Shown in pieces: positions 1-64,000 of a stretch of DNA of 64,000 nt. The stretch's first letter is position 1. Each line of letters begins with the position of its first letter. Source of the stretch: Rhynochetos jubatus (Eukaryota > Chordata > Aves > Eurypygiformes > Rhynochetidae). Under the pieces are notes generated by a model that did not search any database, was not told the origin of the DNA, and saw nothing but the letters and a program-made list of their open reading frames with translations. The DNA lies in contig CM050676.1 of the NCBI GenBank assembly GCA_027574665.1, positions 5,260,157 to 5,324,156 on the forward strand, in the 5' to 3' direction. A program made the translations under genes and the position numbers.

Positions 1-1020
1 CCCACCCCAGTGCCACAGACCCTGAGACTTTTGGGGAGCTCCTTGGGATGGGCGCTGAGCTCGGCTGCACAAACACCCCCCCTGTCCCCACACTTCGGGC
101 TTGTTCCTGATGAACCTTGCCACATCCTGCCAAGCCCCGGCACAGGGAGCATGGCAGGGGCCAAGAACTCGTGGCTCCCAAGTTCCAAGGCCCTGCCCTA
201 GTAGCAGCTGGAGCGGGAGCTTAAAGCTGTACCTCCTGCTCAGATTTTAAGGGTCTGGAGGAAGAACCTGGGCAAAAGTCATTTCATCCTCGTGCTCAGC
301 ACGAGTGGCACAGCAGCTGTAGGAAACCACTGCCGGCGACAGTGAGATGCTGATGGCTGGGCAGCAGGTACCTGGCACGAGGCTTTGGAGGTGAGCAAGA
401 CACTGAGATCAGTACGTTGTGTCGAGCAGCTGCAAAGAAAACGTCTCTTTTCAGATTAAATCTCTGCTATGGAGCGGAACTGGGGTAAGAAGCCACCATA
501 TGGTAATTCAGGCAATAAATTCAGCTATGTGCTAAACAGAGTGATTCAACTCACCTTCGCTGTCAAACAGCCCGTTAACTCCAGGGATAACGGTCTCCTT
601 CTGGGCAATAAACCGGAAAAGGCAGAAGCCAACACTGCAAGGGGCCAGCAAAAGTCTCTGCACTGCTGAGAGGACAGGAAAAAGAGCTTGGGAGATGGGA
701 CTCGGCACCATCCCCCACACCTCTGCTCTCCACTCCCTTCCTTAGAAACTGAGGATAGTGGCAGCACCTTCAGTAAACTCTCATCAGGCATCTGTAAGAG
801 TACGAACCGCAACGTGCCACTCTCACGCGGGTCCCCAGCACAGAGGATGAGCTTCATCCCTAAATGTGCTGTTTTTTTGAGGGAAAACCAACAAGTGGTG
901 GGAGACTTGGGAGAAAATGAGAGATTTCACCATTTCCCTCTGCCAGATAATGCCGGTTACCTAGGAACAGACACACTTCTCTAATGCGGCCAGTTCTCCT
1001 CATCAAGCACAGGATGAGCA
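1..1020. other. Sequence downstream of SCAMP4, no gene recognised
   Basis: Short open frames on both strands show no family resemblance. Plus-strand AATAAA occurs at about 513 and 606, but nothing upstream in the window supports a plus-strand gene ending here. Confidence 0.4.
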
Positions 1021-3949
1021 TTTATTGTCTTGTGATCAGGAGAAAAACACAAACAGAAACCAGAGCTCCACAAGTGACACGAAACAGCGTACACAAACAC
1101 GCCACGTGATGCTGAACAAAGCCGGGAGCTAGGTCCAGGTTAATGGTGTTAAGACGTCTTAGAAATCTGATGTAAACATTTAAAAACATACAGAGGAGTC
1201 CAAAAAAATAAGCCACAGTAGTTCAGGCAGCGTGTTGAGTCAACTTTCTGGAATTACGGTTTCTGGCATGGAAGAGGATGGAGGGGGATGAGATGGTGGC
1301 TCCCATCCGGAGCATTTCCTTCGAGCTCTGTGGAGATCTCGGGCAGTGACTGCTAACGGGGCGCGATTTCGTGTCCGGCTCCAACCACGTTGGAGGGCAG
1401 GCTCCTAAGTACCCCTTCTCCTCGCTCCAAGTGTTTTCAACGTGACTGAAGGTGGGTGCTTCAAAACAGCCCCCGCACCCCGGGTTATCCACGGGAAAAA
1501 GAAATAATAGAGAAGCAGGACCTGGAGTCCCCAGCCACACTTCTCCTCTTGGTTCCTTTGAACTCTCCAACCTGACACACTTAAAAAAAGACACAAATCG
1601 CTTTTGAAAAATTTGGCAAGAGGCTGAGGGTAGCGAGGAGCAGGGCTCGAGGGAGCGTGGCGCAGGCCTGTACGGTGTTCCGGCTTCCAAGAACAGCCAA
1701 CCTCACGTTCGGCCCCGTTCACCTCCCCTCACTCCCCCGTAGTGCAATCGTATTTCCAGGCAGTTAATCGATTCTGTCATCACTCTGACGGCAAGCGACT
1801 AAGAACACTTCAAATTACACTCGACACGAGACAAAGGCACCTAAAAGCTCGACAACGTGATCGTGTTGTGTTAAGAAGGCTTCAAGCATTTGTACTTACA
1901 AGCGCATCGCACACTCAAGAATAAAACCCCTCGTGTTTGCAGCACCCGAAGAACCCCAGCCCCAGCAGAAGGCCAGTTCTGCAGCAGGGCGTCAGTGTTC
2001 CTTGTAAACAGAAACTCAGGAGCCTCTGCCCCCTGATTCCTGTTTGCTTTCGCTTTGGCCCTAGTACGGGTGTCACGCAGGCGCCAAGCTGTATTTACAG
2101 TACGACACAGGAAAAGTTGTTAGAGCAAACGGAAAGTTCTGCAGGGATGATGGGGAAGGAAGAGTTCTCCTTCGTGAACTGATATTTATTAGATAAGGCA
2201 CATGTAGAGAGTTTTCAAAAGACCACTTGCAGATCAATTCCACCTAGCTAGGACAACCCCCCTGTCCCTTTCCAGGAGCCAATTTTGTTTTCCAGTTACT
2301 CAGTGCGAATTTGGACCGATTCCACTTACACCATACCATCTCTGGCATCCCACCCGCCAGCCTGCCAAGCCGGGCAGGCTCTGGGTTGGACCCACGGGGT
2401 GCCCAACGCCTCCCGAGTCTCCGCAGAGGACCACTGTCCTTCTCAGGGTCATTGGCCCAAACTTTCAGAGCCGAAGACTCGGAACACTCACTCCCTATAA
2501 AAATACTGGGAACTGACCTCCCAGTTATGACAGGTTGAAACAGATCACAGCAGGCTGTTGAGGGAGGAGAAAAAACTGCAGCCGTCGCTGCTTGGATCGC
2601 TGGACACAGGGGAATTGGATGGCTCGGGCTACAGGAGTCCTGATGTGCACACACAGAACAGAGATGAACGACAAGACGGATGCTAGCTCTCAGAGAAAAC
2701 AATCCCTCCCAACAGCTTTCGCCAATTCACGGACAAAGCCAAGAGTCTCTCTCTCCCTGCTCGTACACGGAGTGCTGCCGGCCACAGGGATGCAGCCCAG
2801 GCCAGCAGCTAACATCTGTTACAAGGACTAACAAGCTTTCCTTGGTCTACCACTGCAAAGCGTTTGGATTTCAACTACACCGGCAGAAGGCAGAATTACA
2901 GCAGAATTCCTCCCAAGCCACACTGGGGGCCTGGCACTGAGATCAATAGTTATCTTGCATCCGGCACTGGCTGGGAGCCCAGAAAAAAGGGTGTCCCAAG
3001 AGGGCAAGGTGTGTCCTGCAGGGCATTTCTTGGGTCAGCACAAAACCTGGATGAAAGTGGAAGTCAGACGGCAGAGAGATCTCGTGCTGCCACCTGTACC
3101 GGGGGAATATCACCCAGGCAGCCAGGTCCAAGGCCCAGCGTCAGCCAGCTTATTGACAGTTTCCAGTGGGCTTTGAACCAGGCTTTTAGCAAGCAACCAT
3201 TAACCGAACGAGATGAATCCGCACCTCTGAAGCACACGGATCTGGCAAAAACTTTTGGCAGCAGGGAAAGCAAGACTTCTAGCAGAACAACAGTACTAGC
3301 CAGGCAAGCGAGGACTCTTGTGGACTTCACATCTGAACAACACTCCCCCCAGCAAGCACCCTTACCTAAAAGATTCTTCACCAGCGAGTGCAAGCAAATG
3401 AGGCTGTAGATTTTACAAATACCTTTGATATCACTAGTACCAAATAATTTAGGTGTTGCATTTCCCATTGAGTGAAAAATTCCAGATTATTCATCCGGGA
3501 GAGTAAACACCAGTTGCTACTAACGCTCCAATTGCGCATGTTACGGGTGACTCGGCGGTGTGCTGCGCACGGGATGCGAACTAAGCGGGGAGGCAGGAGG
3601 AGCAATCGCGGTAGTGCTCGTCGTTGTGGGAAATCAAGCCTTTTTTACATATGGTCATGAGAGGGTTCCCTCGAGCAAGGGCAGCGAACAGTTGGTTCCT
3701 CAGTCTGCAACAAGGCAAATACTGGTAACTCAACGCAAACAAAAAGCTTTCTGCTAAGGCCGTGCAGAGCTCCGGAGGTGGCAAGGGCTGACAGCGCGTA
3801 TCTTCTGCGGCCACGAGGAGACAAAAAACAAAAAAGGTCCCCGAGATGACTGGGGTGCTTGGAGGGGGAATGCAAATGATCTTTTTTCAAATAACAATAA
3901 TAAAAAGACCAAAAAGAAGAGAATCCAGGCAGTTTGCAGCTGTTGCTGC
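1021..3949 (-). other. SCAMP4: Probable SCAMP4 3' UTR
   Basis: No coding signal is recognisable here on either strand. Minus-strand AATAAA signals occur at 2190-2185 and 1026-1021. The distal one has a GT-rich stretch downstream, around 1010-995. The moderate GC content with AT-rich patches is typical of an avian 3' UTR. Which signal is used cannot be told from sequence alone. Confidence 0.45.
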
Positions 3950-4126
3950 TTAAGGCCATTGGTTTCCCGGGGGATAGTTGGGCACTGTGGGATACTCTGG
4001 CAGGCTGTTCCCAGAAAAATTGTTGTACTGGGCCTCCCTGCTTGGGGGGTTCCTCCATGTCCCGCTGTTCCACTCGTCCTGAGCTTTCTGAAAGCTTCCA
4101 CCAGCCCCTCGGTAGATTTTATGTAC
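3950..4126 (-). CDS. SCAMP4: SCAMP4 terminal coding exon, residues 172-229
   Basis: The acceptor is tcacttag. It encodes [20 protein letters not shown] and a Tyr/Pro/Asn-rich tail ending GNQWP, then TAA at 3952-3950. A longer open frame across this region in another register is a shadow. Confidence 0.96.
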   Translation of the reverse strand, partial: VHKIYRGAGGSFQKAQDEWNSGTWRNPPSREAQYNNFSGNSLPEYPTVPNYPPGNQWP

Positions 4127-7100
4127 CTAAGTGACAAAAGAGAGAAGAGGAAACTCAGCAACAGGTACCACATCTCTTCCTCACAAGAGCCACAGTCACT
4201 TTGGTACTGTATCATGTATTTGTTTCCCTCTTTGTGAAAAGCAATGCTTCCGAGGAGCAAAAGCACTAAAAATGTAATTATACACTGAGCAGAGGTGCAA
4301 ACAGATACTATCAACCCAACACCTGAACCCATTTCAGCCACGTGTCTGGGATTCGGGTTGGGGTTCCCATGGCAAGGCACTGAACCCAGGCCAGCAGCCT
4401 GAAACCTCTCTAAAACCAGCACTGCTGCTTCAGCAGGGCTTCTCTTCTCTCCTCCTCTGCCACCAGCCAGAAGCTGTCCGGACAGTCCTACCTCCAAATC
4501 CTTCTTTCTACAGAGACCCAAGGACCACTTCTCATCCTGCCACCCAGTCCTCACTGCAGGCTGTCTCGAGATTTACCATCCCTGATCATCCCAATGAGCA
4601 ATGAAGTTTATTTCCAGTGATGTGAAGGAACATCGCCACACGAAATGGTGACAACATCCAGCCCCAGCTGTCTTGTGCTATCTGGATTTGTCCTCTAGAT
4701 ACTCCGAGAGACACCAACTGCCTACACTGGAGCACCTTTAGGAGCAGTGATGGTTTAGCGAACTGCCCGTTTGTTATTGCGAGACAAAGTGCAGGTACTC
4801 CAAGTCAGAGAGACAACCCAAGCACCTACCCTTAAAATGCAGATGAGCATTGCCACTGCTGACATTGTGAACATAATGGCAGGGAACAGCATGAACACAG
4901 CAGCTGCAACGTTGGTGCTAAAGAAGGTAATGGCTGCCAACCATCCGCTGGAAAGAAAGAAACATCATCATTATAGCTCTTTTTTTAAGGTGTACTTATT
5001 ATCAGAAAACTCACACCCAGAAATTACCAGGCAGCTTTAAAGCTCCTGAAAATGAAAAGAACACTGAAGAAAAGGGCCAGAATGAAATGCAGCTCAGGCA
5101 GGTATTTCCCCAGGATCTCTAAAGTCACTTGCCAGCATCCCTCCACGTAGCCCTCGGAACCCGGTCTCAGACCTTCAGGGGACAGCCAGCAGCACAGACT
5201 TTGGGAAGAGAAGACTTATTCCCAAGGTGCGTTCGGTTGTGAGTCTAGAAACCAGAGCTGGGGGCAGGGACCACGAGGGTCCTACGATCTATACTGCGCC
5301 TCTATTCCTCTGATGGCCATAACCAGGCAGGGCAACGGGAAAGCATCAGCAGTTCAGAAAACAAACTGCTACACGGAGTGCGAGGACTTTCTGCTGTTTG
5401 TAGCATCAGCAGGAATTGCTCTCAAGTCTTTAGAGGCAGAAAATTAAAATGCCAAACCATTACAACACAACCAGGGACAGACACTCAAATGCTCCCGTTT
5501 GACAACTCTCACAGTACTTGCTCTATAGGCCAACAGTGAGTCACCATGCACTGCTCACCGTGGGCTGCAAACACTTTGAGGGCAATGCTGAGGGGGGCAG
5601 CTGCATCCTGAAACGGGCTGGTTAAATGCTAAACAGAAATGGATATTGTAGGAAGGTTCTAGAAAGAACAAGCAGGTGAAGGTATCTAACTGTGGCCAAT
5701 ACAGGAACCCTTACGCTAACCAGCAATGGAAACAGAACTGCGTATTCCGAGAGCAGATGTAGTTATGCCATGGAGGGAAACAGAAAGCTTCTTCTGCTCC
5801 ACCATGTACAGACTCCCTCCAGCTTCTCAAGAGTTCACGGCAACAGCCCATAACCTGAAGCTCTCGGGCATGGGAGCTGCGTGCTCAGCAGTTAGACTGT
5901 AGAGGCATCCTGCTTACCAAGCTCCCCATCCGGAGAAACCAATTGCCTGCAGGATCGTGAGAATAAACTGTGCACCAAAGATGAAGAAAAAGGCCATAAA
6001 GTTAAACGAGCTGTCTGACCTGTGAAGGAAGAGAGGAAGTTAGCGGGAGACTGGCACCTCACGTCGCTTCACGCTGCTGACCCCATCACGTACAAACCCT
6101 CCAATGTGGTATCTCAACGAGATCCCTCTACAGCTATGTACTTTGAAGGCCACTCCTCTTTCCCGGGAAGTGAGGGCACGCAGATCCATGACTCACCAGT
6201 GCCTAATCACTTCCAATAAGCATGGCTCTGGCAATTGGTCCACCAAAGTAACTGCACATACGACGACACACGAGGAGAGGTGATCTCCTGCCGAACAGTG
6301 CCAGAACCGTTTCTCTGGCCAAACATGTGATGACAGCACAGCCTGACATCGGTGCAGCTCAGACACTGGGAAGGGGGCACCAGGGGCCCTGACCGCTGGC
6401 AGGAAGACTTTGCCCATATGCTAAAAGTGATCATTCAGCATGAGAATTCCAGCTGGGAATGTCTCAGTGGCTGCTCGTCACCACGCTTACACGCCCACAG
6501 TTAATAATCCAGCGCTGGGACATAACAGGAGGAGAAAGAGCCCCAGGAGAAGTGGGCGGTACCCTGTCTGGGGAAATGCAGAAGAACGCTTTTGCATCAT
6601 TGTGGGCTCCACGTCTTCAGAATGTCTAGGTTGAGAGGGCCCTGAGTATGTGAGGACCTCTCATTTATGCAAGTATAACAGACCGCATGAATACAATCCC
6701 AAACAAAAAGGCTGACCAGATGCGTTCATTGTTCCGCTGTCATGCGTGCACTGGCCATGGCACCGAGTTTTGGCTCTGCCACAGAACACCTTCACCCCAT
6801 TAAACCAGCTACATCGAGGAGCCAGCCTTCCACTGTAAGCCCAGGCACCTCTAGAACTATCACTTTTAATGACAGAAATGATCCCCAGTCCCTCAGGAAC
6901 TCAAAAGACCCACGTTTTACAGAACAGATTTACAAAAACCAGTTGATTATGAGGCAGCTTGGTGCAAAGGGGAATTAACAAAAGAGCTCCTGTCATTCCC
7001 AGCTCCTGCTCAAACCTTCAGAGTATTGAAATGCTTATTATTTTAATGTTTATTAGTCTAATTCTAGCTCCTAATGACTAATGAGGAGATGAGGGAGGCA

Positions 7101-10100
7101 GGACCCCAGGCTCCAGAGAGGTCAATGCTGTAGACCCTGGGTAGTCTGAGACAAGAGGCAACGCCTCCAGCCAGACCCCTGCTGCTCCAACCACGTGTGC
7201 TGGTAGGGTTACCTCCCCTCTTTGAAAAGATGGCCTCAGAGATGCTGTGAAAGAGATCTGCCATCCCCAAGTGTCTTAATGATCCCACCCTTCAAATATC
7301 ACCTCAGAGTACAGCAAATGTGAAAGGAATACTTCTACAGGGACTGCTCACAGTAGTGCCTATCATAATCTAATTAACAACGATTAGGCTTGAAGCTGAG
7401 CCTTCAAACAGACTCTCACAACGACGACCTGAAAGGGCTGGCAGAGTCTTCATTTGACAGGATCCGCGGGAATTAGCAAGGATACACAGAAAAGGTGATT
7501 TCTGATCCAGCGTTCCGGTGCAGATTTGCAACAGCTTGGCCCTCGCGCCAAAGCTCTGCAGCCCATTTAATTTTGGATGCAGGCGTCTGACGAAGGTTTT
7601 ACGAAAGCATCCTCTCAGCACACGATGCCAGTATCGAAGGGCTCCCTCTTCCCAGAACAAGCCTAGCGGGTCTGACCTCGCTTTCTTGACTCATGACTAG
7701 CTGCGATCCCACAAGTGACAGCGCTGCCCCACTGCAGCGCTTTCCAAGCCTCTTCTGCAACTGATGTCAAAGTCAATGATCTCTGGGCTCGCCAGTCTGT
7801 CCCCAGGGCTTCTTCTTTTTTTAACTGCAGAAGTCTTTACACGCAGTAACCTCGGGGACCTTTCAGTATTCAGTTGCATAAACACATACAACAACATTAA
7901 AGAAATAATTAGAAACGGTCCCTGTGTAGCCCAGAGGAGGTCAACGGGGAGGAGTAATTTTTCCCAGACTTCAGGATGGAAACTGCCCTTTGAACAGAGC
8001 TCTGGGCAGCACTCGGCCGTCAGGCTTCTGAACTGGGGAGCGGAAAAAACCCCAGCCCCAGAGGGCAAGAGGTCAGAGCTGGTACTTTGAGATGAATCCA
8101 ACGCAGTGGCCTTCCGTTTCCGTCAGGAACAGTCCCCCCCTCTGCTCCACGATGCCGTCGCTGATGTTTCAAGCACCACTAGTGCATTCAGTTCCCGGCA
8201 TTGTTAGCATACAGAGTGTAAATTCAGAAGAGCATTTAAACAGCTGATTTAGCATGGGCTAACTAGACAGTACCCCCCTGCCAACTCTCATTTCTACCAC
8301 CTGCTTTTGCCATTATCTAAACCAACTCATCACAGAACCTGGTGAATAATCGAAAATCAGAGAATTCCGGCAACAGGGAACGAGAAGGAGCTTCACCTTC
8401 CAAACCCCTGACTGGTGTGCTGGGTCTGCTGGGGACCTGCAGTGGGACACTGGGCAGGTCCCTCCCCTCCTCTGTGCCTCCTCTCCCCGCGTCAGGCTGG
8501 AAACTGCTAGGGCCCTTCCTGGCATTACGCATTAATGTCTGAATGATGCCTCGCGATCCACAGCAAGCACGAGCGATGCAAATGATGATTAATTAAAGCA
8601 AAAATGTAGGATGGCTTTAAATATTTGTGGAGTTGCAGAAGGACTTGCTCCAGGGGACTGCTTTTATCTAAAAAGCAAAGCCGCCAAGCTCTCAAGTATC
8701 TGGAGACAAAAAACCAGACGACTTCTCAAAAACTAACAACTTAATAGTCTTCCATCAAAATAAGCCTCAGTGGAGCTTTATCAAATCAGTATCTGTCTCA
8801 ATGCTCTACGGATATGAGGGTGCTGCTAACCTTGAGATATTTAAGCAAAATATGAATTTCATCCTCACGGAAGTGGCAAACTGCTGCTCACCTCCAACCC
8901 TAGGCAGGTGACCCTCAGTCCCACATCCGGTATGTGGAAGTAGCCACATTCTTCTTCATTTTGAAAGTAAACAGGACATTCAGACATCCAGCCCTTAATC
9001 TTTATCCCAGACAGAGACCCCTCCACAGGGGCACTCCCCAGTAACAACACATCTCTCTCCCAGAGGAAACCAAAACAAAACCCGCCTCGTGGGTTTCTAC
9101 TTACCGAAAGGCTTTGTACGCAGGTCGGAACCAGCAGACGTAGCCGCAGGGACTGAAGAGGATCAGCCAGAGGATGGCCAAACCAAAATTGACCCCATAG
9201 CCTCCTGCGATCCACCAGGCCAGGCACGCAATTATATTCACTACTAGTGTGATGCAGTAAACTGGAAAGAGGGCAGAGGCAAGAACGTGAGGCCGTGCAG
9301 TTTCTTCAGGCAAAAAGGAAACACACAGCCGGTGTTATCACAGGAAGGGTCCACGCTGCGGTGGGAAACTCCAGCCCAGTAACGCAGCTGCTCCAAGCAA
9401 GTCGCGGGTCCCTGCGTGACCCAGGAGCAGCAGCCCAGGCGCATCCGTCTCCAGAGGGAGTGGTGCTGCAGTGGGGTGAGGATTTTGGGACTTGCCAAAG
9501 GATACAGAGCTGGGTAGTATTGGTCACACCAGTTACAAGACTCAGGACAGTATTATTATGAATTATGAACAAGGTTCAATCCCCATTTGTAGCAAAACCA
9601 CCTTTACGAGCAGAGAAGCATGTAAAACACTGCTCTGCACCCAGCCTCAGTATGACTTCGGTCCCTGTGCTCGCTGAGGCTGCCTCAGGAGCCAGCACAG
9701 TGCCTTGCGGGCTCTCTCTCTGCTTCCCTGGGCCTCTAAGGAAGCCTGGAAGTTAGCTTCAGGGCTTGTAAGCGCTGCCTTGAGCAAGGGGATAAGCGAA
9801 CTCCAGTCAGGCTGAGAACATGGGACCACAGGGGTGGCTTAAAGGCCCTTTCGCATCCCTGTTCCTGCCACTTGGATAAAAAGGAGTGGTTGACAAGGGT
9901 CCCCAGAGCACACCAGCGCTGCGCTAAGTAGATGTGCATGAAGTGACACTGCTCCCCCCTTCCCCTGAAGCTCAACACCACTGCAAAGAGGGCTGCACAC
10001 TTCCCAGTGTTCGCAGGCTGAGCTCAGTCCCCATGCCAGGGGCTCCCCGCTTTCCTCCACGCACTCCCCTCAACACCCCAGGGACTCCCTGCGGCTGCCC

Positions 10101-13100
10101 TTGCATCCGTCCGGGCTCTGCCAGCGTTCAAGAGGCTTAGCCCAACTAGAAGCTCCTATTTTGGAAAACAAGTGGTAACTCTTAACAAATTCTGCGGTAG
10201 CGTGTGTCAATTAGCACAGGTGAAGAGAAATGAGAAGGGTCCAAAGAACACAAAAGCCCCTTCGGTAGCACCTGGTGATGAGCTCACAGTACCACTCTGG
10301 ACGCTGATCTCATTTATTCAGTCAGAATTAAATCCCCAAATTTCTCTTCGCCCGTGGCCAGTGACCATGTCCTGCCCATTCCTCGCTTCGCTACGTGCGG
10401 TGGCTCCGTGGCACACCTGCGCGTCACTGGCCTGGTTGGTCCTCTGCTGCCCAACGCCAGTCTGGCCTCTCCCGACTCTTCCCTCCTCTCGGCACAGACC
10501 CACCTGCCTTCAGCCACCCTGGGGGATGCTAAACAACAACACAGTTGGGTGCTTGTAAAATAACACTGACAACAGTCGGGAGACTGCAGCGTGGAGAGCA
10601 TCTGAGCCAGGCTGCTTCTTCGGGCATAAAAAAATCAGTTAAAACCCATTGTTTTACTACAAAGAAAATTTCTTCCGAGCAGCTAACAACAAGGCTTCAC
10701 ACGCAATGGCTCGGGTGTATCAATATTGGGGGAAAGAAAGGATTTTAACTATTTGAATTTATACACTAATTAGCTGTAATTCTCCAGATTTTTATTTTCA
10801 GAAGTCCAACTTCCAAACTTTCTCCAAAAGTTCCTGAATTAGAAACACCCCACCAAGCCAAGAACACCGCTGAAGTTTTAAGGAATTTCTGGTTCTCCCT
10901 GCACGTCAGGTCGGAGCTTGTTCTCCAGCAGTGGGAGCTCTGGTACAGGTTTCCCCTTATCACCGCCCACCTTAATGAAACGTTCACATCCAATTACAGT
11001 AACGAACATTCAACTTTCTACCAACGACTTCCGTGTTTCTGTTTGTAACACTGGCCTTCTGTTGCTTACCACCTTCCCTCCGTATGTGCCTCTCTCCCCA
11101 TCCCGCCCCCCAGACAATCGGGGAGAGCCCAAAAGAAAGCGTGCTGCAGATGGGAATGTAAAACTGCAGGTCTCCTCGGCCGCGTGGACTAGTTGCCCAA
11201 ATGGCTGGCACCTTTCCAGCGTGCCGTTAACTTGAATGAGGGACGCTTTGTGTAGGAAGAGTTGCAGACAAAGGCAGCTTTGCAGCATGCAACATTTAAC
11301 CAGTTCGTCTGAAGGGACAAGCAGTTTCTTCAGGCAAGAAAATTACAGAGCTCATTTCAGCATCTCTGAATAACGGAAGAACAATGGAGTGATAGATTAT
11401 GCTATTATTTATGCACACACATCTCTCTCATGCACACACCCTCTGCATCTGGAATAAAAGCCATGCCACCAAATGCGTATCTGGCAGAAAACAAGCTTTC
11501 CTTCAGTGAGGAGGGTAAATAGGATGACAAGCATTTGGGGGAAAAAAGATAAGCAAGGCAAAAAGATTTTTAATCTCCCAAAGCATTCCCTGTGCTTCTC
11601 TAGGCCTGCCACACTATTTTTCATCCGATTCCATTCCTTGGAGAAGAATGGTGGATTATCATTACTGGCTTTTGAAAGGCTAAGCCAGACAGCAGAAGCG
11701 CCGAGCCAGGAGGTCTGTTCATACAGAACGGCAGCAAACCACCGGCTGCGAGCAAGAGGATCAGCGCCCTTCTGCAGCAGGATGGCGACGTTCTGCGGGC
11801 TACGGAGAGCTAAGGAAGGGACAGCTACACCTAGAAGACACTGCTTTGACTGGGAAGGGAAATCTGCAGGTGGCACAGACAACGGTGCATTTTAGCCATC
11901 CTGTACAAGGTGGGGAGACAGGCAGCAAGCATACAGGCTGCATTCATTTCCTTGCCTAGAATTCTCCTCTTCTTAGTTTAGGTGAATTGGGAATTACTTT
12001 AAGAGGGCTATTTTGGGGAGTAAAACATCGCTTGACCTTAATAAAGGTATCGAATGGGTCTACTTTTTTACTCTTCGAATGTACTAACGGACTCTTCTAG
12101 CACTGATACTCTCTCCTTTCTGCAACAGCAGCTCTGCAGCAAAGCAGCCTAACATTTAGGCAAAAAGTTATGTTACAGGATTCCAAGATGAATCATTGTT
12201 TTTCACCAACGAATTGCAATCAAAACTTTCAAGTATGTAAGTCACCAAGATCTACGTTTTTTCACTACACACATACATTTTCCCAGCACAGGTTTCTTGT
12301 TCAACTTACAGATCCACACGTGGTAGATTCTCTTCACCAGAGACTGATAATCGATGGGAATTTCATCAGCAAAATTCTGGTAGAAACATGGTTTCAGAGG
12401 GATAAACTTGGGGAGCGGTGGGAAGTTATTCACCTTTTCTACAATGCAAGACACAGATATTAGCTGAAAGCAGAAACATTCTCATACGGCTGAGCAAGTG
12501 TAACACCCCCCACGCTGGCCCAACGCACACCCGTGGGCACCTAGGGCGACAGGAAAGGGAAAACCATCGCCAGCTCCGGCTCTTCACGTTACTGCGGCAC
12601 GTTCATCCTCACCCTGGGCACCGAACACTTGGTGCTCCGCCCTCGGCAGCTGACACGACGTTTAAACTGGCACATGCAAGGCTCAGAGCGAGGAACGGAG
12701 ACGAGCTAATGGATTCGATACCTTTACACATCAACGTAAAGGTGTGGGAAAGGAGTTGTAAGACATAAAACCTTAAAGTAAGCTCCAGGATGAGGTTCCT
12801 CTGGAGAAGGGGGAGGCCAGCAACGCCTGGGGGAAAGGGGCTGCACTGAGGTTTCCAGACACAACCTCTCAGAAAACCAAAGCAGGCGGAAAGGCTGGTG
12901 GTTGTCCAGACAAGCAGGTTTACCTTCAGACACAGCTCTGAGGATGGAGGCTGGCTGGCACGCAGAGCGGGCCTTAGGGCCTGCAGTAGACGTGTCCCTG
13001 CGACAGTAAGGAAGGTGCCTTTGGGAAGCATCTCTCAAACTGGAATTCAGTTCTCAGATGTCACCCAGTTCGGGGAAAGCAAGTCAGACATCAGGGGTGA

Positions 13101-15185
13101 TTGTGTTGTGGCAAGACTCATGAATGTACCCTTTTTTCTTTAAAAGTCAAGTTTTTCCCATAAGGTTAAGCCCCACCAAAGAGGAAAAAAAAGAAAAAAG
13201 GCTTTGCATTCAGATAAATCAAATGCTGACAAATCGATAGGGTGAAGAACAGCTTACCTTGGGAAGAAACCATGTTTTAAAAACATGTAATTAAATGCCT
13301 GAATCCTCTGCATTTAAGCTGCTGTCAGCTTCTAGACGCACAGGTTTGGCTGCGTGTGTGTGTGCCTGGCTGTGCGTCTCCACACGTTTGGGAATGTTTG
13401 CTCTTGCCTTCCAGTGCTGATTAAAGTTTGATTCCAGGGCATTGTGACTAATTGTCTCTAGTCTACTTCAGCCCCAGTAAACAGAATTAAAAACAACCAG
13501 AGGAAGAGATGAAGAATGTCCTGGGAAAACCTCCAAATGGCACAGAAGACGAGAGGAAATGTCTGAACAAGAACTGTCAGCACAAGAGTTCCCCTTCTCT
13601 TGCCATTATCTCTGAGAAGGCATTTCGCAGGAGCAGCTTCTTAGCTTCGTTCAAAGGTTGGCAGGGAAGAGAAAAGCTGTAAGCCATGCTTTAGGAAAGC
13701 AGAGCCTCTACTTCATGCAAAGGAAAGGCATATTTTCACACAGAAAATACGGTGAGGATAACGCCCACTGTGAGTACATCAGAATTAAACACGGAATAAC
13801 GTCTGAAGTCACCAGCCCAACATGACTTTTCAGTAAGCTTTTCCTTATAAAACAACTATTAAGTCTTCTGCCCCTCCTCACCCATCTCCGCTAAATCCAT
13901 TTTACATTAATTGAGATGCCCTCTCAAGCTGGTATTAGTTACTGGTTAACACCTACTGCTGACCCCGCCACGCTGATGTCCCACGGCTGCTTTCAAAGTC
14001 CACAGGAATTTGGACTTCTTAGCACCGTTTTTCTGTTTGCTATAAACACCTAACGGGCTTTCTCCTGGACAGCCTGCCTAGGCAGTCTGCAGAAGGACAG
14101 AAGCATGCTGGATCAAAGGAACAGGAGGCACGGCTTTTAAAGCTAAAGAGACAGCTCTCTAGGGAAGTCAGTAAGACCCAGATTAACTGACCACAGTAAA
14201 AGCAGATGCTCTAACCACCTCTTCTTTTTTTTTTCAGGATGAGGAAAATTTTGTTCCGTCCCTCTTCAACAGCTGACGCTACAGCTAGTCCCTTTGGTTC
14301 TGCTGCCTTCCATTCTCCCTCTCCTACAGCACAGACCTGTCACGGGCAATAGAGCTGCTGCCAGCCTCTCGTGCAGAAGTCACCAAACGGTGGGTCCAAA
14401 CCCAACTGGCCTGCTGGGTACCAGCCACAGCAGTTTGTCATTTTTCAAGCTCACAAAATGCTCCAGGTACTTCCACAATTGTTTGCTAAGTACACAAAGC
14501 CTGAGATTACCCTTCTCTGTTGCTGCCCATCTGCAAGCAGCCAGAAGACCACGTTTTGCCACCCAGAGACCCTCTAGTTTTCAACTGTTCTGGGTTACTT
14601 CCAAGAACAGACAAAAGAAATGCAATGAAAATATCGCCTTTCATGTCTGACTGCACAGCCTGGAGTGCTACAGCACTCCCACCAAGGCTAGGATCAACAC
14701 GTTAGATCAGCAAGCACGACCCGTGCTTTTGAAAACCAGACTGCATTCCCAATGAACAGCAGCTACATGCAACTCCCTGACTTTTGCTTAAGTTGGGAGG
14801 AATTTCATTAGCAATTTCACTACAAGTAAAACCAAGATGTATTTATATCAACAGTACAGCCAGGAGTGCGGCACGAAGTGGTTTAGCCTCCGTAAGGAAG
14901 GAATTATTCTTGTGTACTTGTTTGTGAATAAATTCCATCCAAACAAGTCACACTGAGCCCTCCTCGCTTGAACAGTACCCTCAGCTGACAGATCTCAATG
15001 GTTACAGCCTAAAAGTGAATGTGACCAAGGCAAGAGAGGAGCTGATGAGCTTTAGGATCACTAAGACCTCGGGAAGGGACACGTATCACGTAACTGATGC
15101 GTTACAGCCACCGCGGCACACTGCAAACATCCTCCGAAAGCACTCTCCCCACACTGCCATACTCTGAGGTGCTCTTACCTGCCAT
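3950..15185 (-). CDS. SCAMP4: SCAMP4, secretory carrier membrane protein 4 (complete, six coding exons)
   Basis: Spliced CDS on the minus strand: 15185-15179, 12438-12310, 9261-9105, 6019-5918, 4947-4830 and 4126-3950 join in frame to 229 aa, the length I recall for human SCAMP4. It starts [16 protein letters not shown], the short N terminus without NPF repeats that marks SCAMP4/5. There are four membrane segments at about residues 46-66, 70-90, 104-126 and 145-170. The family signature [16 protein letters not shown] between TM2 and TM3 starts at residue 88. The C tail contains [18 protein letters not shown] and ends NYPPGNQWP, which fits SCAMP4 better than SCAMP5. SCAMPs are four-pass proteins of recycling endosomes and trans-Golgi carriers. 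All five introns between the coding exons are GT-AG. The ATG has G at -3 and +4. The gene is transcribed in the same direction as the ROR gene upstream. No sign of decay. Confidence 0.96.
4127..4829 (-). other. SCAMP4: SCAMP4 last intron
   Basis: A 703-bp GT-AG intron (gtaggtgc to tcacttag). Nothing else was recognised in it. Confidence 0.9.
4830..4947 (-). CDS. SCAMP4: SCAMP4 coding exon, residues 132-171 (TM4)
   Basis: The acceptor is ctttctttccag and the donor gtaggtgc. It encodes [18 protein letters not shown] followed by [20 protein letters not shown], the fourth membrane segment. It ends in phase 0. Confidence 0.95.
4948..5917 (-). other. SCAMP4: SCAMP4 intron between TM3 and TM4 exons
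   Basis: A 970-bp GT-AG intron with no repeat or gene recognised. Confidence 0.9.
5918..6019 (-). CDS. SCAMP4: SCAMP4 coding exon, residues 98-132 (TM3)
   Basis: The acceptor is ccttcacag and the donor gtaagcag. It encodes [18 protein letters not shown], then [15 protein letters not shown]. It is too short to appear as a separate open frame; it was found from the splice sites and family sequence. Confidence 0.94.
6020..9104 (-). other. SCAMP4: SCAMP4 intron between TM2 and TM3 exons
   Basis: A 3.1-kb GT-AG intron. The open frames in it are short and unrelated to any family I know. The only simple structure is AT-rich patches such as 7028-7065. Confidence 0.9.
9105..9261 (-). CDS. SCAMP4: SCAMP4 coding exon, residues 46-98 (TM1, TM2)
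   Basis: The acceptor is ctctttccag and the donor gtaagtag. It encodes [17 protein letters not shown] (TM1), the [16 protein letters not shown] segment (TM2) and the hallmark [15 protein letters not shown] loop. Confidence 0.96.
9262..12309 (-). other. SCAMP4: SCAMP4 intron before the TM1-TM2 exon
   Basis: A 3.0-kb GT-AG intron. No gene or recognisable mobile element was seen. Confidence 0.9.
12310..12438 (-). CDS. SCAMP4: SCAMP4 coding exon, residues 3-46 (N-terminal cytosolic part)
   Basis: The acceptor ends ttgcattgtag and the donor is gtaagttga. It encodes [20 protein letters not shown] and, further on, [20 protein letters not shown], the amphipathic region before TM1. An apparent in-frame MSC start upstream of it lies in the intron. 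Confidence 0.95.
12439..15178 (-). other. SCAMP4: SCAMP4 intron after the start-codon exon
   Basis: A 2.7-kb GT-AG intron between the 7-nt coding segment and residue 3. A short TG-rich tract lies near 13351-13368. No gene was recognised. Confidence 0.85.
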
Positions 15186-15234
15186 TGCTATTAGCAGTGT
15201 CCCCTGGCGACGTTTCAGACAGATAGCAACAGAT
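15179..15234 (-). CDS. SCAMP4: SCAMP4 exon with start codon (7 coding nt plus 5' UTR)
   Basis: A polypyrimidine tract and TAG acceptor (15236-15235) are followed by 49 nt of leader, then ATGGCAG and the donor gtaagagc at 15178. The seven coding bases give Met-Ala and the first base of Glu3, completed by AA at the next exon. This reproduces the MAEK/MSEK start of SCAMP5/4. An ORF search cannot see this exon. Confidence 0.85.
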
Positions 15235-17148
15235 CTATCAGAGAAAGAAAAGCACGTCAGCACATGCCACTAACCAGCACCCAGAACCTCCTGGAATCGG
15301 GAGCATGTCTGGTACAGCGTTTGACAGACTGCGAGCCGGGGGTTCCCACTACACACCACACGCCTCCAACTGCCCAAAGGAGGTACATGGGAACCTTACC
15401 AAAACGATCACAATCTCACCTTGTACATCTAAAGCTCCAGCTGGCAGCACCATTCAGCACAACCCCCCTGTCAACTACTCTGAAGGCTCCCATTACTCAG
15501 CAGCAAACGTGCTCCTAGCAGTACCTGGCAAAGGCTGAGGATGCACCGAGAGCCGCTGCCAGAACACATGTACATGCCAGCTGCAGCCAGACAACCAGCC
15601 GAGACCGACAGCTCTGCCTGGGACCCAGCAAAGCACATGTACCAGAGAACTTTTTAGGAGCTCACCAGACTTAACGCCTCATTTAGGTGTTGAGATGATC
15701 TGTTGGCTCCTGGCTCTCTGTGGACCTTCCCAACTGCTGAAACAAAGATAGTCACCATTAGCTGGGAGTAAACTGTTGTTAAAAATCAGCTGGTACACAA
15801 AACCCAACGCCCCTCATTATTTTAACAGTTCTGCAGAACCCTTCTTAACATGCAGATTCGTTCTTCCCGTTGCCACCACTGAACAGGACCGCGGGTCTGG
15901 AAGAATCCAAGCCTGCCAAGTTTACTCGGCATCAGCCGTGTTGCTGATTTTGGCAGAACTGATCAGGCCAATGAAAGGTGCAGAGAGATCTGTGCTGAGC
16001 TTTGACTCTACCCATTCTTCGCCAAGGATAAAAACACCGTGTGCCCCTACCTGCAAGTCCCAGAATGGAAACAGAGAATACCACAAAACAACCCTCTAAC
16101 CCAGCACTGCAGGGTAACAGGAGTTACCGAGTAAAGCCTAGGCTAAAAACTGCCCCTGCAAAACCACAGCAAACGCCACACGCTGCTGCCAGCACCGAGA
16201 GCAACCACAGCGCCGAGGTCAGAATAGCCGCGCTGTGTCCAAAGCCCGTGGGATTTACAGCGGCTCGTTTCCCTTTTCCGCACCTCTGCGCTGCCCCGCA
16301 TACCCCCTGTACAGTCTGAGGTTGCAGAGTTTACAGCAGCACAATTATTTTGTTGGGCTTGCATTTACTTTCCTCTTTAACGGAGCTGCTCTAGCACAAT
16401 CCTTGGTGGAGACAACAGCGCACTGATATCAGTGGCACCTCCACAGGCAGCTTGTTCTTCCTGTACAGAGAGATGCAGTTATATACAAGCTTAACTATGT
16501 ACACATCGAGGAGAGCACGTAATTTTACCTGCACCAGTCTAAAGAAAGTAACAGAGGGTGGACAGGAGAGCTGTCTCACTGGTGAGCTGCTCAGGGCTGG
16601 GACTCCCTGGGTAAAGGCTCGCACACGGGGCCCCGATCACAAATGAAGCCTCCAGGCTTTCCCACAACACACACACATTACCCTGTGTCCGACAGGTGTT
16701 TTATAACTTACCACTTAGAAATGGAAGCATTTTCCTTTGCCTTTTCTTTTTTTCTAATGTGTGAATAAAGTGTGAAGACAGTTAAGAATACAATTAAAGC
16801 TTCACCCCACCCACGTACAGCCGCTCCCAGCTGAGATCCGTAAATGTCTGGGGCACGAACAAATGACACACGAACATGCACGAAGAGAAAAGAACCTTTC
16901 ACCAAAAGATGAGCCAATGAGCAAGGTCCTTCTTCAGAAGAGGATTATTTAGGTCATGTGCTTCAGCGTCTGACAGCTGCAGAGTTGGGGGAGGCATCAG
17001 TCTGCTCACAGGAAAAGGGACCGGAAGGAAAGATGAAGGGACACATTCTTGGCTTGATGGGGACATCATGGCCAAACAGCAGCTCTTGGGTGCCCTCCCT
17101 TCTCAAGGAGGCAACTATGGTGCAGCTGAGTGGCTTTAACTCTAATAA

Positions 17149-17829
17149 ATGGTGGATGAGAAACTGAACACGAGCTGGCCGTGTGCGCTGGCAGCCCAGA
17201 AAGCCAACCGGATCCTGGGCTGGACCCAGAGCAGCGTGGCCAGCAGGGCGAGGGAGGGGATTCTCCCCCTCTATTCTGCCCTCATGAGACCCCCACTGCA
17301 GTGCTGTGTCCAGCTGTGGAGCCCTCAGCATGAGAAGGATATAGACCGGTTGGAGCGAGGCCAGAGGAAGCCACGGAGATGCTCCGAGGGCTGGAGCCCC
17401 TCTGCCATGGGGACAGGCTGAGAGAGTTGGGGTGTTCAGCCTGGAGAAGGGGAGGCTCCAGGAAGACCTTAGAGCCCCTTCCAGTGCCTGAGGGGGCTAC
17501 AAGGAAGCAGGGGGGGGGGGGTGTGTGTGTGTACTTCTTCCAAGGGCCTGTAGTGACAGGACAAGGGGTAACGAGTTTAAACTGAAAGCGAGGAGATTTA
17601 GATTGGACATCAGGAAGGAATTCTTCCTGCAGAGGGTGGGGAGCACTGGGACAGGTTGCCCAGAGAAGCTGTGGCTGCCCCATCCCTGGCAGTGTCCAAG
17701 GCCAGGCTGGATGAGGCTTGGAGCAACCTGGGACAGTGGAGGGTGTCCCTGCCCATGGCAGGGGGTTGGAACTGGATGATCTTTAAGGTTCCTTCCAACC
17801 CAAACCATCCTGTGATTCTATGATTCTAA
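17149..17829 (+). mobile_element. CR1 LINE, 5'-truncated 3' end (copy 1)
   Basis: Frames carry recognisable ends of the CR1 reverse transcriptase ORF: SVASRAREGILPLYSALMRP, CVQLWSPQHEKDIDRLERGQ, CSDRTRGNEFKLKARRFRLD, then IRKEFF. The sequence ends in CTTCCAACCC and the terminal ATTCTATGATTCT typical of avian CR1. It is frameshifted and inactive. It is antisense to SCAMP4, in its 5' UTR intron. A G-run followed by GT repeats (about 17509-17534) sits at a former GCTGGGG site. Confidence 0.95.
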
Positions 17830-17963
17830 ATGAATAAAACCCCGCAAAGAACAGAGAAAGCAGCATTCCAGTGACCCACTCCCATCTCACCTTACTCAGT
17901 TGTTCCCATTTACCTGCTAATTTCCTAATAAATCTCAGCCATGGTTTAATGCTTTGAAGTCAG

Positions 17964-18012
17964 AGATGATCCTTATGGGTCCTTTCCAGCTGGAGACATT
18001 CTGTGATTATGA
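17964..18012 (+). mobile_element. Short CR1 3'-end fragment
   Basis: GATGATCCTTATGGGTCC and the following TTTCCAGCTGGAGACATTCTG match the CR1 3' UTR tail. It lies 135 bp beyond copy 1 in the same orientation, as a second, older fragment. Confidence 0.7.
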
Positions 18013-21000
18013 TGCAAAGAAGCTACAATCAAAACTACCAAATATTCCTCTCTTTGGCAACCTCTGCTTTATGAGTGACTTCACAGAAGTTCCTGGGAGA
18101 ACAACTGTAATTTCCCTACACAGATGCATTTTGGAACCGCAACACAGCATTAAGAATGTTTCTTTCTGCAAGGACAACCGCTTACGACCCATTTTTGTAC
18201 TGAATAATCAGTTCCTGAAAGGCGCCGACCTTCCACCGGTTCAGCTGCACTGAGACTCCAGCCCGACTCCTGGTGAGAGGAAAGGGAGCTTTCCCCCACG
18301 GACACCTATGGCAGCAAGCTCAAACCTTTCACAGGCACCAGCTCAGAGTCCAGGATTCAGCCCCAGGATGTTTTTGTTCAGTGCTCCAGGTTATGCTTGC
18401 ACAGGACTCGCTGTGCACCACTTAATTTGGGCAGGATTTCTGCGAACTCTTAACTGCCAGGTCTGGGGATAACAGGCCTCAGACATACAGCCAGGGAAAA
18501 ACCTTGTGTCTAGGGAGTGATGACATTGCTTGGCTTGGGTGGCCAGTGGCTAAAGTTCCTTTAGTGGGGGGAAGATTCTATGTGCAGCCTGAACACCCTC
18601 AAGTCATGCTCCAGTTGTGAGATCCTACCATAAGGAAACGAGTTTGCCGCAAATACAGATAAACAGGTATCATCCAACCACGTGTGAATCTGTGGAAGAC
18701 AACAGCTCTTTATGCACCGGAACATTTGCAGTTTAATTGGGAATAGTCAAAACCCAACATCCTGCACGCCTGCAGAGATTTCTTCGTACATAATCTGCTA
18801 TTTGTGGAAGGAGGGAAAAACCACACCAGCTAAGGAAACCACAGCGTGAAGTAAGCTTCCTTTTTCCACTGCGCTCCCCCACGGCCAACAAATAACTCCA
18901 AAGTTTGCTGTCCGACAAGAGCCCACTGGAGACAGCCAGAGCGTTTCTTCACCAGGGCTGAATTCAAAGACAAAAATGCCATTTTGTGTCATTTGGAGAG
19001 ACAGCATTTTCCTTTTAAACCAAGATACGCATGCACGTAGCACCTTTTTCTAGGCAGACCACAACATGAATACTCCGAACATGACCTCAGGGAGAAACAC
19101 CTTTCACTATCTCAGACTGGAGAAACATCTGTCACCAAATACCTCCAACAACCTGCTTGGGGCACATTATGTGGCTGCAGGTCTGTTACTACTGTGGCCC
19201 CTTGAGTGACATAAAATGTATTCTGCCTGTACTAGAGTAAATAGTTTTAAACGTTTTGGTTATTTCTCACTCCTTCTTTCCCCAAAACCAGAGAAGGGTG
19301 GTAGGGGAAATAAGTAAAGGCCAGGCCAAAAGAGGAGTGCTGACGGGGAGGTGGGAGAGCTGAACTAACTCCTGCTTTGCCATAAACCCACCCGGTGACC
19401 CTTGGCACACGCGCTAAAACCAGCTTCACAATTTCACTGGCTCCTCTCGTGCCATCTGCAGGTGTCCCAGCCAAACCCAGAAACGCCCAGTCTCCTAAGC
19501 TTTCCACCCAGCAAAGCACACCAGCTTCTGAAGCCTTACTTTAGGGTATTTTCCGTACTGCTTTTATACCTTCCCTCTGATAGGATGACTGTAGCGAGGC
19601 TAAGAGTTTCTGCTCAAGGGCTTAATCAATTTGCTGAAAGCAAACTGATGGTCAGGATCCGCGGGTAACAGCGACGGCAGAAGAACCCGCCAACACTCCC
19701 TCGTAAGACAATGACGAGGTTCATTTCATTGAACCTGAAAGCGGTTCAAGCCTACCCCTCTGGTGAGGGCTATCACCAGGGACCGGGTTTCAGAACTCAC
19801 TTCACGCTGCGAGGCAGCAGAGCCCAGACATTTCAGAAGAGCAAATGGCCTAAAAGCAAGGGCACCCCACTGGGATCCAGGAGAAGCGGATTTGAAGCCA
19901 TCAGGCTATGCAGGGAACCAACAGCCTCCAGCATTCCTGAGACAAGCGAATGCCTTGCTCGTATGCCTCTCAGTGGCATTTATAAAGGAAGTGGTGACCG
20001 GTTTTAAGAGAAAAGGCTGGGTTTGAATCTCATTCAGGTGCCCAACTCCCATCAGGAACTTCCCAAAGAGCTCAAGGCAGCAGAGGTCACTCTGCAAGGC
20101 ACCAAACCACTTGGCTCAGCTCTATGAGCCTAGACTTTGGCTGACACAGCTGGTATTTGATAGTGTTTCCCCTCCCCTCCACCCACTGCCAGCCCTCATG
20201 GAGCAGGACGCTGCCCCTTCAGCAATGCCAGGGCAATGCTTCAAATTCGATGAGGTGACAAAATCAGACAAAAAAATCAATCCCCAAAGCTGCCCAGCAC
20301 AACCAGTAAGAATGGGGAAACTGTTCACGGCAGCACTGCCGCTGAGAAAACACACAGGGAACAATACAGTGAGCAAGGGTTAGTCTCCTCACACATCGGT
20401 CCGACAGACATACCAGAGTCTCTTGGGGACACCTGGCTGCACCTGGGCATTTTGTTGCCCCCTCTCCCCCTCGTCTCCCATTCTGGAGCTTGTGAGAAAG
20501 CACAGTCGGAAGCAACTCCCCCCAGATCTCTCCCAGCCTGTTTACACAGCCATGTCTACTGCCTCAGCAGACGGGCAGAGGCCTTAATTTAGGTACCACG
20601 GAACCTGCTGCAGACAAACACTGAATTTGGTACAACTGCTTCCAGAAGGGAAGCTCGGCCACTCAGGGGCAGGACCGCAGAAGGCTCGAGAGGAAGGCAG
20701 AAAGCACAGAAACACGCGTGTGCAGGCACAAGCCTATTCTACTGCCTGTCTTGGACTGGTCTCGTGTAGAAAACCTGGGCTGCGCAGCAGCAAAACATTA
20801 GTTGGCCCAGAATAATGCTAAAAAGCAGATAAATTAATCCATCCATTACCTGCTTAATTTCTAAGCTACTACTCTGGTCATCACAGGGTTAGACTGGAGT
20901 TTCTTGAGCTAGTTAGCGCTCACAAAACCAGTAAACCAGGGCGGAGGAAACACAACCAGGGCGCTCACGTGCTGCCTCCGTCAAGGGCAGTACATGAGGA

Positions 21001-21687
21001 AGCTGCTGCCCAAGGCACGACAGTCCCGAGGGAACGACTCACGTGAACCGCCCCAGCAGGAGCCGTGCAGCCGCCTGCGCTCGCCCTGCCCCGGCACACC
21101 ACCCTCGGCCCCCGGCCTGCGCCGCTCTCCCCAGGCAGCCCCCGAGCACCAGCCGGCTGGTCCCGCGCGGCCACGGCAGAAGGCTGCTGCGAGAGGCAGA
21201 TTCCCGGGCAGCCGCTGGGGAGATGGGGGGGGCGCAGCCGGGTGCTCGCAGCCCGGGGGGAGGGGGGGGCGGCAGCAGGCGCCACGCACCCGCCGCGGTG
21301 CTCCACGAGGGGCACGGGACCCCCCCCCCCGCCGCGCTGCGCCGGGGCTGCCGCCAGCACCGCCCGCCCGCGCTGCCCCCGATAGCTGCTCCCGCCGGAG
21401 CCGACCCCGATCCCCCCCCGCCAGGGCTGTCCCCAACACCTCCCCGAGCACAGGCTGCCCCGACACCCCCTCCCCTGTCGGTCCCCCCCGCTGCCCCCAT
21501 CGCTGCCGGCCCCGGGGCTGGCCCCGTCACACCCCTCGGGCAGCCCCGTGACACCCCCCGGGCCGAGCCAGCCCTCTCACACCCCAGCCCGAGCCCCCGA
21601 GGCCGCCCGCGCCCCCGCCCGCCCCCCAGCTCCCCCATTCCTCCCCCGAGGCTGTCCCTCCGGCCCCCGCCCGGCCCGGCGCTCACC

Positions 21688-22010
21688 GTGCCCACCGGCG
21701 GCCGGAGCCCCGCTCCCCGAACCCGCCGCGGGGCACGCCGGGAAGGAGAGTCCCGCCGATGGCCCCCGCCGCGGGGCACGCCGGGAAGGAGAGTCCCGCC
21801 GATGGCCCCCGCCGCGGGGCACGCCGGGAAGGAGAGTCCCGCCGATGGCCCCCGCCGCGGGGCACGCCGGGAAGGAGAGTCCCGCCGATGGCCCCCGCCG
21901 CGGGGCACGCCGGGAAGGAGAGTCCCGCCAATGGCCGCCGCCGCGGCGCCGCCGGCCGCTCGGACCACTCTTCCCAGCGTGCCCCGCGGGGCCCGTCATG
22001 TGAGCGGCCA
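21688..22010 (-). promoter_or_regulatory. SCAMP4: SCAMP4 CpG-island promoter and noncoding first exon (proposed)
   Basis: This is the core of a dense CpG island (about 20960-22450) upstream of the start-codon exon. A good minus-strand donor (CACG then gtgagcgcc) marks the end of a likely noncoding first exon at 21687. A CCAAT box in CCGCCAATGG at about 21927-21936 and a CATGTG E-box near 21998 fit a housekeeping promoter. No TATA box is seen. The transcription start is not determined; CAGE or full-length cDNA would fix it. Confidence 0.5.
21725..21939. repeat. 43-bp minisatellite, five copies
   Basis: Units beginning GCCGCGGGGCACGCC start at 21725, 21768, 21811, 21854 and 21897, exactly 43 bp apart and nearly identical. 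The fifth differs at its end, where GCCGATGG becomes GCCAATGG and so creates a CCAAT box. Each unit carries, on the minus strand, GGGACTCTCC, which fits the GGGRNNYYCC NF-kappaB consensus. Because 43 is not a multiple of three, the long open frames across it cannot be a periodic protein repeat. Confidence 0.97.
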
Positions 22011-22804
22011 CCGGGCTCGGGGCGCGGCTGCCTCCGCTACGGCGGCCGGGAGGGACGGAATTGCCGGCGGGCGGGAGGCGCGCGTTGGGCCGGGTCCCGG
22101 CCCCGTTCGCCGCCCCGAGGGGGTGGGTTTGTCACAGCCCGATCACCAGGCGGGTGCGTGGGGCCGGGCCGGGGGTGCGTGGACGGCCCCTGCCGGGTGG
22201 GAGAGCCCCAGCGGTGGCGCCGGGGCCGAGGAGAGGCCTCCACGGGCGGGGAGCTGCGGCCGGGGGAGGTCCAGCCCTGCAGGGGCCCGGCCCGCATCGC
22301 CCCGACCCCTCCGGAGCCGTGAAAGCCCAGCCCCGACGGGGGGGTGCCCGCCCGCGCAGCCACCGCGCCCATGCGGGTGGCCTTCTCCCTTCAAACAGGC
22401 GGGTTTGGGGCAGGGGTCGAGCCGTGCCCCCCGCCAGCACCTGCAGAGCACACCGCGGGCTCCGTCTCCAACCAGCACTACGGCACCCGGCTGCCGGCCC
22501 GGCCCCCCGGCAGGTGTTGCCGCTGGGTTCGTTGAGGGCTGGGTAGGAGCCAGGTCACGGAGACTGCTGGTCCTGCCTTGTCGCTGAGCGCTGCTCTCGC
22601 CGGGGAGTAGGTCAGGATCAGCAGCAGGAACACCGGAGCCTGCCCCGTGCCTGTGTGATTGACCCCCTTCTGCGGTGCAGCAAAGCAGGGTGCTGAGGGC
22701 GGAGCAGAGCACTCTCCCAAACCGGTGTGCTGGCAGCGGTGTGCTGGCAGCCGACTTGCGCAATCCCGGATCTGTACGCTTGTGTTTGGTTCCGTGGCTC
22801 CTTA

Positions 22805-23486
22805 GCTCCTGGTGGGTGAGAAACTGGCCATGAGCCGACCGTGTGCGCTGGAGCCCAGAAAGCCAACCGGATCCTGGGCTGGATCCGGAGGAGCATGGCC
22901 AGCAGGGCGAGGGAGGGGATTCTCCCCCTCTGCTCTGCTCTTGTGACACCCCCCCTGCAGTGCTGTGTCCAGCTGTGGAGCCCTCAGCATGAGAAGGATA
23001 TAGACCAGTTGAAGCGAGGCCAGAGGAGGCCATGGAGATGCTCTGAGGGCTGGAGTCCCTCTGCCATGGGGACAGGCTGAGAGAGCTGGGTGGTTCAGCC
23101 TGGAGAAGGGAAGGCTCCGGGGAGACCTTAGAGCCCCTTCCAGTGCCTGGGGGGCTACAAGGAAGCTGGGGGGGGGGGGGGGGGGGGCGGGGGGGGCGGC
23201 TTCTGACAAGGGCCTGTAGTGACAGAATAAAGGGTAATGGGTTTTAATTGAAAGAGGGAGGTTTAGGTTGGGTATCAGGAAGGAATTCTTCCCGCAGAGG
23301 GTGGGGGGCACTGGGACAGGTTGCCCAGAGAAGCTGTGGATGCCCCATCCCTGGCAGTGTCCAAGGCCAGGCTGGATGGGGCTTGGAGCAACCTGGGCTA
23401 GTGGAGGGTGTCCCTGCCCATGGCAGGGGGTTGTAGCTAGATGATCTTTAAGGTTCCTTCCAACCCAAACCATTCTGTGATTCTCC
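22805..23486 (+). mobile_element. CR1 LINE, 5'-truncated 3' end (copy 2)
   Basis: Same CR1 region and orientation as the copy at 17149, and truncated at almost the same internal position (the GGTGAGAAACTGG segment). Recognisable pieces are QKANRILGWIRRSMASRARE, CVQLWSPQHEKDID and KEFFPQRV-like remnants. It ends near TTCTGTGATTCT. It contains a long, interrupted G-run at about 23167-23198. Confidence 0.95.
23167..23198 (+). repeat. Poly-G tract inside CR1 copy 2
   Basis: A run of over 20 G, a C, then more G. It corresponds to the CR1 motif AAGGAAGCTGGGG and so expanded within the element. It could form a G-quadruplex and could also be a length error. Confidence 0.9.
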
Positions 23487-25190
23487 GGTTTAGCTGGCAT
23501 TAGACTCCCTGACATAGGTACCAGCCCACCTCCAAGGCACCAGCTCTCTAAATGCTGTGCTGTTGGCCGTGTAGGAGCCCTGCTCTACTCTGGAAATTGC
23601 TGACAGGCCCTGGGGCTGTGGTTTCTGTCCCAGCTCCAGGCTGTGCAATTGGACCCGTCCCTCTGACGCTCAGCTGAGACAACGCTGAGGCCTTCACACC
23701 CTTCCTCTGCAAATTTTCCCGGGAATACAGCTCCAGGGGCTCGTCGCTTGTGTTCGGGCCCCGCTCCAGGCAGGCTGCCCAGCTCTGGGGATCGCTCCCC
23801 GGGGCAGGCACCGGCAGTGCGCTGGCTGCAGTGTTTGCCAGCGGGGCGAATGTTGTTTGGGAAGGGAGCGTCGGGCCTGGTCTGGGAGCATCACAGGCAT
23901 GCAGGGAGTATTTTAGCTATAAACCAGTAGAGGTCACTCCGCCCCAGTAAATCCAGTGGACTGCAGCCGCTGTGCCACCAGTGGGAGAGGGAGTGCTCGC
24001 TGGGGGGCGGCGGGGTGGGCAGCGGGGCGGCAGAGCCCGGGACCGGGACGCCCCTGCTACCGGCTGCTCGTCCCGGGCGCGCCCCGCCTGGGGCAGCCGC
24101 GCCGGGGCAGCGCCGTCCTGCCGCCTCTGGCTGGGGGCGTGCGCGCTCCCGGGGCCGCCGGAGCCGGTGTCCGGCAGCTCCCACGGCCTGCAGATGGGGA
24201 TGCTCCCCGCGGCGGTTCCCAGCACCTCCCCTGCAACCGAGGAGCCTTTTTTCATACGCGTGTTCAGTTCCTCTTCCTCTTCGCAAGGAATTTTTGAACT
24301 GGTTTCCCACACTCGAGTTTTTTGGGGAAAAAAAGTAATCTTTTTAAAGCTGAAAGCCAAATAAACGTGCCAGCCTGTGGCAGCTTTGGGGGGCCCGTGG
24401 GCCGCGACACCCGCATTGCACTGCGACACTCCTGTGCCTGACACAGCGGTGCCTCCCGTCCCTAGACGGGAAGATAACCCTTCCCCGTGCCTCCGTGAAC
24501 CATCCGTATTTGTGGCTGTTGCGGCTCTCAGTAGCAGCCAGGTTTTGTCCTGCCGTATAGAAACTCCACAGGTGGGAAGCCAGCGGGAGGACGTGTGCTG
24601 CTTCCCGGGAATGGCAGAGCAGTGGCAGCTGGTGAGACCCTGGGATTCACTGATCCCGCTGGCGCAAGGATCCCTTTTCATCGTTTTTCCCTGCTCCACA
24701 GCTCCCGGGGACACAACCGCCCTGGATGTGCAGAGGGAGCGTGCAGCCAGGTGAGATCTGCAGGGGAAGCGGAGGGGGGAAATGAGGATGAGATGTGCAC
24801 GCTTCATACCCAGCGATACCTTTGAACCACCTGCATCCTGATGGAGAGGACTCCTTGCATCCGAGTCCTTGTGTCCAGGGCATGTGTCTTCCTTCCTTCC
24901 CTCCTAGGACTGGGTACTGTTTGAAAACGAATCCACATACCGCCTGCCCCAGAATGTGTCCCCAGTACTGCCAGGTGCGGTCACTGTCCCCACCTTGGCG
25001 GTGTTTGAACAGAGGTTTCCCAGACCTCGGGATCCTTCCCGGTGTGTGCCTAGCCTGAAGGGACCCAGTAGTACCTCACAACATCTGAACTCTAGCCTCG
25101 TGTCCGAATCCTGCCCTGGAGCCGGGCTCTGGGTCCTGAGCCCGCTGAAAGGCTTTTCCGTGACTGCAGGTTTTGCTTCCAGTCTCCCCC
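23487..25190. other. Intergenic segment with an orphan CpG-rich patch
   Basis: No gene is supported. About 23950-24230 is CpG-rich (it includes GGGCGCGCC and several GCGC sites) and may be a small island or regulatory element. The flanking sequence is unique with no recognised repeat. Open frames here have no family resemblance. Confidence 0.4.
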
Positions 25191-28100
25191 TTTGCTACGG
25201 TTTGGAATCAGTCACTATTTCCAACATTACTGGGGTTTTTTACCTTGTAAACAGACTTTATTTTTCTCCCTGTAAATGTTGTGCAATATACATTTCTATA
25301 CCTACAGAACACACCTCAGTAAAAAGCTTTTTGTCCATATATTATATTACTTTTTATTTAATGTCATGAAAAATTCAGACAACGCTTTTGTCCTTAAATA
25401 AACATTTCTCCCTCCCCTGCCCTCCCTTCCTAGCTGACTGGTCTGAAAGAGGAAGTTTTATTTAGTTATTTTCTTTTCTTTAAAAAAATAGAAATTACAA
25501 TCTTACAAGACAGAACATTCAATGAGAACAGAAGCAAGTTCCTAAGTCTAAAAAGTAAAACATTTCCAGAAAACCTGCCGGTATCTACAGGTAGGTGTGT
25601 GTGGAGGGTAGTAAATGGAAAAAAATGGTTTCCATGTCTTCCTTTCATTCATATAGATAAAAAATAACATAAAACCGACTGAAACTTTATATATTTTTCT
25701 CTTTTGCACCAACATTCACAAGAATATATATTATATATATATTTTATCCATTTTTATACACAGTGTGAGGGTTCTGGAGGTGGAAATGCACACTCAGCTA
25801 AACTGCCCGAGCAAACAAACAAACACAAAATTAATCTTCATCTGGAAAAGAGCAATCCCTCACGGCTGGGGTTGCCCCGCTCAAGGGAACCGCTGTCGAG
25901 GTCTGTTTGAAAAATGAAGCGGCAAAACGTCTCGTGGCCGGAGGGATGGAAATGTCTCCGAGACGCCAAGGACCCAGCAACGAAGTGAGTCAGGGCTCTC
26001 GGGGCTCCTGTGCATCGTCTCCGCTGGCCACATGCGGTTCTGGTGCGGGAAAGAGCAGAAATCTCCCTTTTTCAGGCATTTCTACATGGGTTTTTCCTTT
26101 CGCCCTTTCCCTACGGTCTCCATGCCTGGCTCTGCCGAGCCGCTGCTCTTGGTGGCACAGGGGGAGCGCGAGGGACCTTGGCACAGCCACCACTGCTCCG
26201 TGCATTCGGGCGAGCCAAACGCAGAGGCTGCAGCCGGCAGTGGTGCCCTGCCGCAGGGGGCTCGGCGTGCCCCTGCTATCCCTTCCAGCGTGCGCCGCCT
26301 GTCCCAGGCAAGAAATCACCTAATCGACATCGAATCATCCATCCTCTCCCAAGAAATCATTTAATCGACAAGTCAGTTCCTTTAAAGAGAATTTAAAAGT
26401 GCAGGTTCCCGCAGTTTGGCAGATTGAGCTACACGTGTTTAATACTTCCAGTCTTCCCTAGATTCCCGCGGGAGCTTTTATTGCTCAGGATCCAAACTCT
26501 CTCCCATGAGGTGGACGCTGTGTCGTAAGCCGGAAAAACGCAACCAGTGGTGAGGGCTCAGTCTTTCCCTGATTTAAGGTGCTTTCTTGGTTTCTTTGCC
26601 AGATGAAATGAAAAGGGTGACGGTGACCACTGGTGCACGTTGGCTGATGGATACTGAGGACATGAAGAAGGGTGTGTGCTTTTTTTCCCCCCCCCAGACA
26701 TTTCAAAACACCCGCGGCTGTTTCCTCCGAGAAAGGGAGTGCTGCTGTCCTGCAGAAACGGGGGGCGAGAGCCTCCTCCGCAAAGCACATTCATTTTTCT
26801 CGAGTGCTTTTCCCTGCAGAGAGGAGCCGGGAAGCGAACCGTGCTGTCGGAAATGAATCTTCAAAAAAAGGCACAACCCTCTAGACGAAAAAGGCAGTAC
26901 TGACTTCTCACTTCGCACGAGCTTTAGGATCGGAGAGGGCAGGGAACAAGCACGGCGCATCCCCACCCCGGCGAACGACGCATTGGCACTCAACATCGCG
27001 TGGGGCCGCTGGGAGGGTCAGCAGCCTTCACTGGAGACCTGGGCGCTAACGCCGTCGGGGAGAGAAACAAGGCTGACCAACGCCAATGTGCTCCGAGAAG
27101 CAGTTTAGACAGCGGTTAGCAAAACCAGAGAGCGCACGGCTGGACGTGGCGGATGGCAGCTGCCCGGGAGTAGCACGGTCCCAAGTTTTTCTCTGCCTTA
27201 TGCTGAAGCAGAAATCCCATCGGCTTCCTGGTGGGTATTCCCTGGTTGAGGTTGGTCCATGGTCTTCCCGTGAGGTCTTTTAACCAAAAGCATGAATATC
27301 CCCTACCATCGCTAAGAAAGCTGCTTGTTTAGTTTAAGGGGTGCAACTATGGAATTGAAGGTCTTCAGCTTACGCTTGGGGATGAGCCGAGCTGCCAGAG
27401 GATGGGGTTGGACGCACGAGAAATCAACACGCAGCAGGAAGGGGCTTGGGATTTTAGCCCTTTGTCAGCAGAAACTGGGGCTGCCTCGGAGCAGGTTTTT
27501 CCCTTGTAGCTTTTGGCATTCACTGCAGGAGGAACAGGAATAGGGACGGAAAAACCATCTGCAAAGCCTGGCCAGAGTGTCCCTCGAGCGGCCCTGCCGG
27601 CTGCGGACTATCACGGCATCACCCTGCAAATCCATCCCTTCTTCGCCTTTTGAGGCTCCCAAGCTTGGAGCAGCAGGTCCTGACCACACCGCGACTTTCC
27701 AGGGAAGGGACAAGGACCTTTTGCTTCCCTGTGACCCCAACAGGCAGTTTCTCTCCCTAAAAAGCTCCCACATCCTGCTAAATGGAGAACAACCCCCAAA
27801 ATAACAGTTCTAAAGAGCTCCTTGGGGCGAAAAGCCTGGGTCCAACTCAACCTGCAGCAGCAGCCACGGCTGTGCTCCGGTGGTCCCAGCGTGGGAAGGG
27901 GAGACATGGCAGCAGGACCAGCTGTGGACTGAGTGGAGGAAAGGCCACAAAACCTCCTCTGAGTGCTGAGCCATGGAATGGTCTCAATAAGAAAACTACA
28001 CACGACAGCCGGCACCCAAGGAGCCACAGCCCGGGAGAGCGCGTGGGGCCGAGCCCCGGCGTCTGCAGCAACGTCTGCTGCTGCCTCGGGGGTGAAGCAG

Positions 28101-28986
28101 ACGGGAGCTGGGATTTGGCCACAGGCACAAGGGCAAAGCCCCTCTTCGAGAAGCGCTCGGGATGCGGAAAGGTGGCATGAGGTGGGCGGACCTGCCGAAT
28201 CGGCTCCAAAAAGCCAGGCGGTCGGCCAGCCGGACAGGGAGTTGGCCAGGCATTTGGGAAAATGCCGTGACAGAGGGCACGGAGACCCTGCAAGGCTTCT
28301 CCCACGCTGAGCTGGGCATTCTTTCCCACAAACCAGCCTCCTCCACGGGAAAATCCTGTGCTGAACCCCGCCACAGCTGGGTCTTTCTTGGCCGAGCTCC
28401 TGAGGTCACCCCATGCCCCATGGCAGAAGGAACAAAGCAATGGCTCTGCCTTTGCCCTCCCCTTGACTCCAGCCGGGAGCCCAGAGCTGCCCCCCTGGCC
28501 TGGCTCACCCCTCCCCAGCCATGTCTGCATTGCCCCTTCCTTATCCCATGCCTTGTGTTCGGGGAAAAACCGATAAAAATAGGGTTTGAACAAAATGACA
28601 AATCGGAGCTGGAGAGCACAGCCAGGGCGGCGGGGAGGGCCAGGCCGCCAGCACAGCGGCATGTGCGTGGCCTGCGCTTCCCAGGATCCGTGCGCTGCAG
28701 GGAGGAGCCGGTCCCTTACCACTGCCAGGAGCATCTCCTCTCCCGAGTGGAGATTTCACATTCATTTCACTGGTATGGCAAAGTCCGTTTGCTTTTTCCT
28801 TCAAGGTGCTTTACATTCAAGAGCTATTGCAATCCACAGCGAGGAAATGGGGCAGGGAGACACCCCAGCCCCCCAGGTAGGTTCTCTTCAGTTTGATTAT
28901 TTGATTTAAATAAAGTGCCCCAAACCTGTGAAGTTTAGTTCATCTCCACGTTTGGGGAACTGGAAGGGGGCTGGCAGCTCCCAGCC
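25190..28986 (-). other. Probable 3' UTR and downstream flank of the ROR gene
   Basis: Directly downstream of the ROR stop codon. Minus-strand AATAAA signals lie near 26474-26480, 25450-25457, 25351-25356 and 25262-25257. The block 25190-25770 is markedly AT-rich in an otherwise GC-rich region, as expected for the distal part of a long 3' UTR. ROR transcripts are known for long 3' UTRs. The exact end is unknown. Confidence 0.4.
25722..25757. repeat. AT dinucleotide microsatellite
   Basis: Alternating AT with one interruption, followed by a TTTTATCC stretch, inside the AT-rich block proposed as distal ROR 3' UTR. Confidence 0.85.
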
Positions 28987-29148
28987 TTAGCTCTCCCGTG
29001 GGTCGCTGTACTGAAGCTCCGAGTTGAAAACCTCCTTATAGAGGGGTGGGAAGTTCATGGCTGTCTCTGGGTGCAGAAGACGGAAAAATTCCAGCTTGTC
29101 CAAGTGCAGGTTGCAAATGGTCTTCATCAGTGGCAGCTTGGAAACCAT
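28987..29148 (-). CDS. RORB-like: ROR exon 10, helices 11-12 and stop
   Basis: The acceptor is tccccacag. It encodes [20 protein letters not shown], then [20 protein letters not shown] and a short tail ending DPRES, with TAA at 28989-28987. The loop between His438 and FPPLY is one residue shorter than in human RORA, RORB and RORC as I recall them, and the AF-2 helix reads LYKEVF rather than LYKELF. Confidence 0.94.
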   Translation of the reverse strand: MVSKLPLMKTICNLHLDKLEFFRLLHPETAMNFPPLYKEVFNSELQYSDPRES

Positions 29149-32100
29149 CTGTGGGGAAAGACATCAGCGCTGGTGACCGCTGGGTTCCCGGCCAGCAGCC
29201 ACTGTTTGCCCTCCCCTGGGGACAAGCGGGTGGGTTTGGGCTGGCTCTGCCCGGGGGTACCAACGGACACCCTCCCCCTTTGGGCAGCCTGGCAGCGATG
29301 CGGCTTTGCCTCTGAATCCATGTCTTTCCACAGGACAACCAGCGCCTGGGAGGCTGTGAGGAGACACCAGTGCCCCCCGTCCCCAGCCCAGCTCCGTCCT
29401 GCCCAAGCGTTCCTGAAATGGCTCATTTTGCCCCAAACGCCCACTGCCTGATGCACCACTGGTGGCACAGGACTGCCTACAGGACGGCTGCACTGGGACG
29501 GAGATGCATGGCCCTTGGAAAGAGAAATTCAACAGGTCACAGGGCTCGACCCCCAACCAACGCTCTTGAGCCCCGGCACAGCCGCAGTGCGGACACCTCC
29601 CCGAGGCACACGTGCTGCGCCCCGGCCAGGCTCCCCGTGCTGCAGGCAGCACCACTACCTTTGAGAGCTTGTCCTCAGCGGAGTGTTTCTTCTGGATCTC
29701 GTGCTGCAGGGCCACGTAGATCTTGTCCTGGAGCTTCTGCACCTTCTTGGACTCTGTCAGCCACGGGCGATCTACGGGATACAGCCAGGGACCGGGTCAG
29801 TGCCACCACAGCAGTCTCCCCCCACTGGCACAGTTCAGCGGCCTCTTGCTCTTTTAACCCTTCCTGCTGTCCAGGAGGTTTTTAGGGACAGTGGCATAGC
29901 CAGGTGGCTCCTGTCCATCCCCCAACCCCTCTGTGAGGGACACAGCTCCTCCTCCTCCTCCCACTGAGGAGTTGTGGCAGATGCATTTTGTGCATTTTCA
30001 GGTGCATTTTTACCCCAACCTCCTTTCCCAGGGATAATCAAAATCATCCAGCAGCGCTGAGATTTACGGGTCAGCTCTCCCCAGCTTTGGCATGACACAC
30101 CCCCTCCCTGGCCCGTCCCGGCTGCCACATTCCCCCCACAGCCCCCCTGTACCCGGGGAGAGCAGGACAGCGGCGGTGAAGAGGGCGAGCTCCTCGTCCG
30201 ACAGCTGCAGCCGGCATAGGGTCCTCCCCAGCTCGAAGACGGCACCAATGAGGTCATCGCAGCCTGATGGGGGGGACAGCGGGGAAGAGGGGGATGTCAC
30301 GGCTCCATGCTGCTCAGTGGCACCCCTGGGAGTGGCACTCCCGCCCCCCAGTGGCACCCAGGGCTTGGAGAGCTTTCGGAGATGAGATGGGTGAAGGAGG
30401 GTCCCCGACACCGCTGGGGCAGAAAGTGGGTCCCGACCACAGCGCACATCAACCTGATCCCAATGGGAGTGGGAGCAAAGGCGGGAGGGTCTCAGCCCCT
30501 CCTGTCCCTCGGGGATTTAGCCCAGCCATGTTTCACCCAGCTCACACCCCAGCCCCGTCTGGGTGTCGGAAGGAGAGGAGAGGAGAGCCCCCGGAGAGGC
30601 GCAGCGAAGCGGCTCTTACCGAGCGACTTGAACATCTGCACACCGCCGAACTTCCCCTCGAAGAGGACGGTGTTGTTCAAGGGGTTGAACGCGCGGATCA
30701 TGCGGATTAGGAGCACCTCGAGGCAACCTGATGTAGGCAGAGAGAGCGCAGACCAGGGCAGGGCAGGGCAGGGCAGGGCGGGGGGGGGGGGGGGTCCATC
30801 ATCCCAGGACCAAATGTAAGAAAGAGGAAAGCCCCCAGAGCAAGTTTGAAGTTCAGATTGTTCATTCCCAAGAGCAGAATGGTTATTCCAATAAATCCAA
30901 TTGGAGGTTGGGCAGGGTGTTTTTTAGAAGGTTTCCAATTGTGACCACAATATTTCACCAAAGGGAAATATTATCCAGGCATTTGCAGCCGGACACGGAG
31001 GTGGATCGAGGTCATGGTGGAGCACCGAGAGGAGAGGGTGAAAACAAAATAAATAAAAAGAAAATGGAAGGAAGAAATGAAAGAACGAGTTAAACTCCAG
31101 CGTGTCAGGCACGGCCAGCTCTGGCTTCGGGGTGCAGCACCCTGCCGTGACGCTGGCACGCATCCCCTGCGTGGGGTGAGGCACTCAGCTCCCCAGCCCC
31201 CAGAGTTTAGAGACTGGGCAGCTTTTCCACCTTTTTTGGCATTTTGGGGCTTTTGCACGTTCAGGCACAGCAGGTGGGGAATGCGGGTGTGGGCTGCCGA
31301 TGTCCGCTTCTTCCCAGTCTGTTGCTGGGAGAAGAGGCCAACCCTTTCCTCTTCTCCCTCCCTGCACCCCTTTGGGTTTGGCACCCCTTTTCCTAAGGGA
31401 AAACCCACTGTGCTCGTTTCCATCCTGGTTTCTGGGTGACACTGGTTGAGGGCGACCACAGAGAAAAGCCCCTGCTAGGAGCAACCACTCCCCACTTCCC
31501 TCTCTATACCATAGCCTTTAAAAATGACCTTAAACTCCTTCCAGCCCGGTACCCGCTCCCCGAGCACCAATGTCGAGCCCGGGGGCAACCGGGGGGGCAA
31601 TGAGGGAGGGGAGATCCAGAAAGAAAAGCACTATGGGAGAGAAACGACGGCATTTGCCTTCAGCACCATGGCTGCTGCTTGGGAGAGGCATGGGGGCGCA
31701 TGGGGCGCGCAGGGGACATGAGGGGGGTGGCGGGGACGCAAGGCGGGGCGGCAGGGTCCCCTGCTCTTACCGGCTTTCAGGAGGATGATTTGGTCGTTCT
31801 GGCAGAGCTCCATGAAGCCGTCGATGCGTTTGGCGAACTCCACCACGTACTGGATGGCATTGGAGATCTGCAGCGAGCACTGCTGCCACATGGCCTCGCA
31901 GCTCTGCCAACGCAGCAGGGACACCCCTTAGGGCTCACTGCCACCCTGTCACCTGGGCTTTGCTGCCATCCCATCACCCCATCCCCGCTGTCCCCCAGTC
32001 CCCACTGCACAGGGCAGGGACCCAGGGGGTCACATGTGGATGGTGACAGTAAGACACCTGGGACGTGACCCGCCACCCACACCCCCCCATCCCCCCCAGA

Positions 32101-35100
32101 TGGGCTTTTGCAGCTCTCAAAGCACCAAAAGACCCTCTCTTATCCTCTTCGCCTTCTTCCCTGTCTCGGCGCAGCACCGGGGGACAGCTGTGGCCCGTGC
32201 TGAGAGCTGCAGTGGCCCTTGCCGTGGTGGGGGGCCGGGGGGGCATGGCAGTGGTGCTCACCTTGCTCTGAAAGGCGCGGACCTCCTCAGGGGAGTAGAG
32301 GCTCCATGCCAGGCGCTTGAGCTCCTCCGTCGTGTACTGGCACGTCTCCAGGTGCGACTTCACCACGTTCTGGGCCACCCGGTCTGCAAGGCGAGGGCAG
32401 CAGACAGTGAGTGACAGGGACTCTGCTGGCCCCTCTGTCCCCACACCCTGATGCCATCCCCTCCCGCGTGTCCTGGGGGGCTTCTGGGGCTGGGGGCTTG
32501 AGGGTCAGAGGGGTTCCATGTGATGTCACAGGGATCTGAAGACAGATGAGGCATCTGGGCTGTCCCTGGGACAGAGGGGGGGATGCTCCGCGCAAGCGAC
32601 TGAGCTCCATCAGTGCGCAGCCTGGAGGAAGGGATGGGCTTGGGGCTGCCCCAGGAGCCGAGGCTGGGTAGGTCCCTCGCAGGGCTGGACACGTCCTGCA
32701 AGGTGCCCAGGGCTGCACCGAGCACCATCCCCAGGGCTGCACACCCCGCACATGCCTGGCATTGCGCCGGGACCGCACCGGTGCTCACCGATCTCGAGGA
32801 CGGAGATGTCGGCAGCCAGCTGGCTGCCCTCCAGCGCGCCGTGCGCGAACAGGGCCGGCTCCAGCATCAGCTCGTAGATGGACTCCTGCTTGATGAGTGT
32901 GGTGTCAGCCACGTCCAGGCTGGACTGGTCGGGCGAGGGCTGCGCCGAGGCGAGCAGGTCGAGGTTGTAGTAGGTGCTGCTGCCATCAGGGGTGAGGGGG
33001 AAGTCAAAGAGGAGCCCATCCGACAGCGTGGAGATGTCGTCCAGGTCTGAGATCCCGCTGCTGACGCTGGTGGTGTAGACACGGCTCAGGGGCTCGGGCT
33101 CATCCTTGGTGCCGCCGCTCTGCTCCTGGCTCTGCTGGTGCTTCTGCACCTCAGCGTAGAGGCTGTCCCGCTGCTTCTTCGACATGCGGCCAAACTTCAC
33201 CGCTGCCCGGGGAGGAGATACCGGCAGCGTCAGGCCGGCTTCCCCCCCACAGAGCGGCAGCCAGAACCACCCCCCTGGCTTGGGAAGGGGCCCAGCTCCC
33301 GGGGGACCATGTGGTTGAAGGGGTGTACGAGCTCCGAGCGGGGCAGGGGCCCCGTTGGACATCGCCCTCACCCCGTTTGACCCTGCATCAAATGGAGCCA
33401 ATTTACATCTTCCTGTGGAAAACGCAAAGGTATTTCTTGCTCCCCACCCCACCTTTGCCCAGGCTGGTCTCACGGGGGAAGGAGCTCTGGCCCAAACGGC
33501 CCAACTCACCCTGAGGAGGAGCAGACGGGCCCCCGGGGACCCCAGGCAGGACTCACCATCGCGGGACATGCCCAGTGCCAGGCATTTCTGCAGGCGGCAG
33601 TGCTGGCAGCGGTTGCGGTTGGTGCGGTCGATCAGGCAGTTCCTCTGCCGGGAGCAGGAGTAGCTGGCGTTGTTCTGCTGGCTCCTCCGAAAAAAACCCT
33701 GCACGGGATGGGGAGGTGTTGGGAAAGTGCCCGGCGGGATGCCAGCCCCTGCGGCTGCCCGCCCCGCCAGCACGCATCCCTGGGCTCACCTTGCAGCCTT
33801 CGCAGGTGATAACGCCGTAGTGGATCCCTGAGGACTTGTCTCCACAGATCTTGCACGGGATCACTTCAATTTGGGCTGTGGCAGAGGGAAAAGAATGGGG
33901 GCAAACCACAGTGGTTAAAGAACGGAATGTGGGAGACAGCACACCCCCCCCCTCCATCCCGGACAGCCACAGCTGGGGAAACTGAGGCATGCGAGCTGGA
34001 CTGGCCAGCAGCTCAGCCCTTCCTGCAGACCCCACGAGGATGCTTGTGCCCCAGACAGGACCCTGAAAAGACTCATGCAGGGCGTGGAGTACTCCCATCC
34101 ACTCCTCCATCCTCTCCAGCACCAAGAGACAGGCAGAAAAGCCCTCTGAGCTACGTGAGTACAGCACGTTTGTGCACCAGTCTGCCCGGACCCTGTTTTG
34201 CAATCATTCCCCTTATTTTCCAGCCAGTGTGCACGCTGGGGGGGCACCACAGACAGGGACATCCTTGGCACAGGGACCATCCCCGTCCCTGCATCCACAG
34301 TGCTCTCCTGCTGGGGGTCTGGCCCAAGCAGAGGGTCCAGGGGGCCCCCGACCTGCCCTGGCAGCTCCTTAGAAATCCCGGGACCGATATAGCCATTGCT
34401 GCCTCAAGGTCCCGACCCCCTTCCCCCGCAAATCCGCTTCCCTCCCCGCTTCTGCTTCGCTGGCACTGAGCTGCTAATAGGCTTCGTCCTCCTCATTTTC
34501 CAGCTGCCCCAGATCTGGGCTGGCTCTGCCTGCCCCGCATGCGCCGGGGGAGGACACAAGGCACCCCTGGGACTCGTACGTGCCTCCCGGCATCTCTGCA
34601 CCCTCTAATCCCCGCTCCAGCCCCGATGCCCCCCAGCCAGGCTCAGCCTGGCATTGCTCTCGAGGGTGCTGGGCAGCCGCCGCGGTGCCAAAATAGCCCC
34701 CGCGGCCAGATTATGGTTATTTCAGATCTCCTGGGTCTGTGCAAATCCCCAGCGTGGGTAATTCCCTTCTGCCTCTCTCCTCCCCTGGGAGCCACCAGTT
34801 CAGTTTGTGGGCCGCTGCTCTGCGGTGACAGTCCCGGTGCTTGGCCAGCGTCACCTGCAACCCGGCACCCAGCAGTGCCCTGGGGTCCCTCGCCGCTTCT
34901 GGGGAGGCTGGGCTGGGTCAGCACGAGTCTTGCTGTGCAGTGGGACAGCCGGGCGGCCAACAGGCCCCCGGGATGCTACCGGTCCCTCCCAGCCATACAG
35001 GGGAAGGACTTGCCCCAGGTCTGGGTGCAAGCGGAGGGACAGATCCCTCCTTCATCGCTGATTCACTGCTCAGCTCCTGGCCCAAACGCACCAGGCAATT

Positions 35101-38100
35101 TTGGGGTTCACCCCTCCTGGGTGAACAGCTTCTCCCAGGGCTGTGTGTTGCTCCCCCCTGAACCAGGGTGGCCACATTCCACCCCAGCACCTCCCCAGAG
35201 CCTCTGCCCGTGCCTCCACTGTGGCTTTGGGCAGCTTAGCTGCCCACCCGGGGCAGGCAGGGAGCGGGCAGGGCATCCTCCCACCCTCCAGTCCTAGTCT
35301 GCCCCCCGCAACTCCGCACTGGCATCGCAACCCCAAGGTAGGGGGACAGAGGTACCGGCAGGGCAACGTGTGGCCACCCCCATCTTGCCAGTGAGCTCTG
35401 ATGACTGAGACACCCCCCCCCAGTTCCCCAGCTCCCACCACCCCCTTCTCCCATGCCGTCCGAGAGGGGTGCAACCTGCAAACCATGGGGACCCCCCCGC
35501 CCTGAAGCCCTGTTGCTATTGCCCAGGGAGGAGTGTGGGGGCAGAACGGGGGTGGCGGTGCCATGGGGGGCACAGGGAGGTGGTGCCACCCCCAGCAGGA
35601 AGCAGCGTCGGTTCGTTATGCAACGTAATTGCAGCCGCCGGCAGCGCTGGGTGATACATCGCCGGTGTGCCGCGCCCTCACGCCCGCAGCCGATACTCCC
35701 GGGCCCCGCAATTACCGGCACCGCGTGCCCGGCACAACAGTCGCGGGGAGCAGGGCCCTCGCACCCACCGGCACCCGCCGAGCAGAGCCCAAGGGTGCCG
35801 CTCTGCTTGCCCCATGGCGCCCCGAAAGCTCTTCACTGGCTGCCAGCGATGGCTTCGTGTGGTGCTGATGGTGAAATCCTGCCCCCACACCCCAGGCCCA
35901 GGGAAGCCGCCGCGAGAGACCCCCATAGCCAGCACAGCTAAGGGTACGTGGGGACGATGCTGTCCTGGCTGCTCTGGAGCTGAGCGTCGCCCCTGGATGC
36001 TGCAAAGCAGAAGCCCCAGTCGCTCGCTCTGTGCCTGGAGCCTCTTGGGGCTCTAATTAGCATCCTGCTAATTACCTGGCCGTGCCCGCTGCTGGCACCT
36101 GACCCGCTCCTACGACGTTCGCCCCAAATAACTGACGTGGAGATACGGCTGTAACTCTGGCGTGATGGCAATTACAGCCCAGGACAGTGCTTAATTGCCA
36201 CTCTCTTTGTAAGCCCCGGCTGAATCACCGTGCCGGCTCCCTCGGCATCCCCTCGTGCCACGGCCACATCGCCCCCGGGACCCCCAGACATCCCCCTGGG
36301 GCAAACCCAGCGGGATGGGGAGGGATGTGGGTGCTTGTGGGGTGGGCACAGCAGCACCCCACACCACCAAAATCTCACCACGACTGGGGGGAAAAGAATC
36401 ACAGCACCCCACATTCTGGGCCCCTTGTCGTGCCTCAGTTTCCCCACCGGAACACTGGGCTCCTCCCACCACAGCCCTGTGAGCATCAGCCATGCTGTGC
36501 AAAACGGAGGAGGTTATTTAGGTGGTGGCAAACCCCTTCCCCTGCTTGGTGTGGGGGGAGCAGGCGGCAAAACTCCTCCCTGGGGCCAACGGGTCTAAAA
36601 TAGGGGGCAGAAAAAAAAAAAGGGTTAAAAACATTAAATAATAATCTCCAGCCGGCAATTAAAATGTCCCAGCCGCAGTATTTGCTCTCCTCCCACTGTA
36701 AACATCTCTTGCCCAACTCCCGCCCTTATGTAAGTGGCACCGTGGCACCGTCCAGCCCAGGCTCGGCCGTGCGCGGCGCTCGGCCCTGGGTCCGGTGGCT
36801 GCGCGTGGCCCCGCGGCCAGAGCCATCCTGTCCCACTGACACACTTTCTGCCCATGGCCCCACCGGTTGTGTAACGCCGCTGCCGTTAACCCTTCCCACG
36901 GCTGCACCCCGACCTCCCGCCGCTGGCGATGGGGCCTTGGGGCGTTTTGGGGTGATACCTCGAGCTGGGGACACCCGCTTGCTGCCCTGAGCTGCGGCTC
37001 TCCGGGAGGACACAGGTCCTGTACAGTCCCCAGGTCCCCTGATACCACCCGACCCTGGCCCTGCGTGTTCCCCTCCGCTTGTCCCGACCCAGCAGGCGGC
37101 TCCGGTGGTTTCGGCAGAGCCAGAGCCGCCTGCCCGGAGCAAGCCTCGGCCTTCCTCCCGAGCCGGCACACTCTCCTCTACATCGCCTCCGCCCCGAGGG
37201 CGGGCATCCCTCTTGCACCCCAAAACAAGACAGACCCCACAGGATCCGACCATGGGGTCTGGACCCTCCCCCTGTGACACAGAGACCACAAATGGCCCCC
37301 TCCTCCTCCTCCTCCCCCCCACGCCTCCCCTCAGCTGTATTTTCTCACCGTTGGGGGGCAGGGGGGATCACCCCAAAACCCTCAGCACCCTACTGAGCCC
37401 CAGGACGTGCTGTGGTCCTGCTGCTGCAGGGGCTTTTTGGAGCTGTCCCCCCCGCCCCCAGCCAGCACGATGGGGCTGGGTGCCCCTGGCCGAGGGGTGA
37501 AGACTCCGGGGGGGAGGGGGCAGTTTAGGGGGGCACCGGCCACCCCAACAAAGCCTTCAATGCAGACCCCTCCCCGGGGCGAGCCCGCACACCCTTCAAC
37601 CCATGAGGCTGGGGTCAGGATATGACCACCCCGTCCCCTGGGTGGGCCACAGAAGCAAACCCACCGTGGGGGCCTGGATGCTCCTTTTTAGGGGGGCAGA
37701 AGAGCAGCCCAGCTCCAGGTGTTTCGGGGGTGGCTCCGTGCCCCGTGGCTGTCGCTGCCCCAGATACCCCCTCGGCTGCCAGGGCGAGAGCTGGGGCAGG
37801 CAGCATCCCTGGTGCCCCCACTCATTACCCAGCAAACCTGCTGGGAAAGTAGGTCTGTGCCCCATCCCGCTGCCTTGATCGATGCCGCCGGACGGGCACC
37901 TCCGGTAATTAGCAGCAGCCCCGCAGCCCTCCCTCCCCAGCCTCAACCAGGGCACCGGGATGCTCTGATGCTCTGCCACCACCGTCCTCTCCCCTCCGGC
38001 TCAGCACCCCCCGGGCGCACCCAGAGCAGGGGGGGAGGATGGGTCCACGGGGACACGCAGGGTCTTGCGATGCCATCCCGCCTCCTCATCTCTGCCCCAA

Positions 38101-41100
38101 AACCTGGCTCCGCTCCCTCGTTCCCTGCGGCAACCTCCATCCCTGGGGACCCGGCACTGCTCCCAGTCGCACCCACCTCCGGCAGCAGTTAGCCACCACT
38201 GTGTTTTGGGAAGGCGGCCGTGGGGGTGACGGAAGAGGAGAAACGAGTCAATAAAAGCGACAATCACCGCTTTACAGCTGCCGCGGGCTCTGCTTTTAGA
38301 CTGGCTCCAGTGCCGGCGCCGCGGCCATCACTGCCGGCGAATCCCATCCCCAGCCGTGCGCCCCGCTACGCGGTGGTTAACCCCGAATGCGATGTGCGAA
38401 GGGCTCCAGGCCACAGGGGCCAAGCAGGCAACCGATGGGCTCAAGGAACGTTAAATTACACAACTCCGGCTCTGTGCTGGGCTGCGAGGCTGGAGGAGGG
38501 AACCGGTTTTTTTAATTGATCAGCAAAGATTTCCTGGAAACTTTGGACCAGAATGGGGTTCAGCCACTCTCCCCCTACCCTGGGGTGACCTCTGGCCACT
38601 TCCGCTCACGGCCACGCAGCCAGCGGCTTCGCAGCCGCCCCGACCCCTGGCAACGCGCCGGTTTTCTCCCATCCCGTGGTGCAGCACATGTCCCCAGCTC
38701 GGAAATCACGGTGAGCAGGAGTGTTCGTCCAGAAGCAGCGACGGGCAGGCAAGGAGGGTCCCCCACAGCCACCCAGCCTCGGCTGCTCCGCTTCACCGGC
38801 TCCTGCGCCGCACGGCACGGCTCCAAGGCCAACCCGCCGGCACGGGACGCAGCCCTTTGCACTTTGGCTGGGGCAGGAGGGTGGCAAAGGTGCGGGGGTG
38901 GGGAGGGGGACCCGCCACCGGCCCGGGGTGGGGAGAAACCGGGCTGGGGTGGGAGATTCCGCCCCCTCCGGCCCCACAGCTAATTCAGGGGGGAATTATC
39001 TCCATGGGGCTAAATAAAGGCGGTGAGAGCGGCTCCGCTCACCACATCCAATAAACCGGGCGCGATTTAGACATTAGCAGCTCTTTAAATAGCTGCTGCC
39101 GAGTTCAAAGTTAAACGTGACGGGGGAGGAGGGACGGGAGGGATGGGCAGGACGGGCAGGGGATGCTGCCAGCAGGGCCCCAGCCAGGCTGCAGGGTTGA
39201 CCCACTGCCACCTATGGGGACAGGGACCAATGCCCCCCACCCCTGCACTCTCCCCCTCCGGGTGCTGCCTCCCCCCAGTGTTATCGGGATCGAAGATCCC
39301 AAATCCTGGCTGGATCCCTTGGGACCCCACACTGCCAGTGGCCACCTTTCTCCTCCAACATTAATTTTCGGGAGGTGTAGTGCACACGTATCCCCATCCC
39401 CACCATCCCCATCCCGTGGTGAAGCCGTCGTGCGGCAGGGCCGATGGGTGCTGGCTGTCTTCGCCCGCGCCAGCGTGCGCACGCTGCCTAAACGGGCAGG
39501 GAAGCTCCTCCTCCACCCTCTCTGATTTTTCCAATGACAGATCTAGGTCACTAGGACAAGTCGGAAAGGCTGCCGAGCCACCGCACGCTCCTCGCCACGC
39601 CGCTTGCAAAACAAGTGAGCAGGAGGGCTGGAAACCCTATAGGATTATACAAGGCAAAGCCTCTCGCCCGGCCCCAGCACAGGGGAGAACAGGAGCGAGG
39701 AGCTGCTCTGGCCCCTGGGGAAAGGGGCAGAGCGGAAGTGGTTTTGGGGAAGAAAACAGAGATTGAATCGATTCGGCGTCACCCTGCGGCGCTTGGGCTT
39801 CGGCGAGATGGGGACCCTGCGCTGGGTGGGACTGCGGGAAAAATGCCTGAAGGGGGAAAATGATGTGATGTCAGGGGGGTTTGGCCCTTTTTTAGGGCCA
39901 ACAAACGATAATTGGGGGGGGGGGGGGGGGAAGAAAAAAAAAATAGAAAACCAAAAGGAAAAGTTCACCCAGCTGCTAATTAAGGTCGGTGCCGGCTGTG
40001 CAAGCGCTACCTAAGAGCCAGGCAGTGTTATTAATTAGGCAGGCGTTAATGCTTCCCTCTGTACTAATAAAGGTGAAATCCTGGGCTGTCACGGGGTGGG
40101 AAGGGGATGCAGGGGGCTTGCCTCGCCCTCACACGGCCCTGGCCCCACCGTTACACAAGAGTGCGGCGGGTGGCAGAACCGCAGCACCCGCAGCCACGCT
40201 GGGGAGGGAAGAAAACCCATTTGAGGAGCTCGAAGACATACGCCCCCAAAAACACACCTAAAGGCGACCAGCCCCAAACCACACCTAAATACATGCCCCC
40301 CCCAAGCTGTACCCGAAGACATGTACAGCACAACTTTAAGCGAGTCCTGACAGGGGCGAAGGGCTCGGGCACGGGGGTGATGAGGGCAAACTGCTGTAAA
40401 GGGGGATAAAAATCCCACCCCAGGGTGGCAGGTCCCAGCCGAGCTCCCAGCAGCTCCGTCAGGAACAGGCACAGGGAGAGCTGGGTCCAGTCACCGCTGC
40501 GTCACCATCACCGGGCCGCAGCGGATCGTCCCACCGAGCCTTCCTCCCGCCATCCTCCTCCTCCCAACCGCCCGCTCTGCCAAGCGGAGGGGTGAAAAGT
40601 AGGATTCGCCTTTAATAACGGTTAAAATCAGGCGGGTGCCGGCGCGGCTAGCCCCCTCCCCTGGAGAAGGGGCACCCGAAATTGCAGCGGGTCCCTCGCC
40701 CATCCCCACAGCAGCCTCCCTCCGGCTGCACCGGCCGGGCCCCAAACCGCCCCCCAAGCTGCAGGGAGGGGGACAAGGGGGGAGACCCACCGTAAATCCA
40801 GCCCTGGTGGGAGCAACATATTGAAGAGGAGATTAAGGGGTTTAGTGCGAGGAAAAGCTTAAGAGCGGGTCTAAGCCGGCGGCGGAAAGCAAAGCAAAAT
40901 AAACAAGAATTTTATTCCCAATGGCAGGGGGAGCTGGAGCCGCCGGACCGGCCCCGCGGGGCTGCCGCGGGACCCCCCCCATATCACCGACGGCGCTGAT
41001 GCGGGTCCCGCCGGGGGCTGCTGCCGGATCCCCCCCCGTCCCTCTCCGGCGGAGCTGATGCGCGGTCCCCCTCCGAACCCCCGGCGGGACTGATACCGGG

Positions 41101-41199
41101 TCTCCCCCGGCCCCCACCGGGGACAACTTTTGCCGCTGCCTCCCCGCAGCCGGGGGGTCCCTCCCCTCCCCCCAGACACCCCCCGGACTCACCTCGCAT
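28987..41199 (-). CDS. RORB-like: ROR-family nuclear receptor, RORB-like (complete, ten coding exons, 465 aa)
   Basis: Joining 41199-41193, 33875-33790, 33698-33557, 33202-32789, 32383-32262, 31903-31771, 30727-30620, 30263-30153, 29771-29659 and 29148-28987 gives 465 aa in frame; the exon phases agree throughout. Residues 10-70 form two C4 zinc fingers (C10, C13, C27, C30; C46, C52, C62, C65) with P-box CEGCK, and the C-terminal extension follows at [13 protein letters not shown]. The hinge (about 90-216) is diverged but keeps QPSPDQS and the sumoylation-type IKQE. The ligand-binding domain (about 217-453) contains [20 protein letters not shown] and ends in AF-2 LYKEVF (448-453). RORs bind AGGTCA half-sites with an AT-rich 5' flank as monomers. 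The DNA-binding domain is closest to RORB by eye, but SCAMP4 next door argues against the RORB locus. RORC or an extra ohnologue remain possible. The gene spans only 12 kb. Confidence 0.93.
29659..29771 (-). CDS. RORB-like: ROR exon 9, helices 9-10
   Basis: The acceptor is tatcccgtag and the donor gtagtggt. It encodes [20 protein letters not shown] and [17 protein letters not shown], the family PDR-WL and KVQKLQ-KIY pattern. Confidence 0.95.
30153..30263 (-). CDS. RORB-like: ROR exon 8, ligand-binding domain
   Basis: The acceptor is cccccatcag and the donor gtacaggg. It encodes [20 protein letters not shown] and [16 protein letters not shown]. The donor lies within CCGGGTACA; splicing there restores the family SPDR junction. 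Confidence 0.93.
30620..30727 (-). CDS. RORB-like: ROR exon 7, ligand-binding domain
   Basis: The acceptor is gcctacatcag and the donor gtaagagc. It encodes [20 protein letters not shown] and [29 protein letters not shown] is the RORB-type sequence, distinct from RORC as I recall it. Confidence 0.95.
30755..30796. repeat. GGGCA repeat running into a G-run
   Basis: Four to five GGGCA units followed by about 16 G, in the intron before ROR exon 7. Likely unstable and capable of quadruplex formation. Confidence 0.9.
31771..31903 (-). CDS. RORB-like: ROR exon 6, helices 3-5 of the ligand-binding domain
   Basis: The acceptor is gcgttggcag and the donor gtaagagc. It encodes [20 protein letters not shown], then [20 protein letters not shown] and LLKA. 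This is the most conserved part of the domain, including the coactivator-groove lysine in FAKR. Confidence 0.96.
32262..32383 (-). CDS. RORB-like: ROR exon 5, start of ligand-binding domain
   Basis: The acceptor is cgccttgcag and the donor gtgagcac. It encodes [20 protein letters not shown] and [20 protein letters not shown], which match helix 1-2 of RORA/RORB. Confidence 0.95.
32789..33202 (-). CDS. RORB-like: ROR exon 4, C-terminal extension and hinge
   Basis: The acceptor is ccccgggcag and the donor gtgagcac. It begins [20 protein letters not shown], which is conserved. The following hinge is acidic and Ser/Leu/Asp-rich ([18 protein letters not shown]) and unlike RORB until [10 protein letters not shown] and IKQESIYEL. 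It ends at the start of the ligand-binding domain (ISVLEI). Confidence 0.94.
33557..33698 (-). CDS. RORB-like: ROR exon 3, second zinc finger
   Basis: The acceptor is cccgtgcag and the donor gtgagtcc. It encodes [20 protein letters not shown] followed by [20 protein letters not shown] and [16 protein letters not shown] has Ser where RORB, as I recall it, has Pro. Confidence 0.96.
33790..33875 (-). CDS. RORB-like: ROR exon 2, first zinc finger
   Basis: The acceptor is tgccacag and the donor gtgagccc. It encodes residues 3-31, with [20 protein letters not shown] and the P-box CEGCK. The split after the first finger is the classic nuclear receptor exon boundary. Confidence 0.96.
36040..36210. 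promoter_or_regulatory. Candidate homeodomain-rich noncoding element in ROR intron 1
   Basis: CTCTAATTAGCATCCTGCTA continues into another TAATTA, then GGCAATTACAG and GCTTAATTGCC, within 170 bp. Such clustering is unusual in flanking DNA this GC-rich. It would suit homeodomain input to a ROR expressed in retina or brain, but function is inferred only from motif density. Confidence 0.3.
39913..39960 (+). repeat. G18 followed by purine tract
   Basis: ATAATT is followed by about 18-19 G, then GAAG and an A-run. The 48-bp strand is almost purely purine. Length is likely polymorphic or misassembled. Confidence 0.9.
41193..41199 (-). CDS. RORB-like: ROR first coding exon segment (Met-Arg plus one base)
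   Basis: ATGCGAG followed by the donor gtgagtcc. Joined to the next exon it gives [11 protein letters not shown], the start I recall for RORB isoform 1. A at -3 gives a good start context. The segment has only seven coding bases and is invisible to ORF calling. Confidence 0.85.
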
Positions 41200-41290
41200 C
41201 GTGGCCAGCGGCGGTCAGGAGCGCGCCGGGGGGCGCATGGGGCGGCGCGGGGGTCCCTGCGGCGGAGCGCGGCGGGGCGGGGAGCGGAGG

Positions 41291-41340
41291 CACCGGGCGG
41301 CACCGGGCGGCACCGGGAGGCACCGGGCGGCACCGGGCGG
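41291..41340. repeat. 10-bp tandem array in ROR 5' region
   Basis: Five perfect or one-mismatch copies of CACCGGGCGG in direct register, 92-148 nt upstream of the ROR ATG. The period equals about one helical turn. Confidence 0.95.
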
Positions 41341-41463
41341 CTGTGGCACCTGCCCCTCCGCGGCGCCGCTGACCCACTTCTGCCCGAGCATGCGGCCGTT
41401 CACATGACGAGCCCGCCCCGCCCCGCCCCCCCAAATCGGTTTCACTTCTAGCCCCACCTCCTG

Positions 41464-41492
41464 CCCTTCCTCCTCCTCCTCCTCCTCCATCT
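41464..41492 (+). repeat. TCC trinucleotide microsatellite
   Basis: About eight TCC units upstream of the ROR promoter core. It forms a pyrimidine tract on the plus strand. Confidence 0.85.
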
Positions 41493-42409
41493 CCATCCCC
41501 GTCCGTATCCCTATCCCCGCCGCTCCCGCCGTGCCGGTGCTCGGCGCTGCACATGGGCGCTGCACAGGGGGTGCCCGGCGCCCCCTCGGTGCCGGGGGCT
41601 GCTCGACCCCCCGGGGCGGGGCGCTGGGGGCTGTAGCAGCGGGGTGCTCGGCGCTGCACCCCCCCGGCCGCTGCCCGCCCATGGGAGGGCCGTGCTGGTG
41701 CCCGTCCTGTCCCGGCTCGCCCAGGCACGGGGCCGGCTGCGTGTCCCGCTGAATCACCGCACCTCCGCGCTTCACCCCGCTCGGCTCCGCTGGCCCCCCA
41801 CGGGGTGCTCCGCGTGGCACAGGGATGCTCACCCCCAGGCAGGACAGAGTGAAGGGGACCCTGGAGAAGGCGCAGACACCAGGTGCGGTGCACCTGGAGG
41901 ACGTGGGAAGCGCTGGGACCCCCAAGCAGCCCTAACGTGTCCCCACAACAGGGTGCAGATGCTGAGGTCCAGGGGGACGCCCTGGCTGGGAGAGCAGCAG
42001 TTCGGAAAGTGCACGGTGGAAGCAGCAGGGAGCTTTGGAGGTGGCAGCAAGCCATTCCCACCCCATCCTTCATGCTGCGATGCTCTGGGGCCTGGGGTTG
42101 CATCCTGGATAACAGGGCACTCCGACGCGCTGCCATAATAATTGCCAAGAAATGCTGACCCTGGACCCCACAACAAGACCCCACGGTGCAGTGCCAGAGG
42201 GGTAGGCATGGGACAAAGCCCCATGGCTGGGGTTTGCGGTGTGACTCTTGCACCAGGTCACCAGAGTCCCCATGGTGCCACATGACAGGGGTGGAGATGG
42301 TTGGTCCGTGTCACGGCCAAGCCAGGGCTCAGGGTATGAGGGACACGGTGCTCAGCAGCACCAAGGGATGCCTGGGTCCTGGGGACGGTGGCACTGGCCG
42401 GCAGACCTG

Positions 42410-42600
42410 CTGTGTGCAGGCATGGCATCCACTGCGAACATGGACATGGCATCCTCCGTGGACACGGCATCCACCACAGGCATGGATGTGGCATCTGCTC
42501 TGGGCACAAGCAAGGCATCAGTCATGGCCACGGGCATGGCATGGGCATGACACCCCCTCAGCCATGGGCATGGCGGTGGCATCCACCACAGGCTCAGATG
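42410..42600 (+). repeat. Degenerate GGCATCCAC/GGCATGG repeats
   Basis: Imperfect repeats built on GGCATCC and CATGGCATG. They generate His/Gly/Met-rich shadow frames on both strands that have no other support as proteins. Confidence 0.7.
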
Positions 42601-45519
42601 CAGCCACCACCACCATCACACATGTGCCATCGCTGCTTCCTCCCCACACTCCCCCCTGCCCTCACGGTTGGGCTCTTCAGGGGGCACCGTGGCCCCCAAA
42701 CCCATCATTAAACCATTTAAGCATGGCTGAAGAGCATGGTTTGAACCCACACCCATCCCAAAGCCTGGGGCTGAGCCAAGGGCGCTGGGATGCTGTCGGG
42801 CCAGCGGCAGAGGGGCTCTTCCCCAGCCCCCATCACTGTCCCTCCACAGCAGCATGTGCGGGTGGCAGCGGCAGACGGACGGCAGGGCTGAGCCGCGGTG
42901 GCACTTCGTGTTCTCCCACCCGTGTGCTGAGTTACCGCCTCGCTCTGCTCCGGCGCTGGAGCCGCTGCAGCCAGGGAGGGGGACGCTGGCAGCTGGGTGG
43001 GGGGCGGAGGGGTGCGGGGACAGAGGGGCTGAGCTGCCTGCCGCGCTCCAGTGCTGCTGTCTGACATGATTTTGCTGATGGCGTTTGGGAACGGGCTCAC
43101 TGCTGTTGCTGGTCAGATTCGCTCCTTCCTCCCGGCTTTCCTCCCTCCTCCTCGCCACGCTCCGCATGGATGGGCACGCAGACGGGACGCAGGGAGACGT
43201 CTCGCCTCGGTCTTTACAGGCTCCGCTTCCAGCGGGGTTTCTGAAATCCCACCCCAGCACACATCTCAACTGGCACCCGTTGGGTACAGCCCCGGTGGCA
43301 TGCACACTGCGAGCCCGCTGCCTGTCCCCGAAGGTCACGGGCGCTGCCCGAAGGAGGTCAGCCCCATTAGCCCCATTTCACAGATGGGGAAACTGAGACT
43401 GGGAGCAACGCAGTGACTCTTTGGGGCACGCGGGGTCCGGCCCTGGCGAACTCGCCCCTCCTGAAAGGCGGTCGCTGGCTCACCCGGCGTGGCCCCGATT
43501 GCCGCTGTTGGGACAGTCGTGGCCAAATCGCGCCAGAGCGAGAGCGAAAATACTCCCCGAGTGCCCCGGCGCAACCCAAAAGTATGGGGTTACATAAGCG
43601 GCACCACACCTGCCATGAGCAATGCTGGACCCACGCACCCGCTCCGCGCCACTGCCTCCTTAACCCTTTGTGCACAGCACCCGAACTCCAACATTGACAG
43701 GTGTTGGTATGGCCCAGGGAAACTCCCAGGGGAAAAGGAGATGCTGGGGGGCCACCCGAGCAGGAACAGCCGGTGGCGCTGCAGGTGCCAGGTACTGCAG
43801 GTCTGGGATTCTGCCCTGTAGCTTTGGAGCCGCGGGAGTGGAGGTGGAGAGGTTATGCCAGAGCAGGCCCCCCTTTTTCTTGACCAGGGCCTCACTCTGC
43901 AGACGTGGCCAGGTTTAAATTGGGGTCCTGGTCCCAGCAAAGCCAGAACCGAGGTGGAACTGGTTCACCAGTGGCTGACAGTTGAGCCTCTCATGTAACA
44001 TTTGCTCCCAAGCAAGGGGCAGCCTCCACTCGTCCAGGGCTGTCTCGGATGTGGCAGCTCTGGAGGTCACTGGGCCTCCCCTAAAAGCTGTCTCCCCCTC
44101 CACGCGCTGTGATGTGGAGCCTGGTGCTGCTCGGCTCGCAGCCGGCTGCTGCAGAGAGACACTGACCCAGCATCAACTGGTGCTGTTAACAGTGATGGGG
44201 AAGCAGCGGCGCTGGAAAGGCCAGAGCTGCCGTCTGGTGCCTGGGTGCTGCCAGAAGCAGGCTTAGTGCTGGGGAGCTGCACCCATCTGGGGGGACGTGT
44301 CCAGTGGGGCTGGATCCAGCCCTTCGCAGGTGGCACCAGAAGCCTCGGGCATCGGCAGTGAGGGGAGGAGATGGCCACCTGGAATGGGTAAGAAGCAAAA
44401 ACTCCACTAACACATTACCATCCAGCCCTTCTCCTTCCCCTCCTCCCTGGTCTGGCCTCACCACTGGCTCTTTGTGATCAGGAACAGGAGAGATGCCAGG
44501 GCACTGCCAGCCCGTGGCCACTGTCGGAGCAGCAGCCACCGGCACAGCTCCGCTGCCAGGGTGGGCCCAATCAGCCCCTGGCTGGCCTGGAGGCGAGCAG
44601 GAATTTAGGATGACACCACCACACCTTAATCACTGTTTGCTCCTTCTCGTGCCCCACCCAGCGAGAGGGGAACCCTCTCAGCCGCCCAGCCAACGTCACC
44701 CCATCCTGCACCCACAGCCCTTCACCTGGCCTTGGACACTGCCGAGCCCCCCATCGGGGCTGTGCCAGGCTGCCCCCTGCTCACTGAGCCCCAGCACCGC
44801 CGGCTGGCAGAGCCGGCCCCCACGGTGGTTCTGCCATGGGCTCCCCACTGTGGGCACTGCCAGGTCGCTTTGCCTCACCGTGACTCAGTTTCCCGTTGGG
44901 AACGGCTGATCTTCCTGGCGGGGACTGGGTCACGGCGTGAACCTACCGATGGGAGCCACAGTGTTGGTGCCCCCAACCTCGTCCTTGGGTGCCAGCGTGG
45001 GGATGTGCCCCGTGGCAGCCCTCAGTCCCACGGCTGGGTGGGGGTCCTGTCTCCAGTGACAGGGTGGGGGGTGGCTGGGGGCAGTGGGAACAGGGTGGCT
45101 GCATCATGATTGCAACCACCAAGCCCTAACGTGGCCCCCCCAGCTGCAGTTTTAACGCCATAGAGAGCCCCCCAACGAGGGTGGTCCCGTTCTGCCCGTC
45201 GGGGCCGGTGCTGTCAGACCACAGGGTCGAGACATGGCTTTGCCGTCTGCGCCAACCGCCGGCAGCGGCTGGATCCGGCATGGTGCTGGGCACGTGGTCC
45301 TGGCGAAGCTGCCTGAGTCACCGCCCCACGGCGCCCGCCATGTAAAGGCTGGCATGGGCTGAGGTGTGGGGCTCTGCTGTGGGGCCGTGGCGTGGGGCCG
45401 TGGCACAGGGTGGGTGCTGCTTGGGCACAGCAGGGCGGGTGGTGGGCACGGAGCAGTGGGCACAGAGCAGAGGGCACGGGGAAGAGGGAAACTGAGGTGA
45501 CGGTGGGGTGCACCCCCTG

Positions 45520-46560
45520 GTCCCGCAGCCGGTGCGGGCCTGTCCCTGTCCCCAGGTGGGGCCGGGGGCCGCGTGGGGGCGGGGGGCCGGCGGGCCCAGG
45601 TGTAACCGGAGCCCCCGGGCTGGCCTGACCCGCTCACGTAACGCCCGCCCGGCGCTTATGCAATAGCCGCTGCCGGGGACACCCGACGCCGCAGCAATTA
45701 CCCGGCCCGTAATCAGCGGCGACGCAGGATAATGAGGCTAATTGGAGCCGTGGCCGGCAGAGCTGCCGGTGGGCCGGGGAAGGGGCGTTTGGTCTCACCC
45801 TGCACCCCGAGGGGGGCCCCGACCTATTAGTGGCTGCTGAGCATTCGTTGGGGCTGGGGCGGGGGCGCGGGGCACGGCCGGGCTGGACGTGCCCTCGGCG
45901 GCAGGGGTGGGTGCCCGTGGGGCGGGACGGAGCATCGTCTGGCTGCTTGGCTGGAGAGTGGCACCCCATCCCCATCCCCATCCCCATCCCCATCCCCATC
46001 CCCATCCCCATCCCCATCCCCATCCCCGTCCCCGTCCCCGTCCCCATCCCTGTGCCCGTCCCCGCACGCCCGCGGCGCAGCGATGCTCGAAGTAGGTCAG
46101 TGGGCCGAGGTGCCGGGCGACCGCGGCAGCCGCAGCATCCGCCCCGGGGGGTTCGCTCCGGGGGAGCTCGGCCTCCGCCCGCTCTCGCCCTCCGCAGAGC
46201 CCGTCACCCCCTCTCGCCCCTCCGGGGAGGGGGCAAAGGTGGCGTCTCCCGGGGCCGGGCTGCAGAGCACCCGTGCAGCTCGTTGCACAGATGATGCCCG
46301 GATAACGGCACCTGAAGAAGGGTCCTGCCCGCCCCGTCCCCCCCCCCACCCCGTCCCCCTCCCTCCCCGCTGCCCCGGGAGGCTCAGCCCGGCGGCGCAG
46401 GGTGCAGGGGGCTCCCCGGGCGGCTCCCCCCGTCCCACCCCCCCGTCCCGGGCACCGCTCGGCGCTGCCGAGTCTCCAGCGTCGTCATTAGAGATAAACA
46501 GGAAAGAGGGAAGGGGCAGATTTCATATTCCGCCCCGATCCCCCCGAGACAGATAAAAGC
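45520..46560. other. Orphan CpG island
   Basis: CpG-dense DNA about 4.3 kb upstream of the ROR start codon and 12 kb from the ZFAND promoter. No exon of either gene is identified in it. It surrounds a CCCCAT hexanucleotide array. It could be an alternative ROR promoter, an enhancer or a noncoding RNA start. Confidence 0.5.
45962..46050 (+). repeat. CCCCAT/CCCCGT hexanucleotide array
   Basis: About ten CCCCAT units, then three CCCCGT, a further CCCCAT and degenerate copies. The minus-strand reading GGGGAT is stop-free in some frames and creates GMGMGM-type shadow proteins. Confidence 0.95.
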
Positions 46561-49500
46561 GGATTGGGGGGACGCGAGGGGGCTTTTTTCCCACTTGTTT
46601 CTGCTGAATCAAACATTTTTCCTCCTGCTTAGAAGATTTCCCCGCTCCCCCCGTCCCCCCCGCTCACGCCTTAATGAGGTTTTGCTGTGGAAGTCTCCGA
46701 GCCTCCACCGTGGCCTTGAGTTAATCTCCAGGCACCTTCAAAGCCGGGTTGTTCCTGCCCACCCCCTCCCCGTCTTCGCTTCCATCTTTTTGAACTTCCC
46801 AGCCACAAAATTGCCGAGTTTCACGTGATGCCTCTTCCCCTGCGGCTGGCAGTGAGCAAGGGGGGACCCAGGCAGATGGGGGCATGGGGGGGACACACAG
46901 TCCCCGGGAGCTGAGAGAGGGGTGTGGGATGAGGACACCTGGGGGTGTCCCTCCAGGCGGCAAAGCAATGTGCCTTTAGGGGGAGATTCCAATGTGGGGT
47001 GAAAAGAGGATATTTGGGGATTTTTTTGCCCCCAAAGTAGAATATTGTGGAAATATTGCAAAAAAATAACCCTTGGTCAGCTGAGGTGGTGGCCGGAGCC
47101 CTCTCTGCCACTGACAGCGAGGGCCCTGGGGCCTCCTGACACCAGGGCATCACTCCGGGAACAGGCAGGGGACGCGGGGTGCAGGCAGCTGCCCGGCAGG
47201 TCTGCAGGGGCTGAGCGCGGAGCAGAGCAGCCGTGAGGGTGCCAGAAGCATCCCCCTGCCGGGGCCCGACCCTGCAGGACCCCAGGGCCGGGGCTGGCGA
47301 CAGGAGGATGGTGCTGGCTGAGGGCCCCATCCTTGCTGCCCTGTCCCACTCTGCCGTGAGAACCAGCTGCTTCCTGGGGAAGGGGCTTGGGAGCCTCCGC
47401 ATCCACGTTTGCAGCCTGGCACAGCCCTGATGGCTCCAGACTCTTGGTCACATCCCTGCTGCTGAGAGGGCATCTGACAGGCTGGGTGCAGGGTGGTCCT
47501 CAAAGCACCCTTCCATCCCCGGGGGGCTTCTGGGCATCTTCACCCTCCTCATCACCTGGGTGGGTGCTCCAAAACCCCGGGGAGGGCAGAAGCAGGAGCC
47601 GAGAGCACCTGAGTTGCTCAAGCGTGGGGTGCCGCATCCACCCACCCACGCTTGAGCCATTGGCCGCTGCTTGGCTTCCTCCTCCTGCCGGCCAGTGCCC
47701 CTGGGTGCCCGCTGCACCCGTACCTGGGCGTCCCGCTCCAGAGCCGATCTGGAGGCTTTAGCGCAAGTTAATCCCAGCAATCCCTTAATTCCAGGGACCG
47801 AAATAGGAAAGATCAGTAGGTCAGTGGGAAAAGCTCCTGGCCAAAGTTAACACGTTAATGTGGAGAGAGAGTGGGGGAGAGAGGGGCAGGGAGCAGGGGA
47901 GAGGAAAGCGACTGGCGATCTGCTCTGGCTTCCCCCCCTGCCCAGGCCCAGGCCACCCTGCATCCCGCCGGGAAGCCCTTTCAGGGATCCCAAGCATGGA
48001 CGTGCGGAGGAGTCTCGGCAGCTCCTGGTCTGCTGTGGTTTGGGGAAAAAAGGGAGGTTTTTCCCCTCTCGCCCAAACTACCCAACCCCAGTGCCTGCGT
48101 CCCTGAGATGATTTCGCTGCGGTTTAAATCCCGGCCTCCAGAGGCAAAGGTTGCGTATTAGCACGCTGCACCGCTGAGCGGCTCTAATTAGGGCTTGGCA
48201 GGCTCCTGCCTCAGCCCCGTAAGCACCTTTTTGGCTGCTGCTCTGGAAAAAGCTGTGCCGGAGGACTTAGCTTTTAATAAGGCCAAAGCCCAGGTGAGCC
48301 ACCCACCCCTGCCCGCTCTGCCTGCCCAACACCGAACGGGCCGGTCCCAGTGCCGGCTGTGGGTCCCAGTCCCACGGTGCTTCGCCGCGCAGCCTGAGGC
48401 CCCCCCAGCCCTGCAGTGTCAGCGCTGGTGCTGGTACATCCCGCCGAGGAGCAGCCCTGGGCCTTTCCGTGCATCCCCCGCTGCCTTCCCCCAGGCTGGG
48501 TGCTTTCGGGCAATAATATCGCTCTGGGAGCAGTTTCCTTAAATCCATCTCTGTTACCGCAAGCAGCTTAGCACCAGAAACTCTCTTCCTCTCTGTTCTT
48601 TTAATACGATCCTGGCTTAGCAAAGCCCCGGGCTTAGCCGCTGCCCCTGCAGTGCAAGTGAGGAGAGGAGAATTAAATAATATGAAAGCACAAAACAAAG
48701 GGCTCTGCTTGACTTAAGCAGTTGGGAGGGGGGTCAGGGTGGCTCAGCCCTGCCCAGAGGGAGCTGCTGGGGTCACCTGTGGAGGGGGATGCTCGGCCGG
48801 ATGATACAGGGTGCAGCCCCTCCAGGACGCCTCGTTTTTGTGGGTCAGTGGGTCAGGGATGCTCTGATGTTTTCAGCCATTGCTCCTGCTGCCAGGGACC
48901 GGAGGGAGCCCAGCTCGGAGAGGAGCTCACTGGAAAGGTGCCACACACACCTCGCTGTGCTTTTTGGTGGCAGATTTTCCCATTCTCCAGAGTTTTGCCA
49001 TTTTGGGCTCTGCCAGAACTGGGTGAGTGGCCTGGGGGAACTCAGTGCCCTTTGCAGAGGCAGCATCACACCAAGAAAAGGGTCTTACCCACCTTTCCCA
49101 GCCCACCCCCCACACCGGTGCCCAGGACAGCACTTCCCAGCTGCGGGGCAGACCCCACTCCCCACGCCGTGCTGATGGGCTGGAGGTTCTGGCTCATCCC
49201 CTGGGGCCCGGCTGGCTGGGCCGGCTCCCATTGCCGGCATGGTGGCTCACCTTGGACTCCGCTCCCGGCACGGCCCGGTAGCAGGCTGGGTTGCTGGGGA
49301 GACAGGCTGGTTTATTTACCATCAGGGCTGTGATAAGGAGTGTGAAAGGGGAGGCGAAGCACATGGTGTCCAATGTGCCTGACCCACTTTCCAGCGCCCG
49401 GGCACCGCTCGCCCTCGGCTATTGGATTGCAGCGGCAGAGGCAGAGAGAGTGTGGCTGCGAACGCCCTGCTGCTTGCGGGAGCTGCTGTGCTGCGAGGGT

Positions 49501-52284
49501 TTGGGGTGTCCTTGCTTCTGAACCCCATTTTCTCCGGGCTGTTTGGGAACAGAGGAAAAGCATCCTCGGGTACCCTAGGTGCATCACAGCTGGATGCTGA
49601 GAAACCACGATGGGGACAAAAACTCGCAGGAAAGCTCACTGCGTTGGACTCCTCGTGCGCGTCCTTGGCCGTGGTCCCCTCCACGGCGCGTCCCCCGCCG
49701 GCGCTGGCACAGTGGCCCAGATCTGCCATTCCGCATGGCTTCCCCGGCTCTCCCTGAGGCCGGGTGCCGGCAGGCAGGGCCCTCGCTCGGTGCCTCGCGC
49801 GGCTGCCCGCTAATCCGACATGACTCTTCCATTAGCGACGAGATGCCGGCAAAGAGCTTTTCGATGTAGGAATTAACTCCTTCTCCCACCCCGGAGCTCC
49901 CTGACCTGGAGCATTGGCTCTGTCTCTGTCACTCACGTGGCCTGGGATCTGCGAGATGGGGGGGTTCCCTGCTCTGTTGTCACCCCCAGCCTGGCAATGG
50001 GCTCCCTGTGGGACCTGACTCTGCCCTTGCATGTGCATCTCCCATCCTGCTCCCCTGAGGGTGTGGGATGAGAGCAGAGACCCGGCATTGCGATGCTGGG
50101 AGGTGCTGGAGTGGGGGTCTGCAGGGGACCCTGAGTGGCAAGAGGAGCCCCAGCCTGGCTGGCCCCAGCTGCAGCGCCAGCTGCTTCCCTTATTGATGTC
50201 CTCTCCTGCTGCTAATTAGCGGTTCCAATTTGGTCTGATCAGAGACACGGCTCCTGCACATGGCCTGGCTTCGTTTTGGCCATCCTCCCCACTGGGTGCT
50301 GGGGCTGCTGGCGAGTGGATGGGACCCAAATGGGGAGCCTGGGGAACTGAGGGCAGGCGGGGGTTTGGGGTGAGTATCCTGGCTGGGGGGTGCTCCCCAG
50401 GAGGGGGGACCTGGGACGTTCTGGGAATCAATGGCAGGTGGGTGAACCCTGGCTGGGAGCTGGCACATGGCCTCCCAAGGACACAGATGTCCCAGCCTGG
50501 AGGTGTCAGCATCTCACATCCAGTGTGACGCTGTGGCAGGGGATGGTGGCAGTGGCTCTGCAGTGACAGCTCCAGCAGCAAAGGGGCATGGGACTGAAAC
50601 GCAGTGCAGGGTCCACTCTCTGGGCCCACCCCTAGCCCCAAGGACAGCCACCTTCCCGTGCTGGGGCAGAGCTGCCCCTCATGTCCCTGCTCCCCTGGAA
50701 CCATTCAGGGGAGCTGACAGCGGTCCTCAGTCCCCTGCTCCAAGGACAGGCCCCAGCATCCTTCCCAAGAAGGGATGCAAAGCTGATCCTGCCAGGTGCT
50801 GGCCCCTGGGGTGCTTAGCCCAGGGGGCACCCACTCCCGGCCTCCTCCTGCATCTCCATTTATTGGAGAACTTGGTGCTGGGCTATGTCCCTTCGTGGGG
50901 GTTGGAATCCCATATCCTGTTCTTCAGCCGGGAGCAGTTGGTCGGCAGCCACAGCAGCCCAGCACTAAACGCACTGCGCCAGGGCCAGGCCCTGCTCCTG
51001 GCCAGGCTCCAGCCAGGTGGGTTCTCCTGAGCACAGCCACGGCTGGGGCCACCCTCAGGGCTTGCCCAAAAGCTGGGAGGACAGACTGGGCCCCTGAAGA
51101 AAAGTTTGGCCCTGAAGAATGGTCAAGATTGCCTGCAAAATGCCTGAAGGGATGGCTCCTCCCCGGTGTACAGCAGGGAAACTGAGGCACAGAGCGAGGA
51201 AGGGACATACCTGATGTCTGCCCAGGCAGAGATGGGGGCTTATCTGAGCCCTGCCAGGCTGAAACATCCCTGTCCCTGCTGCAGGACCTAGAGGCTCTGC
51301 TGCCCTCCAGGTCTCTACCTAAGTGGGCTTCAGAGGCAGCCAGCCCCTCAGCGGCCCCCCCCCAGCTGAAGGAAAGCGGGCAGGGGGCTGCTCAGAAAAG
51401 GTCTCCGGCCAAAGGGGCTGGAGGAGAGGAGGCTGCACCAGAGCAGTGTGTCCTCACCATCACCTCCCCCATTGCTGCCATGTCACAGGAGGACTGTGGG
51501 GTCTGGGGACCTCGTGCCCACCCGGGCTGACTCCGTTCGGATCAGGATCCCATGTATCGCTGGCTGCGAGTGCCCCAGCTCATGGTGGGGATGTACCAAC
51601 AGAAAGCTGGCCTGGATCCCAGCCACCCCAGTGGCCATCACCTCTGGTGCCACCACATGTCACTGGGAGTGGGACTTCCAGCGTGGGGGACCACCCTCGT
51701 GGGGAGGACAGGACCGGGAATGACTGCTGTCCCTATCCCTCATGGTGGCTCCAGGACAGCTCCACAGGTCAGGCAGTCCAGACCACCCACGTGGTGTTTT
51801 GGGACCCGGGGTGGGGGGTATCCGCCAAAGGCAGTTTGGGATGTTGTGTCCGAGACCCCCAGCCCTGCACCCGGGGTCTCCTGTTCTCGCCCAGAGCAGA
51901 GGGATGCCCAGAAGGACACATCTGCTTCTCCCACCCTGGAAAGGGGCCGAAATGCCCCCAGATTATTTTTGTGTGACTCTTTGGCTCTAAATTAGGGTGT
52001 CATCACCATTTTTCCACACCGAACAGCTCAGACTTCGCAGCAGGGTGGGGCTGCGGCAGCAGTGGAGGAAGCCCTCCCCAAAATCCTGGTGCTGAGCCAC
52101 CCATGAAATATTCAGGCCATTCAGTGTGATTCCTGCCTTGCCGCTGAAAGCACCATCAATATTGCAGGTGGACATTAAAGTTTCACGGCTGCCACGCTTC
52201 GGCGCAGCCCCGCAGACTCCGTGGGAAGCCCCTCTGCCGGGACACATCACGCCTTCATGAGGCTCCAGTGACCTATTTATTAGG

Positions 52285-53268
52285 GCCAAACCCTGGTCCT
52301 CCTGTGGGACTTCAACCACCCCGATATCTGCTGGAGGGACAACACGGCAGGGCACAGGCAATGCGGGAGGTACCTCGACTGCGTCGATGACAACTTCCTT
52401 CTCCCAGTGACAGAGGGGCTGAGGAGGGGGGGTGCTATGCTGGGCCTTGTTCTCACCAACAGGGAGGGGCTCTCTAGATTGGAGAGGCATGGATTTGACA
52501 GATGGACTGCTTGGTGGATAAAAAACTGGGTTGGGGCAATCCCAGCACAAGGACAGGCTGGGGGAGAATGGATCGAGAGCAGCCCTGAGGAGAAGGACTT
52601 GGGGTACTGGGGGATGGAAAGCTGGACAGGAGCCGGCCGTGTGCGCTGGCAGCCCAGAAAGCCAACCGGATCCTGGGCTGGACCCAGAGCAGCGTGGCCA
52701 GGGGGGTGAGGGAGGAGATTCTCCCCCTCTGCTCTGCCCTCGTGAGACCCCCCTGCAGTGCTGTGTCCAGCTGTGGAGCCCTCAGCTTAAGAAGGTTATA
52801 GACGGGTTGGAACGAGTCCAGAGGAGGCCACGAAGATGCTCCAAGGGCTGGAGCCCCTCTGCCATGGGGACAGGCTGGGGTAGTTGGGGGGTTCAGCCTG
52901 GAGAAGAGAAGGCTCCAGGGAGACCTTAGAGCCCCTTCCAGTGCCCGGGGGGCTACAAGGAAGCTGGGGGGGAGTTTTAACAAGGACAGGGAGTGACAGG
53001 AAAAGGGGTAATGGGTTTAAACTGAAAGCAGGAAGATTTAGGCTGGATATCAGGAAGGAATTCTTCTGGGAGAGGGTGGGGAGCACTGGGACAGGTTGCC
53101 CAGAGAAGCTGTGGATGCCCCATCCCTGGCAGTGTCCAAGGCCAGGCTGGATGAGGCTTGGAGCAACCTGGTCTGGTGGAGGGTGTCCCTGCCCATGGCA
53201 GGGGGTTGGAACTGGGGGGGCTTTAAGGTCCCTTCCAAACCAAACCAGTCTGTGATTCTATGATTTCC
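52285..53268 (+). mobile_element. CR1 LINE, internally deleted (copy 3)
   Basis: It begins with the CR1 endonuclease region: DFNHPDICWRDNTAGH, then DDNFLLPVTEGL and LVLTNREGL (about 52300-52480). It jumps to reverse-transcriptase remnants TAWWIKNWV and EWIESSPEEKDLG (52500-52605), then to the same 3' block as the other two copies (KANRILGWTQ in a decayed frame) and ends TCTGTGATTCTATGATTT. Central reverse-transcriptase sequence is missing and frames are broken, so it is inactive. Confidence 0.93.
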
Positions 53269-53639
53269 CTCTGCTTTACCCCTGTTTTTTTGGGGATGGT
53301 GATGGGCTCAGCCCCTGAACTACTCCATAAGCAAACTGACTTGAAGCTCCTCAGTGTGTATCTGAGAAGGAACGAGGAGTGTGCAAGGTCCTGCAGGACC
53401 AGGGACATGCAGAGGACAGGGCTATCCCACCCCAAATCTCATCTGTGCTCCCCGCTGCCCTAACGGCAGCGTGGCCTCACTGCTCTGCAGCCCTGAGCGA
53501 TGCCAGTCCCAGGTGTGGGAAGAGCTTTGTAGCTCCCTGAGCATCTCGGAGGGTTTCATCCTCCATGTCATGAGCTTTCCAGGTCAGTCCCCGCCAGAAG
53601 GGACCATTCCCTTCTTCTCCGTCTGCTCTCATAACGCCA

Positions 53640-54140
53640 TTCTTCCCGTGTTTATATAACAGAAACGTCTCCTGCGGACCGGGGAGAGAATTGGCTGGGG
53701 AGAAATAATGAGGGTAATTCAAGTCATTTGGGAAGATGAGGTTTGCGAGGTGCCCAGCGTCTTCCACCTTTTACATGTTGTCTCTAATCATCCGCAATCT
53801 CGGATGGCCATTGATGGAGCTCGTTGCTGTGGCGACGGATGAATAGCCTTGGGATTGTACCATGCCAAAAAAGTGCCGTCCTTCCATCAAAACAACAACA
53901 ACAACAAAAATATCATTTTGTTCAGGAAATTAAGCAGTTTGCAACCAAATAGCAGCATCTGAAAGGGCTCCCGCATCCGCTCTTTCCTCCCAGCTCCCGC
54001 GGCCGTGTTGGGTTTGTCAGGAACATGCCCAGCGCCCCGGAGAGTCCTTTGTGTGTGCCGGACAAGGAGAAGGTGGTAATTGCAAGGGGGTTTCTAACCC
54101 ACTGAGCCTATTAAAAGGATTCTGTGCCCCCCTCCTCCTC
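53640..54140. promoter_or_regulatory. Candidate conserved noncoding element between ROR and ZFAND
   Basis: A 500-bp AT-richer, non-repetitive block in GC-rich surroundings. It contains GAAATAATGAGGGTAATTCA, CTCTAATCATCCG, an RFX/X-box-like GTTGCTGTGGCGAC (53823-53836) and an AAC microsatellite (about 53886-53908). The call rests on composition and motif content only. Confidence 0.3.
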
Positions 54141-55274
54141 CTTCCCCAGATGTGTGTCACGCAGGCAGGGAGCGCAGGGCACTGTGGCCGGGGGCTGGCG
54201 CAGCACTAGGTTAATGTGTTAGCTGTGCGAGGCTGGACCAGAGCAGGGGATGAGTGCTGGGGGAGAAGGAGGTGGTGATGGCCAGTGGATGGCACAGGGT
54301 GCCAGGACTCAGGTCCTGCTCCTCCCCTGGAGAAGGGGTGATGCTTAGCGGTGAGAGCCGGCACTGAGCCCCGGAGCTGTGGGAGGAGGGTGGGGGGCAC
54401 AGGGCTCCTGCTGTTGTCAACCTCCCTGGTTTTCCATTTGAACGCCCTCCCAGGTGATGCGATCTGAGCCCAGATGCTCCCCTTCCCTCTTTCCCCACAT
54501 CTCTGGGAGCATCTCTAAGGGTGGCTGCTGGAGATGCTGCTCTCAAGCTGTGCTGCTGGACAGCAGAGGGGGGACACAAGGCTGGGATGGAGGTGATTTG
54601 GGCTCTGCCCATCCAGGGATTCATCCTGGGTTTGGGTTTGCCTTTGGGTTAGCGGCATCTGACCGCCCCGATGCTGGAAACCACGTGCAAAGCCCACGCT
54701 GTGTCTCAAGGCACATGCTGTGGGGGTTTCCCATGTGTCATCCACATTGCCACACCAGGCCCCGCCACACATTTTGAGCCGGGGGTCTGGTCCCAGCTGG
54801 CACCTTGAGTACTCCCAAATGGCACACGTCAGCGATGGGATGTAAATAGTGTAATTCGGAGCTGTGTGACCCCAATGCTCATCCTGCAAGAGCATAAGAA
54901 ACCAAACACCTGTAGGGCGAGCATCCAGCTGGCAGCCTGGGAGAACCCTGGGGTGAAGCAGGGTTGGACCCAGCCCCTGCGTTTTGGGCCTGTGGGGAGG
55001 GGGAGGGAGAAGGAGGGATGGGCGCATGGAGACACTTTACAGAGGTCCCTGAGGAGGAGAAACAGCCAAGTTCCTGCAGCCCTGGCTCCACTTTGGGCAA
55101 GAGCCCTGGGCAGTGCTTTGCCAGGCGTCCCCAGAGCCCTCCCCGCTCCCTGAGCTCAGCCAGAGCCAGATGGAGGCATGTCTTGGCTGCACAGAAAACC
55201 GAGGCTGCAAAGCGGGCTGGGGAGATTAACTCTGTGGGGAAAACAAGCTCAGCAGACGCCGCCGAGGCGAGGAC

Positions 55275-55385
55275 GCCTGCGCGGCCGCGCGTGTGTGCCT
55301 GCATGCACATGCATGTGCCGCAAGCGTACACGGGCACGCATGTGCGGACAGCAAGCACTCGCGTGCACGCAGATGCGTGTGTGGG
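55275..55385. repeat. Alternating purine-pyrimidine (CA/TG/CG) tract
   Basis: Degenerate GTGTG, GCATGCACATGCATG and ACGCATGTGCG segments over about 110 bp. Such sequence favours Z-DNA. It produces Cys/His-rich shadow frames with no protein support. Confidence 0.75.
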
Positions 55386-57289
55386 GCTGAGCTGCCGAAC
55401 CAGCGTCTGCCTCGGAGGGGCAGGCAGGGTATTGGAAATGTGTCCTCATCCTTTAATTGCGCTGCTTTGATAACAGTGATAATTGGCTAGAAATCGATAC
55501 TGTTTTGCTCCTGTTTCTCCCATCCTGTCTCCCCCAGCACTCCTCCCCCCCCAGATGCTTCACTCCCTTTAGTGGAGTGACATTTAAATGCTCTGCCACA
55601 GTCATTAGATAACCCAGGCGGAGAAGATGCTTAGGAGAGGGCTGATGCAGCCAGGCGGCGGGCAGAGATGGAGGCAGCTCCTCTGTCGGCTGCCGCAGCC
55701 CAAGGGCGGATGGGGATGATGCTCCATCAGTGCGTCTCCGTGCTGTGGGAGTGACAGTGGTGGGTGATGGCAGCGGTTCTGGGGATGAGGGGAGAGCGGA
55801 GCAGGGAAGGGACCAACCCAGTCTGCGTCGGCCAGGAGCTCCCTCCGGCTTTGGCTCTGAAAATTGTGCCAGAGCATCACGGGAAAATGTGTATTAATAG
55901 CCCCGCAGCTTGGCCTGCCCCGCTCTCTGCACCCCACCACCGCCCTCGTCCCCCCGGCAAGGTGCCCCATCTCCCGTCACAGGCGCTGAGCCTGGGAAGC
56001 CACGTAGCTCTTTGCAGCCGCCCTCGCAGAGCAGCCCCCGTGCTTCACCCACCCGGCCAGGGCTGCTGGGGGCTCTATCCCCAGAAAAGCGACTCTGAAC
56101 CCCCCTCCCACCCCACTGGGCTCTATAAAGCCAAAAGGCCTGGGGACCAGGATGGCAGCGCTGGAGGACACACAGAGAGTCCCAGGGGACCAGGGACACC
56201 CCAGGCTGGTGCTGGTGGCCCCAGGGTCGCTGGGCCACATTAGCCAAATGACCCTCATTAGCCAAGTGGGTCTCCAGTGCCAGAGAGGGACCCACTCGGC
56301 TCCGCGGGGCTGGCTGGACCGTGGGGCTGGCAGTGAGCGAGGGATCCCAGGGAGGGTGAAGGGTACATGGGAGGGTGCACTGGTACTTGTATGAGGGGGC
56401 TGCAGGGGGGGCGGAGGGGCGTGGGTAACCGTGTGCCTGCCTTTCTGTGGGAGCCTGGTGCCACCTGGTGGCCCGTGGTGTGCGGCTCCCGCCGGCGCTG
56501 GCCCTACGGGAACCGTGCGGCCGGGGATGCTCGGAGGCCGGGGAGGCTCGGGGGAGCCAGGGATGCTCGGGGGACCGGGGATACTCGGGCAGCGACCTGC
56601 CCAGCCCCTCAGCTGAGTTCATTTCCCACACCAGGCGGTGCAACTAAATCAAACTGCACCAACAGGGCCAGAGCCAGCCCCGAAAGATGTCCCTAGAGCA
56701 GAGCCCTGTCTGCACCGCGGACCAGCAGAAACCCCACACCAATGCCCAGGGCTGATGGCTAGTGCGCAAAGGTTTTAGTAGCCTCCCAGGCCAGGGAGAC
56801 AGTGGAGCAGAGCTTGGCTGCGGCTTCACAGCTATTTTGCTCCTGGGAGTTTCCCAAGTGGCAGCACGGCTGGGTAATGGGCACTTCAACCTGTGGTGGT
56901 CCCGGGCACCCTGTCATCGCCCATTTGCGACAGGAGGGGGGAGGGCTGGACCCTGGGCATGAGCACACAGCGTGGAGGCGAATTAGCCCTGTGACAAGCT
57001 GGGTCATGACAACATCCGAGCAAAGCTTCCATTAAAAAAATAACCCATCATCCAGGACTCGGAGAAGAGCAGCAGGAATGGTTTGCAGCTGGGAGGCCCT
57101 TCCAACCGGAGACCCTTGGAGCATCCCACCCTCCTTTTCCATTTGGGATGGCAAGGTTGACTCAGAGAGTCAGCAGCGATGCCCCGTGGGTCTTAGGGGC
57201 AGACTGGGGCGAGGCTGAGAGTGAGTTTGCGCTCAGGTCAATTAATGCTGTATTGCAGCAGAAATGCATGAGGGGCACCACCGCCTACT

Positions 57290-57935
57290 GGCTCTCCCCC
57301 TATAGATGGGGTACAGCTCTGGCCCTGGTTGGTATTCCCAACCCCTCTCCTATAGCTGGGGTAAAGCCAGCTGTGTCCTGGCCCCTACAGTTGGGGTGGG
57401 GGAGGAGTGTTGCCCACCCTCTCCTCCAGCGGCTATAGATGAGGATGTCCCTGGTCCTCTTCCCTATAGCTGGGGTCCAGGCAGTGTCTCAGCCCCCCAT
57501 AGCCAGGAGGAAGGTCCCAGCTCCCTACGCTGTAGCCAAGGAATATCTATGTCCCAGCCCCTATGGCAGGGGTTCCCAGATCCCCTCTCTATAGTGGGGT
57601 CTGGCTGTGTCCCACCCCTTATACCCACAGTGGGGTCTCAGCCCCCTCAGCTATTGATATGGCACACCTATACCCCAGCCCCTATAGCCAGGGAGGGTGT
57701 TACAGCCCCCTCCCCTATAGCCGGGGTACACACTATACCCCAGCCCCCGTATCCGCAGGAGGGTCTCAGCCCCCTCCCCTGTAGCCAGGGTACCCCTATA
57801 CCCAGCCCCTATAGCCAGGGAGGGTGTTACAGCCCCCTCCCCTATAGCCGGGGCACACACTGTATCTGCAGGAGACACTCAGCCCCCTCCCCTGTAGCCG
57901 GGGCACCCCTATTCCCAGCCCCTATAGCCAGGCCT
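57290..57935 (+). repeat. CCCTATAGC minisatellite upstream of the ZFAND gene
   Basis: At least 15 variants of CCCCTATAGC(C/T)GGGG spaced irregularly at 25-65 bp. The last 250 bp show a higher-order period of 127 bp (GGGAGGGTGTTACAG begins at 57691 and again at 57818). The array ends about 20-30 bp before the CpG island of the plus-strand ZFAND promoter. Confidence 0.93.
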
Positions 57936-57939
57936 CGCC

Positions 57940-58500
57940 AGCCCCGGCTGCAGACTGTGGTCCCGCCGCTGTCCTGTCCCCTCCGCCCCGTCCCGCCCGG
58001 GCCGGGCCCTCCCCGGGGGAGGGCGCTCGGGGGCCGCGGTCCCGCCGGCAGCGCCCGCCATGTTTCCCGGCAGCCAGCCGTGCCCGCCGCCCGCCTGAGC
58101 CTCCCGGCGGCCGGCCCGGCCCAGCCCGGCGGCTGCCCGCCTCCGCCGCCGGTGAGTGGGGCCCGGCGCGGCCCAGCGGCACGGCCCGGCCCGGCCCTGG
58201 CTGCCGCCGCGTAGGCCGCAAAGCCTCGGCCTCGATTTCTGCCGCGGGCGGGGAGCAGCGCGCGGGGCCGGGCCGCGGAGCGGAGCGGGAAGGGGGGAGG
58301 CACGGAGGGACATCCACCCCCGGGGCAACGCCGGCCTTCGGCCGGGCAGCGGCCGGGGCAGGTCGGCCGGAGGGAGGCGGGGTGGGCGGGTGGCCCGTGG
58401 CTTTCCCTGGCCGGGCGGCGGGTTACCGGGCTCGCCCAGGCCTGCCTGGGCTCGGGATGCAGGGGCTGAGCAGCGGTTCGGTTTCCCCCGCGGTTCTTGA
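57940..58500 (+). promoter_or_regulatory. ZFAND5-like: CpG-island promoter and noncoding exon 1 of the ZFAND5-like gene
   Basis: A dense CpG island with GC boxes (CCCCGTCCCGCCCGGGCC). A YY1-type CCGCCATGTTTC sits at 58055-58066, an element often found just downstream of transcription starts. A strong donor CCG|gtgagtgg at 58151/58152 ends the likely noncoding exon 1. The transcription start is estimated at 57960-58060. An ATG inside the YY1 site would open a short upstream frame. Confidence 0.6.
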
Positions 58501-60118
58501 TTTCAGCTGGGTTTGCGGTAAAGCCGTGTGCCGCTCGGCTCCGCTGCAGCTGGCCCCCGGGCTGCTGGCTAAGGCTGCTTCCTAAAGGAGAGCTGAACTC
58601 GTCCCAGGTCACAGCGGCCGTCGCCTTCTCTCTCCAGGGACACCCAGAATCAGAAACAGCTCCTGAAGATTTGTCCGTTCAGGGCAGCGGTTACCATCTG
58701 GTTACCTCCACGAGGATTCAGCCTGTGAGATCCGCTCCTGGAGCGTCCGGTGTGGAGGAGGCTCCCTTGGCTGCTGGTGCCGAAGGAGAGGTCAGTTTGG
58801 GCTGGGAAGGATTCCTGGTCTGGTAATGGGAACGCTGGTCTGAGCTCTGCATGGGGACCCCCGAGCGCAGAGTGGAGATTCATGTCACCCAGCTGAGGAC
58901 AAGGGAGAGTAAAGCAGAGCTGATCCACTTCATTCCATGGGAGTGCGCCTGGGAGGACAATTATTTCGTGTTCCCGTAGGTTTGTTCCCTCAGTGGAGCA
59001 ATTTTGTAGCAGGGTGAAAGCAAGCGGCAGAGGTGGCTGGGAAGTGGTGGGTACTTTCTGCACCTGCCGTGCTGGAACAAGGCGATCTCGCTGCTGGGGA
59101 GTCCTGGTAGCAACGCTGTGTCTTTGTGCCTGAGCTGGAGCCACCTGCACTGCCGCAGTCCCGCAAACATCCGCTCCCCTTGTCCTCTCCCGGAGCTGGA
59201 CCAGCTGTGGCTGCGTTGTTCGCACACATCTGAATTGGGTTTTGTTGTTGCTGGGAGTTACTGCTTATTTCTGGTTTGAAGGGGTGCAGTGCCGTTTGGC
59301 CGCGTAAGTGCTACAGCACATGTGGTGGAAAGGACCAGTTCCTGGGTCTGGAGGCAACAGCTTGTGATCCAGAGTGAATTTACTAAGACTAATTTTAAAA
59401 GTAGGTTTCAGTGTGTCGGCTGTTTCCCCCAGGAAAGCGCTCCAGAATCGCATCTTACCGCTGGGAAGAAACCTTATTTCCAGCGTAACTCTGCTAACGT
59501 TTCCCTTATCCACCAGCATATGTCGGGAAATACATGATTGTGTCAAATCTGAGTCAGTGGGTTCTTTTTGCATCACTTACATCATCTTACTCAGAACTAA
59601 AGAAGTAAACCAGGCTTGAAATGAAAACAAACGCGAAGTGCAAAATGTGACTAATTAGGCTGGATGCTGGCATTTGAGTGGCATTCTTTGTTTCGGTGTT
59701 TGCAGGAGTCATTAGTCATGCGATGATGGCACTTCTTGTTACTCTTGGAGAGCGGGTCGGGGTCTAACGTGCGTGTCTTTCTCCAGGAGTTTAGGGAGCC
59801 TCGTGGTGTGAGGAGGGGGTACTGGGAGCCTCGTGGTGTGAGAAGCGGGTACTGGGAGGTGGTTCCTGTCGGCTTTTCAGCCTGCCTCTGGGCAGCCTCC
59901 CAGCAGCTGAGCTCTGGATGGCTCAAGGCTCCACAACCTGGATCCTGGGGCTGGTTACAAGCCCTGGGTATCCCGTGCTCAAGGCTCTCGGATCATGTTT
60001 ACACCTGCAGGAAGGAGCCCTTCTCGGGATCCTTTGTGCTCCTTCCTGGTCAGCTGCAGCGTACAATGGACGAGCGTTCTGGCCCTAACAGCTGTCTCGG
60101 TTTTATTCCTGTTTGTAG
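58152..60118 (+). other. ZFAND5-like: ZFAND5-like intron 1 (5' UTR intron)
   Basis: A GT-AG intron of about 2 kb. Its start is still CpG-rich and it contains a 30-bp direct duplication at 59795-59854. No other gene was recognised. Confidence 0.65.
59795..59854 (+). repeat. 30-bp direct duplication
   Basis: Two adjacent 30-bp units beginning GGAGCCTCGTGGTGTGAG that differ at two positions near GGAGGGGG versus GAAGCGGG. Confidence 0.95.
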
Positions 60119-60292
60119 CTTGGCGCCTTGGAGGAGAGAGGATGGCTCAGGAGACAAACCAAACCCAGGTGCCTCTGTTGTGTACCACAGGCTGTGGATT
60201 TTATGGCAGCCCCCGGACCAACGGGATGTGCTCCGTTTGCTATAAGGAGTTTCTACAGAGACAGCAGAGCAGTGACCGGATAAGCCCCCCAG
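60119..60292 (+). CDS. ZFAND5-like: ZFAND5-like exon 2, start codon and A20 finger
   Basis: The acceptor ends ttcctgtttgtag and the donor is gtagagga. It has 23 nt of leader, then residues 1-50 ending SSDRISPP plus one base. Open frame continues upstream of the ATG into the intron, but the family start and the acceptor place translation at 60142. Confidence 0.94.
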
Positions 60293-63200
60293 GTAGAGGA
60301 TTTTTGTCTGAGAAATCTGTCTTAAATGGGTACCTGGATGCAAACTGTGTTAAGCAACTGGAATAGAGCATGGTACTAGTACTGACCATGATCCAGTTTA
60401 CTACCTCCTGGAAAACTCGTGTCTTTCCCTTTTGATGTAGACCCGGGCCTTTGAGCACTTCTGTTCCCTGTAAGGGGGTCCGTTGTTTTCTCCTGGCGCA
60501 GCTGTGTGTGAAGTCCGGGCCCAACCAACACCTTTCAGCAAACTAAAACTTCGCCTGTGCTAACAGTGACCCGAATTTTGAGCTGTTGTGTGCCGACTGC
60601 TGGGAACCACAACAGTTGCCTGAAATGAAATTTTATTTGGGGAAGAATTCGGCCTTTTGGATTTGCATAATTTTCTTAACAGAGTTGATAATCAGTAGCA
60701 ATGAAATAAAAGGTTTGTTTCCTGCAGCTAGCCAGAGCTGACGTATCACCCAGCTGGGAGGCAGCTAGGTGCACAGGAAGGAGGCTTTTTCCAGCATTAG
60801 CAGGATTTTCCTTTGCTGAGAGTTTGTGCGGATGCCCCATGTACAGGGCAGTGCCTTGAGAAATGCCTTCTAGAGATCTTACACGGTGTTTTTTCCTGAG
60901 TATAATAATTACCCACCCAAAGTATATATTGGGAACATATCTATTCCTGACAGGGGTTGTTCTAAAGACCCTGACTTAGATCCCTGGCTGGCATAAACCA
61001 ACATGTTTCTGTCAAAGCCAGTTCCTTCCAGCAGATGAGGATCTGGTTCTTATACCTCAGAGAAGCTGCAAAGTAACCTTGGGTTCAGGGTATGTTGGTG
61101 ACTGCAGCTCTTCCATTTCTACTGATGGGCGGATATTTATGTGGAGGCGGAGTTTGCTTTGCAAAAGGAAGAAGGGAATCAAAGAATGATGGAGGTGCCA
61201 TGGGTGACTGAAGTCAGATTTTACCAGCTGTTGAAAAAACCACACAGTAATGGAAGGCATTCAGCACATAACTGCTGTGAATAACCCTCGGCCCTCAAAA
61301 GGGAGCTTGCGGATGCTGAGGAGCTAACAGATCTCCATAAGCAAGGCCTGCAGCGCTCAGGGAGATGAGTGGCTAATTTCAGAGGGATGTTACGATCCTG
61401 ATACAAGGAATCATTCCTGATCTATTGTAAGAATAGCTGCGCTGGGTCACCCTGAGTCCAGCCCTGAGGTGTTGTCCCCACAGAGACCTATGCACAAATT
61501 TGGAGGGAAGAGTATAAAAACAGGGTATCTAGGAGTGATCCCAACTGGAGTGCACCCTCCCAGCTCCTGGTGGGGAGCAGGAGGTTAATGCTGAAAGCAC
61601 TCATCCTGCTTTCTCCTTGTCTGTCAAGCTCCCAGGGAACTTGCTGACATTTTTAAGACTTTACCAAGACTGTGATCTTGTCTCGTAGCACCCAGCGGTC
61701 CCACCAGCAGCCCCATGGCTTCAGATTCAATTGCAGGGCAGCGTGCAGAGGGAGACTCCGCGCCTGAGGATGCGAAAGCCAGGTAGGGTCATAGGCTGCG
61801 GCCAAGGGGATCTGTGAAGTGGACTGGGTCACTGTTCGTGGTGACCCTGATTTATCTGGAAGATTGAGATGTCCCTGATGATGATAACTGATGTGTAGAG
61901 GCAGGTACCAGAGGGTTGGTAGTAAACTAAAGCCTGTAATAAACTAAGTGGCATCCTCGTTCTCTTAGAGCCAGTGCACCTTGTGTGTCACTAGCTGTGT
62001 TAAACTGTTGGGTTTCAACTCAGTCCTGAGTGAAAGCTCGTGGTGATGATCTGGTCTGGAAGCTGCAGCAGCAGGATTAGGGACCTCGGTCAGGTTTGAT
62101 AGGAAGGAAGGTGCCACTGCACTGAGCTCTACCATTGCATTACGGTCCTGACTCATACCTGTTTCCCTGTCCCTAGACTTGTTTGGGTGGGCTGTTGCCT
62201 TGGCTTTCAGATGTAATTGGGTGGAAAAGGAAACTAGGATCATCACAGATTCATTCCATTTATGTCTATAAAGAACTTTGATCCCAAATCTCAGGGGGAA
62301 TTAGCCTGCTGCACTCCTGGGCTGCCTCTGAGTATGATGGAATTAACTGTATGGGCTGAAGATCTCTCGCACTTCACTGTTCATCAAAAGAAAATATTTG
62401 TTTGCTCTATGGTTTGTTTGTTTGTTTGCTGGAAATGCTCCCAGTGCTCAGACTCCTGTGACCCATCAGATGACAGCCATGAGCATATCTAGAGAAGAAA
62501 ACAGCAGTGAGACAGAAGAATTCATCAAGACGGAAGAAGCCTCATCAGCATCTTCCTCACCAGGTAGACCCATTGGTTTGGCCTTTGCAGGAGTCTGAAT
62601 GACACCGATCTCGCAATTGGGTTTGAGCAGCAAGTACTGGCCACTAACTCCAGGGGACAGTTGTTACCTCCCAGCAGTGAAGGTACAGCCTCCCAGGGCG
62701 CTAAGGAGAAAACAGTTTGTCGCTGAAACAGGGAGGAGAGAAAACGCAGTGCCTGAGGGCAGGCCGATAGAGATTGCTTTGTGGGCCGAGGGCTGAGTAG
62801 CTGCCAGCCCTCGACTCACTGGCAGGAGGATAATCTTCCATGACGCCTATCCTAGTGAATGGCAGAGAGCCCGGAGCGTCCCACAGCCTGCTGCACGGCT
62901 GTTGTTGGCTGCAGTTCCCTGCCATCTCTCGAGGGAGGAAGGGAGAGGGATCCAGTGCAGTCTTGGGAGAGACGAGACACATTTGTGACCGTGCCTGGGG
63001 CAGCTGCTGGCCTGGCTGTTGCCATCCTGGGTGACAGAAGGCATACCTGCCCCTCGGAGCGGAGTGTTAGCGCCGTCGCTTGCTTTGCAAAGTGAGCACC
63101 TTGCAGTGATGGAGGAGCATGGGTGGTGTTGCCCAACGGGGTCTGTCCTCCAGAGGATGAGTTACAGGATGAGCCGTTGCGTTGCAGCAGAGCTGTAACC

Positions 63201-63977
63201 AGGTGATGCTGCACTGGAGACCCCCCCCTTCAGTTCAACTGGCAGTTCACTTGTATTGAAAGCTAAAAAAACCCCAAGAGTTGTTTGTTGCTAAAAAAAA
63301 CCCCAGGCTGTAGTCACCACACATGACTGTGCATTTTGGACTTGGTAATCCCTTGCCTGCCAGCCCGGGAGACGATTTACAACAGGCAGGTGAGAGACTA
63401 TTTGGTGAAAGACACTCTGGGAAGGGCCTGCCCCTTTCTTCTGGATGAGCAGTTCTTATAAAAGTGTTCAGGGTCAGATCCACAAAGTTGCTGATCCACA
63501 AACAGCCTCTGATTGTTTCCTTAGCCTGATTTTCAGAGCGGGCTACGCTGCAGGTGTGTATCTGCTAGCGGTTGGAGCTCCTCCCTCCTGTTGGCTTCTC
63601 TAACCTGCTTAGGTACTGTAAGAAATCCTGCTAAGCATCAGTGACCTTTAACAATCTGGCTTTCAGAGCTCAGTTTTCCTTTTGGTAGATTAGAGACAGT
63701 GATGAGTATCTGTGTAAAGCATTCTGAGACCTACATATGAGGAACGCTTACATAAGAGTCAACAAAAATAATTAGTAGTATGTACAAGGGGTTAACCTTA
63801 TTTTTTCCCTGTAGAGATTAACTCTGGGCTCAGCTGTACAGTGGAGTTACTGTAATCAGCTAAGCTGTAGTGCCTATCCAGACACATGCTTAATGTATGG
63901 CAGGCACCAGGTAATTGTGCTTTTCTCAGCAGGAGCCCAACAGCCTCATGTTACCTTACGTACGCCTCAGCTGAATG
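60142..63977 (+). CDS. ZFAND5-like: A20/AN1 zinc-finger protein, ZFAND5-like (5' part; runs off the window)
   Basis: Coding segments 60142-60292, 61689-61782, 62445-62563 and, tentatively, 63930-63977 join in frame. The protein starts [14 protein letters not shown] and has an A20 finger with C14, C18, C30 and C33 ([20 protein letters not shown]). A Ser/Pro/Glu-rich linker follows, with [17 protein letters not shown] matching the ZFAND5 linker block as I recall it (ZFAND6 lacks it). The AN1 finger, expected at the C terminus, lies beyond position 64000. ZFAND5/6 proteins bind ubiquitin through A20, and ZFAND5 is linked to proteasome stimulation and mRNA stability. The ATG context is strong (A at -3, G at +4). 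The gene is divergent from the ROR gene. Sequence differs enough from ZFAND5 to suggest a separate paralogue. Confidence 0.9.
60293..61688 (+). other. ZFAND5-like: ZFAND5-like intron 2
   Basis: A 1.4-kb GT-AG intron, AT-richer than the upstream region. Nothing else was recognised. Confidence 0.75.
61689..61782 (+). CDS. ZFAND5-like: ZFAND5-like exon 3, linker
   Basis: The acceptor is cttgtctcgtag and the donor gtagggtc. It encodes [20 protein letters not shown] and [11 protein letters not shown] in phase with both neighbours. It corresponds to the PMGTASGSNSPTSDSA region of ZFAND5 as I recall it. The linker is poorly conserved, so support comes mainly from splice sites, phase and position. 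Confidence 0.75.
61783..62444 (+). other. ZFAND5-like: ZFAND5-like intron 3
   Basis: A 662-bp GT-AG intron with a short TTTG repeat near 62412-62428 just before the acceptor. Confidence 0.75.
62445..62563 (+). CDS. ZFAND5-like: ZFAND5-like exon 4, linker with conserved MSISRE block
   Basis: The acceptor is atgctcccag and the donor gtagaccc. It encodes [20 protein letters not shown], then [19 protein letters not shown]. The QMT-MSISRE core matches ZFAND5. Confidence 0.88.
62564..63929 (+). other. ZFAND5-like: ZFAND5-like intron 4
   Basis: About 1.4 kb after the exon 4 donor. If the tentative exon 5 is wrong, the intron extends beyond the window. No repeat or other gene was recognised. Confidence 0.5.
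63930..63977 (+). CDS. ZFAND5-like: Possible ZFAND5-like exon 5 with tandem acceptor
   Basis: The pyrimidine-rich tract ends ttttctcagcag, giving two acceptors 3 nt apart, and a donor gtaatctc follows. The frame is open and phase-compatible, reading [15 protein letters not shown]. Linker sequence here is not conserved in the family, so this is tentative. Confidence 0.4.
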
Positions 63978-64000
63978 GTAATCTCTCTTCAGTGTTTCTG

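Follow-up and report, generated by a model that had tools for sequence, protein, structure and literature searches.

Results

The stretch of DNA analysed, referred to here as the window (64,000 nucleotides from Rhynochetos jubatus), was found to carry an intact ROR-type gene on the minus strand at 41199..28987, as reconstructed by joining exons from the window sequence. Its coordinates and length match exactly the complete 465-aa ROR at 28987..41199 that had been called in the original prediction. The frame of 1398 bases (465 amino acids and a stop) is open throughout its 10 coding exons, all nine introns have GT..AG ends, the third-position GC is 0.867, and both the zinc-finger cysteines and helix 12 have been retained. 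Coding exon 1 (41193..41199) is made up of the letters ATGCGAG, including the start codon, and lies within a CpG-rich stretch (40601..41800). Exons 2 (33790..33875) and 3 (33557..33698) were assigned by the gene model and Pfam to the first and second zinc fingers of the DNA-binding domain, while in the gene model exon 4 (32789..33202) encodes the C-terminal extension of that domain, the hinge and the start of the ligand-binding domain. The ligand-binding domain continues, by gene model and PDB search, through exons 5 (32262..32383), 6 (31771..31903), 8 (30153..30263) and 9 (29659..29771), and includes exon 7 (30620..30727), in which Ile312 replaces the pocket-side Cys of the MCRA motif of PDB RORA, RORB and RORG. 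Exon 10 (28987..29148) covers helix 11 to helix 12 and the stop codon; within it the stretch from His427 to Tyr449 lacks one residue relative to RORA, RORB and RORG (a spacing of 22 versus 23).

The second gene recognised, SCAMP4, is also on the minus strand, with five coding exons within 12445..3953 (Pfam SCAMP, 3.8e-57). These are located at 12311..12445 (NNFPPLP...), 9104..9259, 5920..6021, 4827..4946 and 3953..4126, the last being followed by TAA, and all exon ends given are alignment ends. The product matches human SCAMP4 at 176/225 residues and human SCAMP5 at 131/224, both human sequences being approximate references. A start-codon exon for SCAMP4 was looked for in the window and not found. 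The distance from the ROR stop codon to the nearest detected SCAMP4 exon is 16.5 kb, within the 25 kb that had been proposed for a bona fide SCAMP4.

A coding-score screen of the window returned 52 segments, among which the SCAMP4 and ROR exons alone were recognisable by eye as genes; protein-family searches covered the part of the window up to 41.2 kb. The Rfam gathering search and ARAGORN had no matches in the window. ADAT3, a neighbour in human, had no match in the window or the genome when a human query was used, although such an empty answer is uninformative. Scans for relatives in two collections without vertebrates, viral_contigs and genome_contigs, returned 5 and 18 pattern matches, of which, as expected, none was confirmed.

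The protein has the arrangement of the nuclear receptor superfamily, with a C4 zinc-finger DNA-binding domain (zf-C4 PF00105 at 9-77, 5.4e-33) followed by a ligand-binding domain (Hormone_recep PF00104 at 261-436, 2e-29). In a search of PDB sequences the RORB chain scored 1.9e-112, RORA 2.8e-90 and RORG 4.4e-74, and the best 60 of 560 matches were all ROR-alpha, -beta or -gamma, placing it in the ROR group (NR1F) and not with REV-ERB or RAR. For the DNA-binding domain ROR-gamma was best at 1.2e-55, and NR1D1 was next at 7.7e-34.

Besides the window gene, ROR loci were identified in the same genome on three further contigs, RORB on C48, RORA on C15 and RORC on C35, so that the four loci occupy four different contigs. 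The RORC locus was partly recovered: DNA-binding exons of its own are present, and of the ligand-binding exons only the first, which lies beside a 200-N stretch, was found. This exon is most similar to RORG (61%, versus 43 to 50% for the others). The window protein is thus distinct from three RORs that are all co-present, and the absence of any of them from the rest of the genome, which had been named beforehand as evidence against a fourth ROR, was not observed.

Comparison with these loci agrees with the original prediction that the DNA-binding domain is nearly that of RORB, and that neither the hinge nor the ligand-binding domain is an orthologue-level match. In the DNA-binding domain 97 of 98 compared residues are identical to own-genome RORB, the single difference being S in the window protein and P in RORB. 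The ligand-binding domain is identical to own-genome RORB at 154/240 residues, whereas own-genome RORB matches the PDB RORB chain 1n4h at 236/241, and the hinge matches human RORB (an approximate reference) at 43/96 aligned residues. Identity of the ligand-binding domain was lower still to own-genome RORA (130/243) and to PDB RORG (116/243); own-genome RORA matches PDB RORA at 241/244. Among 100 ligand-binding-domain columns invariant in PDB RORA, RORB and RORG, 12 are altered in the window protein, mostly by conservative changes. Single-sequence AlphaFold on this domain gave a mean pLDDT of 46.3, too poor for use.

In a tree of seven sequences, built without RORD from other species, the window protein was recovered as the sister of RORB (aLRT 98, UFBoot 96) on a branch of 0.385 versus about 0.17 for RORB, with RORA as the sister of the pair and RORG outside (93.8/89). 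Grouping inside the RORB or RORC clade, which had been set in advance as grounds for rejecting a fourth ROR, was not recovered. Placement inside the RORB clade was rejected by the AU test (p = 0.0037 and 0.0067), as were placements with RORG (p = 0.0032) and with RORA (p 0.012). The stricter SH test did not reject the inside-RORB and with-RORG placements at 0.05 (p = 0.058 to 0.079), and across the rival placements rejected none (p 0.058 to 0.2).

The local gene order is CSNK1G2, SCAMP4, ROR, ABHD17A. Linkage was assessed with four families (SCAMP, HCN, ABHD17 and CSNK1G) picked by their human map positions. All 19 SCAMP matches in the genome fall on the four ROR contigs (C31, C15, C48 and C35), as do 19 of 24 HCN matches (70 to 97% identity), the remaining five being at 23 to 32%. 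ABHD17 (10 of 11 matches) and the top-scoring CSNK1G matches are on three of the four, C31, C15 and C48. The two-round-duplication paralogon proposed earlier for these regions therefore holds in this genome. We take human SCAMP4 to be at 19p13.3, and RORA, RORB and RORC at 15q22, 9q21 and 1q21; on these positions the window gene sits in the fourth, SCAMP4 (19p13-type) member.

Discussion

The own-genome loci, the AU test and the paralogon linkage together support the earlier inference of a 19p13-type ROR ohnologue, absent from mammals, rather than RORB. We conclude, with a probability of roughly 0.93, that this is bird RORD (NR1F4). Of the RORs produced by the two early-vertebrate genome duplications it would be the fourth, retained in the paralogon member that carries SCAMP4 (human 19p13.3-type). 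RORD itself is not new, since a fourth subtype and its absence in mammals have been in print since 2017. As given in the text of Sakai et al. (PMC5553892), the subtype was named RORD/NR1F4, is found in other vertebrates (gar, frog, turtle) and not in mammals, and the ROR subtypes are conceivable ohnologs. For chicken the accession given is XP_003642912.2, the teleosts are described as having two copies, rord1 (Ensembl rorca) and rord2, and the chicken, turtle, frog and gar genes go under 'RORB-like'. The SCAMP4 neighbourhood is absent from the main text of that article (0 uses of 'scamp' or 'synten'). Since no other species' RORD is among the seven sequences of our tree, the window gene is equated with the published chicken and fish RORD from their descriptions, rather than from aligned sequences.

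Sisterhood to RORB, the longer branch and the nearly identical DNA-binding domain could also be produced if RORB had been duplicated recently in the bird lineage, with the copy settling next to SCAMP4 and diverging rapidly thereafter, and the SH test does not reject this (p 0.074). Nonetheless, we regard such an origin as very improbable: the AU test rejects the inside-RORB placement (p = 0.0037), the introns show that the window gene is not a retrocopy, SCAMP and HCN members are present on each of the four ROR contigs, and the same subtype is reported in gar, frog and turtle in the text of Sakai et al. (PMC5553892). It is equally hard to credit that the gene, although correctly identified, is now non-functional or has no ligand-controlled role in birds. 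The 12 altered invariant columns and the residue missing between helices 11 and 12 would fit such a loss, but neither the frame nor any splice site is disrupted, the zinc-finger cysteines and helix 12 are preserved, and the changes are mostly conservative. The idea that an ordinary RORB or RORC orthologue has merely been misread here has almost nothing to commend it, since the top PDB matches are indeed RORB but the true RORB on C48 already matches PDB RORB at 236/241 and a separate RORC locus lies on C35. The RORB orthologue, the RORC orthologue and the recent RORB duplicate were thus all set aside on the own-genome comparison and the AU test.

Since the DNA-contacting region of RORD is almost letter-for-letter that of RORB, RORD would be expected to bind the same element (an AT-rich extension and RGGTCA) as a monomer. 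At clock and retinoid genes it may compete with REV-ERB and activate transcription, with the His427-Tyr449 pair predicted to keep helix 12 in its active position, and its activity might be tuned by a small lipophilic ligand. Medaka RORd1 is described as responsive to 4-oxygenated retinoic acids and as activating cyp26a1 and bmal1a reporters (PMC5553892), and cavefish rorca mutants as having reduced sleep (PMC8297936). Our best guess for the ligand of bird RORD is an oxidised retinoid. A more speculative scenario, which we think unlikely as a whole, is suggested by the shorter helix 11-12 stretch and the Cys to Ile change in MCRA, namely that the activation switch of bird RORD has been re-tuned, and that with its RORB-type DNA-binding domain the receptor would occupy ROR elements while answering a different ligand, perhaps oxidised retinoids. 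Clock or eye genes of birds would then receive a retinoid input, which mammals lost with the gene.

RORD is missing from human nuclear receptor lists and the name NR1F4 appears in just four papers of the literature searched, which makes misannotation as 'RORB-like' or 'rorc' easy. By microsynteny the gene is placed between SCAMP4 and ABHD17A, which indicates where its mammalian loss should be sought; as these two presumably adjoin each other in human 19p13.3, the loss is testable at one interval, where monotremes and marsupials may reveal a RORD that is either intact or in decay. Studies of the clock, the retina and immunity in birds must take a fourth ROR into account.

Like RORA (NR1F1) and RORC (NR1F3), the window protein has the same domains, the helix-12 motif PPLYKE-V/L-F and the His-Tyr pair, differing from them in its ligand-binding domain (130/243 to own-genome RORA, 116/243 to PDB RORG). 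With RORB (NR1F2) it shares the DNA-binding region and the first-exon start MRA (as in human RORB), and it differs in the ligand-binding domain, the hinge (against the approximate human sequence), the contig and the neighbours. The tree topology obtained here departs from that in the text of Sakai et al. (PMC5553892), in which RORA pairs with RORC, a pairing that our data do not reject (AU p 0.13). Compared by description only, the window gene resembles the RORD/NR1F4 of that text in being a fourth ROR, nearest to RORB, found in non-mammals alongside RORA, RORB and RORC, and differs in being single copy, whereas two copies are described in teleosts (PMC5553892).

Gene model and surroundings

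The window protein, which we read as RORD (NR1F4), is encoded on the minus strand (41199..28987) by ten coding exons forming a 1398-base frame of 465 aa, with GT..AG at 9/9 introns. The protein's DNA-binding domain is of the C4 zinc-finger type, and its ligand-binding domain is that of a nuclear receptor. The start exon holds just seven coding bases and lies within a CpG-rich stretch (40601..41800). The coordinates and protein length of the original prediction match this model exactly, and its observation of a RORB-like receptor beside SCAMP4 was borne out by the model and by SCAMP4, whose five coding exons lie within 12445..3953, also on the minus strand. Since the SCAMP product is identical to human SCAMP4 at 176/225 positions and to human SCAMP5 at 131/224, the gene is SCAMP4 and not SCAMP5, the RORA-linked member. 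A CpG-rich stretch at 20901..22500, containing a 43-bp GC-rich tandem repeat (21722-21955, 5.5 copies, 97% match), is possibly the SCAMP4 promoter region. ADAT3, in human a neighbour nested at SCAMP4, gave no match to a human query at 12500-29000 or genome-wide, an empty answer that weighs little.

Elsewhere in the window, a tandem repeat of about three copies (57639-57861, unit 63 to 64 bp) contains CCTATAGCC motifs, and octamers (ATTCTATG-like) typical of CR1 ends were found at 17807-17830 and 53247-53262 (three matches vs 0.01 expected), which makes a bird source very probable. The ROR element WAWNTRGGTCA matched at 16946 (+), 52279 (-) and 49390 (-), a raw pattern count.

Four ROR loci and the position of RORD

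The window's own genome (1.331 Gb, 148 contigs) was searched, the window being at C31:5260157-5324156. With a DNA-binding-domain query, seven of 66 matches fell at four ROR loci, on contigs C31 (the window), C48, C15 and C35; the count of four rests on these seven. Of the 28 matches to a ligand-binding-domain query, C31, C48 and C15 each received six, and the other ten had identities of 29 to 52%. Exon-wise tblastn identities assigned C48 to RORB, C15 to RORA and C35 to RORC. At the RORC locus (L009) the DNA-binding exons and the first ligand-binding exon (L009:6436-6320) are present, followed by a 200-N stretch (L009:6093-6292), and further RORC exons were found neither in L009 or L023, nor within 20 kb, nor genome-wide. 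The missing exons probably reflect an assembly gap, less probably a true loss.

That the window protein is RORB itself can be ruled out. The genome's own RORB is identical to the PDB RORB chain at 236/241 positions and its RORA to the PDB RORA chain at 241/244, whereas the window protein matches own RORB at 154/240 and own RORA at 130/243. Judged by these identities, true RORB and RORA hardly change, and the window protein stands as far off as RORA does from RORB (151/241); it is therefore not RORB. A tree was built from the window protein, own and PDB RORB and RORA, and PDB RORG, with REV-ERB-beta as outgroup; own RORC was left out because its ligand-binding exons beyond the first were not recovered (the 200-N stretch). 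The window protein was sister to the RORB pair (aLRT 98, UFBoot 96); an earlier five-sequence tree also linked it to RORB (98.5/95). The AU test rejected its placement outside RORA plus RORB (p 0.043), with RORA (0.012), next to PDB RORB (0.0067), next to own RORB (0.0037) and with RORG (0.0032); the SH test rejected none of the five (p 0.058 to 0.2). The best tree joined RORA to RORB plus RORD (93.8/89). Sakai et al. instead have a RORB-RORD and a RORA-RORC pair, and this topology was not rejected (AU 0.13).

Linkage and microsynteny

Linkage families were picked by their human positions, which fit the 1q, 5q/9q, 15q and 19p paralogon, so the result is a prediction confirmed and not a blind survey. 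All SCAMP matches (19/19) fell on the four ROR contigs, with two SCAMP loci on C15. Of the HCN matches, 19/24 (70 to 97% identity) were on these four contigs and the remaining five, at 23 to 32%, on others. ABHD17 matches fell on C31, C15 and C48 in 10 of 11 cases, and the highest-scoring CSNK1G matches on the same three; neither family matched on C35. The CSNK1G query also matched other kinases more weakly, at up to 69%, on further contigs such as C5, C22 and C17. The four contigs make up 9.2% of the genome, and C31 alone 0.55%.

Along C31, CSNK1G2 (minus strand, 5.214 to 5.228 Mb) is followed by SCAMP4 and ROR, likewise on the minus strand, and then by ABHD17A on the plus strand (5.333 to 5.337 Mb), which lies 8.6 kb past the window end. 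As ABHD17A and SCAMP4 are adjacent in human 19p13.3, mammalian RORD is predicted to have been lost between these two, and the exact microsynteny makes that loss testable.

The tree, the four loci and the linkage thus support the interpretation of an extra ROR ohnologue distinct from RORB, which is already known as RORD/NR1F4. Sakai et al. 2017 (PMC5553892) described four ROR clades, the fourth named nr1f4/rord, with members in chicken ('RORblike', XP_003642912.2), turtle, frog, gar and teleosts and none found in mammals, and regarded the subtypes as conceivably ohnologs; the original hypothesis had therefore been published. The strings 'scamp' and 'synten' are absent from the main text of that article, and no other paper on bird RORD was among the matches listed from the literature searched, which left most subscription journals outside and in which four papers use the name NR1F4. 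The present analysis adds an intact gene model from a bird, a count of four RORs in one genome, the four-contig linkage and the exact microsynteny.

Probable mode of action

In the DNA-binding region the window protein and own RORB differ at one residue in 98, which suggests that RORD would bind ROR elements as a monomer. Among 100 ligand-binding columns invariant in PDB RORA, RORB and RORG it differs at 12, including Cys to Ile at 312. The active state of human ROR-gamma involves a His479-Tyr502 hydrogen bond (PMC6255837); both counterparts are kept (His427 and Tyr449), one residue closer in sequence (22 vs 23, counted from the sequences). The protein may be an activator whose helix-12 switch is modified. 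A retinoid response and a sleep effect are published for its fish relatives: medaka RORd1 responds to 4-oxygenated retinoic acids (PMC5553892), and cavefish crispants of rorca, which is rord1 per Sakai et al. (PMC5553892), slept 2.26 h vs 5.16 h per day (PMC8297936).
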